Shown one piece after another: positions 1-44,365 of a DNA stretch of 44,365 nucleotides (position 1 is its first letter; each line of letters starts with the position of its first letter). The translations under genes and the position numbers were made by a program. The notes beneath the pieces are model-generated. The model saw nothing but the letters and a program-made list of their open reading frames with translations, ran no database searches and had not been told where the DNA came from. The stretch is from Bacteroidales bacterium (GTDB taxonomy: Bacteria; Bacteroidota; Bacteroidia; Bacteroidales; Muribaculaceae): positions 1 through 44,365 of the forward strand of contig CAJTEX010000026.1 in NCBI GenBank assembly GCA_910575615.1. Reading direction: 5' to 3'.

Positions 1-81
1 CAATACGTTCATACGCTAAGATTTTTATAATGAACGCTTTGGCGATTCAGTTGTATTTGACAATTCGATATATTAACTTAA

Positions 82-813
82 GTTTCAACTACTTCGGTAA
101 TTTTTACCGAATCATTGTATAAGATGTTGCCGACTTTGGAATCATTTGTAAAAGATGCCATCATCACACAGCGTCCGGTTCCCGAATCGTTATTCCGTGA
201 ACGCACTGTCTGGAATTATCCGGAGGGTGCTATCCGTGAATTGCTGATGAACGCCTGTATGCACAGGGATTACCAAGCCAATATGCCTATCCGCCTTTAT
301 CAGTTTGACGATTACATCGAGGTGATGAATGCGGGCGGACTATATGGCGAAGCCCGACCCGAAAATTTCCCCTCGGTCAATGACTATCGCAACCCGCTTG
401 TGGCAGAAGCAATGAGAGTGATGAAGTATGTCAACAAGTTCAACCGAGGCATTACCCGAGTCCAAGAAATGCTGAAGGATAACGGCAATCCTCCGGCAGA
501 GTTTGACGTGAATACCATCACCGCCTTCCGCGTCAATATTCACGCCACAAACGAATCCGACTTGTCAAAGGGCACAAGTCAGGGCACAAGTCAGGGCACA
601 AGTCAAAATAACAAGACCATCAAAGAAAAAATCATCGAGTTCTGCAAAGAGCCTCGCTCATTAGCCGAAATAACCGAGTTTTGTGGCTTCAAAGACAAAC
701 GCAAATTCCGCGAGCGCTATCTAAATCCTCTTCTCGGCACCAGCATCCAAATGACAATCCCCGACAAACCCACCAGCCGGTTTCAGAACTATATTACTAT
801 ACCGAGTAAATAA
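82..813 (+). pseudogene. 5'-truncated AlbA_2-family ATP-binding protein (C-terminal part)
   Basis: The readable product starts after an in-frame stop at 79-81. It matches the C-terminal half of Bacteroidales AlbA_2/RecG-like ATP-binding proteins: a GHKL-like segment with RELLMNACMHRDYQ and the NAGGLYGE loop, then NPLVAEAMRVMKYVNKFNRG, a Ser/Gly/Thr linker and a C-terminal winged helix. The N-terminal AlbA_2 DNA-binding domain is absent. A TTG at 115 or ATG at 124 could start a short product of about 230 residues, but no good start is seen. The linker is encoded by three tandem 12-bp units (570-605) giving GTSQGTSQGTSQ. The stop lies 20 bp before the TrlF-type gene, so the two may once have formed an operon. 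Family identification is by recall of motifs; function is unknown. Confidence 0.7.
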
Positions 814-833
814 TTCGATAAATCTATATTGAT

Positions 834-3410
834 ATGAACAGAGGCTCTCAATGGCGATTATGGGATTTACACTTTCATACGCCATCATCATCATCATACG
901 ACTATAAAGATAAAAGCGTTACTAATCAACAATTGATTGATGGTCTTAAAAACGCCGGAATATCCGTGGTAGCGATTACGGATCATCATTGTATCGACAT
1001 AGAAAGAATTCGTGAATTACAAACTCTTGGAAAAACTGTAGGAATTACGGTCCTCCCGGGAATTGAATTTTGTTCTGAGTTAGGAGGAAGTGAAGCCATC
1101 CATTTCATTGGTATATTTGATGAAAAGTCAAATCTTGAAACAATTTGGACCAAAATACAAGGGCAATGTTCTCTCACACCAGCAGAAATTAATGCCAAAG
1201 GGGTTGAACGAGTTTATTGTCCATTTGTTCCCACTGCGGATTTAATAATTCAACTCGGCGGTATCGTTACAGTGCATGCAGGGAAGAAATCGAATTCAGT
1301 AGAAAGTATTAAAAATAACTTGTTAGTTAAACAGGAACTTAAGCAAGCAATACTTTCCAATTATAGACCATTGTTGGAAGTCGGGAAAACTTCTGATATT
1401 GATGATTATGCATCCAAAGTATTTCCAAATATTGGATTTACATTACCTACCATAATCTGTTCAGATAATCATGATATTAAGAACTATGCAACTACATCTG
1501 GCCTTTGGATTAAAGCTGATACTACTTTTGAAGGATTAAAACAAATCCTTTTTGAGCCAGAAGAAAGAGTAGCTGTCGGAGACACTTGTCCAGACTATAA
1601 ACCGTCATATTTAGTAATTGACCGTGTTGACTTAGATGAACCTGGGTTTTGGAAACAGTCCATCTATTTCAATCAAAATCTGAACACAATCATAGGTGGA
1701 AGATCCACAGGGAAATCAACACTGTTATCCTCAATTGCGTCTAAATTTGATGGGACAGACACGCCTGAGCCATTTATTTTAGAGCATACAGATTCTGTAC
1801 GAGTTATATGGGCTGATGGGAATGAGGATTATCATCGAGACTTAGATTTCCTGCGACAGAGCCATATGTTCGATATCGCAAAGGATATTGAAGCCACCAA
1901 TCGATTGTTACTTAGTATTATTAAGGATAAGGAAGAATGTAGAGTTGCCTTAGACAATTACAATCGCAAAGTAACACAAACTATAGCTGAGACACAACGT
2001 ATTTTAAGTTCTCTCGAAGATTTGTTTGTACAGGGAGTGGAGAAGCAAAATTTAATTAAGCAATTTGGAGATAAAGCAGGAATTGATAGAGAAATAGCGT
2101 TACTAGTTTCACAAAGAAACCAAATTTTAAAAGAGACCAAAATAGATACTACTCAGATTGAACAATTTTCCGCTTATACTGAAAAGATTGCAAAATTTCA
2201 ACTAGAGATAACTGTTGCTGAGCAAGAATATTCAGTTCTCAAAAATTTACGACTGCTACCATTATTAGTCCCCAATAATGGCATATCGTATGTGGGCTTA
2301 AGTGATGAGACCACTCAGCAGTTAACTCTAAAAATTTCTGAGATTTCCGAGAATGCCAATCACCAAATGGTTATGGCAATTGACTTATTAACAACTAATG
2401 TTGAAAAAAGAATTGGACAAGCCAAAGCTGAAATTGATTGCATACAAAAGTCTCAAGAATATATTCAGGCAAAAAAAGTGTGGGACCAGAACAAAAGATT
2501 AATAGAGATTGACAAAAGGATTAATGACGAGCGCATAAAACTTCAAAAGTTCACTCAATTGTCAAATGACTTTTCTCGAATTAAAGAACAGGTTGAGAAT
2601 CTGCGAGTCGAATTAGTTAGTGCAAACAATACCTTCTTATTATCATGTCAGAATGTTTGTGAACTAATGCAACTGTCCCACGAAGGTGTTGAAATCAAAA
2701 GTATCATCGAGCTTGATGAATGCCGATTGCAGGACTTCCTAGACAGTTCTTTAGATCAACGAGGTTCTGAGATGAAAACTTTACTAAGCGAGTTTGTATG
2801 CAAGTATAAAAATGATGATCAAAATTACTTGGTATCAATCATCAAGAAAGCAAATAATTCGCAATTATCGTTTAAAGGAGGAGTCTCTACACATGAATTT
2901 TTAGCAAAATTATTTACGACAAATTGGTATAGACCTCGCATACAATTGTATTATGAAAACGATCGGTTTGATGGCATGTCGCAAGGGAAACAAGCGTTTG
3001 TCATTCTCAAGCTCATATTGGAGTTTAGTCAAAAACAGTGTCCAATTCTTATTGATCAACCAGAAGATAGTCTTGACAATCGAGCAATTTATAATGAATT
3101 AGTCAAGTACATCCGAACAAAAAAGAAACATCGGCAAATTATTCTTGTAACTCATAATCCCAATGTTGTAGTAGGAGCTGACGCTGAGGAAGTAATAGTT
3201 GCCAATCAACAAGGTTCTAAAACACCCAATGAGAATGATATAAAATTCCAATATGTTTATGGAAGTTTAGAAGTTACATCTGAGCATAATCATGATTTAA
3301 CTATTCCATTATTGCATAGAATGGGAATCAGAGAACATGTTTGCGATATACTCGAAGGTGGAAAGGAGGCATTTGCCAATAGAGAGCGTAAGTATGGGTT
3401 TAGACGATAG
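834..3410 (+). CDS. PHP domain + SMC-like ATPase (TrlF-type), predicted phage defence
   Basis: This 858-aa protein has two halves. Residues 1 to about 260 form a PHP-type metal-dependent phosphoesterase: DLHFHTP near the start, ITDHHCID and GIEFC follow, and a histidine-containing SDNHD lies at about 217. From about 270 it is an ABC/SMC-like ATPase: Walker A GGRSTGKST (about 286), a long coiled coil (about 370-650), a signature-like MSQGKQ (about 712), Walker B with ILIDQPEDSLDN (about 739) and a switch-like LVTHNPN. The combination is known as the TrlF family of AAA-like ATPases, often found in defence islands. The likely role is a nucleic-acid-dependent ATPase that licenses a phosphoesterase or nuclease. 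The start ATG at 834 gives MNRGSQWRLWDLHFHTP, which is the expected family start. The gene appears intact. Confidence 0.85.
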   Translation: MNRGSQWRLWDLHFHTPSSSSYDYKDKSVTNQQLIDGLKNAGISVVAITDHHCIDIERIRELQTLGKTVGITVLPGIEFCSELGGSEAIHFIGIFDEKSNLETIWTKIQGQCSLTPAEINAKGVERVYCPFVPTADLIIQLGGIVTVHAGKKSNSVESIKNNLLVKQELKQAILSNYRPLLEVGKTSDIDDYASKVFPNIGFTLPTIICSDNHDIKNYATTSGLWIKADTTFEGLKQILFEPEERVAVGDTCPDYKPSYLVIDRVDLDEPGFWKQSIYFNQNLNTIIGGRSTGKSTLLSSIASKFDGTDTPEPFILEHTDSVRVIWADGNEDYHRDLDFLRQSHMFDIAKDIEATNRLLLSIIKDKEECRVALDNYNRKVTQTIAETQRILSSLEDLFVQGVEKQNLIKQFGDKAGIDREIALLVSQRNQILKETKIDTTQIEQFSAYTEKIAKFQLEITVAEQEYSVLKNLRLLPLLVPNNGISYVGLSDETTQQLTLKISEISENANHQMVMAIDLLTTNVEKRIGQAKAEIDCIQKSQEYIQAKKVWDQNKRLIEIDKRINDERIKLQKFTQLSNDFSRIKEQVENLRVELVSANNTFLLSCQNVCELMQLSHEGVEIKSIIELDECRLQDFLDSSLDQRGSEMKTLLSEFVCKYKNDDQNYLVSIIKKANNSQLSFKGGVSTHEFLAKLFTTNWYRPRIQLYYENDRFDGMSQGKQAFVILKLILEFSQKQCPILIDQPEDSLDNRAIYNELVKYIRTKKKHRQIILVTHNPNVVVGADAEEVIVANQQGSKTPNENDIKFQYVYGSLEVTSEHNHDLTIPLLHRMGIREHVCDILEGGKEAFANRERKYGFRR

Positions 3411-3530
3411 CTTAAAGGTCTGGGCTTCTCCCAATTGACAATGTTCTTGGTTTTTAATTGAATGTATTGAATGTCGAATAAATACGCAAGAACTCCGATG
3501 TGATAATCCAATAGTCTCAGAAATTTGTTG

Positions 3531-3538
3531 TAACTTTG
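3531..3538 (+). promoter_or_regulatory. Bacteroidota -7 box (TAACTTTG) for the GNAT toxin-antitoxin pair
   Basis: TAACTTTG matches the Bacteroidota sigma-ABfr consensus TAnnTTTG and lies 30 bp before the antitoxin-like ATG. An AGGAG-like purine run (3555-3560) precedes the start. Confidence 0.6.
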
Positions 3539-3567
3539 TAGACTACTTAATAATAGGAGATAAAATC

Positions 3568-3738
3568 ATGGCAAGACCAATAGCAGAAACACCGATTCTT
3601 ACAGGCGATGATGCTGTGCGCTTTGAGAAACTCAGGATGGAAGTCGAGAGTCTCAGCAAAGAGCAGCGGGCCGAGAATACAAGAAAACTCAAGGAGGCGG
3701 TTAAGAAAGCTAAGGAATACATTACCATCTGCATATAG
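3568..3738 (+). CDS. Small antitoxin-like protein upstream of GNAT toxin
   Basis: This is a 56-aa ORF that starts MARPIAETPILTGDDAVRF and continues as a charged helical segment (KLRMEVESLSKEQRAENTRK) to ITICI. The motif of two prolines then a DAVRF helix is typical of short Bacteroidales proteins encoded directly before GNAT acetyltransferases. The stop is only 4 bp before the acetyltransferase ATG, so the two are probably translationally coupled. By analogy with DUF1778/GNAT pairs (AtaRT, TacAT) it is probably the antitoxin, but it has no RHH domain that I can recognise. It is too short for many automated gene calls. Confidence 0.65.
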   Translation: MARPIAETPILTGDDAVRFEKLRMEVESLSKEQRAENTRKLKEAVKKAKEYITICI

Positions 3739-3742
3739 GAAG

Positions 3743-4255
3743 ATGAAACTTGTAAAACTTACTCCCGATACCGAACTTGCAGGGTTTGATTGCGGTGATG
3801 AAGATTTGAATAATTTTCTTGTCGAGGATGCCAAAGGTTTCCTCGACAAACGTATAGCCACATCTTATATTCTGGAAGATGATGGCAATATCGTTGCGTA
3901 TTTTTGTCTCCTGAATGACAAAATCAGCCGTCAGGATGTGACGAACAGTCAATGGAAGAAGATAAAGGGTGGATTTCCTGAGCGTAAGCAATTCGGAAGT
4001 TATCCGGCTATTAAGATTGGCAGATTCGCAGTATCGTCACAGTACAAAGGTCGTAGCATCGGTACTGACCTGATGAACCTACTAAAAGGTATGCTCAACG
4101 AGAATCCCAATTACTCCGCGTTCCGTTACCTGACTGTTGATGCGTATCTATCCGCCATCGATTTCTATCAAAAGAATGATTTCAAGATATTGTCAGAGAA
4201 GATTTTGAGCGACCACACTCGTTTGATGTTCTTCGATATGATGGAGCTGGAATAA
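3743..4255 (+). CDS. GNAT-family N-acetyltransferase, probable toxin
   Basis: This is a 170-aa protein with the TacT/AtaT layout. FDCGDEDLNNFLVEDAKGF near residue 15 is the usual N-terminal signature. YILEDDGNIVAYFCL is strand beta2-3. The acetyl-CoA loop is VSSQYKGRSIGTDLM (the R/Q-x-x-G-x-G/A type), and DAYLSAIDFYQKNDF forms the C-terminal acceptor region. I choose ATG 3743 over an upstream in-frame start because the upstream part overlaps the antitoxin-like ORF in another frame. Toxins of this family acetylate the amino group of charged aminoacyl-tRNAs and so stop translation. The target here cannot be read from the sequence. Confidence 0.8.
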   Translation: MKLVKLTPDTELAGFDCGDEDLNNFLVEDAKGFLDKRIATSYILEDDGNIVAYFCLLNDKISRQDVTNSQWKKIKGGFPERKQFGSYPAIKIGRFAVSSQYKGRSIGTDLMNLLKGMLNENPNYSAFRYLTVDAYLSAIDFYQKNDFKILSEKILSDHTRLMFFDMMELE

Positions 4256-4261
4256 TTAGCT

Positions 4262-4423
4262 CTTACGCATAACTCGCATTTTGAGATTAAAACGACCGAC
4301 GATTTCTTCATTCCCGATAACGAGGTCAAGCTCCCTGAAGAACTTGACTATAGCCGAGTGTCGGTATATATTAGGTCGGCAGAGGCGTTTTCTCGCTCCA
4401 CATATCAGAGTTTTATATCATAG
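4262..4423 (+). pseudogene. Gene remnant of about 53 codons, no start
   Basis: Reading from 4262 gives an uninterrupted stretch that begins LTHNSHFEIKTTDDFF and includes PEELDYSRVSVYIRSAEAF before a stop at 4421. It has no start codon and no ribosome site. The residue composition looks like real coding sequence. It resembles the N-terminal region of Bacteroidales LuxR-type regulators, but that match is from memory and weak. It is the first piece of a run of gene remnants that reaches 5777. Confidence 0.35.
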
Positions 4424-4452
4424 CCTTTTTCCGCTACGCACGACAAGGCTAA

Positions 4453-4557
4453 AATGCCGGATATGGTATTGACAAGATAATGCGTTGGACAAAACTCACA
4501 GGTCTTGAAGTTGATTTTGAAAGCGATATAACATCACCGACAGCCGGACACGAGAAC
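4453..4557 (+). pseudogene. C-terminal remnant of a second AlbA_2-type ATP-binding protein
   Basis: After a stop at 4450-4452 the frame reads NAGYGIDKIMRW, then LTGLEVDFESDITS. That matches the distal part of AlbA_2/RecG-like ATP-binding proteins, where NAGYGIDK follows the ATPase domain. The frame closes at TGA 4558-4560. No 5' part of this gene exists nearby. It is a different paralogue from the copy at 82-813, which carries FNRGITRVQ at the equivalent place. Confidence 0.5.
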
Positions 4558-4799
4558 TGAGCCGCGAGAAAGCGCGCAACTGGGACAGAGACCGTCATGC
4601 GAGTTGGCTCAGGGTATATGCCATCCGGCTTGAACCGAATGTGTATGTAGTCACTGGAGGCGCCATCAAGCTCACGCGCACCATGCAGGAGCGTGAGCAT
4701 ACGATGGAACAACTTGAAAAACTCAACCGCTGTAAGGCTTATATGAGAGCTTACGGCGTATTTGATCAGGACAGTTTTGTTGAACTCACTAATGAATGA
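4557..4799 (+). pseudogene. 3' remnant of a toxin-like gene paired with the XRE regulator
   Basis: The frame gives 80 codons with SREKARNWDRDRHASW, then VYAIRLEPNVYVVTGGAIKL and a charged C-terminus ending DSFVELTNE. There is no start codon, and the preceding frame belongs to an unrelated gene remnant, so the 5' end has been lost at a fusion point around 4545-4560. Bacteroidales have proteins with the YAIR...YVITGGAIKLT core immediately upstream of XRE genes, where they look like toxins of a toxin-antitoxin pair. The stop codon overlaps the ATG of the next gene (4792). If the pairing is right, the antitoxin has outlived its toxin. Confidence 0.5.
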
Positions 4800-5109
4800 A
4801 GATATGGCAAGCAAGGCAATAAAATTTTTGGAGGCTCATCAGAGCGAGACTCCATCGCGTTTTGTCGAAGAAACGACATGGCGCAAAGAGAACGCGAGTT
4901 GGCTTCGTTGGTCACGCCAACTGGCTGCAACACTTATGGGCGACATGCAAGATCACGGCATGAAGCGTGCCGATCTCGCCGCACGTCTTGAAGTAAGCCC
5001 CCAATATGTAAGCAAACTGCTCTCCGGCACTGAGAATCTGAGTTTCAAGAGCATTGCCAACATCGAGGACAAACTTGGAATAACATGCATGGCGATGGTC
5101 AACGCCTGA
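4792..5109 (+). CDS. XRE-family helix-turn-helix regulator (antitoxin-like)
   Basis: This is a 105-aa protein. An N-terminal helical region (MNEDMASKAIKFLEAHQSE) is followed by an HTH_3 domain at about residues 55-100: MKRADLAARLEVSPQYVSKLLSG then NLSFKSIANIEDKLGI. ATG 4792 overlaps the stop of the upstream toxin-like remnant, which favours it over the in-frame ATG at 4762 inside that remnant. HigA-type antitoxins have this size and domain. It should bind DNA near its own operon and once neutralised the upstream product. Confidence 0.7.
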   Translation: MNEDMASKAIKFLEAHQSETPSRFVEETTWRKENASWLRWSRQLAATLMGDMQDHGMKRADLAARLEVSPQYVSKLLSGTENLSFKSIANIEDKLGITCMAMVNA

Positions 5110-5121
5110 TTTTTGACTCAC

Positions 5122-5223
5122 ATGAGACAAGCTGATATTTCACTTCACGAGATTCTGAGTGATATTACGCCGGAGGAACGAGCCGAGGAACGACTTTCAT
5201 TCCAGGTTTCCAATCGGCTATGA
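5122..5223 (+). pseudogene. Truncated N-terminus of a second XRE-type gene
   Basis: The 33-codon ORF reads MRQADISLHEILSDITPEE then RAEERLSFQVSNRL and stops. Many Bacteroidales XRE proteins begin with such a segment (ITPEE...LSF.ISNRL) directly before the helix-turn-helix, which is missing here. The sequence immediately downstream belongs to an unrelated gene on the other strand, so this is probably the surviving 5' end of a gene cut by a rearrangement near 5215. Confidence 0.4.
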
Positions 5224-5224
5224 T

Positions 5225-5620
5225 TCACGCAAATGTCCATATGACAGCAAGATGGGCTGGGTAGAATATGTAGAGCAAATACTTTTGAGTAGTAGTCTGA
5301 ATAAATCCCCGAGTTCCGTCATATGTCATAAGGACAACCATTGCCAGCACGGCTCCCACCCACCCTTGGATGTATGCCACAAGCGGGAACAAGCACAAAA
5401 TTGACAATCGTGGCCGGTCGCGCATCAGCCAGAATCCGGCAATGAGAGATATCCCTGCTAAGCCATAGTCAGGGTTCAAGAATGCAACCAAGCATCCGGT
5501 CGACATCAAAGCTGCCGCAATCCTCAAAAAAGCAGACGAACCATATACGTTGCCGTCACGCGTGAAGCCGAGAGGGAGCAACGCCAGGAATGACACACCA
5601 GAGGCAAGAGTGAACAAGAC
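5225..5620 (-). pseudogene. C-terminal fragment of a TraX-like membrane protein
   Basis: On the minus strand the frame encodes hydrophobic helices (GVSFLALLPLGF, ISLIAGFWLM, LSILCLFPLVAYIQGW, VLAMVVLMTYDG) and ends with KYLLYIFYPAHLAVIW. That ending matches the conserved tail of TraX/acyltransferase-3-like proteins (YxFYPxHL). The N-terminal half is absent. Upstream the frame runs into the ISAon1-type remnant, so a recombination event joined the two at about 5620. TraX acetylates F pilin in conjugative plasmids; in Bacteroidota such proteins are found in many contexts. Confidence 0.55.
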
Positions 5621-5777
5621 ACCGGATGTCTTTATTGTACTTGTCTTCGCGAAGTTGCTCTTTCTTCTCATCAAGCCATATGTCGAAGCGGGTCTCACTT
5701 TTTTCAAATCGTTCAATATCGAAGTTGTCTATCAGGACTTCGGGTAGGATGGCTCTGAGCAGTTGATCTGGTTTCAT
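5620..5777 (-). mobile_element. ISAon1-type transposase, N-terminal remnant
   Basis: The minus strand reads MKPDQLLRAILPEVLIDNFD, then FEKSETRFDIWLDEKKEQ. This is the start of the short N-terminal ORF typical of ISAon1-family elements, where the first residues are ILPEELLDNFE-like. It breaks off after about 50 codons in TraX-like sequence. No transposase catalytic region is left. Confidence 0.5.
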
Positions 5778-5846
5778 TGTGCAAAGATAACACTATACTC
5801 TTGATACTCTCTCCCGCCCACCGGAAAAATCCGCTGACCCGTTTTA

Positions 5847-5901
5847 GTTACACATTCGTTACACAAGCCCATATCGGGATTTCGTGTAACGAGTATGTAA
5901 C
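5847..5901. repeat. 18-bp inverted repeat made of GTTACAC-type motifs
   Basis: GTTACACATTCGTTACAC (5847-5864) is matched in inverted orientation at 5884-5901 with 16 of 18 positions, so four GTTACAC-like sites are arranged as two inverted pairs 19 bp apart. This layout suits an operator or integrase arm sites. Similar words (GTAACGAGATGGTAACG) appear near 17895, beyond the other end of the integrative element. Confidence 0.45.
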
Positions 5902-5963
5902 GGATGAGCGTCCGTAACGGTCTTTTTTCTGTCCGACATCTGTCCTGAGTCGAAATTTTTAGG

Positions 5964-6001
5964 CACGAAAAACCGCAGAATACATTGATATTCTGCGGTT
6001 T
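5964..6001 (-). terminator. Rho-independent terminator, minus strand
   Basis: A perfect 12-bp stem (AAACCGCAGAAT at 5970-5981 with ATTCTGCGGTTT at 5990-6001) has an 8-nt loop. Read on the minus strand, the stem is followed by TTTTTCG. It lies 47 bp downstream (minus sense) of the left 12-bp attachment repeat, as expected if a minus-strand RNA gene formerly ended there. Confidence 0.7.
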
Positions 6002-6047
6002 GTCTTGATTTTGTCTTGTGTTGGCCGGAACCTGTCCGACCCGCAAA

Positions 6048-6059
6048 GTGGAGCTGGAG
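6048..6059. repeat. Left attachment-site repeat (GTGGAGCTGGAG)
   Basis: The 12-bp word recurs in direct orientation at 17817-17828 and nowhere else that I can find. It is 160 bp before the integrase start. Its reverse complement, CTCCAGCTCCAC, is what the acceptor end of a tmRNA or tRNA gene often looks like, so the original target may have been such a 3' end. Confidence 0.6.
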
Positions 6060-6178
6060 GCTCTTTAACCTATATAATCACAGATGTTCATTATTTATAA
6101 AATTGCTATTGATTAATAGGTTAATACAATAGGTAATTAAAATGCGATTTCAAGGATGGTATTTGCATATATCAAAAA

Positions 6179-6217
6179 TTGGGTGTAATTTTGGGTGTAA
6201 AAATCAAGCACACCCAA
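6179..6217. promoter_or_regulatory. Candidate integrase arm sites, left end
   Basis: Two direct copies of TTGGGTGTAA (6179-6188, 6191-6200) are followed by an inverted ACACCCAA (6210-6217). They lie immediately before the preferred integrase start at 6220. The same word recurs near the right end of the element, mostly inverted. Spacing of 12 bp between the direct copies suits cooperative protein binding. Confidence 0.5.
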
Positions 6218-6219
6218 AC

Positions 6220-7533
6220 ATGAATATCAAACGAAATATCATTTTCTCTCCCGAATGTAGAAAGAAAGACGGTGTGACAATCGTTGAGAATGTCCCAATC
6301 CGTATGCGTGTCATCTTCGGTGGCAAACGCATAGACTTTTCTACTGGCTACCGTATTGATATCGCCAAATGGGATGCTGACAAGCAGCGTGTAAAGAATG
6401 GATGTACGAACAAGCTGAAACAAAGCTCGGCAGAGATTAATGCGGATTTGCTCAATCTCTACACCATAGTACAAAATATATTCAAAGAGTTTGAGGTCGC
6501 TGAAACCATGCCGACTCCAGGGCAAATAAAATCAGCTTTCAGCGAAAGGACAAAAGCTCACACCTCTAAGGAAAAACCAACTGAGACCGTTGGAGACAAA
6601 CCCTCGTTTTGGGAGCTATATGATGAATTTGTCAAAGAAAATGGTCGATTGAACAACTGGACACACGCCACTCATCAAAAATTCAAGACTGTCAAAAATC
6701 ATTTGACCGATTTTCAAACCAACAATAACGTTGAACTGTCTTTTGAATTTTTCTCGGAAGATGGGCTAAATGACTATGTTGACTTTTTGCGAGAGGTTGC
6801 GGATTTGAGAAACCTCACTGTCGGGAAGCAAATCTCTTTTCTGAAATGGTATCTCCGATGGGCTGCCAAGAAAGGTTATCATTCCAATCTCGCTTTCGAC
6901 TCTTTCAAACCGAAGATGAAGAACACGCAGAAGAAAGTAATATTCCTGACTACTGATGAACTGACAAGAATACGCACCTTGTCAATTCCTCAATCCAAAC
7001 AGTATCTTGAGCGTGTGAGGGATATTTTTCTTTTCCTTTGTTTTAGTGGGCTGCGTTATTCCGATGTCGCAAATCTCAAGCGAAGCGATATAAAGCCGGA
7101 CCACATGGAGATAACGACTATGAAAACAGCCGACAGCCTGAGCATTGAGCTGAATGCTCAGGCCAAAGCCATACTTGAAAAATATGCCGACATTCAATTT
7201 AAGAATGACCGTGTGTTTCCAATCATAACAAATCAGAAATTCAACACCTATCTCAAAGAACTCGCTCAGATTGCCGAAATAGACGAGCCTGTGCGAGAGA
7301 CCTATTATAAGGGCAATGAACGTATCGACATCGTGACACCAAAGTACGCATTGCTTGGTTCTCATACAGGCAGACGCACATTCATCTGTAACGCCCTCGC
7401 CCTCGGAATACCTCCGCAGGTCGTCATGAAATGGACGGGGCATTCCGACTACAAGGCGATGAAACCATACATTGACATTGCCGATGATATCAAGGCAGCA
7501 GCCATGACCAGATTTGATAATTTGTTTCATTAG
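6220..7533 (+). CDS. Tyrosine recombinase/integrase
   Basis: This is a 437-aa site-specific recombinase from ATG 6220. Domains in order are an N-terminal arm-binding region (MNIKRNIIFSPECRKKDG), a SAM-like core-binding domain (about 125-235) and a catalytic domain. Catalytic residues visible are Arg in FSGLRYSDV (about 280), HTGRR (about 382), and GHSDYKAMKPYID with the nucleophilic Tyr near 417. An in-frame ATG exists at 6142, but the 26 residues it adds are simply the translation of the TTGGGTGTAA repeats, so 6220 is preferred. The gene reads inward from the left attachment repeat. It should catalyse integration and excision of the element. A terminator follows at 7570. Confidence 0.92.
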   Translation: MNIKRNIIFSPECRKKDGVTIVENVPIRMRVIFGGKRIDFSTGYRIDIAKWDADKQRVKNGCTNKLKQSSAEINADLLNLYTIVQNIFKEFEVAETMPTPGQIKSAFSERTKAHTSKEKPTETVGDKPSFWELYDEFVKENGRLNNWTHATHQKFKTVKNHLTDFQTNNNVELSFEFFSEDGLNDYVDFLREVADLRNLTVGKQISFLKWYLRWAAKKGYHSNLAFDSFKPKMKNTQKKVIFLTTDELTRIRTLSIPQSKQYLERVRDIFLFLCFSGLRYSDVANLKRSDIKPDHMEITTMKTADSLSIELNAQAKAILEKYADIQFKNDRVFPIITNQKFNTYLKELAQIAEIDEPVRETYYKGNERIDIVTPKYALLGSHTGRRTFICNALALGIPPQVVMKWTGHSDYKAMKPYIDIADDIKAAAMTRFDNLFH

Positions 7534-7569
7534 CCAATCATCACAGACGATATTACCTGATTACCACCG

Positions 7570-7601
7570 ATACCACTCAAATTTCTTGGGTGGTATTTTT
7601 A
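7570..7601 (+). terminator. Terminator after the integrase gene
   Basis: ATACCAC..CAA (7570-7580) pairs with TTG.GTGGTAT (7586-7596) around a short loop, followed by TTTTTATT. It is 37 bp after the integrase stop. Confidence 0.75.
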
Positions 7602-7677
7602 TTACTCACTAAATATCAATGATATATAGTGAGCATTTATTTTAGTATGCCACCTCCTTGCCACTTATACCCGGCAG

Positions 7678-7685
7678 TAATTTTG
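7678..7685 (+). promoter_or_regulatory. -7 box (TAATTTTG) before the DUF3853 gene
   Basis: TAATTTTG fits TAnnTTTG and lies 59 bp before the ATG at 7744. Confidence 0.5.
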
Positions 7686-7743
7686 CAACGTCGACTTAAC
7701 CAATCCAAGCCTCGGCACCGGGGCTGTAACAAGAAAATAAAGT

Positions 7744-8058
7744 ATGAACATTGCAAACTTATTACAGAAACCGTTGTGGCAGATGACCGGCGAGGAATTT
7801 ATATATCTCTCGAAAAGTGCCGGACACGACAACGAAACCGAATCTAAGGTGATAACCACCATAGACGCATCATCTTCTAAATATGTGTATGGATTATCAG
7901 GCATCGCCTCTCTTTTCGGATGCAGCATACCGACTGCCAACCGCATAAAGAAGAGTGGTAAGATTGACCGTGCAATCAAGCAGGTAGGTCGCAAAATAAT
8001 CGTGGATGCCGAGCTTGCTCTTGAACTGGCGGGCAAGAAAACCGGGGGACGCAAATGA
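7744..8058 (+). CDS. DUF3853-type helix-turn-helix protein
   Basis: This is a 104-aa protein with the pattern of the DUF3853 family: WQMTGEEFIYLSK near the N-terminus, then KYVYGLSGIASLFGCSIPTA, NRIKKSGKID and GRKIIVDAELALELAGKK. The middle part forms a winged or MerR-like helix-turn-helix. Members are encoded after integrases in Bacteroidales mobilizable elements and are thought to act as excision or regulatory factors. The stop overlaps the next start as ATGA (8055-8058), so the two genes are co-translated. Confidence 0.8.
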   Translation: MNIANLLQKPLWQMTGEEFIYLSKSAGHDNETESKVITTIDASSSKYVYGLSGIASLFGCSIPTANRIKKSGKIDRAIKQVGRKIIVDAELALELAGKKTGGRK

Positions 8059-9127
8059 ACGAGAGTAAGACAATGCTGATTTCAGCCGAGGCAGCCATAG
8101 AGATGTGGCATGCCTCACGGCTGAGCGTCACCAAGGTTTATGAAATGTCTCTCGAAATCATCAAGGCTCAGGATTCGGTTATTGGAACATTGGGTAATTT
8201 CAGTGCCTCGATCGGTAAAGCCAAAAGTAAAAAGACATTCAATGTGTCGGCAATTGTAGCGGCAGCCCTAACAAATGGCACGGTGCTGAGGTATTCCGCA
8301 TCATTGCCGGAGAACAAACGCAGAGTATTGTATATTGATACCGAGCAAAGCCCGTATCACTGTCAGAAAGTGATTAAACGCATACTCCGAATGTGCGGTA
8401 TGCCTACCGATAAAGACCATGAGAGTCTTGAATTTCTTGCTCTCCGCAAATATTCTCCCGAAGAACGCATAGAGATTACCCGACAGGCAATCTACAATCT
8501 GCCGGATATAGGGCTTGTGATAATTGACGGCATCCGTGATTTTGTATATGACATCAACAGTCCGAGTGAATCAACCAAGATCATCACGATGCTCATGCAA
8601 TGGACCGATGAGAGGCAAATCCACATCCATGCCATTCTTCATCAAAACAAAGGCGATGAAAATGCGAGAGGACACATCGGCACGGAACTCAATAACAAAG
8701 CCGAGACCGTGTTGCTTGTGGAGAAGGATTCGCAGTGCAATGACATAAACTGTGTGAGAAGCGTGCATATCCGGGCTATGGATTTTGAACCGTTTGCTTT
8801 CCGGATCAATGATGAGGCATTGCCGGAACTGATTGATGATTATGTCGCCGGGACAAAAGGGGCGGCAAACCTAAACGGACAAAATTTGACCCGTACACTG
8901 ATATTTCCGAACCGCATCATCGCATTGCTCTTGAAGCGGCATTCTCCAAGAAACCGTCATACGGATACAAGGAGCTGACCGAAGTGTTGCAGGAAACCTA
9001 TGGGCTTGTCAGTGTCCAGTTGAGCAACAACAAGGCTGTGGCTCTCATCTCGATGCTGAAATGCAAACGGATGATTGTTCAGGATGTCACCAAGAAATAC
9101 ATCTACAATCCGGATTTCGTTTATTGA
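8055..9127 (+). pseudogene. RepA-like/RecA-fold ATPase, frameshifted
   Basis: The first 270 codons encode an AAA_25/RepA-like ATPase. The Walker A position is GNFSASIGKAKSKKTF (about 49), RRVLYIDTEQ is the following strand, GLVIIDGIRDF is Walker B, and HAILHQNKGDENARGHIGTE is the sensor region. Around 8853-8862 (an AAAAGGGG run) the frame is lost and the zero frame ends at 8978. In the -1 frame the expected tail continues (DPYTDISEPHHRIALEAAF, then SYGYKELTEVLQETYG and KKYIYNPDFVY) to TGA 9125-9127. A one-base indel is the simplest reading. Programmed slippage is possible, but the heptamer is not canonical. The intact protein would be about 357 aa and is usual between DUF3853 and relaxase genes. 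Confidence 0.75.
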
Positions 9128-9242
9128 CCGACCGCTTTACTTTGCTTTCGGAGGTCTATATTAGGGAGTGGATTAAAGCTTTCAATCAAAAGGAGCATCT
9201 ACGTTAAGGGTGTGGAAAATGAACATGGCTTGCCATTGTTAT

Positions 9243-9461
9243 AGCCCACTATAACTACACGCTTCGCTTCCGTAGTTGTGGGCTCTCCCGAGGGGCTTAT
9301 GGCTCTGCCCTAAGAACCCGACAAGGGCTGTCAGCCCTGTGCAACCCGACCAAAGAGTGACCCTCTCTTTGGAAACTCCGCTCAGTGGCTTTTGCCCCTG
9401 AGAACCCCAAGCAGGGAGTGACCCTCTCCCTGCACCCACCGCTCAGGGGACTTTCCCTGAG
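9243..9461. repeat. Array of seven consecutive hairpins, candidate oriT/regulatory region
   Basis: The 370-bp gap before the relaxase contains back-to-back perfect or near-perfect hairpins at 9243-9284, 9293-9310, 9321-9340, 9350-9372, 9381-9402, 9411-9433 and 9442-9461. The last four are two copies of a unit of about 61 bp. GAGTGACCCTCTC occurs at 9355 and 9416, CCGCTCAG at 9378 and 9439, and CTGAGAACCC closes each unit. The tract is much richer in GC than its surroundings. No convincing protein is encoded. Its place directly before the relaxase suggests the transfer origin or a transcription-control region. Confidence 0.6.
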
Positions 9462-9497
9462 AACCCGCTATGCAAAATTACAAATACCTTACGGAAT

Positions 9498-10922
9498 ATG
9501 AAAACAGGAATCAAGTTCAAGCCCTGCAATGTCGGTACCGCCGAGGCTCACAACCGCCGCGACCGCGCCTATTGCGAGGCCGTCGCCCGAAAGTACGGAC
9601 ACACCTACTTTTGGGACGACCGCCGGCATCTCAACGCCTCATGGCGCAACCCGGCCTATCCGAAGCCGTTGCCGGAACTGCTTGACGAGTTGAAAGTGCT
9701 TGTCAAGCAGAAGACCGGACGCGCCATGCAGTGCAAGGATGTGGAATACACCGACCGAAAGTCCGGGAAGAAGAAAAAGCGATCGGGATGCTCCGCAATC
9801 CGCGAGGGATGTCCGCCAATCAAGCCGGACACAAAGATTGAGGATTTCGAGCCGTTTGTGCGGTGGCTCGAAGGCTTCGGCATTTCGGTCATAAGCATAG
9901 ACCTCCACCACGACGAGGGACACGCCGACCTGGTGACGGACGACCTTCTGCCGAACCACCACGCGCACATCATAGTTGACTGGGTGAACCACGAAACGGG
10001 AAAGACCGTCAAGATTGACAACGAGGTATGCAAGCAGATGCAGACCGTGCTTGCCGAAAGCCTTGGCATGGAGCGCGGCACCCCGAAGGAGGACACGGGC
10101 ATAGAGGGCTTGGGCTGCATCGAGTATAAGGAGAAGATGGCTGCGGCACATCTGCGGCAGCTTACCGAGCAGTGCGCCGAGAAGGAACGCCGCAATGAAC
10201 AGCTCGACACCGAGGCCATTGACCGCTGTCAGGAGATAGCGGAACTGGAGGAGCGGCGCGAGGCGAAGAGGAAGGCAATCGACGAGGAGAACGGCAGCGC
10301 GGTAAGGGAGGGTCTTGCCAACCTGTTTGGCAAGGGAAAGTTTGCCGAGACGGAGAAAGAGCGGAAGCGTCTTGCCGAGGAGAACACGGAACTCAAAAAG
10401 AAGATGGCGCAGGTTCCGGCTGTGGTCGAGAGGCAGGTGCAGCGTATGGTGACCGAGAGGACAGCGGCTTATGAAATCGAATCGAAGCGTCAACGCTCCG
10501 AGATTGCCCGGTTGAGAGGCGACAACAACGCCATGCACTCCAAGGTCGCTGACTTTAGCAACAGGGTAACTTTTCTTGAAAGAAAGCATGACGAGCTGTA
10601 TGCCCGATTCCAGAAAATGCTCCGCATGATGTCGGAGGCGTTCCGCCGCGCTGTAGAGGCACTTGTTAGCTTCGCAAAGGCAAAACTGCTCAGAGATTTC
10701 ACCGATGACCACCTGCGGGATATTGTCGGCTTTGTCAAATCTGCCCAGAATGTCGGCGACGCGATCGACAGCCTGAAAATCTTTTCCCGCCCGCTACTTG
10801 ACGACCGGGAGTATTCAAGGGCCACCGGCAAACTTGACGAACTCAACACCGATTTCGACCGCTACAAGGACCGCTACAAGGAGATTGCCGAGCCACGGCG
10901 GGGCGGAGGCCTGCGCCGATGA
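9498..10922 (+). CDS. MobV-like relaxase (mobilization protein)
   Basis: This is a 474-aa protein. Residues 1-220 form the relaxase domain. FKPCNVGTAEAHNRRDRAYC is the N-terminal signature. The metal-binding region has SIDLHHDEGHADL (about 133-145) and NHHAHIIVDWVNHETGK (about 153-169), which corresponds to the three-histidine motif of MOB_V proteins. The C-terminal half is a long coiled coil (about 215-370). The start follows the hairpin array. It should nick the transfer origin and lead the strand into a helper conjugation apparatus. Codon use is distinctly richer in GC than in the neighbouring Abi and lipoprotein genes. No accessory mob gene is present. Confidence 0.8.
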   Translation: MKTGIKFKPCNVGTAEAHNRRDRAYCEAVARKYGHTYFWDDRRHLNASWRNPAYPKPLPELLDELKVLVKQKTGRAMQCKDVEYTDRKSGKKKKRSGCSAIREGCPPIKPDTKIEDFEPFVRWLEGFGISVISIDLHHDEGHADLVTDDLLPNHHAHIIVDWVNHETGKTVKIDNEVCKQMQTVLAESLGMERGTPKEDTGIEGLGCIEYKEKMAAAHLRQLTEQCAEKERRNEQLDTEAIDRCQEIAELEERREAKRKAIDEENGSAVREGLANLFGKGKFAETEKERKRLAEENTELKKKMAQVPAVVERQVQRMVTERTAAYEIESKRQRSEIARLRGDNNAMHSKVADFSNRVTFLERKHDELYARFQKMLRMMSEAFRRAVEALVSFAKAKLLRDFTDDHLRDIVGFVKSAQNVGDAIDSLKIFSRPLLDDREYSRATGKLDELNTDFDRYKDRYKEIAEPRRGGGLRR

Positions 10923-11043
10923 TACGGTTACTTTTGCCCCTCCATTGTACCGTGCCGCTCTATTTCCCTATCGTTCAAGATAGTTTGCAGTTGTGCAATA
11001 AGTGATAATCCGCTATTCATTAGGATAATCCGGCGAAAATCGT
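10923..11043. other. Short non-coding gap after the relaxase
   Basis: No gene or clear terminator stem is seen. A ribosome-independent palindrome (AGTGATAATCCGCTATTCATTAGGATAATC) region is only weakly self-complementary. The Abi promoter follows. Confidence 0.3.
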
Positions 11044-11051
11044 TAAATTTG
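11044..11051 (+). promoter_or_regulatory. -7 box (TAAATTTG) for the Abi/cargo operon
   Basis: TAAATTTG matches TAnnTTTG. It precedes the Abi gene and probably drives the genes through 14250. Confidence 0.5.
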
Positions 11052-11169
11052 CGACCATAAAACAAAACCCGATAGCTTGATTGCTCAGGGGCTACCGGGA
11101 TTCAACACTGCAAAAGTAGTGCTTTTGTCTGAGTTAAACAAATTTTGGATTCAAAAAGTTGTTAAGCCA

Positions 11170-11859
11170 ATGAATTATACCGATTTTGAAGATGCCATTT
11201 CGTCCGAAAGGATGTCGCGATACGTCACGGCATGCAATGGCGACACCCGAAAGGCAATGACGCTCTACCGATACAATCTCCAAGTTTCACAGGAGATGTT
11301 TACGATAGTCAGTTGCTTTGAGGTAACGCTACGCAATCGGATTGACAGGCATATGCAGTCGCAGTTTGGAGCAGATTGGCTAAAAGAATCGGTTGTAAAC
11401 AATGGCATATTCACTTTGCCTATACTTTCCAAGACTCGCGACATTATATTCTATGCTTACCGAAAGTTAAATCGAGACAATCTTTATACGCATCCTAAAC
11501 TGCTCGCCGAAATGGAATTTGGGATTTGGAAATATATGTTTTCGCCTATACAATATGCTCAAGCAGGGCGAAATCTATTGCAAATATTTCCAAATAAGCC
11601 TCGCTCATCGGCGCGACAGCAATACAATCAACGGTATGTATTTAACGAATTGGATAAAATCAATTCGCTGCGCAACCGCATAGCTCATCACGAACCGATT
11701 TGTTTCTCAGCGCAGACAGCTCAAATTGATACCGCATATATTATCACCATTTACTCCAAGATTTGCAATATATTCGCATGGATGGGAGTTGACAGCCATT
11801 CGCTGCTCTACGGTCTCGACCACGTTCAGCAAGTATGTGGCAAAATTAACCGATTATGA
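11170..11859 (+). CDS. Abi_2-family (HEPN-type) abortive-infection protein
   Basis: From ATG 11170 this is a 229-aa protein; a TTG at 11077 is the alternative start. It has the Abi_2/Abi-like layout: RMSRYVTACNGDTRKAMTLY near the N-terminus, QEMFTIVSCFEVTLRNRID, then FGIWKYMF and a C-terminal LRNRIAHHEPI. The last contains the R-x4-H pattern of HEPN ribonucleases (RNRIAH). Members of the family stop phage growth by RNA cleavage on infection. The gene overlaps the next as ATGA (11856-11859). It is the only obvious defence gene inside the integrative element. Confidence 0.8.
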   Translation: MNYTDFEDAISSERMSRYVTACNGDTRKAMTLYRYNLQVSQEMFTIVSCFEVTLRNRIDRHMQSQFGADWLKESVVNNGIFTLPILSKTRDIIFYAYRKLNRDNLYTHPKLLAEMEFGIWKYMFSPIQYAQAGRNLLQIFPNKPRSSARQQYNQRYVFNELDKINSLRNRIAHHEPICFSAQTAQIDTAYIITIYSKICNIFAWMGVDSHSLLYGLDHVQQVCGKINRL

Positions 11860-12890
11860 AGAAAATAGTAATAGCCCTATTTTCCGTAGCTCTTTGTCTT
11901 TTGAACTTGGTAGCATGCTCAAAAAACAAAAAAATTGAAAAAGACGTATGCAATATGGGATATTACTTTAATCATTCCGAAGAAATAGAAGAATCCGATA
12001 ATCAAAACAGCGATATGGCGATAGATAAGGTTGAACTGACTAGAAAAATCACTGATGAACTTAATGAGGAAATCGGTGTGCCTACAATTTTTATTAATCC
12101 GAACAAACGTAAGAAGATTTCTTTAACAAGCAGCAAATTCGGAGGAATGCCTTATTGGGACTCCTCGTTGCCTTATCCGACGGATAAAAACGGAAATAAA
12201 CTGAAACTTCTCGCTCAGTTCAATCTATATGAAATTTCGGAAGTCTGCAAAGGCGACGTTGGGTTACTTCCTAAAGAAGGAATCCTTCAGTTCTTCCTTT
12301 TGTCGGGCAGCAATTACTCTTATGGCTCTGATTTTGAGAATTACACCAATGATGACCATTTCCGTGTAATCTACCATCCAACAATCAATCCAAATATTAC
12401 AGTGGAGGATGTCCAGAATCTACACATTCCAATAGCCTCTGTATCTACAAATGATTACGAACCCATATCCGGAGAAATCGCACTTGATTTCAGTGTCAGA
12501 AAAACAGCCTCCCCTCATTATGGCAACTTCAAGGACGAATTTATAGAGAAGGCTGCATTATATGGCTGGAAAATAGAAAATTTACCAGATTATGATATAT
12601 GTAATTGTTTGGAGAACGAAATTGGATACGAGCTTGACGATTATGGCTGTCATGAGGAAAATTGCTTATTAGGATATCCTGTATATACCCAATTAGGCGA
12701 TCCGCGTTTTGACGATACACAATACGCACAATATGATACACAATTATTCCAAATGGTAAGTTATAACGAAGAAGGAACTAAATTTATGGCGATTTGGGGC
12801 GACATGGGTATAGCTCACTTCTTCATAAATCATAAAAAACTGATGGAAAAAGACTTTTCCGATATAATGTATTATTGGGATTGTACATAA
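11856..12890 (+). CDS. Lipoprotein with a DUF1963 (YwqG-like) domain
   Basis: This is a 344-aa protein with a lipoprotein signal (hydrophobic stretch then LVACS, cleavage before Cys 21). The body has the DUF1963 pattern: SKFGGMPYWDSSLPYP, LLAQFNLYEI, GILQFFL, and near the end LGDPRFDDTQY and TKFMAIWGDMGIAHFFI. DUF1963 proteins are common in bacteria and their role is not established. Translation is coupled to the Abi gene through the ATGA overlap, which is unusual for a lipoprotein and suggests co-expression. Confidence 0.75.
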   Translation: MKKIVIALFSVALCLLNLVACSKNKKIEKDVCNMGYYFNHSEEIEESDNQNSDMAIDKVELTRKITDELNEEIGVPTIFINPNKRKKISLTSSKFGGMPYWDSSLPYPTDKNGNKLKLLAQFNLYEISEVCKGDVGLLPKEGILQFFLLSGSNYSYGSDFENYTNDDHFRVIYHPTINPNITVEDVQNLHIPIASVSTNDYEPISGEIALDFSVRKTASPHYGNFKDEFIEKAALYGWKIENLPDYDICNCLENEIGYELDDYGCHEENCLLGYPVYTQLGDPRFDDTQYAQYDTQLFQMVSYNEEGTKFMAIWGDMGIAHFFINHKKLMEKDFSDIMYYWDCT

Positions 12891-12937
12891 TGCTAACCGT
12901 ATCTTTTCACCACTCATTAATCAAACTCTTTTCGATT

Positions 12938-13657
12938 ATGAATAAACTCGTAACATTGGCATTGATATTATTTGCGTTTGCTCCTCTGCAAGCCAAAATA
13001 CATTTTACTGACTTACCCGATACGCTGCAAGTTGATTTAGACACCAAATATGCCGTGCGTTGGTCGGTCACTTTTACTCCTGTTGTCAGTCAAGGTAGCG
13101 CGACAATAGATTTATTTGGCCCGATGTTTAATGCCGTGCATTTAATCAATGAATCCGAGAATTTTCAGTTAGCAAATGGCTCGTTGCTTTATGAACAAAG
13201 CAACTGCACTAAGGAGCAATTGGCAAAGGTCTGTAAATATCTGGCACAGACGCATCTTCCAAGTCCATATGAATGGTTTATTGGGTTACAAAACGATGAT
13301 ACACTTGTTTTCGGTATCAAAGACACCACCGACACATTCAGGGCAAATGTTGCCGAGGCATCCGTACATATAGAACCCCTCTATGGAAATATCCCTCTTG
13401 TTAATTTTCGGCTTGATGATGGAGAACCTACGGAAACAACACAGACTTTCCAAGACTTCACCGAGCGGAATTTATTAAAGGCCATTGCCACCAAAATCAA
13501 CGGGGCGTTTATTATGGCTCCAACATTAAACAGTGTTATTGAAGGAGGAGCAATACAGGTAACATCAATGCCAATCCCCCTAATAAATGAGCTCTTTTGC
13601 CAGGATACTGAACCCGAAATCGAAATAATAGAAGAAGCTGTTATAATAGACGAATAG
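12938..13657 (+). CDS. Secreted protein of unknown function
   Basis: This is a 239-aa protein from ATG 12938 with a clear Sec signal (MNKLVTLALILFAFAPLQAK). The start at 12875 would put 21 polar residues before the signal, so it is rejected. The body is beta-rich and ends in an acidic tail (DTEPEIEIIEEAVIIDE). I recognise no family. Its 5' leader and first codons are nearly the same as those of the next gene (see findings). Confidence 0.65.
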   Translation: MNKLVTLALILFAFAPLQAKIHFTDLPDTLQVDLDTKYAVRWSVTFTPVVSQGSATIDLFGPMFNAVHLINESENFQLANGSLLYEQSNCTKEQLAKVCKYLAQTHLPSPYEWFIGLQNDDTLVFGIKDTTDTFRANVAEASVHIEPLYGNIPLVNFRLDDGEPTETTQTFQDFTERNLLKAIATKINGAFIMAPTLNSVIEGGAIQVTSMPIPLINELFCQDTEPEIEIIEEAVIIDE

Positions 13658-13686
13658 CCACCATATACCCCAAACTCTTTCCGATT

Positions 13687-14250
13687 ATGAATAAACTCGC
13701 GCTACTTTTCATCTTACTAATCTCTTTTGTTGGCTTCGCTCAACAAAAGGCGAAACCGTTTGAAAATGTCGATGATATGATATTTCAGACACATAAGAAT
13801 TTTCTCTTGGATGGCGAGCCTGATTTTTGTTTTATGGTAATAGACTTAGATAGAGCAGAGGGAGTATCACTTTCGGCAGATGGAGATAGCATTACTTATC
13901 GGTATCGCTCAAAACCATTTACAACTTTCCAACAAAGACATAATGAAGTACGCAAAAAAAGCGAAGAAGGACCAATCCCTTGTCCGCTTGATGCAAAAAT
14001 GAAAATCAACACTCCAAAAGACACCGAAGCTTTCAAGGAGTTTCTATCATATATAGTCAACGACGCAAAACCGCTCAAATACACGCCAATCACAGGTGGC
14101 TTTAACTGCTATGTCTGCGCCAATGGAAAATGGGCAAACATTAGCGAGGGTGAATATGGCACTGATGGCCCTGCCCGAGAAATAATCGAACTTGTTTTAA
14201 TCGCTTGCCAGGAAAATAATCCTTCATTTTTGACTGAGGCATTACACTAA
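13687..14250 (+). CDS. Secreted protein of unknown function
   Basis: This is a 187-aa protein with a Sec signal (MNKLALLFILLISFVGFAQQ). It contains a short CYVCANGKW motif. I recognise no family. It follows the preceding secreted-protein gene by 29 bp in the same orientation and shares its leader sequence, so the two are probably co-transcribed. Confidence 0.6.
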   Translation: MNKLALLFILLISFVGFAQQKAKPFENVDDMIFQTHKNFLLDGEPDFCFMVIDLDRAEGVSLSADGDSITYRYRSKPFTTFQQRHNEVRKKSEEGPIPCPLDAKMKINTPKDTEAFKEFLSYIVNDAKPLKYTPITGGFNCYVCANGKWANISEGEYGTDGPAREIIELVLIACQENNPSFLTEALH

Positions 14251-14537
14251 GCGTCCTTATCTCCCCATATACTCGCTCCATAATTTTGTGGCACCACCTA
14301 CAAGATTATGGAGCAGATTATTTTTAGTTCTGTCGAAACATTACTCTTCCACGTTCACGTTTCCTCAGATTTCACTGCGCAAACGACTACAATTATTGAG
14401 ATTGGATTGCAAGATGTGATTTTGTCCGACATCAGCGCAGCATCAGTCCATCAAAAACACCCTTGCAAAGGGAAAACCCTCGACCCGATTTTGGACCTTG
14501 GAGGCTTCAAAGGCAAATTTTTACTGTCATCTTGCAG
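14251..14537. other. Intergenic stretch with an inverted repeat around a -7 box
   Basis: CTCCATAATTTTG (14276-14288) and CAAGATTATGGAG (14301-14313) form an inverted repeat around a GTGGCACCAC palindrome, and TAATTTTG (14281-14288) inside it fits the Bacteroidota -7 box. A 77-codon plus-strand ORF (14308-14541) begins in the repeat, but its translation resembles no protein and lacks a ribosome site. I do not call it a gene. Confidence 0.35.
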
Positions 14538-15009
14538 TTAAATATTGTTAAATATCTCTATCTCAAACGGCTTGAAGCCGATTGAAACACGATTTGCCAA
14601 ATAGCTGAAATGCAGATATTTCGATATTGGTACAGTTTTAAGGGAAACACACTGCCGAATTAGCGGATTTTTGTACCGCCAATATGTCAACGCATTGATA
14701 TTCAGAGGTGGTTGACACTTCCACATGAAACAACTCGGTATAATATTCCGTAAACTGTTTCTCTTCCCGAGATGTTATGTACTGCCCGTTAAAGGTATGT
14801 TCCAAATCGGACTCTATATCTTTGAAAAAACGTTTGCTTTCTTGCCTTAGTGTTTCTTCATTGCTTTCATAGGCAGATTGGAATGGAATAATGCCCACCA
14901 CTCGTAAAGACAACTCATTTGACTTCTTTTTTTACAATAGGCGTATCGCTACTATGGCAATAACTGCTATAGCAGCGATACATGAACATAAAGTAAGCAA
15001 TAAAGCCAT
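14538..15009 (-). pseudogene. Decayed membrane/secreted protein gene
   Basis: On the minus strand ATG (15007-15009) opens MALLLTLCSCIAAIAVIAIV, then an in-frame TAA follows within a run of A. The same frame continues KKKSNELSLRVVGIIPFQSA and on through FFKDIESDLEHTFNGQYITS to about 14640. A second lesion then shifts the frame, and a tail reading ISKYLHFSYLANRVSIGFKP ends at 14538. One nonsense and one frameshift mutation explain all pieces. The N-terminus is a membrane anchor or signal. It is the last gene of the minus-strand run that starts at 16066. Confidence 0.5.
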
Positions 15010-15044
15010 CTTTACCGTTTGTTATATATTTAGCTTCTCCGTAC

Positions 15045-15485
15045 CTAATTTGTGGACGGGACTGCACGGTTAATAGGTACCACAGCACGGTTTGCTTCAT
15101 CGAACGACCACTGTACCTGCCATATTTTACCGTCTATCCTGTCAAGGAGAATGAAATTATATATGTTTTGAGTGGAATGAAGCTCAAAACGTCCATTGAC
15201 TTTCTTACCGGTGTCGATAAGCGGATTGGGATTTAAGTCGTATTCAAGGCGTCCGTCATCACCTTTTACACTATATTGCACCTGCCACATCTGACCTGTC
15301 TGAGTGTCAAGTTTAATAAATGTCCACATATTTTGCGTGGGAAAGAGCTTGTAGCGTTCTACACTATACGTTTGTATAAGTTGCTCTTTTGTTTCCTCTT
15401 TGAGAACTGATTTAGGTTCGTTCCCTGTGCATCCGCTCATCAGCGCGAGAAGCAACGGCAGAAGTGGCAATACAAATCTTTTCAT
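15045..15485 (-). CDS. Lipoprotein with two internal repeats
   Basis: This is a 146-aa lipoprotein (MKRFVLPLLPLLLALMSGCTG; lipobox LMSGC). Residues from about 45 contain two copies of one unit: RYKLFPTQNMWTFIKLDTQT followed by GQMWQVQYS, then RFELHSTQNIYNFILLDRID followed by GKIWQVQWS. Such paired beta units suggest a small beta-propeller-like or sandwich fold. An ATG two codons upstream (15491) is also possible. It is 5-11 bp downstream of the next gene's stop, so they share a transcript. Function is unknown. Confidence 0.65.
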   Translation of the reverse strand: MKRFVLPLLPLLLALMSGCTGNEPKSVLKEETKEQLIQTYSVERYKLFPTQNMWTFIKLDTQTGQMWQVQYSVKGDDGRLEYDLNPNPLIDTGKKVNGRFELHSTQNIYNFILLDRIDGKIWQVQWSFDEANRAVVPINRAVPSTN

Positions 15486-15496
15486 ACACATTGGTT

Positions 15497-16066
15497 TTAG
15501 ATGTCGTCTAAATCATTTTTGATTTTGGCTTCGACATTCTGCGAGTCCCGGTAACGTATCATCACCATACCTTCATAGACACCGGATGTTTTTTCGATTG
15601 AAAGTTGTATATCACCACCTGTCACTTCCCATGCGCTGCCGTACACGACAGTTCCCTGATGGACTTCCGCCATTAAAGCAGTATTGGAATCTGAATGTGC
15701 TGGATTTTTTTCTTTTGAAATTGTAGGCTCTCCGTATTTACGAGTGTATAGATCCTTGTAATAGTCGTAGGTATTAACAAGAGTGTTCCATTCACCGCTT
15801 GGGTCAAAGAAAACGACTACGGCAAAAACGTTTTTGCCGTCATCCGTTGCGGTCACACCGACCGTAGCTTTACGCCCAGTGAAGTCACCTGTAAACAACG
15901 TTATATTGTTGTCACGACCAATTGAAGTAAATCCTTTGGCTTTGAGTTTCTGACAGAATGATGTCATACTTCCTTCAATGGGAATACCCTTGAAAGAAAG
16001 ATGCTCTTGCGCCATAACACAAATGGCTGCGAAAAGCAACATTAAAGTGGCTGAGATTCTTTTCAT
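15497..16066 (-). CDS. Secreted protein of unknown function
   Basis: This is a 189-aa protein with a Sec signal (MKRISATLMLLFAAICVMAQ). The body contains FKGIPIEGSMTSFCQKLKAKGF and DPSGEWNTLVNTYDYYKDLY, then KYGEP. This is the pattern of small Bacteroidales secreted proteins in which a calcium- or wall-binding role has not been shown. It is first in a minus-strand run with the lipoprotein and the decayed gene. The 5' side has a long hairpin leader (16138-16312) and a -7 box at 16352-16359. Confidence 0.65.
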   Translation of the reverse strand: MKRISATLMLLFAAICVMAQEHLSFKGIPIEGSMTSFCQKLKAKGFTSIGRDNNITLFTGDFTGRKATVGVTATDDGKNVFAVVVFFDPSGEWNTLVNTYDYYKDLYTRKYGEPTISKEKNPAHSDSNTALMAEVHQGTVVYGSAWEVTGGDIQLSIEKTSGVYEGMVMIRYRDSQNVEAKIKNDLDDI

Positions 16067-16137
16067 GCTTATTCTATTTTAGGTTGTTTTTTAGTTTGTC
16101 CATTGACTCTTTTAGTTCCAATTGAGCCGTTAATTAC

Positions 16138-16312
16138 GCAGAAGCGTGGAACTGCAATGCCACGTTCTGAATTGGAGGTCGTAGGAAACCTATACACACG
16201 AATGTAGAAATAGCAGCCCACGCTATAGCGTGAGAACCACTATGCTACCCTTGTGTGTAATTGTGAAAGTTCCTACGTTTCCAATTCACAAGATAAGCAT
16301 AACGCTTCTGAT
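16138..16312 (-). ncRNA. Structured leader element (copy 1), long nested hairpin
   Basis: Nested complementary arms are CAGAAGCGT (16139-16147) with ACGCTTCTG (16302-16310), AATTGGAGGTCGTAGGA (16170-16186) with TCCTACGTTTCCAATT (16271-16286), and TACACAC with GTGTGTA. A CACGCTATAGCGTG hairpin (16219-16232) lies at the tip. A minus-strand -7 box TAATTTTG lies at 16352-16359, and the secreted-protein ATG is at 16066, so the element would sit in its 5' leader. A related element occurs at 42001-42160. Confidence 0.5.
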
Positions 16313-16351
16313 TATCTATGTCTTGGATATGGGTTGCACCATATTCAATTG

Positions 16352-16359
16352 CAAAATTA
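16352..16359 (-). promoter_or_regulatory. -7 box (TAATTTTG), minus strand
   Basis: CAAAATTA on the plus strand reads TAATTTTG on the minus strand. It would start a transcript through the hairpin leader into the gene at 16066. Confidence 0.45.
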
Positions 16360-16365
16360 CTAATT

Positions 16366-16390
16366 TATCTTTGATAATCCTTTATCTTTG
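16366..16390 (+). promoter_or_regulatory. Two -7 boxes (TATCTTTG), plus strand
   Basis: TATCTTTG occurs at 16366-16373 and 16383-16390, both fitting TAnnTTTG, upstream of the gene at 16554. With the minus-strand box at 16352 they make a divergent promoter region. Confidence 0.45.
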
Positions 16391-16553
16391 AGTGCTTTTT
16401 ATTTATCCTTGAAGGCGTTTTTGAATTTCATCGGAGAAATACACCATATAATTCCATGACAGTTTGAATTTAAAGAACTTGATATTATGGAGGGCGTTTA
16501 ATGCACCATTGTTGGATTGGAAACGTTATACTCATATAAATAACGTATATGAA

Positions 16554-17573
16554 ATGAACGAGTTTGAAACACTCACTCATATTATCCCTAAGGTTGGGAG
16601 TGTTAGCCGGATATATGTAAATATTGTGGCAGGAAGAGGTATATCCAAAGAAGATGTGAATATCCTTGTGGAGTTTAGAGACATCATGCCTAATGGCTCA
16701 ACGATAGAGCACGAGATTATTTCTGCTGTGCTGAATTTACCTCACGAAAAATTCTCATTGATGCTCAATAGCCTATCGTTTGGTTTGAAGAATGTTATTG
16801 ACACTTATAAAACATATCATATCTTGCTTGACGATATGAAGCTATCCCAGCTATGGGACTACGACCTTCAAAGCGTGGAATGTAGATTAGAAGAACAGCT
16901 ATATAAACTCCGTGAAATAGACAAAGATTTGATAGAGGCTTCCAACTCCTATGAGATGACACCGTTTAATGGTATGACTCCAAGTGAAATATCGGTACTT
17001 GAACGAAGATATTACAGGCTCAAAGCTGAATATGACAAGGAAAAGGTTAGATTGAATGCCATCAACGAGGAACGAAAGACAATCATTAATATGATGTCAA
17101 ATATTGGCAACGATATTTTTGAGCGAGTTAATCTCAAATGTGATGAGCTTTTGGCTGTTGCTGAAAAGTATGTATCCTCGGATTCTAATGAAGAGCCAGA
17201 AGCAAAAAAAGAAGAGTCCGAAACGGTTTCTTTTTTCTCTTTAAGCCTCATCGCAGGCATATATGAGGTTTGCAATGGGGTACAGTTCTCTGAAGCGGAT
17301 AGTATAGAATTTTTCCATGCCATCAATTTACACCCAAATTCACACCCAATCCAAATCAACAATGGTGAGAAAGTCCGGGTGTGCTACCTTATCAGTCGTC
17401 TTGCTGATACTCTTGAATCGCCTCAGCGTGAGCAGTGGCTTAACGGTATCCTTGCAAACCTCGACATCAAGATGAGATTCTACCGCTCGAAATATCGTCA
17501 GCCAATAAGTGACACGCCAAGCGAATGTAACAAAGCTTTTGCTGACGCACTCCGGGAAATCTTCGGCAAATAG
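16554..17573 (+). CDS. Hypothetical protein with central coiled coil
   Basis: From ATG 16554 this is a 339-aa protein (MNEFETLTHIIPKVGSVSRI). A TTG 90 bp upstream would extend it without recognisable sequence. About residues 115-210 are a coiled coil (LEEQLYKLREIDKDLIEASN, ERRYYRLKAEYDKEKVRLNA). The C-terminal part has INNGEKVRVCYLISRLADTL and may be a helical domain. The layout is reminiscent of RteC-like proteins of Bacteroides conjugative elements, but I cannot assign it. It is the rightmost gene of the element and contains two inverted TTGGGTGTAA-like sites (17328-17349). Confidence 0.6.
   Translation: MNEFETLTHIIPKVGSVSRIYVNIVAGRGISKEDVNILVEFRDIMPNGSTIEHEIISAVLNLPHEKFSLMLNSLSFGLKNVIDTYKTYHILLDDMKLSQLWDYDLQSVECRLEEQLYKLREIDKDLIEASNSYEMTPFNGMTPSEISVLERRYYRLKAEYDKEKVRLNAINEERKTIINMMSNIGNDIFERVNLKCDELLAVAEKYVSSDSNEEPEAKKEESETVSFFSLSLIAGIYEVCNGVQFSEADSIEFFHAINLHPNSHPIQINNGEKVRVCYLISRLADTLESPQREQWLNGILANLDIKMRFYRSKYRQPISDTPSECNKAFADALREIFGK
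17328..17349. promoter_or_regulatory. Candidate integrase arm sites, right end (inside gene)
   Basis: TTACACCCAA (17328-17337) and TCACACCCAA (17340-17349) are inverted copies of the left-end TTGGGTGTAA pair, with the same 12-bp spacing. They lie in the coding sequence of the preceding gene. Confidence 0.4.
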
Positions 17574-17581
17574 TCACTCCG

Positions 17582-17620
17582 CTTTAGTTCCGTACCTTAT
17601 ATATACGGCACTAAAACGAA
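17582..17620 (+). terminator. Imperfect hairpin after the last element gene
   Basis: CTTTAGTTCCGTA (17582-17594) pairs with TACGGCACTAAAA (17604-17616) with one mismatch. It lies just after the stop at 17573. The T-run is weak, so termination is only likely. Confidence 0.45.
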
Positions 17621-17744
17621 GTGTTTGTGTGCCGATGGTGATTAGGCTTAAAGGGAAAAGAACGAAAGGGAAAATAAAATTTTTCCCTACTTTTCCCTCT
17701 TTTGTCTTTCTCAGATTAGACCTTAAACCAACAAATAAATAACA

Positions 17745-17784
17745 ACACCCAATCTTACATTTCTGGGTGTAAAACTGGGTGTTG
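17745..17784. promoter_or_regulatory. Second set of TGGGTGTAA sites at the right end
   Basis: ACACCCAA (17745-17752), TGGGTGTAA (17764-17772) and TGGGTGTTG (17776-17784) lie 33 bp inside the right attachment repeat. The set is the mirror image of the left one: one inverted and two direct copies. Confidence 0.5.
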
Positions 17785-17816
17785 TTTGTGCAATTTACTG
17801 ATTATCAGTATTAATT

Positions 17817-17828
17817 GTGGAGCTGGAG
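17817..17828. repeat. Right attachment-site repeat (GTGGAGCTGGAG)
   Basis: This is a direct copy of 6048-6059. Sequence outside the repeat differs from the left side, as expected for attR against attL. No complete tmRNA or tRNA T-arm is found next to it. Confidence 0.6.
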
Positions 17829-18045
17829 AGACTTGTTCCTTATGCTCCAAATGCAGTTATATCAATGATTTAGATAGTCATCAATAATCAAGGGTAACGA
17901 GATGGTAACGAAAATTTTGCCAGTCTCGCCGGCTCTCTTGCCGATGCTTTAACGAGGTGTTCCGATAATGCAAAGTTAATTGTTTTTCAAGTGAAAAACA
18001 AGGCCAAGGGTTCATTTTAACGATTCTTATGCCGAGTGTTAAACA
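17829..18045. other. Non-coding flank right of the element
   Basis: GTAACGAGATGGTAACGA lies at about 17893-17910 and resembles the GTTACAC-type motifs of 5847-5901. A minus-strand -7 box TAACTTTG lies at 17971-17978, reading toward the element. No gene is seen. Confidence 0.35.
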
Positions 18046-18951
18046 TCAGTCAATCCCCAAAATTAGTCTGAGCTTATTGGCTTCGGCCTGAAGTTTGCGA
18101 GGATTGGTTGTTTTCAGTTTTTGCAAGTTCTGAATTTTCCATTTTACCGATGGAAAATCAAAGAACATCGAATACGGACTTTCCTCTCGGTTGACCGTCA
18201 GTTCCTCAAAGCCGACAAGGAATCTCTTGTCCGCCTCGGTCATAATGTCGCTGACTCCTTTTATGAGGTTATTCCTTGTCATCTCAAATTCCTCATAACT
18301 AAAAGGAATATCGCTCATCCCTACAAACTGGTTCTCCATTGCCTCCCTTTGGTCTATAAAATTTGGGGAGAAGGATTCATGAATCGGTCTGTCACTACCA
18401 AGGAGACAGAATATGATACCATCCTTGACTGCTGACAGGGGAACATCCATATGCCTCACATCAAATAAATCCCGTGGATGCTGTCGTGAAAGAGCGGCAG
18501 AGATTTTGCCGCCATATAGTTGTGGCAGCGACACAATACGTGCATCCACTTCCATGCCGAACAGACTCTGAGCCTTTTCGCATAAAGAATATAATCTGGC
18601 TTCACCGCACACCAAACCTCTCTTAGTCTGATTGACCTCAATCTTTACCTGACAGCCATGTCTTTCACAGGTTATTTTGCAAATATCAAGACGAGGTATG
18701 ATTCTGATATCACGAAAACTCCGCCGGACTCTGTCGGCAATCCTCATCAATGCCTCATTGATATGGTTCAGACTGCTTGTTCTATCCTCCAGCGGGATGT
18801 ATGTCACATCAATATCGACCGAGAGTCGATTCAGATTTTTCACAAATAGATTTATCGCAGTTCCGCCATGAACGGCAAAGCACTCCTCGTCCGTGACAAA
18901 CGGCAATATTCTTAGTAAAAGCTCCACCTTCTTTCGATACACATCATTCAT
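18046..18951 (-). CDS. abiEii: AbiEii-type nucleotidyltransferase toxin
   Basis: This is a 301-aa protein with the AbiEii/AbiGii signature. FAVHGGTAINLF (about 25-36) is the nucleotidyltransferase G-G motif, and LSVDIDVTYI (about 43-52) carries the catalytic Asp-x-Asp. The rest has SLPQLYGGKISAALSRQHPR and DLFDVRHMD, a conserved block in the family. It is the toxin of a type IV or II toxin-antitoxin system; related enzymes modify tRNA ends with nucleotides. It overlaps the antitoxin gene by 8 bp (18944-18951), so translation is coupled. It appears intact. Confidence 0.88.
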   Translation of the reverse strand: MNDVYRKKVELLLRILPFVTDEECFAVHGGTAINLFVKNLNRLSVDIDVTYIPLEDRTSSLNHINEALMRIADRVRRSFRDIRIIPRLDICKITCERHGCQVKIEVNQTKRGLVCGEARLYSLCEKAQSLFGMEVDARIVSLPQLYGGKISAALSRQHPRDLFDVRHMDVPLSAVKDGIIFCLLGSDRPIHESFSPNFIDQREAMENQFVGMSDIPFSYEEFEMTRNNLIKGVSDIMTEADKRFLVGFEELTVNREESPYSMFFDFPSVKWKIQNLQKLKTTNPRKLQAEANKLRLILGID

Positions 18952-19699
18952 AATCGAAAAGTTCTTTAGGTATTACAATATCATATTTGGCATTCTTCAC
19001 GCCTCTCTTTGAATAGCTTCTCGTGCCTGAGCCAAGAGAAATCTTCGACAAGTCAAGTTTCGTGAACCACCGGTGACCCGCTTTCTCAGCCATATAGAGG
19101 AATATTCTCTTTACTTTAACGGATGTGCAGTTCTCCAACAGTTGTTGAACCAAACCGGATCTCAGAGAAGTGAGCATCTCCATCATATAGTAGGTATCCA
19201 TCAGATTATATTGGGTAGGCGACAGCAGCAGACATTCCATTATTGCTCTCTCAGGTGCGGACACTGTTAATTGTCGACCGTTATAATCCATCTGTTCGAT
19301 ACCTGTGTCTCCGAAAATTTTGGTGGATACCTCAACTATTCGCATATCCAGTTCTACGGAATTAAGCCAATTCGGAAGCCGTGGCCTTATCGGGGAGAAT
19401 ATTACGGCAGAAGGTTTTCCCATAGCGACATAATGGGAGAATCCTTTTAATTCCAAAGCCGAAGCGGCTCCGACATGATACGATAGAGAGCCTTGACATT
19501 GATAGGATGCGAGTATTCCGTAAACAGTCGGGCTATCGCCGACAAAGGTATATACCCCAGTTGCGATACGTTGAAGCCATCCCGATTCGGTGTAATCGGA
19601 AATTTCGCTTCTGCTTAATCCTGATTTTTCAAGCCACGATGTAAGCAGTATTCCATCGTAAGGAGTTTGTTGGCGTATGTTATTTATCTTAGTTCCCAT
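18944..19699 (-). CDS. abiEi: AbiEi-type antitoxin
   Basis: This is a 251-aa protein. The N-terminal winged helix (LLTSWLEKSGLSRSEISDYT, WLQRIATGVYTF) belongs to the AbiEi antitoxin family, followed by the AbiEi C-terminal region with SYHVGAASALELKGFSHYV and SAPERAIMECLLL. It binds its own promoter as a repressor and prevents toxin action. It is first in the minus-strand operon, 20 bp after a -7 box. Confidence 0.88.
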   Translation of the reverse strand: MGTKINNIRQQTPYDGILLTSWLEKSGLSRSEISDYTESGWLQRIATGVYTFVGDSPTVYGILASYQCQGSLSYHVGAASALELKGFSHYVAMGKPSAVIFSPIRPRLPNWLNSVELDMRIVEVSTKIFGDTGIEQMDYNGRQLTVSAPERAIMECLLLSPTQYNLMDTYYMMEMLTSLRSGLVQQLLENCTSVKVKRIFLYMAEKAGHRWFTKLDLSKISLGSGTRSYSKRGVKNAKYDIVIPKELFDYE

Positions 19700-19719
19700 T
19701 TTGGAATGATTAACCTTGC

Positions 19720-19727
19720 AAAGTTAG
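19720..19727 (-). promoter_or_regulatory. -7 box (TAACTTTG) for the AbiE operon
   Basis: CAAAGTTA on the plus strand is TAACTTTG on the minus strand, 20 bp before the AbiEi start, which leaves a very short leader. Confidence 0.6.
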
Positions 19728-19816
19728 CACTAAAATAAATTCAAGCCAAATATTTTTCAAAAAAATCTCTTAAGCAACGTCTTACATAACGCAGATCGAC
19801 AATGTGCGCGACAAGA

Positions 19817-20137
19817 GAGGGAGCGGTCTTCATTGTTTGCGGCGGGATGCCGTCAAAGGGTGACGGTGGACAAGCCACTGACACCCTTTAACCGCATCGG
19901 CCTATGGCAACGGCGGAACACCGATAACTGGCAACGCCTCCGAGGTAAGCATCGGTTACGCTGCCTTTCCTCTGAGACTCTCTGCCGTTCATCCGTGTTC
20001 TTTTTCGCCGTTGTTGAACAAGGAATTTTACGACCGCTCCCTCACTTGCCACTTAGAGAACGACACTCGGCATAGACTGTGAAGTACAGTCTTCCTGCGT
20101 CGGCTGTCCATCACAGACTATGCTGGTCGTGTCGCTC
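19817..20137 (+). ncRNA. Long structured non-coding tract, candidate ncRNA
   Basis: No gene fits in 19728-20461. A 12-bp perfect pair, GAGGGAGCGGTC (19817-19828) with GACCGCTCCCTC (20032-20043), encloses AAAGGGTG (19855-19862)/CACCCTTT (19882-19889), AACGGCGGAACAC (19909-19921)/GTGTTC plus CGCCGTT (19995-20012, one 5-nt bulge), and an ATCGG/CCGAT pair. A second domain pairs GAACGACACTCGGCATAGAC (20058 on) with the stretch 20111-20137 in about 22 of 25 positions. Loops are AC-rich. The strand is a guess: the neighbouring PcfK operon is on the plus strand. Confidence 0.55.
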
Positions 20138-20367
20138 AGTTCCATTTCTATGCAGATTATTTTTGGAAAGCTACTTTCAATAAGATTTCCGAGAGATTAT
20201 GTAGCCGTATGTTTTCACCATGCTGGAGTCGTGGCTCCTGTTATTGTCTAATCAACAACGATTTTCAACTTGCTTGCCAGTGGGGAACGTGCGGTGCCGG
20301 GGATATTCTTTTGCCTTTTGACTGAAAAATCTCCAGACCTCCCGTTGGTCGGCTCGTATTTTTCCGT

Positions 20368-20405
20368 CAAAGGCGAACATCCCCTCTGTTCACCACACGC
20401 CTTTG
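20368..20405 (+). promoter_or_regulatory. Hairpin leader before the PcfK operon
   Basis: CAAAGGCG (20368-20375) pairs with CGCCTTTG (20398-20405), with an inner GAACA/TGTTC pair. It lies 57 bp before the first small gene. The section 20138-20367 has no gene that I can support. A 78-codon minus ORF there is a shadow. Confidence 0.4.
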
Positions 20406-20461
20406 AGGTGTCAAGCAAGCGAAAACCGATGGTGATATACAAATAAAAAAAAGTCGCAACG

Positions 20462-20674
20462 ATGAAAACAAACAGCCACATAAAAAGTCAAAGCGAAGCT
20501 CAAAGCCTCAGGTTCAACCAAATAAAAAAGGTTGCAAAGGTGGTGGCAATCATCATCGGAGCAATAATCGGAACTCTGGTGTGGGCTTTCCTCCGACCGA
20601 TATTCCGAGGTGTCGGCTGGGTAATATCAATCATCAGCGCACTTGCGATAATCTATTGGATAATGACACTCTAA
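20462..20674 (+). CDS. Small membrane protein
   Basis: This 70-aa protein has a polar N-terminus (MKTNSHIKSQSEAQSLRF) and two hydrophobic segments: VAKVVAIIIGAIIGTLVWAF and VGWVISIISALAIIYWIMTL. It precedes the PcfK gene by 11 bp in the same orientation. Such small inner-membrane proteins sit upstream of pcfK/pcfJ genes in Bacteroidota conjugative elements. I recognise no specific family. Confidence 0.6.
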   Translation: MKTNSHIKSQSEAQSLRFNQIKKVAKVVAIIIGAIIGTLVWAFLRPIFRGVGWVISIISALAIIYWIMTL

Positions 20675-20685
20675 AACATACGACT

Positions 20686-21132
20686 ATGAAATCATCTGAA
20701 AATTTTATCGAGGCTATCCGTCAGTATCTTGACAGCCGTGCAGCGAGCGACAATCTGTTTGCTATCCGCTATGCCTCGCCGTCCAAATCCGTAGCCGAGT
20801 GCTGCCAGTATATACTCAACGAAGTCAAGCGTCAAGGGGTGTCGGTTCTGACCAATGATGAGGTGTATTCGCTTGCTTGTCATTACTTTGACGGCGATAT
20901 CAGCGCAGAGGAAATCGGCAAGCCCATCAACTGCAAGGTGGTAATCTCCAAAGACCGACTTACCGATGAGGACAAAGCCGAACTCAAGGAGCAGGCTATG
21001 GAGCAGTACCGAGAGGAACAACTCCGAGAAATCAGACGGCAGTCAGCACCGAAGGCTCAACCCAAGCCGACCGCCACGGCTCCCAAAGCCGGAGATGAAA
21101 TCAATGTTCAACCCAGTCTTTTCGACCTCTAA
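20686..21132 (+). CDS. PcfK-like protein
   Basis: This is a 148-aa protein from ATG 20686. It has the PcfK pattern: FIEAIRQYLDSRAASDNLFA, then SVAECCQYILNEVKRQG and a C-terminal helix followed by a low-complexity tail ending PSLFDL. PcfK is named after pCF10 of Enterococcus. Homologues occur beside PcfJ in Bacteroidota conjugative transposons. The role in transfer is not settled. It is followed 12 bp later by PcfJ. Confidence 0.75.
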   Translation: MKSSENFIEAIRQYLDSRAASDNLFAIRYASPSKSVAECCQYILNEVKRQGVSVLTNDEVYSLACHYFDGDISAEEIGKPINCKVVISKDRLTDEDKAELKEQAMEQYREEQLREIRRQSAPKAQPKPTATAPKAGDEINVQPSLFDL

Positions 21133-21144
21133 AACTCCAAGAAG

Positions 21145-22419
21145 ATGAAACCGAGAAATAAAAAGGAACGGCATATAGTGGAACTGAACGGGCGACTTCG
21201 CCCGCTCACCACTCCCCAAATGAATTGGGCACTCAACTCAACCATCAACCATTACGGCTATCGGCTCAAATCCGGAATGTGTACTTGTATGAAATGCGGT
21301 CACGAGTGGCTGGAGACCCGCAATGGAATGTGCCTATGCCCCGAATGTGGCACACAGATTGAAATCAAGGATACCCAAGAGCGGGTTATCCGTGACAAGT
21401 CCTATTTCAACGTAATCACTACTATTGAAGGTTATCAGGTGGTCAGAATGTTCCTGATGATGGTTGAAATGCGCAAAGGTATGAAGGCAAAGCCTGCCTT
21501 TCTTGAAATCGGCAGTTATTGGATTGACCGCAAGGGCAATACCACCGTTGTTGGATTGCAGAGAACTCTGGGACACTACATTGACTCTTTCGCTTTCGGT
21601 TCACCATTGGAGATAAGACGTGACAACGAAGCCTTCCAACGCATTTCCGATGAATGGGTTTACCCTCGCATCAAAGTCACTGACACCATCAACCGCAATG
21701 GTTTCAATGGCAGTTGCCACCATATACATCCAGTGACGCTATTCCAAGAGTTGCTGACCAACCCCAAGGCGGAGACACTGATGAAATCCAACGAGATAGA
21801 ATTGCTCCGATACTTATGTTTCAGACCCTCCTACAAGGCTGACATCAACACCTATTGGAACACCATCAAGATAGCCAACCGAAATGGCTACAAGGTCAAT
21901 AACTCGCAGATGTGGATAGACTACATCAAGATGTTGGAGCGTTGTGGCAGAGACATTCAATCGCCAAAGTACATCTGCCCCGCCAATCTTCAAGAGGAAC
22001 ACGACCGCTATGTGAGGAAGGTTCACATTCTTGAAGACAAGAAGAAAAGAGCAGAGGACATCCGCAAAGCCCAAGAGAGGGAAGCGAGTTTCAAAGAGCA
22101 GAAAGAGAAATTCTTTGGCATCCGTATCAATGACGGAGAAATTGAGGTCAAGGTATTGGAAAGCGTTGAGGAATACCGACAAGAGGCTGAAAGTCAGCAT
22201 ATATGTCTGTTCAGTGCAGCCTATGACCAGCGTGAGGACAGCCTTATCTTCTCAGCGAGGATAGACGGCAGGATAATCGAGACCATCGAGGTTGACCTCA
22301 AAACTCTAACGGTGGTTCAGTCAAGAGGAGTCTGCAATCAGAACACCGAGTACCACGACCGCATTGTCAACCTCATCAACGCCAACACTCACCTCATCAA
22401 AGAAAGAATTACAGCATAA
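21145..22419 (+). CDS. PcfJ-like protein with zinc ribbon
   Basis: This is a 424-aa protein. The N-terminus has a zinc-ribbon-like region: CTCMKCGHEW (about 51-60) and CLCPECGTQI (about 68-78). A PcfJ-like central domain follows (VVRMFLMMVEMRKG, TLGHYIDSFAFGSP) and then a coiled-coil region (EEHDRYVRKVHILEDKKKRA). The C-terminus has VLESVEEYRQEAESQHICLF, a conserved block of PcfJ proteins. The gene shares an operon with PcfK. No other conjugation gene is nearby, so these may be remains of a conjugative element. Confidence 0.78.
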   Translation: MKPRNKKERHIVELNGRLRPLTTPQMNWALNSTINHYGYRLKSGMCTCMKCGHEWLETRNGMCLCPECGTQIEIKDTQERVIRDKSYFNVITTIEGYQVVRMFLMMVEMRKGMKAKPAFLEIGSYWIDRKGNTTVVGLQRTLGHYIDSFAFGSPLEIRRDNEAFQRISDEWVYPRIKVTDTINRNGFNGSCHHIHPVTLFQELLTNPKAETLMKSNEIELLRYLCFRPSYKADINTYWNTIKIANRNGYKVNNSQMWIDYIKMLERCGRDIQSPKYICPANLQEEHDRYVRKVHILEDKKKRAEDIRKAQEREASFKEQKEKFFGIRINDGEIEVKVLESVEEYRQEAESQHICLFSAAYDQREDSLIFSARIDGRIIETIEVDLKTLTVVQSRGVCNQNTEYHDRIVNLINANTHLIKERITA

Positions 22420-22463
22420 GATGTTTCTTTGCACAGCAAAGCGATAAATCGGTTACATAGTCA

Positions 22464-22502
22464 GAGCGGACGACCTCGTGATGAAGTCGCCCGCTCAATT
22501 TT
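22464..22502 (+). terminator. Terminator after the PcfJ operon
   Basis: GAGCGGACGAC (22464-22474) pairs with GTCGCCCGCTC (22486-22496), followed by AATTTTG. It lies 45 bp after the stop. Confidence 0.6.
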
Positions 22503-22623
22503 GCCAAAAATTTCGGCCGCCACAGGCGGCGATGTGCGCGGTATTCGTTCCGAAATTCAATAGACTCTATTAGAATTTATGAAAAAAATCAATTCTGTAT
22601 CGCACTTTGATACACCATCATTC

Positions 22624-22631
22624 TACCTTTG
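22624..22631 (+). promoter_or_regulatory. -7 box (TACCTTTG)
   Basis: TACCTTTG fits TAnnTTTG, 30 bp before the ATG at 22661. A TTTG at 22606 is 14 bp upstream, closer than the usual 19-21. Confidence 0.5.
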
Positions 22632-22660
22632 CATCGAAAACATTAAAAACACTAAAAGAT

Positions 22661-23176
22661 ATGGAACCTATTACATGTAATGATTTCCTTAACTCAGTTC
22701 TTGAAGCTGAGGCATGGAAAGAGGTCTCTCAAAGTGGGAGCCTCAGCATGACGATGATCGAGAAGTTTGCCGACAAACTTGACTGGGAAGAGGTCAGTGG
22801 CAATAGTAATGTCATCTGGACAGTCGAGGGCATCAACAAGTTTGCCAACAAAATACATTGGGATGAATTTTCCCGTTCATGCCCGGAAAACCTTCTCTCG
22901 GAGTCAACGCTTCAGAAGTTTGCGTCCAAGTGGGATTGGAAGGCTCTCTCCAATCGTGACGACATCTACAACAACTGGCGTCTGCTCGAAAAGTTTGCCG
23001 ACAAGGTAAACTGGGGTGAAGTCATCACTAACTGGAATATTGAGAAGCCGCTTGAGTTCTTCTCACGTTTCCAGCAGTACATCCCTATGTCAAAACTTCA
23101 GGACTCCCGTCTGTGGAATGCAATGGTCGAAGCTCGCGCCAAGCATCTGATCCAAGAAGCCATAGGCATAGAATAA
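22661..23176 (+). CDS. Repeat protein with FADKLDW-type units
   Basis: This is a 171-aa protein from ATG 22661 with four tandem units of about 28 aa: MIEKFADKLDWEEVS, INKFANKIHWDEFS, LQKFASKWDWKALS and LEKFADKVNWGEVI, each followed by a variable loop with a Ser/Asn-rich turn. The pattern F-A-x-K-h-x-W-x-x-h-S suggests a solenoid of paired helices, like other short helical repeats. I recognise no named domain, and no catalytic residues are apparent. It is in the PcfJ area but has its own -7 box. Confidence 0.6.
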   Translation: MEPITCNDFLNSVLEAEAWKEVSQSGSLSMTMIEKFADKLDWEEVSGNSNVIWTVEGINKFANKIHWDEFSRSCPENLLSESTLQKFASKWDWKALSNRDDIYNNWRLLEKFADKVNWGEVITNWNIEKPLEFFSRFQQYIPMSKLQDSRLWNAMVEARAKHLIQEAIGIE

Positions 23177-23388
23177 AAATCTCGGGTACGCAAATAGACT
23201 GCGTAGCAATGTTGTAATTTTGCGCCCAGATTTCAGAAGCCATTTGGCTATTTGCTGGAAATCAGGTAACTTTGCGGTGGATAACTTTGCCTTCGGCATC
23301 GCGCACCGGCTAAAGCCGACATGCGTTAAGTTTCCACTCGCGATTAAATAATTGCACTCGCTTTCGAGCGCATACTAAAAAGAAAACA
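23177..23388. other. Intergenic gap with several -7-like boxes
   Basis: TAATTTTG (about 23215), TAACTTTG (about 23267) and TAACTTTG (about 23284) all fit TAnnTTTG on the plus strand, ahead of the small gene at 23389. No gene is seen here. Confidence 0.3.
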
Positions 23389-23541
23389 ATGCAGACAACG
23401 CAACTCAACATATCGTTCACAATGTTTCGCCGTAGCTATCGCAGCTTCGACAGCAATTTCTATGGTATCAGTTATAGAGGCTATCGAAGTGTGCCCGGTG
23501 GATTGCTCCGACGATATACCAATGCGGTCTGTATAAGTTGA
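23389..23541 (+). CDS. Small hypothetical protein, Tyr/Arg-rich
   Basis: This 50-aa ORF reads MQTTQLNISFTMFRRSYRSF, then DSNFYGISYRGYRSVPGGLL and a tail RRYTNAVCIS. Its composition (Tyr, Arg and Gly) and a terminator 33 bp after the stop support a real gene. No signal peptide or helix is obvious. It is too short for most ORF lists. I recognise no family. Confidence 0.45.
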   Translation: MQTTQLNISFTMFRRSYRSFDSNFYGISYRGYRSVPGGLLRRYTNAVCIS

Positions 23542-23573
23542 AATAACGTAACCACAGACAATCAGGATAAAAC

Positions 23574-23609
23574 AGTCGGAAGGTCCATAACACTTTCCGA
23601 CTTTTTTTG
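23574..23609 (+). terminator. Strong Rho-independent terminator
   Basis: AGTCGGAAG (23574-23582) pairs with CTTTCCGACT (23593-23602), followed by TTTTTTG. Confidence 0.8.
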
Positions 23610-23693
23610 TGCCCTGTTATGGCTTATCCTATTGTCACGGCATGGCACCCAAAAACAATTCAATTATGAACAAAGAAGATTATTATCGCAGCC

Positions 23694-24110
23694 ATGCCAG
23701 TAAACAAAAATGCACTTATAAGATACAAAACAATAGACCGATGCCTGAGGAACAAATACAGGCGGTGGACTCTGGATGACCTTGTGGAAGCCTGTTCCAA
23801 CGCTTTATACGAGATGGAAGGTATCACCAGGGGCGTATCGGTCAGGACAGTCCAAGCCGACATTCAGGTAATGAGATCGGATAAACTCGGATACGAAGCT
23901 CCGATTGAGGTTTACGAGGGGAAGTTCTACAGATACGCCAATGAAGGCTACTCCATCTCAAATTCACCTCTGGATTCAAATATGTGTGATCTCATTTCCG
24001 ACGCTCTCGACAAATTGAGGAAGTTCGAGACCATCATGCCGGTCAATGAACTTGGGGATGTCCTCTCCAAAGTAAAGCATAAACTTGAACTTCTATTGGA
24101 GGAGGCATAA
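23694..24110 (+). CDS. N-terminal region of a WYL-type transcriptional regulator
   Basis: This is a 138-aa protein beginning MPVNKNALIRYKTIDRCLRN, then WTLDDLVEACSNALYEMEGI and SVRTVQADIQVMRSDKLGYE. That is the winged-helix HTH and link of Bacteroidota WYL-domain regulators, which are usually about 290-330 aa. The ligand-binding WYL domain is missing. After KLELLLEEA there are stops and then the tRNA genes, with no frame that carries a WYL domain. It is either naturally short or a truncated gene. A terminator follows at 24125. Confidence 0.65.
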   Translation: MPVNKNALIRYKTIDRCLRNKYRRWTLDDLVEACSNALYEMEGITRGVSVRTVQADIQVMRSDKLGYEAPIEVYEGKFYRYANEGYSISNSPLDSNMCDLISDALDKLRKFETIMPVNELGDVLSKVKHKLELLLEEA

Positions 24111-24124
24111 TAAAAATAATAACG

Positions 24125-24167
24125 AAGGCTTTGACATTCTTGCTCATAGGCAGTCTGTCAAAGCCTT
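24125..24167. terminator. Bidirectional terminator between the regulator and the tRNA operon
   Basis: AAGGCTTTGACA (24125-24136) and TGTCAAAGCCTT (24156-24167) form a perfect 12-bp stem with a 19-nt loop. The plus strand has TTTAT after the stem and the minus strand has TCGTTATTA. It can serve both the plus-strand regulator and the minus-strand tRNAs. Confidence 0.75.
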
Positions 24168-24178
24168 TATCCTGTCTG

Positions 24179-24252
24179 TACTTCCGGCAAGACTCGAACT
24201 TGCGCCCCTCCCATTAGAAGTGGGATGCTCTAATCCGCTGAGCTACGGAAGC
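24179..24252 (-). tRNA. tRNA-Arg (TCT)
   Basis: On the minus strand the 74-nt gene runs GCTTCCGTAGCTCAG to the T-arm and CGGAAGTA. The anticodon stem-loop is TCCCA CTTCTAA TGGGA, with anticodon TCT. The acceptor stem is seven pairs with a G·U at the end. The T-loop reads TTCGAGT. CCA is not encoded. It is last of five tRNAs. Confidence 0.9.
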
Positions 24253-24261
24253 ATTGATTGG

Positions 24262-24335
24262 TATTTCCGGCAGAAGTCGAACCTGCGACCCTCTCATTCG
24301 TAGTGAGACGCTCTAATCCACTGAGCTACGGAAAC
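24262..24335 (-). tRNA. tRNA-Arg (ACG), copy A
   Basis: On the minus strand GTTTCCGTAGCTCAG to CGGAAATA; anticodon stem-loop TCTCA CTACGAA TGAGA, anticodon ACG. Compared with copy B (24344-24417) it differs in the acceptor and anticodon stems, and the differences are paired in both stems. Confidence 0.9.
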
Positions 24336-24343
24336 ATTTATTG

Positions 24344-24417
24344 TACTTCCGGCAGGAGTCGAACCTGCGACCCTCACGTTCGTAGCGTGACGCTCTAATC
24401 CACTGAGCTACGGAAGC
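24344..24417 (-). tRNA. tRNA-Arg (ACG), copy B
   Basis: On the minus strand GCTTCCGTAGCTCAG to CGGAAGTA; anticodon stem-loop TCACG CTACGAA CGTGA, anticodon ACG. The T-arm CAGG TTCGACT CCTG is fully paired. It has the same anticodon as copy A eight bases away. Confidence 0.9.
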
Positions 24418-24424
24418 ATATCTG

Positions 24425-24506
24425 TTGGGGTGGTAGGACTCGAACCTACGATGTCCGAAGACGGGAGATTTACAGTCTCCTGCAATAGCTGCTATGCGAC
24501 ACCCCA
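24425..24506 (-). tRNA. tRNA-Tyr (GTA)
   Basis: On the minus strand TGGGGTGTCGCATAG to CACCCCAA, 82 nt with a long variable arm typical of bacterial tRNA-Tyr. The anticodon stem-loop is GGAGA CTGTAAA TCTCC, with anticodon GTA. The T-arm is GTAGG TTCGAGT CCTAC. The acceptor begins with T-A, which is unusual for Tyr. Confidence 0.9.
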
Positions 24507-24510
24507 GTAT

Positions 24511-24602
24511 TGGCGGAAGCAGAAAGATTCGAACTTTCGGAGCCTTTTGAGAGGCTCGGCCCCTTAGCAGAGGGCTGGTTTCGACCGCTCACCCATGCTT
24601 CC
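24511..24602 (-). tRNA. tRNA-Ser (GCT)
   Basis: On the minus strand the gene starts GGAAGCATGGGTGAGC and ends TGCTTCCGCCA, with CCA encoded. The anticodon loop CTGCTAA gives GCT. A long variable arm (GAGCCTC..GGCTC) marks a serine tRNA. The T-arm is AAAG TTCGAAT CTTT. It is first in the operon, 16 bp after the -7 box. Confidence 0.88.
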
Positions 24603-24617
24603 TTCCTTTTGACACTG

Positions 24618-24625
24618 CAAAGTTA
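24618..24625 (-). promoter_or_regulatory. -7 box (TAACTTTG) for the tRNA operon
   Basis: CAAAGTTA on the plus strand is TAACTTTG on the minus strand, 15 bp from the first tRNA. Confidence 0.65.
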
Positions 24626-24748
24626 GATAGACCGAATGCAGCCTATCTGCGTAGCCAAGAACAATCTTCAAAAAATACTGAATTTCGTCTTAAATGTCGG
24701 TTTGGCACATTATTTATAGTCTTGTTTTGCGCAATAACTCGGTTATTG

Positions 24749-24780
24749 TTTGGGCGGCTCGAATAATATTTGTAAATTTG
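24749..24780 (+). promoter_or_regulatory. Bacteroidota promoter for the type I R-M operon
   Basis: TTTG (24749-24752) and TAAATTTG (24773-24780) are 20 bp apart, an exact fit to the TTTG-N19-21-TAnnTTTG consensus. The XRE start is 23 bp downstream. Confidence 0.75.
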
Positions 24781-24803
24781 CATCATATACCAATTTATTG
24801 AAA

Positions 24804-25010
24804 ATGGAAGTCGTTAAACTTAATAGAATCAAGGCTGTGCTTGCCGAGACAGACAAGCAGGGAAAGTGGTTGGCTCAACAACTTGGCAAGGACCCCACAA
24901 CGGTCTCAAAGTGGTGTACCAATACCATACAGCCTGATTTGAAAACGCTTGCTGAAATAGCCGAAATACTTAATGTGAATATCCGAGAATTGCTCGTTAA
25001 TACCAAATAA
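24804..25010 (+). CDS. XRE-type regulator of the R-M operon
   Basis: This is a 68-aa protein from ATG 24804 with a single helix-turn-helix: NRIKAVLAETDKQGKWLAQQ, then LGKDPTTVSKWCTNTIQPDL. An upstream GTG/ATG would add 18 residues ahead of the HTH, overlapping the promoter, so 24804 is chosen. It lies 4 bp before hsdM and probably represses or times R-M expression. Such controller genes are common ahead of Bacteroidota type I systems. Confidence 0.8.
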   Translation: MEVVKLNRIKAVLAETDKQGKWLAQQLGKDPTTVSKWCTNTIQPDLKTLAEIAEILNVNIRELLVNTK

Positions 25011-25014
25011 GACC

Positions 25015-26997
25015 ATGACCAGTCAATCAGCCGAAAGGCTCACTACTATAAATCGTCAAGAGAAAGCAGCTCTGATTTGGGCGATTGCCGATAAACTTGT
25101 GGGTGTTTATAAACCTCATGAGTATGGTAACGTCATTCTTCCAATGTGTGTTATCAAACGTTTTGAAGATACACTTGCTCCGACACGCGAAGCGGTATGG
25201 AAGAAGAATGAAGAGTTAGGTTCAATGGATGACGTACTGAAGGGACGTTTTTTAAGGAGAGAGGCCGGTCAACAATTTTATAATACGAGTAAGTTCACTT
25301 TTCAGAATCTTTTAGCAGATCCGGATAATATAGCAGATAATTTCGATGACTATCTCCAGCATTTTTCCGATAATGTAATCGATATTATACGCCGTTTTGA
25401 ATTTGACAAGGAGGTTAGTAAACTTGAAGATAACGGACTACTGTATCTTATTATAAAGGAGTTTAACAGCGACAAGGCATATCTCGGTGCCGACAGAATA
25501 TCGTCGGTGGATATGGGATATATTTTCGAGGAACTGGTGCGCAAATTCTCGGAGAGTTATGATGAACAGGCTGGAGCGCACTTCACCGCCCGCGACATCA
25601 TCTATGTAATGTCAGACATCCTCATTGCCGGCGACGAGAAACGTCTCGCAGAGGAAGGTGTGAGCGTTGACATCTATGATATGGCTATGGGAACATCCCA
25701 GATGTTGGGTTGTCTTACCGAACGCCTTCTACAACTCGACCCAGACGCCGATGTTACCTCGCACGGACAGGAACTTAACAACCAGACTTTCGCTATTGCC
25801 AAGGCTGATACCCTTATCAAGGGAGGCAATGCCGACAATATGCGGCAGGGTGACACTCTCGGCAATGACCAGTTCCGTGGTTACGAATTTGATTACATCA
25901 TTTCAAATCCTCCATTCGGTATCGAGTGGAAAACATCAAAGGCTCAGGTTGAGAAAGAGACCGGAGAAGGCGAGCGTTTCGCCGCCGGACTCCCGGCCAT
26001 CGGAGATGGACAGATGCTTTTTACTCTCAACGGAATTGCTAAATTGAAGGAGAACGGCCGTATGGCGATTATCCAAAATGGGTCGCCCCTTTTCAAGGGA
26101 GATGCCGGAGGCGGTGAAAGCAACATTCGTGGTTTCCTTCTCGAAAACGACTGGCTTGACGCTATAATACAATTACCCAACGACCTTTTTTACAACACCG
26201 GTATAGCCACATACATCTGGATTATCTCAAAGAACAAGACTTCTGAGCGCATCAGCAAAGTGCAGCTTATAGATGCGAGCCAGTGCTTTGAAAAACGTCG
26301 CAAAAGCCTCGGCAACAAACGTGTCGAGATTACCGACCGTTGCCGGGAACTGATTGTCCAAGCATACAAGAGCTTCGCCAATCAGGAATTTGAGAATGGC
26401 GACATCCGTGTGGAAAGCCGCATCAAGGATACGGATGACTTTAAGTATCGCAAAGTATTCACCTACCGTCCCCTGCGGTTGGAATACTCCGGCATACAGT
26501 TTGACGAAGATCGGGCAAAAGGCATGAAGACACCCGACGTTGCGCTTCTGAAGGAAGTTGCCGAAGCCTGCACCAACTGCACAGAACCTATGAGCGACTT
26601 TGAATTTTTCTCTCACCTGAAAAAAGAGAAAGTAAAGATTGCACAGGGAAAGGTTGCCATGATCCGCAATTTCTACGGCAAGCGTAATCCCTCGATGCCG
26701 GAGGCATACGTTAAACCAACGGACAAGTCGAGTGGTTGTGCTCCCGACCCCGAACTGAAAGACAGCGAGATTATTCCTTGGAAGACTAATCCTGACGGCT
26801 TCCTTGAAGCGAATGTGCGGCCATACGCTCCTGACTTCTGGTACGATGAATCCGAAACCAAAATCGGCTACGAGATACCCTTCACCCGAGAGTTTTACCG
26901 CTACACCGCGCCGCGCCCGGCAGCTGAAATCTTCGAGCATTTCCGCGCCCTCGGCGAACGCGAACAGGAGTTGATGACCAAAATCTTAGGAAAGTGA
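25015..26997 (+). CDS. hsdM: Type I restriction-modification DNA methyltransferase subunit
   Basis: This is a 660-aa protein. The HsdM N-terminal domain is at about 10-160 and the N6-adenine methyltransferase domain at about 170-440. Motif IV is NPPFGIEW (about 300), clearly intact. Motif I reads YDMAMGTSQML (about 220) where most HsdM proteins have DPxCGTGG, so the loop carries a serine in place of glycine. The target recognition gate region GGESNIRGFLLENDWLDAII is present. The C-terminal 200 residues are longer than the minimal family. Together with HsdS it should methylate adenine in the recognition site. It overlaps hsdS by one base (TGATG). Confidence 0.93.
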   Translation: MTSQSAERLTTINRQEKAALIWAIADKLVGVYKPHEYGNVILPMCVIKRFEDTLAPTREAVWKKNEELGSMDDVLKGRFLRREAGQQFYNTSKFTFQNLLADPDNIADNFDDYLQHFSDNVIDIIRRFEFDKEVSKLEDNGLLYLIIKEFNSDKAYLGADRISSVDMGYIFEELVRKFSESYDEQAGAHFTARDIIYVMSDILIAGDEKRLAEEGVSVDIYDMAMGTSQMLGCLTERLLQLDPDADVTSHGQELNNQTFAIAKADTLIKGGNADNMRQGDTLGNDQFRGYEFDYIISNPPFGIEWKTSKAQVEKETGEGERFAAGLPAIGDGQMLFTLNGIAKLKENGRMAIIQNGSPLFKGDAGGGESNIRGFLLENDWLDAIIQLPNDLFYNTGIATYIWIISKNKTSERISKVQLIDASQCFEKRRKSLGNKRVEITDRCRELIVQAYKSFANQEFENGDIRVESRIKDTDDFKYRKVFTYRPLRLEYSGIQFDEDRAKGMKTPDVALLKEVAEACTNCTEPMSDFEFFSHLKKEKVKIAQGKVAMIRNFYGKRNPSMPEAYVKPTDKSSGCAPDPELKDSEIIPWKTNPDGFLEANVRPYAPDFWYDESETKIGYEIPFTREFYRYTAPRPAAEIFEHFRALGEREQELMTKILGK

Positions 26998-28295
26998 TGG
27001 AACAGAAACTCAAAGACAGCGGCATCCCTTGGATTGGAATAATTCCGGAACATTGGGAGATACTGCGAAATAAGAATGTGTTAGTGGAACTTAAAGAAGT
27101 TGTAGGTGAGGATACATCCTTCCCATTACTTTCTCTATCATTGAGTGGAGTAAAACTCAGAGATTTAGATGGTGGTGGCAAATTTCCGGCTGAATTTACG
27201 ACTTATAAGAAGGTTCAGCCACATAACTTGGTTTTTTGTCTATTTGATATGGATGAAACACCGAGAACAATAGGTCTTTCAAAACATAGGGGAATGATTA
27301 CAGGGGCATACAATGTTTATAAGGTGTGCTCTGAGATAGTTACGCCAGATTGGGTATATTATTTTTACCTTTCCATAGATCAACAGAAGGCACTAAAACC
27401 ATATTATTCAGGTTTGCGCAAGGTTGTTAAACCGGAGACATTTACTAAAATACATCTTCCTGTTCCACCGCTTGCCGAACAGGAGGCGATAGCGGCATAT
27501 TTGGATAAGAAATGTGGTGAGATTGACGAGCTGATTGAAGTCGAGCAACAAATGATTTCAGAACTCGAAGCCTATCGTCAATCGGTCATCACCGAAGCCG
27601 TCACCCACGGACTTGACTCTGATATGGCACAAAAGCAGTCTTCCATCCGAGGTGTTGATAAAATCCCTACAAATTGGAGTGAAGTAAACTTATTGAAAGC
27701 AATATATCTTCGTGCCAGATTAGGATGGCGAGGTCTTAAAGCAGAGGAGTATGTAGATGAGGGGTTCCCATTCCTTTCAGCATTCAATATAGTCAATAAT
27801 CAGTTGATATGGAAAAATCTAAACTTTATCAACAAACAACGTTATGATGAATCCCCTGAGATAAAACTCTCATTGCATGACATTCTTATAGTCAAAGATG
27901 GTGCCGGAATAGGGAAATGTGCAAGAGTAGAAGATATGCCATTAGGCGAATCTACAGTAAACTCTTCACTTGGAGTAATTACTGTGTCAGTGAAACTCTA
28001 TTATTCATATCTCTTTTACTTTTTCCTTAGTTCCCCATTTCAGGATAATGTTCTTTTTCTAAAAAATGGAATGGGTGTACCCCATCTAACCCAGGAGAAT
28101 TTGAAGTCAGTTAGAATCCCTCTCCCCCCAGTTGAAGAGCAAAAAGCCATTGCTGAATATCTTGACGCTAAATGCACCGAGATTGATGGGCTTATCAAGG
28201 TCAAGCAAGAGAAAATAGAAACCCTTAAACAATACCGCCAGAGCCTCATTTTTGAAGCCGTCACCGGTAAAACTTTAATAACAAACAACGCATGA
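26997..28295 (+). CDS. hsdS: Type I restriction-modification specificity subunit
   Basis: This is a 432-aa protein with two target recognition domains. The first half begins MEQKLKDSGIPWIGIIPEHW and ends LPVPPLAEQEAIAAYLDKKC, followed by the central coiled coil. The second half has IPTNWSEVNLLKAIYLRARL and ends RIPLPPVEEQKAIAEYLDAK, with the second coiled coil after it. The two conserved repeats are typical of HsdS. The recognition sequence cannot be told from this. It overlaps the next gene as ATGA (28292-28295). Confidence 0.93.
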   Translation: MEQKLKDSGIPWIGIIPEHWEILRNKNVLVELKEVVGEDTSFPLLSLSLSGVKLRDLDGGGKFPAEFTTYKKVQPHNLVFCLFDMDETPRTIGLSKHRGMITGAYNVYKVCSEIVTPDWVYYFYLSIDQQKALKPYYSGLRKVVKPETFTKIHLPVPPLAEQEAIAAYLDKKCGEIDELIEVEQQMISELEAYRQSVITEAVTHGLDSDMAQKQSSIRGVDKIPTNWSEVNLLKAIYLRARLGWRGLKAEEYVDEGFPFLSAFNIVNNQLIWKNLNFINKQRYDESPEIKLSLHDILIVKDGAGIGKCARVEDMPLGESTVNSSLGVITVSVKLYYSYLFYFFLSSPFQDNVLFLKNGMGVPHLTQENLKSVRIPLPPVEEQKAIAEYLDAKCTEIDGLIKVKQEKIETLKQYRQSLIFEAVTGKTLITNNA

Positions 28296-30139
28296 GTTTA
28301 GTATGGTTATACGGGTCTCGCGAAGATCCTTCTTTGGTTGAAGAAATGCGGAGTAGTTTAGCCACGGACTTTCCGGACATTAAAGTCGGGAATATTACCC
28401 ATTGGGGTAGTGGCGGAAGAAACTACCAATACTTCATTCAACTGACGGCTGAAAATTTGCCCAAAGGCTCTCACTATGAATATACGACAGATGGCTATCA
28501 GGGCTATTTTGAATTTCACCTTGAGGCAGAGCCTGATGATGAAAATTTCAAGCGTCTGAAAAAAATTGGCATAAGGCTCACACATGCCTTGGAGAATACG
28601 CCTGTGACTTGTGAACAGCGTGGTAGATTGCCATTTGGCAACTTCTACTATACTTATGGCGGTATAAGGTCAATTAAGGATTTTGTTGACCGATTCAGAG
28701 AGTTATACAAAATCATTACCCCTAACCTTAATGCCATCGACAAAAAGGTAGTAGAGGTAACTCTTCAAGGTAATCCACCCAAAAGCGAAGAGCCTCTAAA
28801 AGGCCCAATAGATAATAATCAGGAAGTAACTTCCGAAATTATGCCTCTCAAAAAGGTCATGGGGCTGAGATTATGGTTGCCAGACTACCAGAGAGATTAT
28901 TGCTGGGAAGAAAGGAACATCACAGACCTTTGGAAAAACCTTTTGAAAATTCAAAAGGATAAGCCGTTTCATCTTGGGACTCTAATCCTTCATGCAAACA
29001 CTGAGAAAGGTGTCTATGACATTATCGACGGTCAACAACGCCTTGTAACACTTTCCCTGATTCTCTGGGGACTTGGTTACGATGGCAATCTGCCTCTTTT
29101 GAGTGCAGAATATACGTTGCCCGAGTCAATACGAAATATTGGTAACAGTAAGTTTATCATCAAGTCTTTGATTGAGAGGTCAGAAAACAGGGAAGATTTA
29201 CTTGACAACATATTGAAAGAAGTGTCATTCGCTGTTCTTGTTGTGAATGAATCCAATCTTGACTTGGCTTATACCTTCTTCAATAACCAGAACTCTAAAG
29301 GCGTTCCTTTGTCGGATTTCGACCTTTTGAAAGCCCACCATTTACGGTTCATTCCGGGAAAAGAAGGTGGACAGGCTGAACACATGGCAAAGAAGTGGAA
29401 TACCGTTTCCTCTTTGCCTCCCTCATACGGAGAAGCCAACTCACTGGCACGAGTTTTGGGCACACACTTATATCGTCTTCGCAAATGGATGAGAAGAAAA
29501 GACTCTGATGAGAACTCCTACCGATATGTTCAGCACGAATTTCAAGCAGCCCCGATAATTCCGGACATACCGCCATTCGGCGAACAGTTCCGCTTTTATG
29601 AAAAGATACAAGGCGGCACGCACTTCTTCGTATATGTAGAGACTTTTATTCAAAGATATGAACAGTTCTGTAAATTGGAACCGGTCAAACTTCTAAGGAA
29701 AAATCTATCTGAAAGTCGCTACGAGACCTTTGCGGATTCAATCGAGACACTTCTGTTTGGCTATTATCTGAAATTTGGCAATCAATACATCGCAGAAGCA
29801 CTGTTCTGTATTGCCCGACTGATGGCTCTGTATCGCTATAACTCCTATGCAGTGGCATCAAGTGGCGTTGGTGTCAGAGAATTTGCCAATAATAGTGAGA
29901 TTATTCTCATGATTGATCAGGCTACTTCACCCACATTCTTTTTGGCGGAAGTTCTGGGCAAATTCGATAGTTACACAAATGGAGATTATCCCATACGCAC
30001 AGGTCTTGATCTTGATGAAGCCCGCGGTGTCCGTTGGGGTATATATACTGCATTGAGGAATATTTTCAGAGATCCCAAACTGGAAATAACAGACTCGTAC
30101 ATCCTTCATAAAATCTTTGAGGAATATGGAAGAAAATAA
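28292..30139 (+). CDS. DUF262 (GmrS/ParB-like) protein embedded in the R-M operon
   Basis: This is a 615-aa protein. Residues 1-160 form an N-terminal domain that I do not recognise (MSLVWLYGSREDPSLVEEM...). From about 185 it is a DUF262 domain: LWLPDYQRDYCW (about 196) and the ParB-like DIIDGQQRLVTL (about 243-254), which is the nucleotide-binding or hydrolysing DGQQR motif of GmrS. The C-terminal 250 residues are helical, and no H-x-x-P HNH motif of DUF1524 is seen. GmrSD cuts glucosylated or hydroxymethylated DNA. Here the domain is between hsdS and the second DUF262 gene, and translation is coupled on both sides. Confidence 0.8.
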   Translation: MSLVWLYGSREDPSLVEEMRSSLATDFPDIKVGNITHWGSGGRNYQYFIQLTAENLPKGSHYEYTTDGYQGYFEFHLEAEPDDENFKRLKKIGIRLTHALENTPVTCEQRGRLPFGNFYYTYGGIRSIKDFVDRFRELYKIITPNLNAIDKKVVEVTLQGNPPKSEEPLKGPIDNNQEVTSEIMPLKKVMGLRLWLPDYQRDYCWEERNITDLWKNLLKIQKDKPFHLGTLILHANTEKGVYDIIDGQQRLVTLSLILWGLGYDGNLPLLSAEYTLPESIRNIGNSKFIIKSLIERSENREDLLDNILKEVSFAVLVVNESNLDLAYTFFNNQNSKGVPLSDFDLLKAHHLRFIPGKEGGQAEHMAKKWNTVSSLPPSYGEANSLARVLGTHLYRLRKWMRRKDSDENSYRYVQHEFQAAPIIPDIPPFGEQFRFYEKIQGGTHFFVYVETFIQRYEQFCKLEPVKLLRKNLSESRYETFADSIETLLFGYYLKFGNQYIAEALFCIARLMALYRYNSYAVASSGVGVREFANNSEIILMIDQATSPTFFLAEVLGKFDSYTNGDYPIRTGLDLDEARGVRWGIYTALRNIFRDPKLEITDSYILHKIFEEYGRK

Positions 30140-32042
30140 ATCATACTGCATAGTTCCTGCTGACGTTGCGAATGAAGAGAAGCACATGCTCTTTCGCATC
30201 CCGCTGTATCAGCGTCTGTTTGCTTGGTCGCCATATGAGGTAAATCAACTTATGGAGGACTTGAAAAATCATTTCAAGAAGCATGAAAAGGACTCCAAAA
30301 AGTATTACCTCGGTATGCTTACTGTTGTCAAACAAGACGGCAGACTTGATTTGATAGACGGACAGCAGCGCATGACTGTACTTTCGCTGTTGTCAATTGG
30401 CTTCATGCGTGCTCTTGAACACGTTGATAAAGCGGTGTCAGACAAGTGGAAGAAAGTTCTTTGCGATGAATCCGGAAAGCCACGACTTTTCTTCAATGGT
30501 CGCAGTGATGACTATGCATATCTACAGGCATTATCCAATGGCGAGAAAACCACATACGTCAATCAAAAGATGAGTGATGGCCTTGAAACAATCTCCGATT
30601 TTCTTACAGAAAATTTCAAAGATGAGACGAAACAACTGATTAAATTTGTCAATCAGGTATATGACCGCATGGCATATTTTATCACGGAATTGCCTGAACA
30701 TTATGTGGAGAATCCGTCGTCTCTGAACGAATATTTTGAGGCAATGAACTCCAGTGGCAAAGCATTGGAGCAGCATGAGATTCTTAAAGTAGCCTTGTTG
30801 CAAGACCAACCGGATTCAAAGAAGATTGCTTTTACAAAGCTCTGGAATAGAATATCTAACTTCAGTATGCCATTGCGACCCAAAGTTGAAGTTCGTAAGG
30901 ATCCAAGTCAAAACATTGGCGTTGAAAGACAAAACAACCTATACAAGGAGTATATCGAAGCATGTCGTAACGAAAATTATGACTGGCTTATCGACGAACT
31001 TTGTGTCTCAGCGGAAAATGAAGCGGCTCAATCCATTGCAAGCATCGGTATTGAAAAGAAAGAAGATAACAATGCCGACCGTTTTGATAAAGAGGATGCA
31101 ATCCTGTCTTTTGCCAAGTTCCTACTGATAGTATTGGCTATTCATAACGGTGATGATGCCATAGCCCGACAAAATACATCAAAGCTTCTACAGACGTTCA
31201 GGGAGAATCCGCCTAAAGATCTGGAAAAATTCTACCATCAGCTTCTGCAATATCGTCTTATTCTGGATATGTATGTTGTCAGAATCGAGAACACTGCTGG
31301 CGGCGGTGTCCACACTCTGATAGCACGAAACGAAGACAATGAAGATCTAAAGAAGAAAGCTAATGAAAGAGTAAGACAGTATCAGGCAATGCTTGATGTT
31401 TCAACTGAACTGCATATATGGCTGCTCCCGTTGCTGAAATCACTTGCAGAGAAAAACCTTACTCAGTCTGAAATTCTACGTAATCTTATCGAAACGGATA
31501 AGAAAAATTCTCATCAGACCTGTCCCGGTCTGGATGAACTGGTATTCAGTAATCGCAACCGTTCCCGATATTGGTTCTGGCGACTTGATTACGCTATTTG
31601 GGAGAAACAACTGCTTGCCAAGGAAGAAGAAGATGTTTTTGCTGAATTTGGATTTGGAGAAAAGGCTGTTGACAAACAGGCAATTCTTGAATATGAATTT
31701 AGGGAGAACCGATCCATTGAGCATCTGCATCCCCAAGATGAGACAAAACAACCTGATAAATGGGAGTGGGATGAGATTAACCGATTCGGTAATCTGGCTA
31801 TGATTTCTTCAAGTTTTAACTCTGAACAGAGAAACTGGCTCGTTGATTCCAAGCTGGAAAATATAAAGCCTCAGGTTGATAATAAGAGTTTGCAGAGTCT
31901 TAAACTGTACTTCATGTATCTACAAGCCAAGAAGGATGGCGGTTGGAAGCAGGGAGAGAATGGCTCTATGCAGACACATGAAAGAAACATCTATAAGTTG
32001 CTTGAAGAAAGCATGCTACAATACGAAGATGGACAACAGTAA
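30126..32042 (+). CDS. DUF262-DUF1524 (GmrSD-like) nuclease
   Basis: From ATG 30126 this is a 638-aa protein; a TTG nine bases upstream is less likely. Residues 20-280 are DUF262, with FRIPLYQRLFAW (about 24) and LIDGQQRMTVL (about 76). The C-terminus is a DUF1524 HNH-type nuclease: RSIEHLHPQDE (about 529-539, with the catalytic His) and RFGNLAMISSSFNSEQRN (about 555-572, with the metal-binding Asn). This is the GmrSD architecture of type IV, modification-dependent restriction. It overlaps both neighbours (28292 gene stop and hsdR start), so all are one operon. Confidence 0.85.
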   Translation: MEENKSYCIVPADVANEEKHMLFRIPLYQRLFAWSPYEVNQLMEDLKNHFKKHEKDSKKYYLGMLTVVKQDGRLDLIDGQQRMTVLSLLSIGFMRALEHVDKAVSDKWKKVLCDESGKPRLFFNGRSDDYAYLQALSNGEKTTYVNQKMSDGLETISDFLTENFKDETKQLIKFVNQVYDRMAYFITELPEHYVENPSSLNEYFEAMNSSGKALEQHEILKVALLQDQPDSKKIAFTKLWNRISNFSMPLRPKVEVRKDPSQNIGVERQNNLYKEYIEACRNENYDWLIDELCVSAENEAAQSIASIGIEKKEDNNADRFDKEDAILSFAKFLLIVLAIHNGDDAIARQNTSKLLQTFRENPPKDLEKFYHQLLQYRLILDMYVVRIENTAGGGVHTLIARNEDNEDLKKKANERVRQYQAMLDVSTELHIWLLPLLKSLAEKNLTQSEILRNLIETDKKNSHQTCPGLDELVFSNRNRSRYWFWRLDYAIWEKQLLAKEEEDVFAEFGFGEKAVDKQAILEYEFRENRSIEHLHPQDETKQPDKWEWDEINRFGNLAMISSSFNSEQRNWLVDSKLENIKPQVDNKSLQSLKLYFMYLQAKKDGGWKQGENGSMQTHERNIYKLLEESMLQYEDGQQ

Positions 32043-35000
32043 TTTGAAAGAAAGGAACTTTGAGGAAGACATTGAGCAATGGCTGCTTGAAAAAGGCGGT
32101 TATGAGCGTGGCTTCCAAATGACATACCACAAAGACGCAGCCATTGATTTGACTGTTCTCCAAGATTTTATCTCAGAGACACAGCCGAAGGAATGGGCGC
32201 GTTATCAAAAAATCTATGGTGCAGAGAACGCTACTGACCAGTTCTATAAGGTGCTGCAAGATGATATATCACGTTACGGTCTGATATACGTACTCCGCAA
32301 CGGCATTGACGACCACGGCGTGAAAATCCGTATCGCCTACTTCGCTCCCGCCTCCGAACTGAATGAGGAACTGATGCGTAAGTATCGTGCCAACCGCCTT
32401 CATGTCATCCGACAGTTCGCTTACACCTCCAAAAACCGCAACACCATTGATATGGTGCTGATGCTAAACGGCATCCCGGTTGTCGCCCTGGAATTAAAGA
32501 ACCAGCTGACAGGTCAAAGCGTGGAAGACAGCAAGCGGCAATGGATGGAAGACCGTGACCCCAATGAGTTCATCTTCCATTTCAACAACCGAATACTTGC
32601 TTATTTCGGCGTTGATTTCTATGAAGTGGCAATGACCACTCAGATTCAGAAGGAGAAGACGTTTTTCATCCCGTTCAATCAAGGCAGCAACGGAGCTGGA
32701 AATGTAGGAGGAGCAGGCAATCCGTCAGTCCCCGAAGGAGAGTATGTAACCGGATATTTCTGGGAGAGAGTGCTTCAACGTGATGCGTTGCTTTCAATTC
32801 TCCAACGATATATTTCTGTTCAGAAAGAAGAAAAGATAAAGATTGTTGTCAACAAATCCGGCAAAGAGAAAGAGGTTAAAGAGGAATCGACAAAGATAAT
32901 CTTCCCCCGTTTTCATCAGCTTGATGTTGTTGAAAAACTGACAGCAGACACCGCAACCAACGGTGCCGGTAAGAACTACCTCATCCAGCATTCGGCAGGC
33001 TCCGGCAAAAGTAATTCAATCGCTTGGCTGACATATAGACTTGCCTCGTTGCACGATACAAATCAGAAAGACGTTTTCGATACAGTGTTTGTTATAACCG
33101 ACCGTCGCGTGCTCAACCAACAGTTGCAGAACACCGTGCTCGGATTCGACCACAAACTCGGTCAGGTTGAGATAATCCGCGATGGCGACCCTTCATCAAA
33201 ACTCGGCGACATAATCCGTGACGGCAATGCCCGAATCGTAATATGCACACTCCATCGTTTCCCATACATCTACGACAAAGTAGGCAGTCAGAGCGGCAAA
33301 CGTTATGCAATAGTTGTAGATGAAGCTCACAGCAGCCAGAGCGGTAAGAACGCGGAAAAGACTAAAGCCGCACTCGCCGATACAGACGAAGCTCTTAAAG
33401 AACTCGCAGAAATCGAAGAAAAAGAGGTTGAGCAGCTTGAAAAAGAGAAAGACGCCCTGATGGAAGACCTGCTGACCCAAGGCCAACATGGCAACCTCTC
33501 GTTTTACGCATTTACCGCTACCCCTAAGCCCAAGACATTGCAGACATTCGGCATAGCCTATCCCGACCCCGAAAAACCGGGACAGGTGAAGCACAAGCCG
33601 TATCACATCTATTCGATGCAACAGGCAATCGAAGAGGGATTCATCAAAGATGTTCTGCTGAACTTCACTCCTATAGCCACAGCCTACGAAGTTGCAAAGA
33701 ACGTTGCGGAAAATCCGGATTATGAAGAGACGCCTGCGACAAGGGCAATAAAGGCATTCCATGACAATCATCAGCACGTGATTGACCAAAAGATTGAGAT
33801 TATGGTTGAGAAAATACGTGAGGTGACTCTTCAGCGCATGGAGGGCCAGGCAAAGACTATGATTGTTTGCGCCAGCCGCGCCCACGCTCTGCGCTATTAT
33901 ATGGCAATGAAGGAATACTGTAAGCAGAAAGGATATACAGATGTCAATCCACTCGTTGCTTTCTCAGGGAAGCTGGAATTTGGAGGCGAGACCTACACCG
34001 AGTCACAACTCAATTCCACACCCGAGCGTAAAATCAGCGAGGAAAGGTTGCCTCTATATTTCGCAAGCGACCTTTACAATGTCCTTTTTGTAGCCGATAA
34101 GTATCAGACCGGTTTTGATGAGCCTAAACTTCATACAATGTTTGTGGATAAGCGGTTAAAGAATGTAAAAGCCGTGCAGACACTGTCGAGGCTCAACCGC
34201 TGGCAGAAGTTGAAGAAAGACACGTTTGTATTTGACTTCTCAAATACTGCCGATGAAATCAAGAAGGCTTTTGAGCCGTTCTATACAGCGACCGACCTTG
34301 TGGAACCGGTAGATGTCAATTACGTTTATCGATTCCGCAAAGATATAGCGCAACATCATATCTGGAGCGAGAACGAGGAAGAAGCTTTCTACGAAATCTA
34401 CAAGAAATATCGAGGCAAGAAGAATGCTTTGGCGGCACTGTCAGGATTCTTCAAACCGATAATGAGCCGATTCGATGCGCTGGATGAAGAAAAGCGATTT
34501 GAACTCAGGTCAAAAGTAAAGAACTTCGTCCGCTTCTATTCCTATATGGCTCAGATTGCCCGCACTTTCGACAAATCGCTCTACAAGGCTTATATCTTTG
34601 CTGATACGCTGTATAAACTTCTGCCGAAGACTCCGCATGAAAGACCTGACCTGTCTAAGAAAATAATGCTGGTCAACTCTCAGTTCAAGCAGGGTGACAC
34701 CGTGGCAATTACTCTTGAAGGGAACCAGTCCGTCAAGGGTGAATCTAGCAATGGCGGAGCCAAGCCGGAAACAAAACGCGACCTGCTCGGCAATATCATA
34801 GACAAAATAAACATCCTGTATAAAGGAGATTTCTCCGAAGCCGACAGGGTGATTGTCGAGGCTATCGTTAACAGGCTTACCACGACAAAAGAGGCAAAGA
34901 AACTTTCAAAGAAAGCTAACAACAACGGGAAGCAGCAGTTTATGGAAGCGGTCTTCCCCAACGTGTTCGATGATATAGCAACAACGCTTTATGAGGAACA

Positions 35001-35673
35001 GACCGAGGCATTCAAGTCGCTCTTTGACAATGGCGAGAAATACCGTCAGATAATGTCGCAGATGGCAGCGGCTCTTTACGACCATTTCCGCGATGCTCCA
35101 TTGGTATTTGACCCCGAGGCATTCCGCAAATCGCTCTATATGGCATTTAGCGATGAATTTGCCGATTTCCCCGGACTTCGACCTCTCAATGAAGTCATAG
35201 ATGTCTTTGTGAAAGTTCTTCAGGCATCTTCACTTCCCAGTCTTGACGGAGCGAATGACTTGCTAATAGACTCGTTCAACCGCCTGTTTGCCGATAAGAA
35301 GTTGACACTGGTTGACCGTCGCCGGCATTTCAACACCATTCTCACCAAGTTTGAGACATATCTGAAGAAACTCTATTGGCTGATTCATGGCGAAGAACTG
35401 CGCAACACTCGCGACCCGCAGAAAACACCTGCATTAGCAGATTGTATTTTCGCATTTGAGGAACTGAAATCCCTCAAATTCAAACAGCGTGAGAAATACA
35501 AGCGAATGTATGGCTACCTTGACACCATGCGTAATCTGCGCAATGATGAGAGCCACGTCACTCCGGATGCGTCCGAAGAAGAGGTCATAGCATCGTCACG
35601 TATCGTTACAACGTTATATCTCTACATCACAGCACATTCTATCACTGAACTCGAAATATCCGGTAAGATATAA
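32029..35673 (+). CDS. hsdR: Type I restriction endonuclease subunit R
   Basis: From ATG 32029 this is a 1,214-aa protein. An N-terminal PD-(D/E)XK nuclease domain has VVALELKNQ (about 152-160). The helicase domain has Walker A HSAGSGKSNSIAW (about 320) and the DEAH box VVDEAHSSQ (about 429). Superfamily-2 motifs in the second RecA lobe follow (KYQTGFDEPKLHTM, AVQTLSRLNRW), with a C-terminal helical region for binding HsdM. It starts 14 bp inside the end of the previous gene. ATP-driven translocation and random-site cleavage would be its role. The frame is intact. Confidence 0.94.
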   Translation: MDNSNLKERNFEEDIEQWLLEKGGYERGFQMTYHKDAAIDLTVLQDFISETQPKEWARYQKIYGAENATDQFYKVLQDDISRYGLIYVLRNGIDDHGVKIRIAYFAPASELNEELMRKYRANRLHVIRQFAYTSKNRNTIDMVLMLNGIPVVALELKNQLTGQSVEDSKRQWMEDRDPNEFIFHFNNRILAYFGVDFYEVAMTTQIQKEKTFFIPFNQGSNGAGNVGGAGNPSVPEGEYVTGYFWERVLQRDALLSILQRYISVQKEEKIKIVVNKSGKEKEVKEESTKIIFPRFHQLDVVEKLTADTATNGAGKNYLIQHSAGSGKSNSIAWLTYRLASLHDTNQKDVFDTVFVITDRRVLNQQLQNTVLGFDHKLGQVEIIRDGDPSSKLGDIIRDGNARIVICTLHRFPYIYDKVGSQSGKRYAIVVDEAHSSQSGKNAEKTKAALADTDEALKELAEIEEKEVEQLEKEKDALMEDLLTQGQHGNLSFYAFTATPKPKTLQTFGIAYPDPEKPGQVKHKPYHIYSMQQAIEEGFIKDVLLNFTPIATAYEVAKNVAENPDYEETPATRAIKAFHDNHQHVIDQKIEIMVEKIREVTLQRMEGQAKTMIVCASRAHALRYYMAMKEYCKQKGYTDVNPLVAFSGKLEFGGETYTESQLNSTPERKISEERLPLYFASDLYNVLFVADKYQTGFDEPKLHTMFVDKRLKNVKAVQTLSRLNRWQKLKKDTFVFDFSNTADEIKKAFEPFYTATDLVEPVDVNYVYRFRKDIAQHHIWSENEEEAFYEIYKKYRGKKNALAALSGFFKPIMSRFDALDEEKRFELRSKVKNFVRFYSYMAQIARTFDKSLYKAYIFADTLYKLLPKTPHERPDLSKKIMLVNSQFKQGDTVAITLEGNQSVKGESSNGGAKPETKRDLLGNIIDKINILYKGDFSEADRVIVEAIVNRLTTTKEAKKLSKKANNNGKQQFMEAVFPNVFDDIATTLYEEQTEAFKSLFDNGEKYRQIMSQMAAALYDHFRDAPLVFDPEAFRKSLYMAFSDEFADFPGLRPLNEVIDVFVKVLQASSLPSLDGANDLLIDSFNRLFADKKLTLVDRRRHFNTILTKFETYLKKLYWLIHGEELRNTRDPQKTPALADCIFAFEELKSLKFKQREKYKRMYGYLDTMRNLRNDESHVTPDASEEEVIASSRIVTTLYLYITAHSITELEISGKI

Positions 35674-35677
35674 AACT

Positions 35678-36229
35678 ATGTCTAATCCAAGCGTTACAAC
35701 CAATCGGCTCCATTTTGAAGACCTCGAACCAAGACGTTTTGAGGAATTGGGGTATCAATTACTGCATCGCCTTTATAAATGGGAGCGTCTTGACCATACC
35801 GGTGTTTGTGGTAATGATAGAGGCATAGATATGTATGGTATCACGAAAGATGGAGTTCATTGTTATTGCCAGGTCAAGAGATACCAGAAATTATCTCAGT
35901 CTGACATAAGGGATATATATTCCGCAATAGTCAACAACAATAAGGACGGTATTGAGCCAAATTCCAAATTCATCTTGATATGCGCATGTGATTTAAGCAA
36001 ACAAGTCCTTGATGTAGCCTATGATGAAGGATACAAACATGGTTTCAAATCCGTAGAAATCATTTCCCGAACAAAATTAGAGAGCTTATTATATAATGGT
36101 CACAGGACATTATTAAGAACTTTCTTTGGCGCCGGGTCTAAAAGACAAGAGACCAATGCTGCAAAAATCAGGCGACAAGCTCGTGCCAAAAAAAATGTTA
36201 TAAATTATTGCTGTCCGGTAAAACTTTGA
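35678..36229 (+). pseudogene. Mrr-like restriction endonuclease, N-terminal half (split by MITE 1)
   Basis: The ORF encodes 183 residues. Residues 10-100 are an Mrr_cat-like PD-(D/E)XK fold: LEPRRFEELGYQLLHRLYKW, GNDRGIDMYGI (the Asp) and HCYCQVKRYQKL (Q-x-K). The last nine codons (after Asn 176) come from the MITE terminus. Removing the element and one target copy joins Asn 176 (36203-36205) directly to codon 36435, in frame with the next ORF. So the native protein was about 358 aa and this is its catalytic half. It follows hsdR by 4 bp. Confidence 0.8.
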
Positions 36230-36425
36230 CATGATAGGAAATGGACTATTTTTATCTCATACAGCATGAAACAAACTCGTATAGATGTCTTTTAAGGGCT
36301 TTTTGATGCTTAATGCTACCAATTTCACATCGCCTCAAATGACAAGCCCTTTTTCGTAAAACAGGTGTAACTTATTATATTTGTAGAGAATATATGATTT
36401 TGTCTTTTTTTACCGGACAGCAATA
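36206..36425 (+). mobile_element. 220-bp MITE, copy 1
   Basis: The element has 18-bp terminal inverted repeats TATTGCTGTCCGGTAAAA and is flanked by a 9-bp target duplication GTTATAAAT (36197-36205 and 36426-36434). It has no coding capacity. It is identical to the copy at 39614-39833 in reverse orientation except for one base that I can see (near 36270). A TATATTTG near its right end (36376-36383) fits a -7 box pointing at the gene downstream. No transposase with these ends is in the window. Confidence 0.93.
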
Positions 36426-36434
36426 GTTATAAAT

Positions 36435-36980
36435 AAACTCATGCGGAAGGATCTTGACCGTATTCCGTATGAGACTATTGCCGCAAATCCAGATATAAAG
36501 TTTATTACCGATAAACTCATGCTCCTTTCTGCGCAGTCCTCTTTGGCAGCCGAAAGATATGGTGAAGATACTACACATGGATTTGCATTCCCTATAGATT
36601 TCAAAGATGAGGGTTTGGAATTATCTTTGCCACTAATGCGAAAGGTAATATTTAATTCAAAATCCGATACTTGGCGCTTTAATACTGAAAGGTCCCCGAT
36701 TATTGGTGAAGATGAATATGTGTTGGAATGTCAAGAGGTTGTGATACTACCATATTACAATATAGTCGAAATAGAAGAAGACGGAGACCAATATTATAAT
36801 TATCCCATACTTCATTGTCAGACTGATGAGTTGATGGATGCTTTCTCAAAAATTACAGCCAAACACCATCATACAGGCATAATATTTGACGAGTCCATCG
36901 ATTTAATACCGGAGGAAATATCTCTTATTCATTCTCATATCGAAACGAACTTAAAAAAGAAGCAACATGGCAAATCTTAG
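36435..36980 (+). pseudogene. C-terminal half of the Mrr-like endonuclease
   Basis: The ORF (first ATG 36441, MRKDLDRIPYETIAANPDIK) is in frame with 35678-36205 once the MITE is removed, the junction reading KKNVIN-KLMRKDL. The product has an acidic beta-rich region (GEDEYVLECQEVVILPYYNI) and no nuclease motif, so it is probably the DNA-recognition or effector part. The stop overlaps the next start at 36967. On its own it might still be translated from ATG 36441. Confidence 0.7.
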
Positions 36981-37264
36981 CTTCATTGACAAACAATTGA
37001 TTGAAGACGTTCTTGGGATGGGCGGTGGATATGTTCTTGATTTTTCAAATCGAACATTCGATGAGTTTATGACCGAGGTCATTGGAGAATCAATCTACAC
37101 CAAGTACCCATATATGTCAAAGGCTAACTTATTGCGCAAATTTATAGCGGATTATCCAGACGCATATGTTGGGAAGATGATAGTTTTGGCTATTAAGTAT
37201 ATGCGCAGTCGAAATTTGGTAACGCCAACAAATGAGGCTAAGGTTAACGAACTTCTTTCATTTG
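36967..37264 (+). pseudogene. Second PD-(D/E)XK nuclease gene, N-terminal part (split by IS4-family element)
   Basis: The first 99 codons (MANLSFIDKQLIEDVLGMGG to NEAKVNELLSF) end inside the insertion, where the frame reads Val then the stop TAG at 37267-37269, which belongs to the element. Removing the element and one target copy fuses codon Phe 99 to GGT CAG AGC at 38497. The N-terminal region is probably a helical recognition domain. It overlaps the preceding gene by 14 bp. Confidence 0.8.
37256..37264. repeat. 9-bp target duplication of the IS4-family insertion
   Basis: TTTCATTTG occurs at 37256-37264 and at 38489-38497, directly flanking the element. It was created in a Ser-Phe coding stretch. 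Confidence 0.9.
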
Positions 37265-38488
37265 TTTAGTAGATGACAAAAATTGAATTTTGTCGGTTAT
37301 ATTGTTGATTTTTAATTAGTTGTTTCTTGCAAAAGTCCCTGAAAATTAGTAACTTTAAAGAAAAGTTTGACCGCTTTTTCCATGAAAGTTACAACAACTC
37401 CCGGGGACTGCGACAAAGTTAATCAAATCGTCCCGATTATGCAAGAGCATCTTGGCCCGGTAATGAATTTGGCCCGCATAAAATTGCTTGCGTTTGTTCT
37501 TCACGCTCTTTGCATTGTGCAGACTGTCAGCCTGCACAAGATAGCGTCGGCGATGCCTACGAGCGTTGAACGTGATTCCAATTTGCGTCGCGTGCAGAGA
37601 TTTCTTGCCGGATATGCTCTCAACCTTGAGCTTATCGCCAAAGTTATATTTGAGCTTCTGCCAGTCAAGACAGGACTGGTTCTGAGCCTCGACCGCACCA
37701 ACTGGAAATTTGGTGAAGTCAACATCAATATCCTTATGCTTGGAGTGACATACAAGGGTGTTGCATTTCCGCTGCTCTTTACCATGCTTGACAAACGCGG
37801 CAATTCCAATTGGAAAGAGCGGGCACGGCTGATTGACAGATTTATACGGCTGTTCGGCGCTGAGTGTATCGATTCCCTCGTCGCAGACCGCGAGTTTGTC
37901 GGCAAGCAGTGGGTCGAGTATCTTAACAACAGACGTATCCGGTACTACCTGCGAATCAAGCAGAATTTTTGGCTGCGTAATCCCAAGTCCTCCGAAGATG
38001 TCAGGGCATGGCATCTGTTCCACGGCCTCAGGCTCGGACAGGAACGTGTCTACGACAAGCTGTTTTTGCTCAAAGGTGAATATGTCTACATAGCCGGGGC
38101 CATGCTGAAAAACTCCGATGGTGTGCCTGAACTGCAAATCCTGATTTGCTACAACCGTCCGGAAGCGGCTGTGGCAACCTACAGACAACGCTGGCAGATT
38201 GAGACATGCTTTCGCGCCATGAAGTCCTCCGGATTCAATATCGAGGACACCCACCTGCGAGACATCAACCGCATCGCGCGTCTTACGGCGATGGTCTGCA
38301 TGGCATTGGTATGGGCGTATCTCGTTGGCGAACATAAGGATATGAGTGTTAAAGCTGTCAGGATATTGAAACACGGCAAGCGAGCCAAGTCGCTGGTAAA
38401 GTATGGCCTGGAAGAAATTGCAAACGTATTCCTCAGACCGCTCTACAAGCCGAAATTCGATGTCTTCAAATTTTTGTCATGTACTTAG
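37265..38488 (+). mobile_element. IS4-family insertion sequence, 1,224 bp
   Basis: The element lies between the TTTCATTTG duplications. Its ends are related inverted repeats: left TTTAGTAGATGACAAAAATT, right (reversed) CTAAGTACATGACAAAAATT. It carries one transposase gene. The transposase stop TAG is the very last three bases of the element. Confidence 0.85.
37382..38488 (+). CDS. IS4-family transposase
   Basis: From ATG 37382 this is a 368-aa DDE transposase; a TTG at 37367 is the alternative. It shows SLDRTNWKFGEVNINILMLG (first Asp), VADREFVGKQW (second Asp) and the IS4-type YREK signature as YRQRWQIETCFRAMKSSGF. It matches Bacteroidota IS4 transposases and has the expected size. It catalyses cut-and-paste transposition of the element. 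The same C-terminus (KAKSLVKYGLEE, FDVFKFLSCT) appears again at the right edge of the window. Confidence 0.93.
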   Translation: MKVTTTPGDCDKVNQIVPIMQEHLGPVMNLARIKLLAFVLHALCIVQTVSLHKIASAMPTSVERDSNLRRVQRFLAGYALNLELIAKVIFELLPVKTGLVLSLDRTNWKFGEVNINILMLGVTYKGVAFPLLFTMLDKRGNSNWKERARLIDRFIRLFGAECIDSLVADREFVGKQWVEYLNNRRIRYYLRIKQNFWLRNPKSSEDVRAWHLFHGLRLGQERVYDKLFLLKGEYVYIAGAMLKNSDGVPELQILICYNRPEAAVATYRQRWQIETCFRAMKSSGFNIEDTHLRDINRIARLTAMVCMALVWAYLVGEHKDMSVKAVRILKHGKRAKSLVKYGLEEIANVFLRPLYKPKFDVFKFLSCT

Positions 38489-38497
38489 TTTCATTTG

Positions 38498-39060
38498 GTC
38501 AGAGCAAATTGGGAAGAACACCCAAAACTAAGAACAGTGAGCATCCAACCCCTAACCCATCAGTAAACATTCAAATCGATTATCAGGAACTTGTAACCGA
38601 CCTGTTAAAATTGGATGCAATCAACGATACACAAAAAAGAGGATATGAATTTGAAAAATATCTAAATAAGCTGTTCGGCGTTTTTGGATTAGACCCACAC
38701 GCTTCTTATCGCACTGATACAGACCAGATTGATGGCAGCTTTATCTTGAATGGTAATACGATACTGTTGGAAGCTAAGTATCGTGCAGCACAACTGTCTA
38801 AGAATGACCTCATCCTATTTGAAAACAAAGTCTCCCGGAAATCTCAATTTGCAAGAGGGTTATTTGTGTCCCTGTCTGATTTTGATGAAAATGTCGTAAA
38901 TTATTTCAAGGATAGATCCTCACGCATCATTGCTTTATCTGTTCCTGAAATTTACATGATGTGTAGCCAAGAACAAGATTTGAGGGATGTCCTGACAAGA
39001 AAATTCCGGTATCTCGATGAATACGGAATCATTTATCGACATATCAATATGCTCTTTTAA
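38498..39060 (+). pseudogene. Second PD-(D/E)XK nuclease gene, C-terminal part
   Basis: After the IS the frame reads GQSKLGRTPKTKN, then KRGYEFEKYLNKLFGVFGLD and TDTDQIDGSFILNGNTILLE followed by AKY. The motif Q-I-D-G with 12 residues to E-A-K is the PD-(D/E)XK nuclease core. An ORF that begins ATG at 38479 takes its first three codons from the IS end, so it is a chimera. Joined to 36967-37264 the native protein is about 287 aa. Its neighbourhood with the first nuclease gene and hsdR makes it a restriction enzyme. Confidence 0.8.
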
Positions 39061-39069
39061 TGCCAATTT

Positions 39070-39585
39070 TCATTTGATTGGGTCGGTGCAGTATTGACGG
39101 CGGCCGCAGCGTGTGCAGTGTTCACCTCGCCAAACGCTATCAAACTGCTCACAGGCGGCATCTATCAGAGGCGCTTCATCGGTTAGTATTCCGGCCTCAA
39201 AGTTGCGGCGGTTATTGCTCTTCATGCCTATTTCCGCACCTGTCAGATTGGCGGAGCCTATGTAGGCTGACTCGAAATCGAATATAAGCATCTTAAAATG
39301 GACTCGCGGGCATAGCATCCGTTCCAGTCCGGTTTTTAGAATCGGGTATCGGTCAAAATCCTCACGGAAAGCCGGACCCGGTTCTTTTGCATGGATAAGG
39401 CGCACTTCTACTCCTCTTTTGAGAAGTTTGGCAAGGACAGCAAGAAATGGCTCCGATGAATTGCCGGCTTTGACGTGAAGGTCTTTAATGTCGGCAGTAC
39501 CTATCCAGAGCGACTTTCTCACGGATGCCACCTTTGCCACGACCTTATCGTAATGGTCTATGCCAGAGATAAACTCAACAGACAT
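39070..39585 (-). CDS. Phospholipase D-like protein with one HKD motif
   Basis: This is a 171-aa protein. The catalytic motif is VHFKMLIFDFESAYIGSANL (about 103-122): H-x-K-x4-D followed by the GSANL segment. Only one HKD is present, so it would act as a dimer, as single-domain PLD nucleases and phospholipases do. The C-terminus has four cysteines in CTRCGRRQYC, a possible zinc site. The gene is on the minus strand just downstream of the FtsZ-like operon and separated from it by MITE 2. It may be part of that operon (the membrane-active member) or independent. Confidence 0.8.
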   Translation of the reverse strand: MSVEFISGIDHYDKVVAKVASVRKSLWIGTADIKDLHVKAGNSSEPFLAVLAKLLKRGVEVRLIHAKEPGPAFREDFDRYPILKTGLERMLCPRVHFKMLIFDFESAYIGSANLTGAEIGMKSNNRRNFEAGILTDEAPLIDAACEQFDSVWRGEHCTRCGRRQYCTDPIK

Positions 39586-39613
39586 AATAAAGTCATGTTT
39601 TTATAAATTATTA

Positions 39614-39833
39614 TATTGCTGTCCGGTAAAAAAAGACAAAATCATATATTCTCTACAAATATAATAAGTTACACCTGTTTTACGAAAAAGGGCTTGTCAT
39701 TTGAGGCGATGTGAAATTGGTAGCATTAAGCATCAAAAAGCCCTTAAAAGACATCTATACGAGTCTGTTTCATGCTGTATGAGATAAAAATAGTCCATTT
39801 CCTATCATGTCAAAGTTTTACCGGACAGCAATA
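39614..39833 (-). mobile_element. 220-bp MITE, copy 2 (inverted)
   Basis: The ends are TATTGCTGTCCGGTAAAA in inverted orientation, and it is flanked by the 9-bp target duplication AAATTATTA (39605-39613, 39834-39842). It is the reverse complement of MITE 1 with one base different. It replaces the last codons of the membrane protein gene at 39818-40051. Confidence 0.93.
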
Positions 39834-40051
39834 AAATTATTATGGTCAACAAAATCATCCGATGCCTTGATCAAATCTTTCAGCACTGGAAGCATATACT
39901 TGTGCTGGAGTGCGAATCCGATTACGGCACCGATATTTGCTTTAATCAAGGCTGAATGAGGTGGCCCGATAAAGCAGGCTATGCCGCCTAATATTCCGGG
40001 AAGTATGGCAAATTTTAGTAGTGCCAACTGTTTCTGAATAACTTTATCCAT
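39818..40051 (-). CDS. Small membrane protein, C-terminus altered by MITE 2
   Basis: This 77-aa ORF has hydrophobic stretches FAILPGILGGIACFIGP (about 14-30) and NIGAVIGFALQHKYML (about 39-54), with a basic N-terminus. Two helices probably form a hairpin in the membrane. The last codons (FIAVR) come from the MITE; before insertion the frame would have ended HNNL then a stop, so only a few residues changed. It overlaps the FtsZ-like gene by 8 bp (40044-40051) and is translationally coupled to it. A small membrane partner next to tubulin-like genes suits a membrane anchor. Confidence 0.7.
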   Translation of the reverse strand: MDKVIQKQLALLKFAILPGILGGIACFIGPPHSALIKANIGAVIGFALQHKYMLPVLKDLIKASDDFVDHNNFIAVR

Positions 40052-40781
40052 TACTCAGTTCCTTTCCAGCGGCAAGTATCGTGACTTTTATATCTTCATC
40101 GTTTATGCTCTCATCGGGATATACAGCCCAAATAACATAAATGCTTTCAGGTAGTTCACTAAAGAAATCAGTCAATGCAGTCATTTCTTGCATAACCAAT
40201 GGCTGTTTCCCTACCTTATTGAAATACAGAAAAATTGAAAGCCGTTCAATCTTATTGATCAAGGATGAAGTCAATGAACTTTTGATGCAACCTATCGCTT
40301 CTGCCACACGCTCTTTGTCACAGCGTGTTACAGACTTAATGAGAAAATGCTTCGCGTCAGTTAGAGTGGTTTGTAAATCGTTAAAGTCATAGGCAATCTT
40401 GCCTTGCGTTACTATCGGCTGGAGGATTGCTTTTATCAAGTCAGGGTACTCAGTATAAGAGGCTTCTGCCACCACACTGTCATAACAATCCAAATCGGCA
40501 TTGTCAAGCAAGCCGAGGGTCAGGACTCCGGCATCATGGAATGTTTTGGCAATTCCGTTAGCAATGTCTTCATTGTCTCTCGCAACAATGATTACCATCT
40601 TATCCTCATCGGTCGGAACACACTCAAAAGGATGGGTTAATACCGTGGCGGACACACAATCGTATCCGTATGAATTTACGGCCTCAATAATTCCTTTCGC
40701 AGCCTCCCCAATACCCAGTACGCGAAAGCTGACTGGTAGATTTGAGTGGGCATATCGGTCAAATAATTCTGACTCATTCAT
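40044..40781 (-). CDS. FtsZ-like protein with degenerate GTPase domain and intact T7-type region
   Basis: This is a 245-aa protein. The N-terminus keeps FtsZ-like strands: FRVLGIGEAAKGIIEAV (about 19-35) and MVIIVARDNEDIANGIAKTF then GVLTLGLL (about 62-92). The GGGTGTG signature is missing: the position reads RDNEDIA. The middle contains IAYDFNDLQTTLTDA (about 129-143), which resembles the NVDFADVRTVM T7 loop with the catalytic Asp (132, 135). The C-terminus ends IKVTILAAGKELSNG, like the FtsZ ending (I/L)xVTVVATG. It cannot bind GTP in the normal way but can supply the T7 loop. It has its own -7 box and is coupled to the membrane-protein gene. Confidence 0.75.
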   Translation of the reverse strand: MNESELFDRYAHSNLPVSFRVLGIGEAAKGIIEAVNSYGYDCVSATVLTHPFECVPTDEDKMVIIVARDNEDIANGIAKTFHDAGVLTLGLLDNADLDCYDSVVAEASYTEYPDLIKAILQPIVTQGKIAYDFNDLQTTLTDAKHFLIKSVTRCDKERVAEAIGCIKSSLTSSLINKIERLSIFLYFNKVGKQPLVMQEMTALTDFFSELPESIYVIWAVYPDESINDEDIKVTILAAGKELSNG

Positions 40782-40858
40782 CTTATTGTGATTATAGTTT
40801 ATCAGAAATCGAATGCAGTGATAGCTATGGGTCGGCTATCACTGCATAGAATTGCCGG

Positions 40859-40866
40859 CAAAGTTA
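40859..40866 (-). promoter_or_regulatory. -7 box (TAACTTTG) before the degenerate FtsZ-like gene
   Basis: CAAAGTTA on the plus strand reads TAACTTTG on the minus strand. It overlaps the last codon of the 72-aa gene. Confidence 0.5.
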
Positions 40867-41082
40867 GAGTTTCTCTACTTTGAGTTCGTTGCCGTTCATG
40901 TAGCCAACGGGGAAATCCACGTTGTATTTCATCTTGAACTGACGCTGAATCTCAGCCTTTACGGTTGAGTTGGCAAAAGGAAGAGTGCTCCCATTGAAAG
41001 ATACCTCGGCTGTCATGCCGGCCTCGAGTCGCTTGCCTCCGCTGAGCAGGAGACATTTAGTGGTTACTTTGAAGAGTGCCAT
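40864..41082 (-). CDS. Small protein of the FtsZ-like operon (DUF6140-like)
   Basis: This 72-aa protein reads MALFKVTTKCLLLSGGKRLE, then AGMTAEVSFNGSTLPFANST and NVDFPVGYMNGNELKVEKL. The composition suggests an all-beta fold with no membrane segment. It resembles short Bacteroidota proteins called DUF6140, which start MALFRVTAK-like; that is from memory. It lies between the two FtsZ-like genes and has its own -7 box at 41109. It could be a polymer-binding or regulatory subunit. Confidence 0.6.
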   Translation of the reverse strand: MALFKVTTKCLLLSGGKRLEAGMTAEVSFNGSTLPFANSTVKAEIQRQFKMKYNVDFPVGYMNGNELKVEKL

Positions 41083-41108
41083 ATCTAATATTTTTGATGG
41101 TTACTCTG

Positions 41109-41116
41109 CAAAGGTA
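41109..41116 (-). promoter_or_regulatory. -7 box (TACCTTTG) before the 72-aa gene
   Basis: CAAAGGTA on the plus strand reads TACCTTTG on the minus strand, 26 bp before the start. Confidence 0.5.
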
Positions 41117-41164
41117 GGACAGTGGTGTATCAGATTTGGTGACAGAATCTGATTTTGTCCATGT

Positions 41165-41848
41165 TTAATACAGATTAAAGATGTTTTTTCGCTCCTCTTC
41201 CGAGATTCCGCGATAGGTATCACTGCGTATCCAAACTAATGGCAGGTCTTTTACGCGATATTCTTCAGGGATATATAACTGAAGCATAGCGTTTTTAGGA
41301 TCATTGGCGAGTTCTCCCAAAGAACGTGCGCTCATTGCAGATTTAACAGTTTCAATCAATGGCTTGTCTATGTCGTTTAGGCCAAGCGATTCAACCTCTT
41401 TCAGTCTGTCGTTGTTCTGCTGGATGGCTAAATTTGATGAGACAATCAACTGCATTCGGGCGTTCATTGCTCTTTTATTTTTCTGCTCACCTTCAAATTC
41501 GTAGGGCATTGAGAAGAATGAGCATACAAATTTACCCTTCAAGATTGCTTCTAAAGCAATCAGAGGCGCATATTTGCTGCCGGTCATTCCGCCGAGAGTG
41601 GCGCAGATTATCACTGAATCCGATGCTTTTTCGACAATTTCCTCTACGAAAGTCGTATCACCGGATTTTACTTTTCCGCGTAACTTTTCGAGAAGGAAAG
41701 ACTCCGCCCCATTGACCGAATTCTTTTCTAAGTCCTTCTCGTTGGTATCGCACACTATTAACCGGGCATCCGGGAATAATCCGGCGGCGATATGGTCGGC
41801 GGCGAGATTATATCCGCCGTTTCCGACAGCAATGATTGTTTCGTTCAT
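41165..41848 (-). CDS. FtsZ-like GTPase-domain protein
   Basis: This is a 227-aa protein, shorter than FtsZ (about 350-400). AVGNGGYNLAADHI (residues 7-20) is the T1 loop (GxGGxxxN/A). CDTNEKDL is the T3 position. ATLGGMTGSKYAPLIALEAI (83-102) corresponds to GGGTGTG followed by the APxIA helix. FFSMPYEFEG (111-120) then KRAMNARMQL and NNDRLKE (145-151) match the FtsZ block PFxFEG..R...A and NDxL. GLNDIDKPLIETV at 156-168 could be a degenerate T7 loop. The C-terminal domain is missing. It should bind GTP and form a filament with its partner at 40044. A -7 box lies upstream at 41892. Confidence 0.82.
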   Translation of the reverse strand: MNETIIAVGNGGYNLAADHIAAGLFPDARLIVCDTNEKDLEKNSVNGAESFLLEKLRGKVKSGDTTFVEEIVEKASDSVIICATLGGMTGSKYAPLIALEAILKGKFVCSFFSMPYEFEGEQKNKRAMNARMQLIVSSNLAIQQNNDRLKEVESLGLNDIDKPLIETVKSAMSARSLGELANDPKNAMLQLYIPEEYRVKDLPLVWIRSDTYRGISEEERKNIFNLY

Positions 41849-41891
41849 ATTCTTATTGATATTAAAGTACGTAATTATATACTATTTGCAC

Positions 41892-41899
41892 CAAATATA
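41892..41899 (-). promoter_or_regulatory. -7 box (TATATTTG) for the FtsZ-like operon
   Basis: CAAATATA on the plus strand reads TATATTTG on the minus strand, 43 bp before the start. Confidence 0.5.
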
Positions 41900-41953
41900 A
41901 AAATCATTTTCAAAAACTCCAAACAGCATCATAGTTATCTCAATAAAAATAAC

Positions 41954-41961
41954 TAATTTTG
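41954..41961 (+). promoter_or_regulatory. -7 box (TAATTTTG) for the secreted protein at 42215
   Basis: TAATTTTGCA fits TAnnTTTG. It lies 53 bp from the FtsZ-like promoter, in divergent orientation, and leads into the hairpin leader. Confidence 0.5.
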
Positions 41962-42000
41962 CACCTGACAAGGAGTAAGAGTATTCCTTGCAGACATACA

Positions 42001-42160
42001 GCCTAAAACGTCGTCGAACTTCCACATTAAAGACAAACAAAGGCTATTATCAACTTTTCCCAATGGGCGAGGTGTGTCTACGCGCATAACGTAGAACCGC
42101 TACCCTATGGGAAAAGTTGGCTGTGGAAGGCCACGACGACGTTAGGCAGTGGTTCTACGT
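42001..42160 (+). ncRNA. Structured leader element (copy 2), long nested hairpin
   Basis: Nested arms are GCCTAAAACGTCGTCG (42001-42016) with CGACGACGTTAGGC (42134-42147), CTTCCACA (42019-42026) with TGTGGAAG (42122-42129), and CAACTTTTCCCAATGG (42051-42066) with CCTATGGGAAAAGTTG (42104-42119). The tip is a TCTACG/CGTAGA hairpin (42077-42095). The tip strand ACGTAGAACCGCT (42089-42101) can also pair with AGTGGTTCTACGT (42148-42160) just outside, so two folds compete. Related to copy 1 at 16138-16312. Confidence 0.5.
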
Positions 42161-42214
42161 CTTTGTTATACCATTGCCATTTTACGGAACAATGTTTAAC
42201 CAACAATAAGTAAA

Positions 42215-42751
42215 ATGGTAAAAATCAAACTACTCCTCGTAGCGTCGTTAATCGCTATGACAAATCTGGTGGGAATTGCGCAGAACTCAGTTCCCACCAC
42301 GCCGGTAGAAAAGCGTCAGGCTTTCCTCACACCTCAGTATTACACCAACTGGCTCGGCGCATCGTTCCTGACTATTCCAACCGTTGAGAAAGAATTTGCG
42401 GTTGAACCCGTGCAAATCGTTGACCTCACTTTCTTCTATGATTTCGGCGATTGTTTCGTTGGCATGGAGTCCAATGAAAAAGGTGTTGTGGTACAAATGA
42501 CCTTGCGTCTTTTCGGTGACGGAGCGACAACCTTTATTCAGCAGGCCATTGATTATGGCTTTGAGTTTGTTGGGAACGGAGAAGATATTACCGTGCGCTC
42601 AAACACGGGAAAGCTCTTGCCCGAAATTACCAATGACCCGGTAAAACGCTACCGAAAGAAAACGCAGAACGGAAATGTGTATCTTGAAGTAAGCAATGGA
42701 AGCCGTTCACCCAATGAATATGAGATAGCCGTATATCGTGCCAAAAACTAA
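42215..42751 (+). CDS. Secreted protein of unknown function
   Basis: This is a 178-aa protein with a Sec signal (MVKIKLLLVASLIAMTNLVG, then IAQ). The mature part has LTFFYDFGDCFVGMESNEKG and LRLFGDGATTFIQQAIDYGF. I recognise no family. The leader contains the long hairpin element, so its expression may be controlled at the RNA level. It overlaps the HicA-like gene on the other strand by 4 bp at the stop (convergent). Confidence 0.65.
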   Translation: MVKIKLLLVASLIAMTNLVGIAQNSVPTTPVEKRQAFLTPQYYTNWLGASFLTIPTVEKEFAVEPVQIVDLTFFYDFGDCFVGMESNEKGVVVQMTLRLFGDGATTFIQQAIDYGFEFVGNGEDITVRSNTGKLLPEITNDPVKRYRKKTQNGNVYLEVSNGSRSPNEYEIAVYRAKN

Positions 42752-43044
42752 GGAATTGGCGGAGTAGATAACCCCAAGTCAATCATTTCTCCTATACGCT
42801 GTATGGAATTTAGATGTTCTTCAAATTCAGAGTAACTTAACTCCGCATTTTGGAGGACATCTAAAATCATTGCGTATGTAAGAACTTTTTGTTGCGGAAT
42901 CCTTATGAATGATTTTTTATTGGATAACTCTATATAATCGGAGCGCATTTTCATTTCACCTACATATCCCTTTGCCATTAGAAAGTCAATGAGAATATCT
43001 CGGTCACACTCCGATGGTTTTTCTTGATTTTGGAAGTTCGACAT
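42748..43044 (-). CDS. HicA-like protein without the usual histidine
   Basis: This is a 98-aa protein. KGYVGEMKMRSDYIELSNKK (about 26-45) then SFIRIPQQKVLTYAMILDVL has the order of a HicA double-stranded RNA-binding fold: G-Y/F, then the strand where HicA has G-S/T-H, then IP, then IL.x..L. In place of the catalytic Gly-Ser-His there is Arg-Ser-Asp. So it is HicA-like in shape but may lack ribonuclease activity. It overlaps the HicB-like gene by 41 bp (43004-43044). Confidence 0.55.
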   Translation of the reverse strand: MSNFQNQEKPSECDRDILIDFLMAKGYVGEMKMRSDYIELSNKKSFIRIPQQKVLTYAMILDVLQNAELSYSEFEEHLNSIQRIGEMIDLGLSTPPIP

Positions 43045-43360
43045 CTACGGTAATTATTTGGGGGTCTTTTATCGTTACTTCAAATATTCGTTCCGTTTCC
43101 GAAATCAAATATTCATCTGCAAAGTTAGGTGATTTTGCCGAATTTTCACTAACTTCCCAGCCCCAATTTTTGAAGTTGACAAAGAACATTCGGTTTTCCA
43201 AATCTCTTATGAACATTTCCTCAAACGAGGAAACAACTTCTGCAATGGTTTTACCGCTTGCGCAGAAATTGTGGGTGGCAGGACAGTAACTTGCATAGGT
43301 GTCCCATCTTGCAGCGTCCGGATGTTTGAACACCACAAGTTTCACAGAAACTCTACTCAT
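43004..43360 (-). CDS. HicB-like antitoxin
   Basis: This is a 118-aa protein with the HicB core: VSVKLVVFKHPDAARWDTYA, then ASYCPATHNFCASGKTIAEV and VSSFEEMF, which matches YxPxxxxxxxGxTxxEAxxxFxE. A C-terminal beta region (IFEVTIKDPQIITVDVELPK) follows, and no helix-turn-helix is visible. Antitoxin first and toxin second is the reverse of the HicAB order. It lies 14 bp downstream of the IS1595 transposase stop. Confidence 0.6.
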   Translation of the reverse strand: MSRVSVKLVVFKHPDAARWDTYASYCPATHNFCASGKTIAEVVSSFEEMFIRDLENRMFFVNFKNWGWEVSENSAKSPNFADEYLISETERIFEVTIKDPQIITVDVELPKSRKTIGV

Positions 43361-43373
43361 TATGCTATAGGGA

Positions 43374-44252
43374 TTATGTGCCGACTATTTCTGAGAAACC
43401 GACACGGATTAAATTTTTATCTATGATGTTATTGAATTTCGCCAATGGCGAATAGTTCCTTGTATTGTAGGTAAACTCAAATTCCGCACAATACTTGGAT
43501 AGATGTTTTCTGCTCGGTCGGTGGTAAGTTCCCATCATCGACCTTTTCAAATGTGACCACGCACCCTCAATGGTGTTGGTATAAATATCACCTCTCACAT
43601 ATTCATTTTCCTTGTGTTTTACCACGCTGTGAGAATATGTATCGCCCAACTTTGTGTACGCCCACCATTCATCGCTCATTATTTGAGTGCCTTCACGCAC
43701 ACGACTTCTGATTATCGGCTCTAATGTTTTACGCTTGGCGTTTGGAACGGGAGTAATGAATAACCGCCCACGTCTTTGCACTGCACCGAACACAGGTGTT
43801 TTTGTCAGTGTGCTTCTACCACGTTTGCCTTTATGTTTACCTCCGACATAGGTTTCATCAACTTCCACAACTCCTTGTAATTGATTGCCTGATTTATTGT
43901 GTTCAAGCATATAACGTACCTTGTGGAGCAGATACCAAGCGGTCTTTTGCGTCACACCGATTGTTTTAGCCAACTCAACGGAACTAATCCCTTTCTTTGA
44001 TAGCGATATTAGATAGAATGTAAGGAACCATTTCTGCAAAGGAATATTGGAGTTCTGATATATCGTTCCTGTGGTTACGTTGAATTGTCTTTTGCAGTGG
44101 GAACACTTAAATGTCCTGCCGTTTTTGTAACGGTATATCTTGTGGGAATTTCCACAATGCGGACATACAAGCGCATCACCCCATCTTCTTTGTTCAAGAT
44201 ATTTCCTGCAAGCGTTTTCGTCTGGAAACTTATTGAAAAAGTTTAAGTACAT
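43374..44252 (-). CDS. IS1595-family (ISXO2-like) transposase
   Basis: This is a 292-aa protein. An N-terminal zinc ribbon has CPHCGNSHKIY and FKCSHCKRQF. The DDE domain has EVDETYVGGKHKGKRGR (first Asp), IMSDEWWAYTKLGDTYSHSV (second) and NTIEGAWSHLKRSMMGTYHR (N-x-x-E/H type), which marks the ISXO2/IS1595 group. The ATG at 44252 lies inside the end of an IS4-family copy (44243-44365), so the native N-terminus may have been replaced: MYL comes from that end and NFFNKFPDENACRKYLEQRR is the expected start. No terminal repeats could be delimited. Confidence 0.85.
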   Translation of the reverse strand: MYLNFFNKFPDENACRKYLEQRRWGDALVCPHCGNSHKIYRYKNGRTFKCSHCKRQFNVTTGTIYQNSNIPLQKWFLTFYLISLSKKGISSVELAKTIGVTQKTAWYLLHKVRYMLEHNKSGNQLQGVVEVDETYVGGKHKGKRGRSTLTKTPVFGAVQRRGRLFITPVPNAKRKTLEPIIRSRVREGTQIMSDEWWAYTKLGDTYSHSVVKHKENEYVRGDIYTNTIEGAWSHLKRSMMGTYHRPSRKHLSKYCAEFEFTYNTRNYSPLAKFNNIIDKNLIRVGFSEIVGT

Positions 44253-44365
44253 GACAAAAATTTGAAAACATCGAATTTTGTGGTATAAGTCGGACGCAGA
44301 AGTATTGTTGAAATCTCCTCCAAACCATACTTGACAAGCGACTTTGCCTTTCTTCCATGTTTCAG
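44243..44365 (-). mobile_element. End of a second IS4-family copy (runs off the window)
   Basis: On the minus strand the frame reads LKHGRKAKSLVKYGLEEIST, then FDVFKFLSCT and TAA at 44243-44245. It aligns with the C-terminus of the transposase at 38370-38488, and the terminal repeat TAAGTACATGACAAAAATT is shared. Differences in the protein show it is a related, not identical, copy. The rest is outside the window. Confidence 0.8.

Follow-up and report, generated by a model that had tools for sequence, protein, structure and literature searches.

Two neighbouring genes in a Muribaculaceae genome encode detached pieces of the division protein FtsZ, A carrying its GTPase domain and B its T7 loop and C-terminal domain. 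The reading that we consider most likely, and hold tentatively, is that these pieces act on host FtsZ through the single contact face that each keeps, as optional cargo of a conflict island that would be regulated by a WYL protein. More tentatively still, we propose that Muribaculaceae FtsZ was divided between the N-domain and T7, probably on more than one occasion, and that a defence and RNA-repair island deals out its one-faced pieces, which work in trans on host FtsZ as end caps or T7-donating GTPase activators, a kind of 'SulA made from FtsZ'.

FtsZ pieces encoded in the window

The window, the whole stretch of DNA that was analysed, is 44,365 nucleotides long and contains the following features.

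41892..41923, minus strand: promoter-like site TTTG-N20-TATATTTG, upstream of gene A
41165..41848, minus strand: gene A, 227 aa, FtsZ GTPase (N) domain up to loop T6, with no T7 loop or C-domain
41807..41824, minus strand: loop T1 of A, GNGGYN, residues 9-14
41573..41593, minus strand: loop T4 of A, GGMTGSK, residues 86-92 (GGGTGTG in FtsZ; glycines 3 and 7 substituted)
41489..41506, minus strand: loop T5 of A, PYEFEG, residues 115-120
41402..41416, minus strand: loop T6 of A, NNDRL, residues 145-149
40864..41082, minus strand: gene S, 72 aa, weakly similar to DUF6140, scoring 23.4 bits where Pfam requires 27
40044..40781, minus strand: gene B, 245 aa, FtsZ with its GTP loops erased and its T7 loop and C-terminal domain kept
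40560..40580, minus strand: RDNEDIA of B, residues 68-74, at the position of the GGGTGTG loop
40374..40403, minus strand: T7 (synergy) loop of B, GKIAYDFNDL, residues 127-136, whose near-invariant second aspartate is D135
39818..40051, minus strand: gene M, 77 aa, hydrophobic, with a possible membrane segment or hairpin
39614..39834, no strand: 221-base repeat, matched at 100% identity elsewhere in the genome, on contig C42
39070..39585, minus strand: PLD-like protein, 171 aa, adjoining A or B in several relatives

The promoter-like site lies 43 bases from the start codon of A and follows what we take to be the Bacteroidota promoter consensus, which matches exactly at seven places in the window, where shuffled sequence would give 1.09. 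M, whose hydropathy rises to 2.11 over 19 residues, starts 8 bases before the end of B, an overlap also present in relatives, and S immediately precedes B at four further loci (L055, L056, L061 and L067). The original prediction had counted the PLD-like gene as a possible member of the set; it is indeed a neighbour in several relatives, but here the 221-base repeat, which overlaps the last codons of M, separates it from M.

We assessed homology by profile-profile comparison and by sequence searches of solved structures. A matches Pfam Tubulin (1.7e-10) and, at positions 100-178 only, the ftsZ model TIGR00065 (33.4 bits), and hhalign places it on FtsZ columns 24-188 (98.7%, E 1.6e-16); the roughly 75 residues downstream of T6 have no clear origin by sequence comparison. 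B has no Pfam match up to E 1, matches TIGR00065 at positions 199-325 (9.6e-6, 25.1 bits), and aligns by hhalign from residue 12 to 246 with FtsZ 17-331 (99.0%, E 7e-18). Neither protein reaches the curated TIGR00065 cut-off of 295.2 bits, which a normal FtsZ encoded in the same genome exceeds. Hhalign values of 98.7-99.2% place A, B and A', a second GTPase-only family, in the FtsZ/tubulin superfamily. As the alignment covers nearly all of B, we rejected the idea that B is a mere C-terminal half: it corresponds to a complete FtsZ that has undergone deletions and lost its GTP site, ending where the FtsZ C-domain ends, and the clean C-terminal half, judged by sequence, is a separate family, B'.

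The proposal that A and B divide the parts of one FtsZ between them therefore holds for both reading frames and profiles, B proving to be an FtsZ relative, and the motifs read from the sequence are all present (GNGGYN, GGMTGSK, PYEFEG and NNDRL in A; RDNEDIA and DFNDL in B). Both families are under purifying selection, with dN/dS of 0.10-0.16 for A pairs above 60% identity and 0.10-0.33 for B pairs above 66% identity; together with the recurrence of the motifs in homologues, these low values argue that the pattern did not arise by chance. They also bear on ordinary decay or another role, in which the genes would be remnants of a duplicated FtsZ with no FtsZ-related function, for example scaffolds for island proteins. 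Broken copies do occur (a frameshifted B in L060, an A of only 96 aa in L073 and L128, and stops within the matched stretch at some loci), but dN/dS of 0.10-0.33, the conserved second T7 aspartate described below and a gene order that stays similar across relatives with 27-88% identity to the window's B make this reading improbable.

Division of the GTP site and the T7 loop

FtsZ is found in pieces of two kinds, A and A' representing the N-domain and B and B' the T7 loop and C-domain. All six full A and all 14 A' proteins have lost the T3 glycines (FtsZ columns 83 and 87) and carry substitutions at T4 columns 124 and 128, and the T7 columns 220-226 are gaps in every one of them. A was originally said to keep the GTP-binding features, and this is only partly so: the T1, T5 and T6 motifs are there (G9, G11, G12 and N14 of T1 being invariant in five of five aligned A proteins), but the T3 glycines and two T4 glycines are lost, so that GTP binding by A is putative and the face on its GTP side possibly changed. 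From B, most T1 glycines are missing, as are T3 and T4. A complete GTP site of T1, T3, T4, T5 and T6 is thus found in neither protein, and in none of these families do T7 loop and GTP site share a chain: A and A' have no T7 loop, and B has one without the GTP site.

The second T7 aspartate is retained in 34 of 35 B rows (an alignment from which one 77-aa B fragment was dropped and in which the L186 row is of B' type) and in 16 of 16 B' rows. Among 66 FtsZ-invariant columns, D228 is retained in 97% of B and only L143 scores higher; this comparison used 33 B rows longer than 195 aa (without L186), six full A and 14 A', and left out the A fragment, L145, the host FtsZ L091 and short A' pieces. 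The T7 asparagine is retained in only 5/35 B and 6/16 B' rows, and the first aspartate is absent or not visible in 6/35 B rows, so B may not stimulate hydrolysis. Sorted by genome, the second aspartate is kept in 12/12 rows with A or A' and in 22/23 rows without, so A cannot be the sole target of the B T7 loop.

By sequence, the nearest FtsZ to the C-domain of B is that of the host family. Against the B C-domain profile, 35 host-family FtsZ proteins score 67-96 bits, and 34 from other Bacteroidota do not exceed 53.6. In a tree of 22 B rows with 44/69 FtsZ sequences, to be read with unsettled bootstrap and a long-branch warning, B forms one group (100/99) beside host-family FtsZ, and a 100/100 branch parts both from the remaining FtsZ.

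Gene runs, islands and distribution

The division recurs in relatives. The run A-S-B-M is found in the window and in G046, A-DUF6557-B-M in G003 (where B is frameshifted) and G204, and an A fragment followed by FtsK and B in L073. G169 carries an A'-M'-B' operon with a cleaner split than A/B, A' reaching FtsZ profile position 202 and B' covering 206-324, so that the cut falls at about 202/206. Its M' has a hydropathy of at most 1.26 over 19 residues, below that of M, which makes membrane attachment unsure. Three of the four B' proteins scanned match the NCBI ftsZ model and none exceeds the Pfam cut-off. In the single chain L145 an A'-type N-domain is joined to a putative, degenerate C-domain, the latter weak at 4.2 bits to the FtsZ profile and unmatched by the B C-domain profile.

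The pieces often lie in islands with genes for WYL, RtcB and a phosphoesterase that is a PADLOC candidate (6.6e-71 to PDC-S10), with bpMoxR, FtsK and RNase_T also among the island genes; in 11 of 17 A' loci the phosphoesterase and A' genes overlap by 1-4 bases. MoxR and vWA-like genes stand beside B-M in L056 and L057 (the L056 MoxR matches bpMoxR at 9e-56, and its vWA match is below the Pfam cut-off), MoxR alone was found in L069, L070, L189 and L122, some of them cut by contig or stretch ends, and neither is present beside A-S-B-M in the window. An early suggestion of a defence function gains a setting from these islands, with their WYL, RtcB, bpMoxR and PDC-S10 candidate genes.

Across 397 genomes of the host family, B was found in at least 36, A in seven and both in five, and A' in 17, eight of which also have B. 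The B genomes were sorted by frame length and coverage and include fragments (G241) and broken copies (G003), and the A and A' lists were cut at 1e-20 and 1e-25. Against the overall frequency of B (at least 36/397), both GTPase-only families are enriched in B genomes (5/7 for A, p 8.6e-5; 8/17 for A', p 2.8e-5), which shared cargo of one island could explain. Among the matches listed and at the cut-offs used, of the 36 B genomes 31 have no A and 23 have neither A nor A', including the three-contig genome G068 and the 99%-complete G084, in each of which host FtsZ is the sole FtsZ-type GTPase matched. Conversely, two of the seven A genomes (G001 and G038) lack B. Fifteen B' genomes were scored at more than 50 bits in frames under 300 aa, setting aside two matches, one in G221 (46.7 bits, with one stop) and the other, the second in G161, in a frame of 674 aa; the A' list includes four of the 15 and the A list none, and in the one-contig B' genome G234, absent from both lists, host FtsZ is again the sole FtsZ-type GTPase matched. 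Since many of the loci lie in draft genomes, partner genes may have been overlooked in some cases.

These counts contradict the expectation that the genes always occur together and, with the anatomy of A, led us to reject the obligate alternating polymer first proposed. A likeness to alpha/beta-tubulin requires two longitudinal faces per subunit; A by sequence has neither T7 loop nor C-domain, which leaves the second interface of such a filament without its canonical surface.

A dedicated A-B (and A'-B') pair in which A holds the nucleotide and B supplies the T7 aspartate could instead form a composite GTPase site without a filament, acting as a one-shot switch or heterodimer. The complementary losses in A and B, the three kinds of run (A-S-B-M, A-DUF6557-B-M and A'-M'-B'), the matching ends of A' and B' in G169, the single chain L145 and the statistical association of A and A' with B all suit this; the association and the A'-M'-B' operon in particular favour a dedicated pair over action on host FtsZ. 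However, most listed B genomes have neither A nor A', few B' genomes have A' and none A, G001 and G038 carry A without B, A lacks its T3 and two T4 glycines, and the C-part of L145 is weak. We regard the dedicated pair as unlikely.

Outside the host family, matches in 59 same-order genomes of other families fell only in long frames, none of B type, and the A' profile found nothing in 198 genomes across the order, mostly of other families, a weak negative in a set with no known positive. A scan of genome contigs with a narrow pattern gave 16 loci, of which L067 is labelled Oscillospiraceae and possibly mis-binned. B had no match in 72,556 plasmid records and three in a phage collection, one a 5.9-kb unverified record (H1) with the same island and two to the C-half only at 29-30% identity. 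Viral contigs gave no match in a single-sequence B scan or in one A profile scan, and one contig (L083) in a B profile scan. With no plasmid record and so few viral matches, we rejected B as a phage or plasmid gene.

Proposed action on host FtsZ and its precedents

We propose that A and B, as detached pieces of which neither should polymerise alone, each keep one face of the FtsZ-FtsZ contact, the GTP side in A and A' and the T7/C-domain side in B and B'. Once the island is switched on, the pieces would dock on host FtsZ. B would bind the exposed GTP side of an FtsZ monomer or filament end, donating the aspartate of its T7 loop and perhaps setting off GTP hydrolysis, and A would bind the exposed T7 side. 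Having no second face, either piece would cap the filament, so that division might be stopped or re-timed while RNA repair and the other island enzymes do their work, by analogy with SulA in the SOS response. M may tether B to the membrane, replacing the missing tail, and A and B together could also make one composite GTPase site.

The main rival to action on host FtsZ is that the pieces are bait, integrated decoys that would present phage proteins attacking FtsZ with its synergy-loop face (B and B') or its GTP face (A and A'); the island, with its WYL regulator, MoxR-vWA and phosphoesterase, would read out the capture, or host FtsZ would simply be spared. B keeps the synergy loop, is closest to host-family FtsZ and has no need of A, and optional, mix-and-match pieces in an island with a PADLOC candidate suit a bait repertoire. 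Against this, bait has no obvious need for a catalytic aspartate in nearly all lineages or for coupling to a small hydrophobic protein, and we know of no FtsZ inhibitor from phages of these hosts. In the available text of PMC13423816, phage T7 Gp0.4 is predicted to sit on the FtsZ surface that carries the synergy loop, and the defence protein CapRelEbc is activated by the complex of the two. SulA and MciZ bind the FtsZ C-domain near T7 (PMC5624674, in the text available); the T7 face is also an inhibitor-binding site, and its conservation fits bait as well as effector. Overall we consider bait rather unlikely.

Compared with FtsZ itself (TIGR00065), A aligns to 24-188 and B to 17-331, with T7 loop and C-domain in B, but neither has both faces and the C-terminal tail is absent. 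In FtsZ this tail binds FtsA. SulA, MciZ and Gp0.4 are small proteins not built from FtsZ; the pieces would resemble them in blocking one FtsZ face, and differ in being FtsZ itself.

In the parts available to us, Kaur et al. 2020 (PMC7159879) describe MoxR-vWA conflict systems whose effector domains include FtsK and FtsZ/tubulin, the FtsZ/tubulin members being rare. Our loci share with these systems cell-division domains as optional cargo, with B-M-MoxR in some relatives, and differ in the split FtsZ, which that text does not describe; FtsK is predicted there to be inactive, whereas the L059 FtsK, by sequence, matches the alpha, motor and gamma models. The accessible text of Makarova and Koonin 2010 (PMC2875224) describes FtsZl1 and FtsZl2 as extra FtsZ-like proteins beside a normal FtsZ. 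FtsZl1, linked to vWA genes, has an N-terminal FtsZ domain with GGGTG(S/T)G and is mostly long, with a coiled coil and a helical C-domain; A (227 aa, GGMTGSK) and B (245 aa, without the motif) fall outside it. FtsZl2 has T1, T4, T6 and T7 in one chain plus about 300 further residues, and neither A nor B combines these loops. CapRelEbc, which under the bait reading is alike in making FtsZ part of phage sensing, uses host FtsZ and a fused toxin-antitoxin, with no FtsZ copy (PMC13423816, available text).

A native split FtsZ is not described in the open literature searched, nor in the accessible text of PMC9871819 on FtsZ/tubulin evolution; the sole 'split FtsZ' was an in-silico chain division for modelling (PMC12747378, as far as available). 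If our reading is true, these would be, as far as that literature goes, the first case of a native split FtsZ and of FtsZ regulators made from FtsZ. The FtsZ active site is built between two subunits, and its two halves as separate proteins would offer natural reagents for asking which filament end each half caps and if the T7 aspartate by itself accelerates GTP hydrolysis. They would also tie a division protein to defence islands, a role of FtsZ in phage sensing having recently been demonstrated (PMC13423816, in its available text).

Complementary pieces of FtsZ

The two FtsZ-like genes of the window lie in a four-gene run, A-S-B-M.

41165-41848, reverse strand: gene A, FtsZ GTPase-domain piece, first of the run
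40864-41082, reverse strand: gene S, a small gene, second of the run
40044-40781, reverse strand: gene B, FtsZ-like with the T7 loop and C-domain, third of the run
39818-40051, reverse strand: gene M, 77-aa hydrophobic protein, last of the run, overlapping B by 8 bases

A promoter-like site, TTTG-N20-TATATTTG, which we take to be the Bacteroidota promoter consensus, is located 43 bases upstream of A; the window holds seven such sites against 1.09 expected. A 220-230-base repeat occurs at three places of this genome (window 39614-39834 and 36195-36425, and 2736-2956 of another contig, C42, record L197), and one copy extends into the end of M. Other defence-type genes are present at 18046-19699 and 25015-32042: AbiEii/AbiEi, an N6-methylase with an HsdM N-domain, and two GmrSD-type proteins.

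The original prediction that A and B share the parts of one FtsZ between them is borne out. The Tubulin/FtsZ GTPase model recognises A (1.7e-10), which covers only positions 100-178 of the ftsZ model; B matches the latter at positions 199-325 (9.6e-6), with no match in Pfam. Profile-profile alignment placed A on FtsZ columns 24-188 (98.7%, 1.6e-16) and B on columns 17-331 (99.0%, 7e-18), a span indicating that B is an entire FtsZ that carries deletions and in which the nucleotide site is erased. Genome searches of the host family, Muribaculaceae, yielded four kinds of piece: A, B, a second GTPase-domain-only family of about 173 aa (A'), and pieces of about 134 aa consisting of T7 and C-domain only (B').

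To compare residues we used 45 FtsZ sequences, 6 full A, 14 A' and 33 B rows, with T7 counted over 35 B rows. The T1 glycines 35 and 38, T4 glycine 122, P151 and E155 of T5 and N182 of T6 are kept in 6/6 A and 14/14 A', in line with the GTP-binding features first ascribed to A; that description does not extend to the T3 glycines (FtsZ columns 83 and 87), absent from all 20 proteins, or to T4 columns 124 and 128, substituted in all 20. T7 columns 220-226 are gaps throughout the same set. B, whose GTP loops are erased, retains the second aspartate of T7 in 34/35 rows, the first in 29/35 and the asparagine in 5/35. Among 66 FtsZ-invariant columns, this second aspartate, D228 (kept in 97% of the 33 B rows), is outlasted in B only by L143 and equalled by two glycines. 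The B' set has the second aspartate in 16/16, the first in 13/16 and the asparagine in 6/16.

Genome G169 carries A', an M-like gene (22 bits) and B' in one run. Against an FtsZ profile built here, its A' aligns to positions 105-202 (77 bits) and weakly to 22-50 (8 bits), and its B' to positions 206-324 (43 bits). With the NCBI ftsZ model the cut falls at the same place: A' of locus L056 covers 97-200 and three of four scanned B' cover 199-322, 203-322 and 201-327; the fourth had no match to this model. Pfam recognises A' (42 bits) and places none of the scanned B' above cut-off.

Some pieces occur within longer frames. A 327-aa protein (L145, genome G306, 439-1422) has an A'-type GTPase N-domain followed by what by eye resembles a degenerate FtsZ C-domain, and adjoins an ADP-ribosylglycohydrolase and an FtsK-like gene. 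Because its C-part reaches 4.2 bits against our FtsZ profile and has no match with that of B, we regard the protein only as a possible fusion of the two split parts. A 288-aa frame (L221, G288, 1071-1937) joins an unrelated start, HAD-phosphatase-like by eye, to a B' domain at its end, and in L183 (G446, 2366-3421) A' is in frame with a C-terminal stretch that is GNAT acetyltransferase-like by eye.

Origin of the pieces

With the B C-domain profile, 35 FtsZ from the host family reach 67-96 bits; 9 from the same order give 38-54 bits, and 25 from the wider class and phylum 27-45. In an unrooted C-domain tree of 66 rows, with unsettled bootstrap and some long branches, the B rows cluster in a single group (100/99) adjoining family FtsZ, with a 100/100 branch between these two and the remaining FtsZ. 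Profiles of B' (family 55-81, order 38-56, others 25-43 bits, with slight overlap) and A' (49-67, 43-64, 27-47 bits) give the same ranking, which the A profile does not among the FtsZ scored. The scores and tree argue that B derived from FtsZ of the hosts' own family, as B' and A' probably did. B' and B seem to have arisen independently, since the B' profile gives a mean of 71 bits on family FtsZ, far over the mean of 34 bits on the B set.

A defence-like island

The usual order around B is RtcB, a WYL regulator, a DnaQ-like exonuclease, optionally A, optionally FtsK, S or DUF6557, then B and M; some loci continue with MoxR and a vWA-like gene, and several with a PLD protein. In many loci A' is found in a divergent arm, next to genes for a beta-lactamase-fold protein and a phosphoesterase. 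It shares 1-4 bases with the phosphoesterase gene in 11/17 A' loci (L177 and L180 look like copies). Pfam matches above cut-off were WYL, RtcB, RNase_T, bpMoxR (9e-56), FtsK alpha/motor/gamma, Lactamase_B_2 and Metallophos; those of vWA and DUF6557 fell below it. Among the 16 B' loci, nine have WYL, phosphoesterase, RtcB, FtsK or ADP-ribosylglycohydrolase genes nearby and seven do not.

PADLOC models, in which PDC presumably denotes a phage-defence candidate, matched the phosphoesterase (PDC-S10, 6.6e-71), and also the exonuclease (PDC-S48, 9.5e-29) and FtsK (SspH, 1.6e-50), where the match may reflect common domains only. No PADLOC model fitted A or B, A's one weak match being a type II restriction enzyme (5e-4). 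As A' often overlaps the start of the PDC-S10-type phosphoesterase (L056 19233-19826 and relatives), it may belong to that candidate system. FtsK-like proteins (L059 8161-9795, also L056, L066, L073 and L187) are a second division protein carried as cargo beside the FtsZ pieces; that of L059 has alpha, motor and gamma domains, and Pfam shows no membrane domain.

In the window's genome the RtcB-WYL-DnaQ part is on the separate contig C42. None of A, A', B, B', M and S is on this contig, which stops 300 bases past DnaQ in a stretch similar to the border of the IS element in the window. Two viral-filed records (L055, MT837932.1; L083, an IMG/VR contig) carry island parts with B; they may be bacterial DNA filed wrongly or prophages that bear the island. 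MoxR-vWA conflict systems are already known to include rare FtsZ/tubulin and FtsK domains (PMC7159879), and FtsZl1 and FtsZl2 are known as well (PMC2875224); the portions of either paper drawn on here do not describe complementary FtsZ pieces.

Distribution and possible action on host FtsZ

We surveyed 397 genomes of the host family for A, A' and B, and 237 genomes for B'. B-type genes, sorted by frame length and coverage, are found in at least 36 of the 397. A is found in 7, once as a 96-aa fragment, and A' in 17, once as L145. A and B coincide in five genomes (G000, G003, G046, G204, G379) and A' and B in eight (G015, G022, G179, G237, G241, G303, G306, G436), associations above chance (p 8.6e-5 and 2.8e-5) that shared island membership could also account for. 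At the cut-offs used, 23 of the 36 B genomes have neither A nor A' among the matches listed, including G068 (3 contigs) and G084 (99% complete), in both of which host FtsZ was the sole significant match of A- and A'-queries. A occurs without B in G001 and G038. By the cut chosen here B' is present in 15/237 genomes, four of which also have A' (G161, G169, G241, G268) and none of which is on the A list; the one-contig genome G234, with B', is on neither the A nor the A' list.

Neighbouring subunits of the FtsZ filament join GTP face to T7 face (PMC5624674). A and A' keep the GTP face only and B and B' the T7 face only, which, judged by sequence, limits A and B to a single canonical contact and does not allow a canonical alternating filament. 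This, together with the unpaired B and A genomes, speaks against the proposal of an obligate alternating polymer like alpha/beta tubulin. The operons and the G169 split favour a dedicated A-B site, the second alternative to the reading given below; the many unpaired copies do not. Among the B rows, 12/12 from A- or A'-bearing genomes and 22/23 others (including L055, L067 and L083, records sorted without genome-level A/A' status) have the second T7 aspartate, which argues that its retention does not depend on A.

Beyond the sequences, every step is one that we infer. C-pieces with an intact catalytic aspartate, in genomes where host FtsZ is the sole detected partner, make it likeliest that B and B' would work on that FtsZ, either by capping it or by donating T7. 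Capping has been tried with plus-end and minus-end mutants of FtsZ, and SulA and MciZ bind the FtsZ C-domain, for example near T7 (PMC5624674). The main alternative is that the pieces serve as bait for FtsZ-attacking phage proteins: phage T7 Gp0.4 is predicted to target the T7 face, and the Gp0.4-FtsZ complex triggers a defence protein (PMC13423816). Action on FtsZ, bait and a dedicated pair could coexist. If B and B' act on host FtsZ, the result would be a division brake inside a WYL-controlled stress or defence programme.
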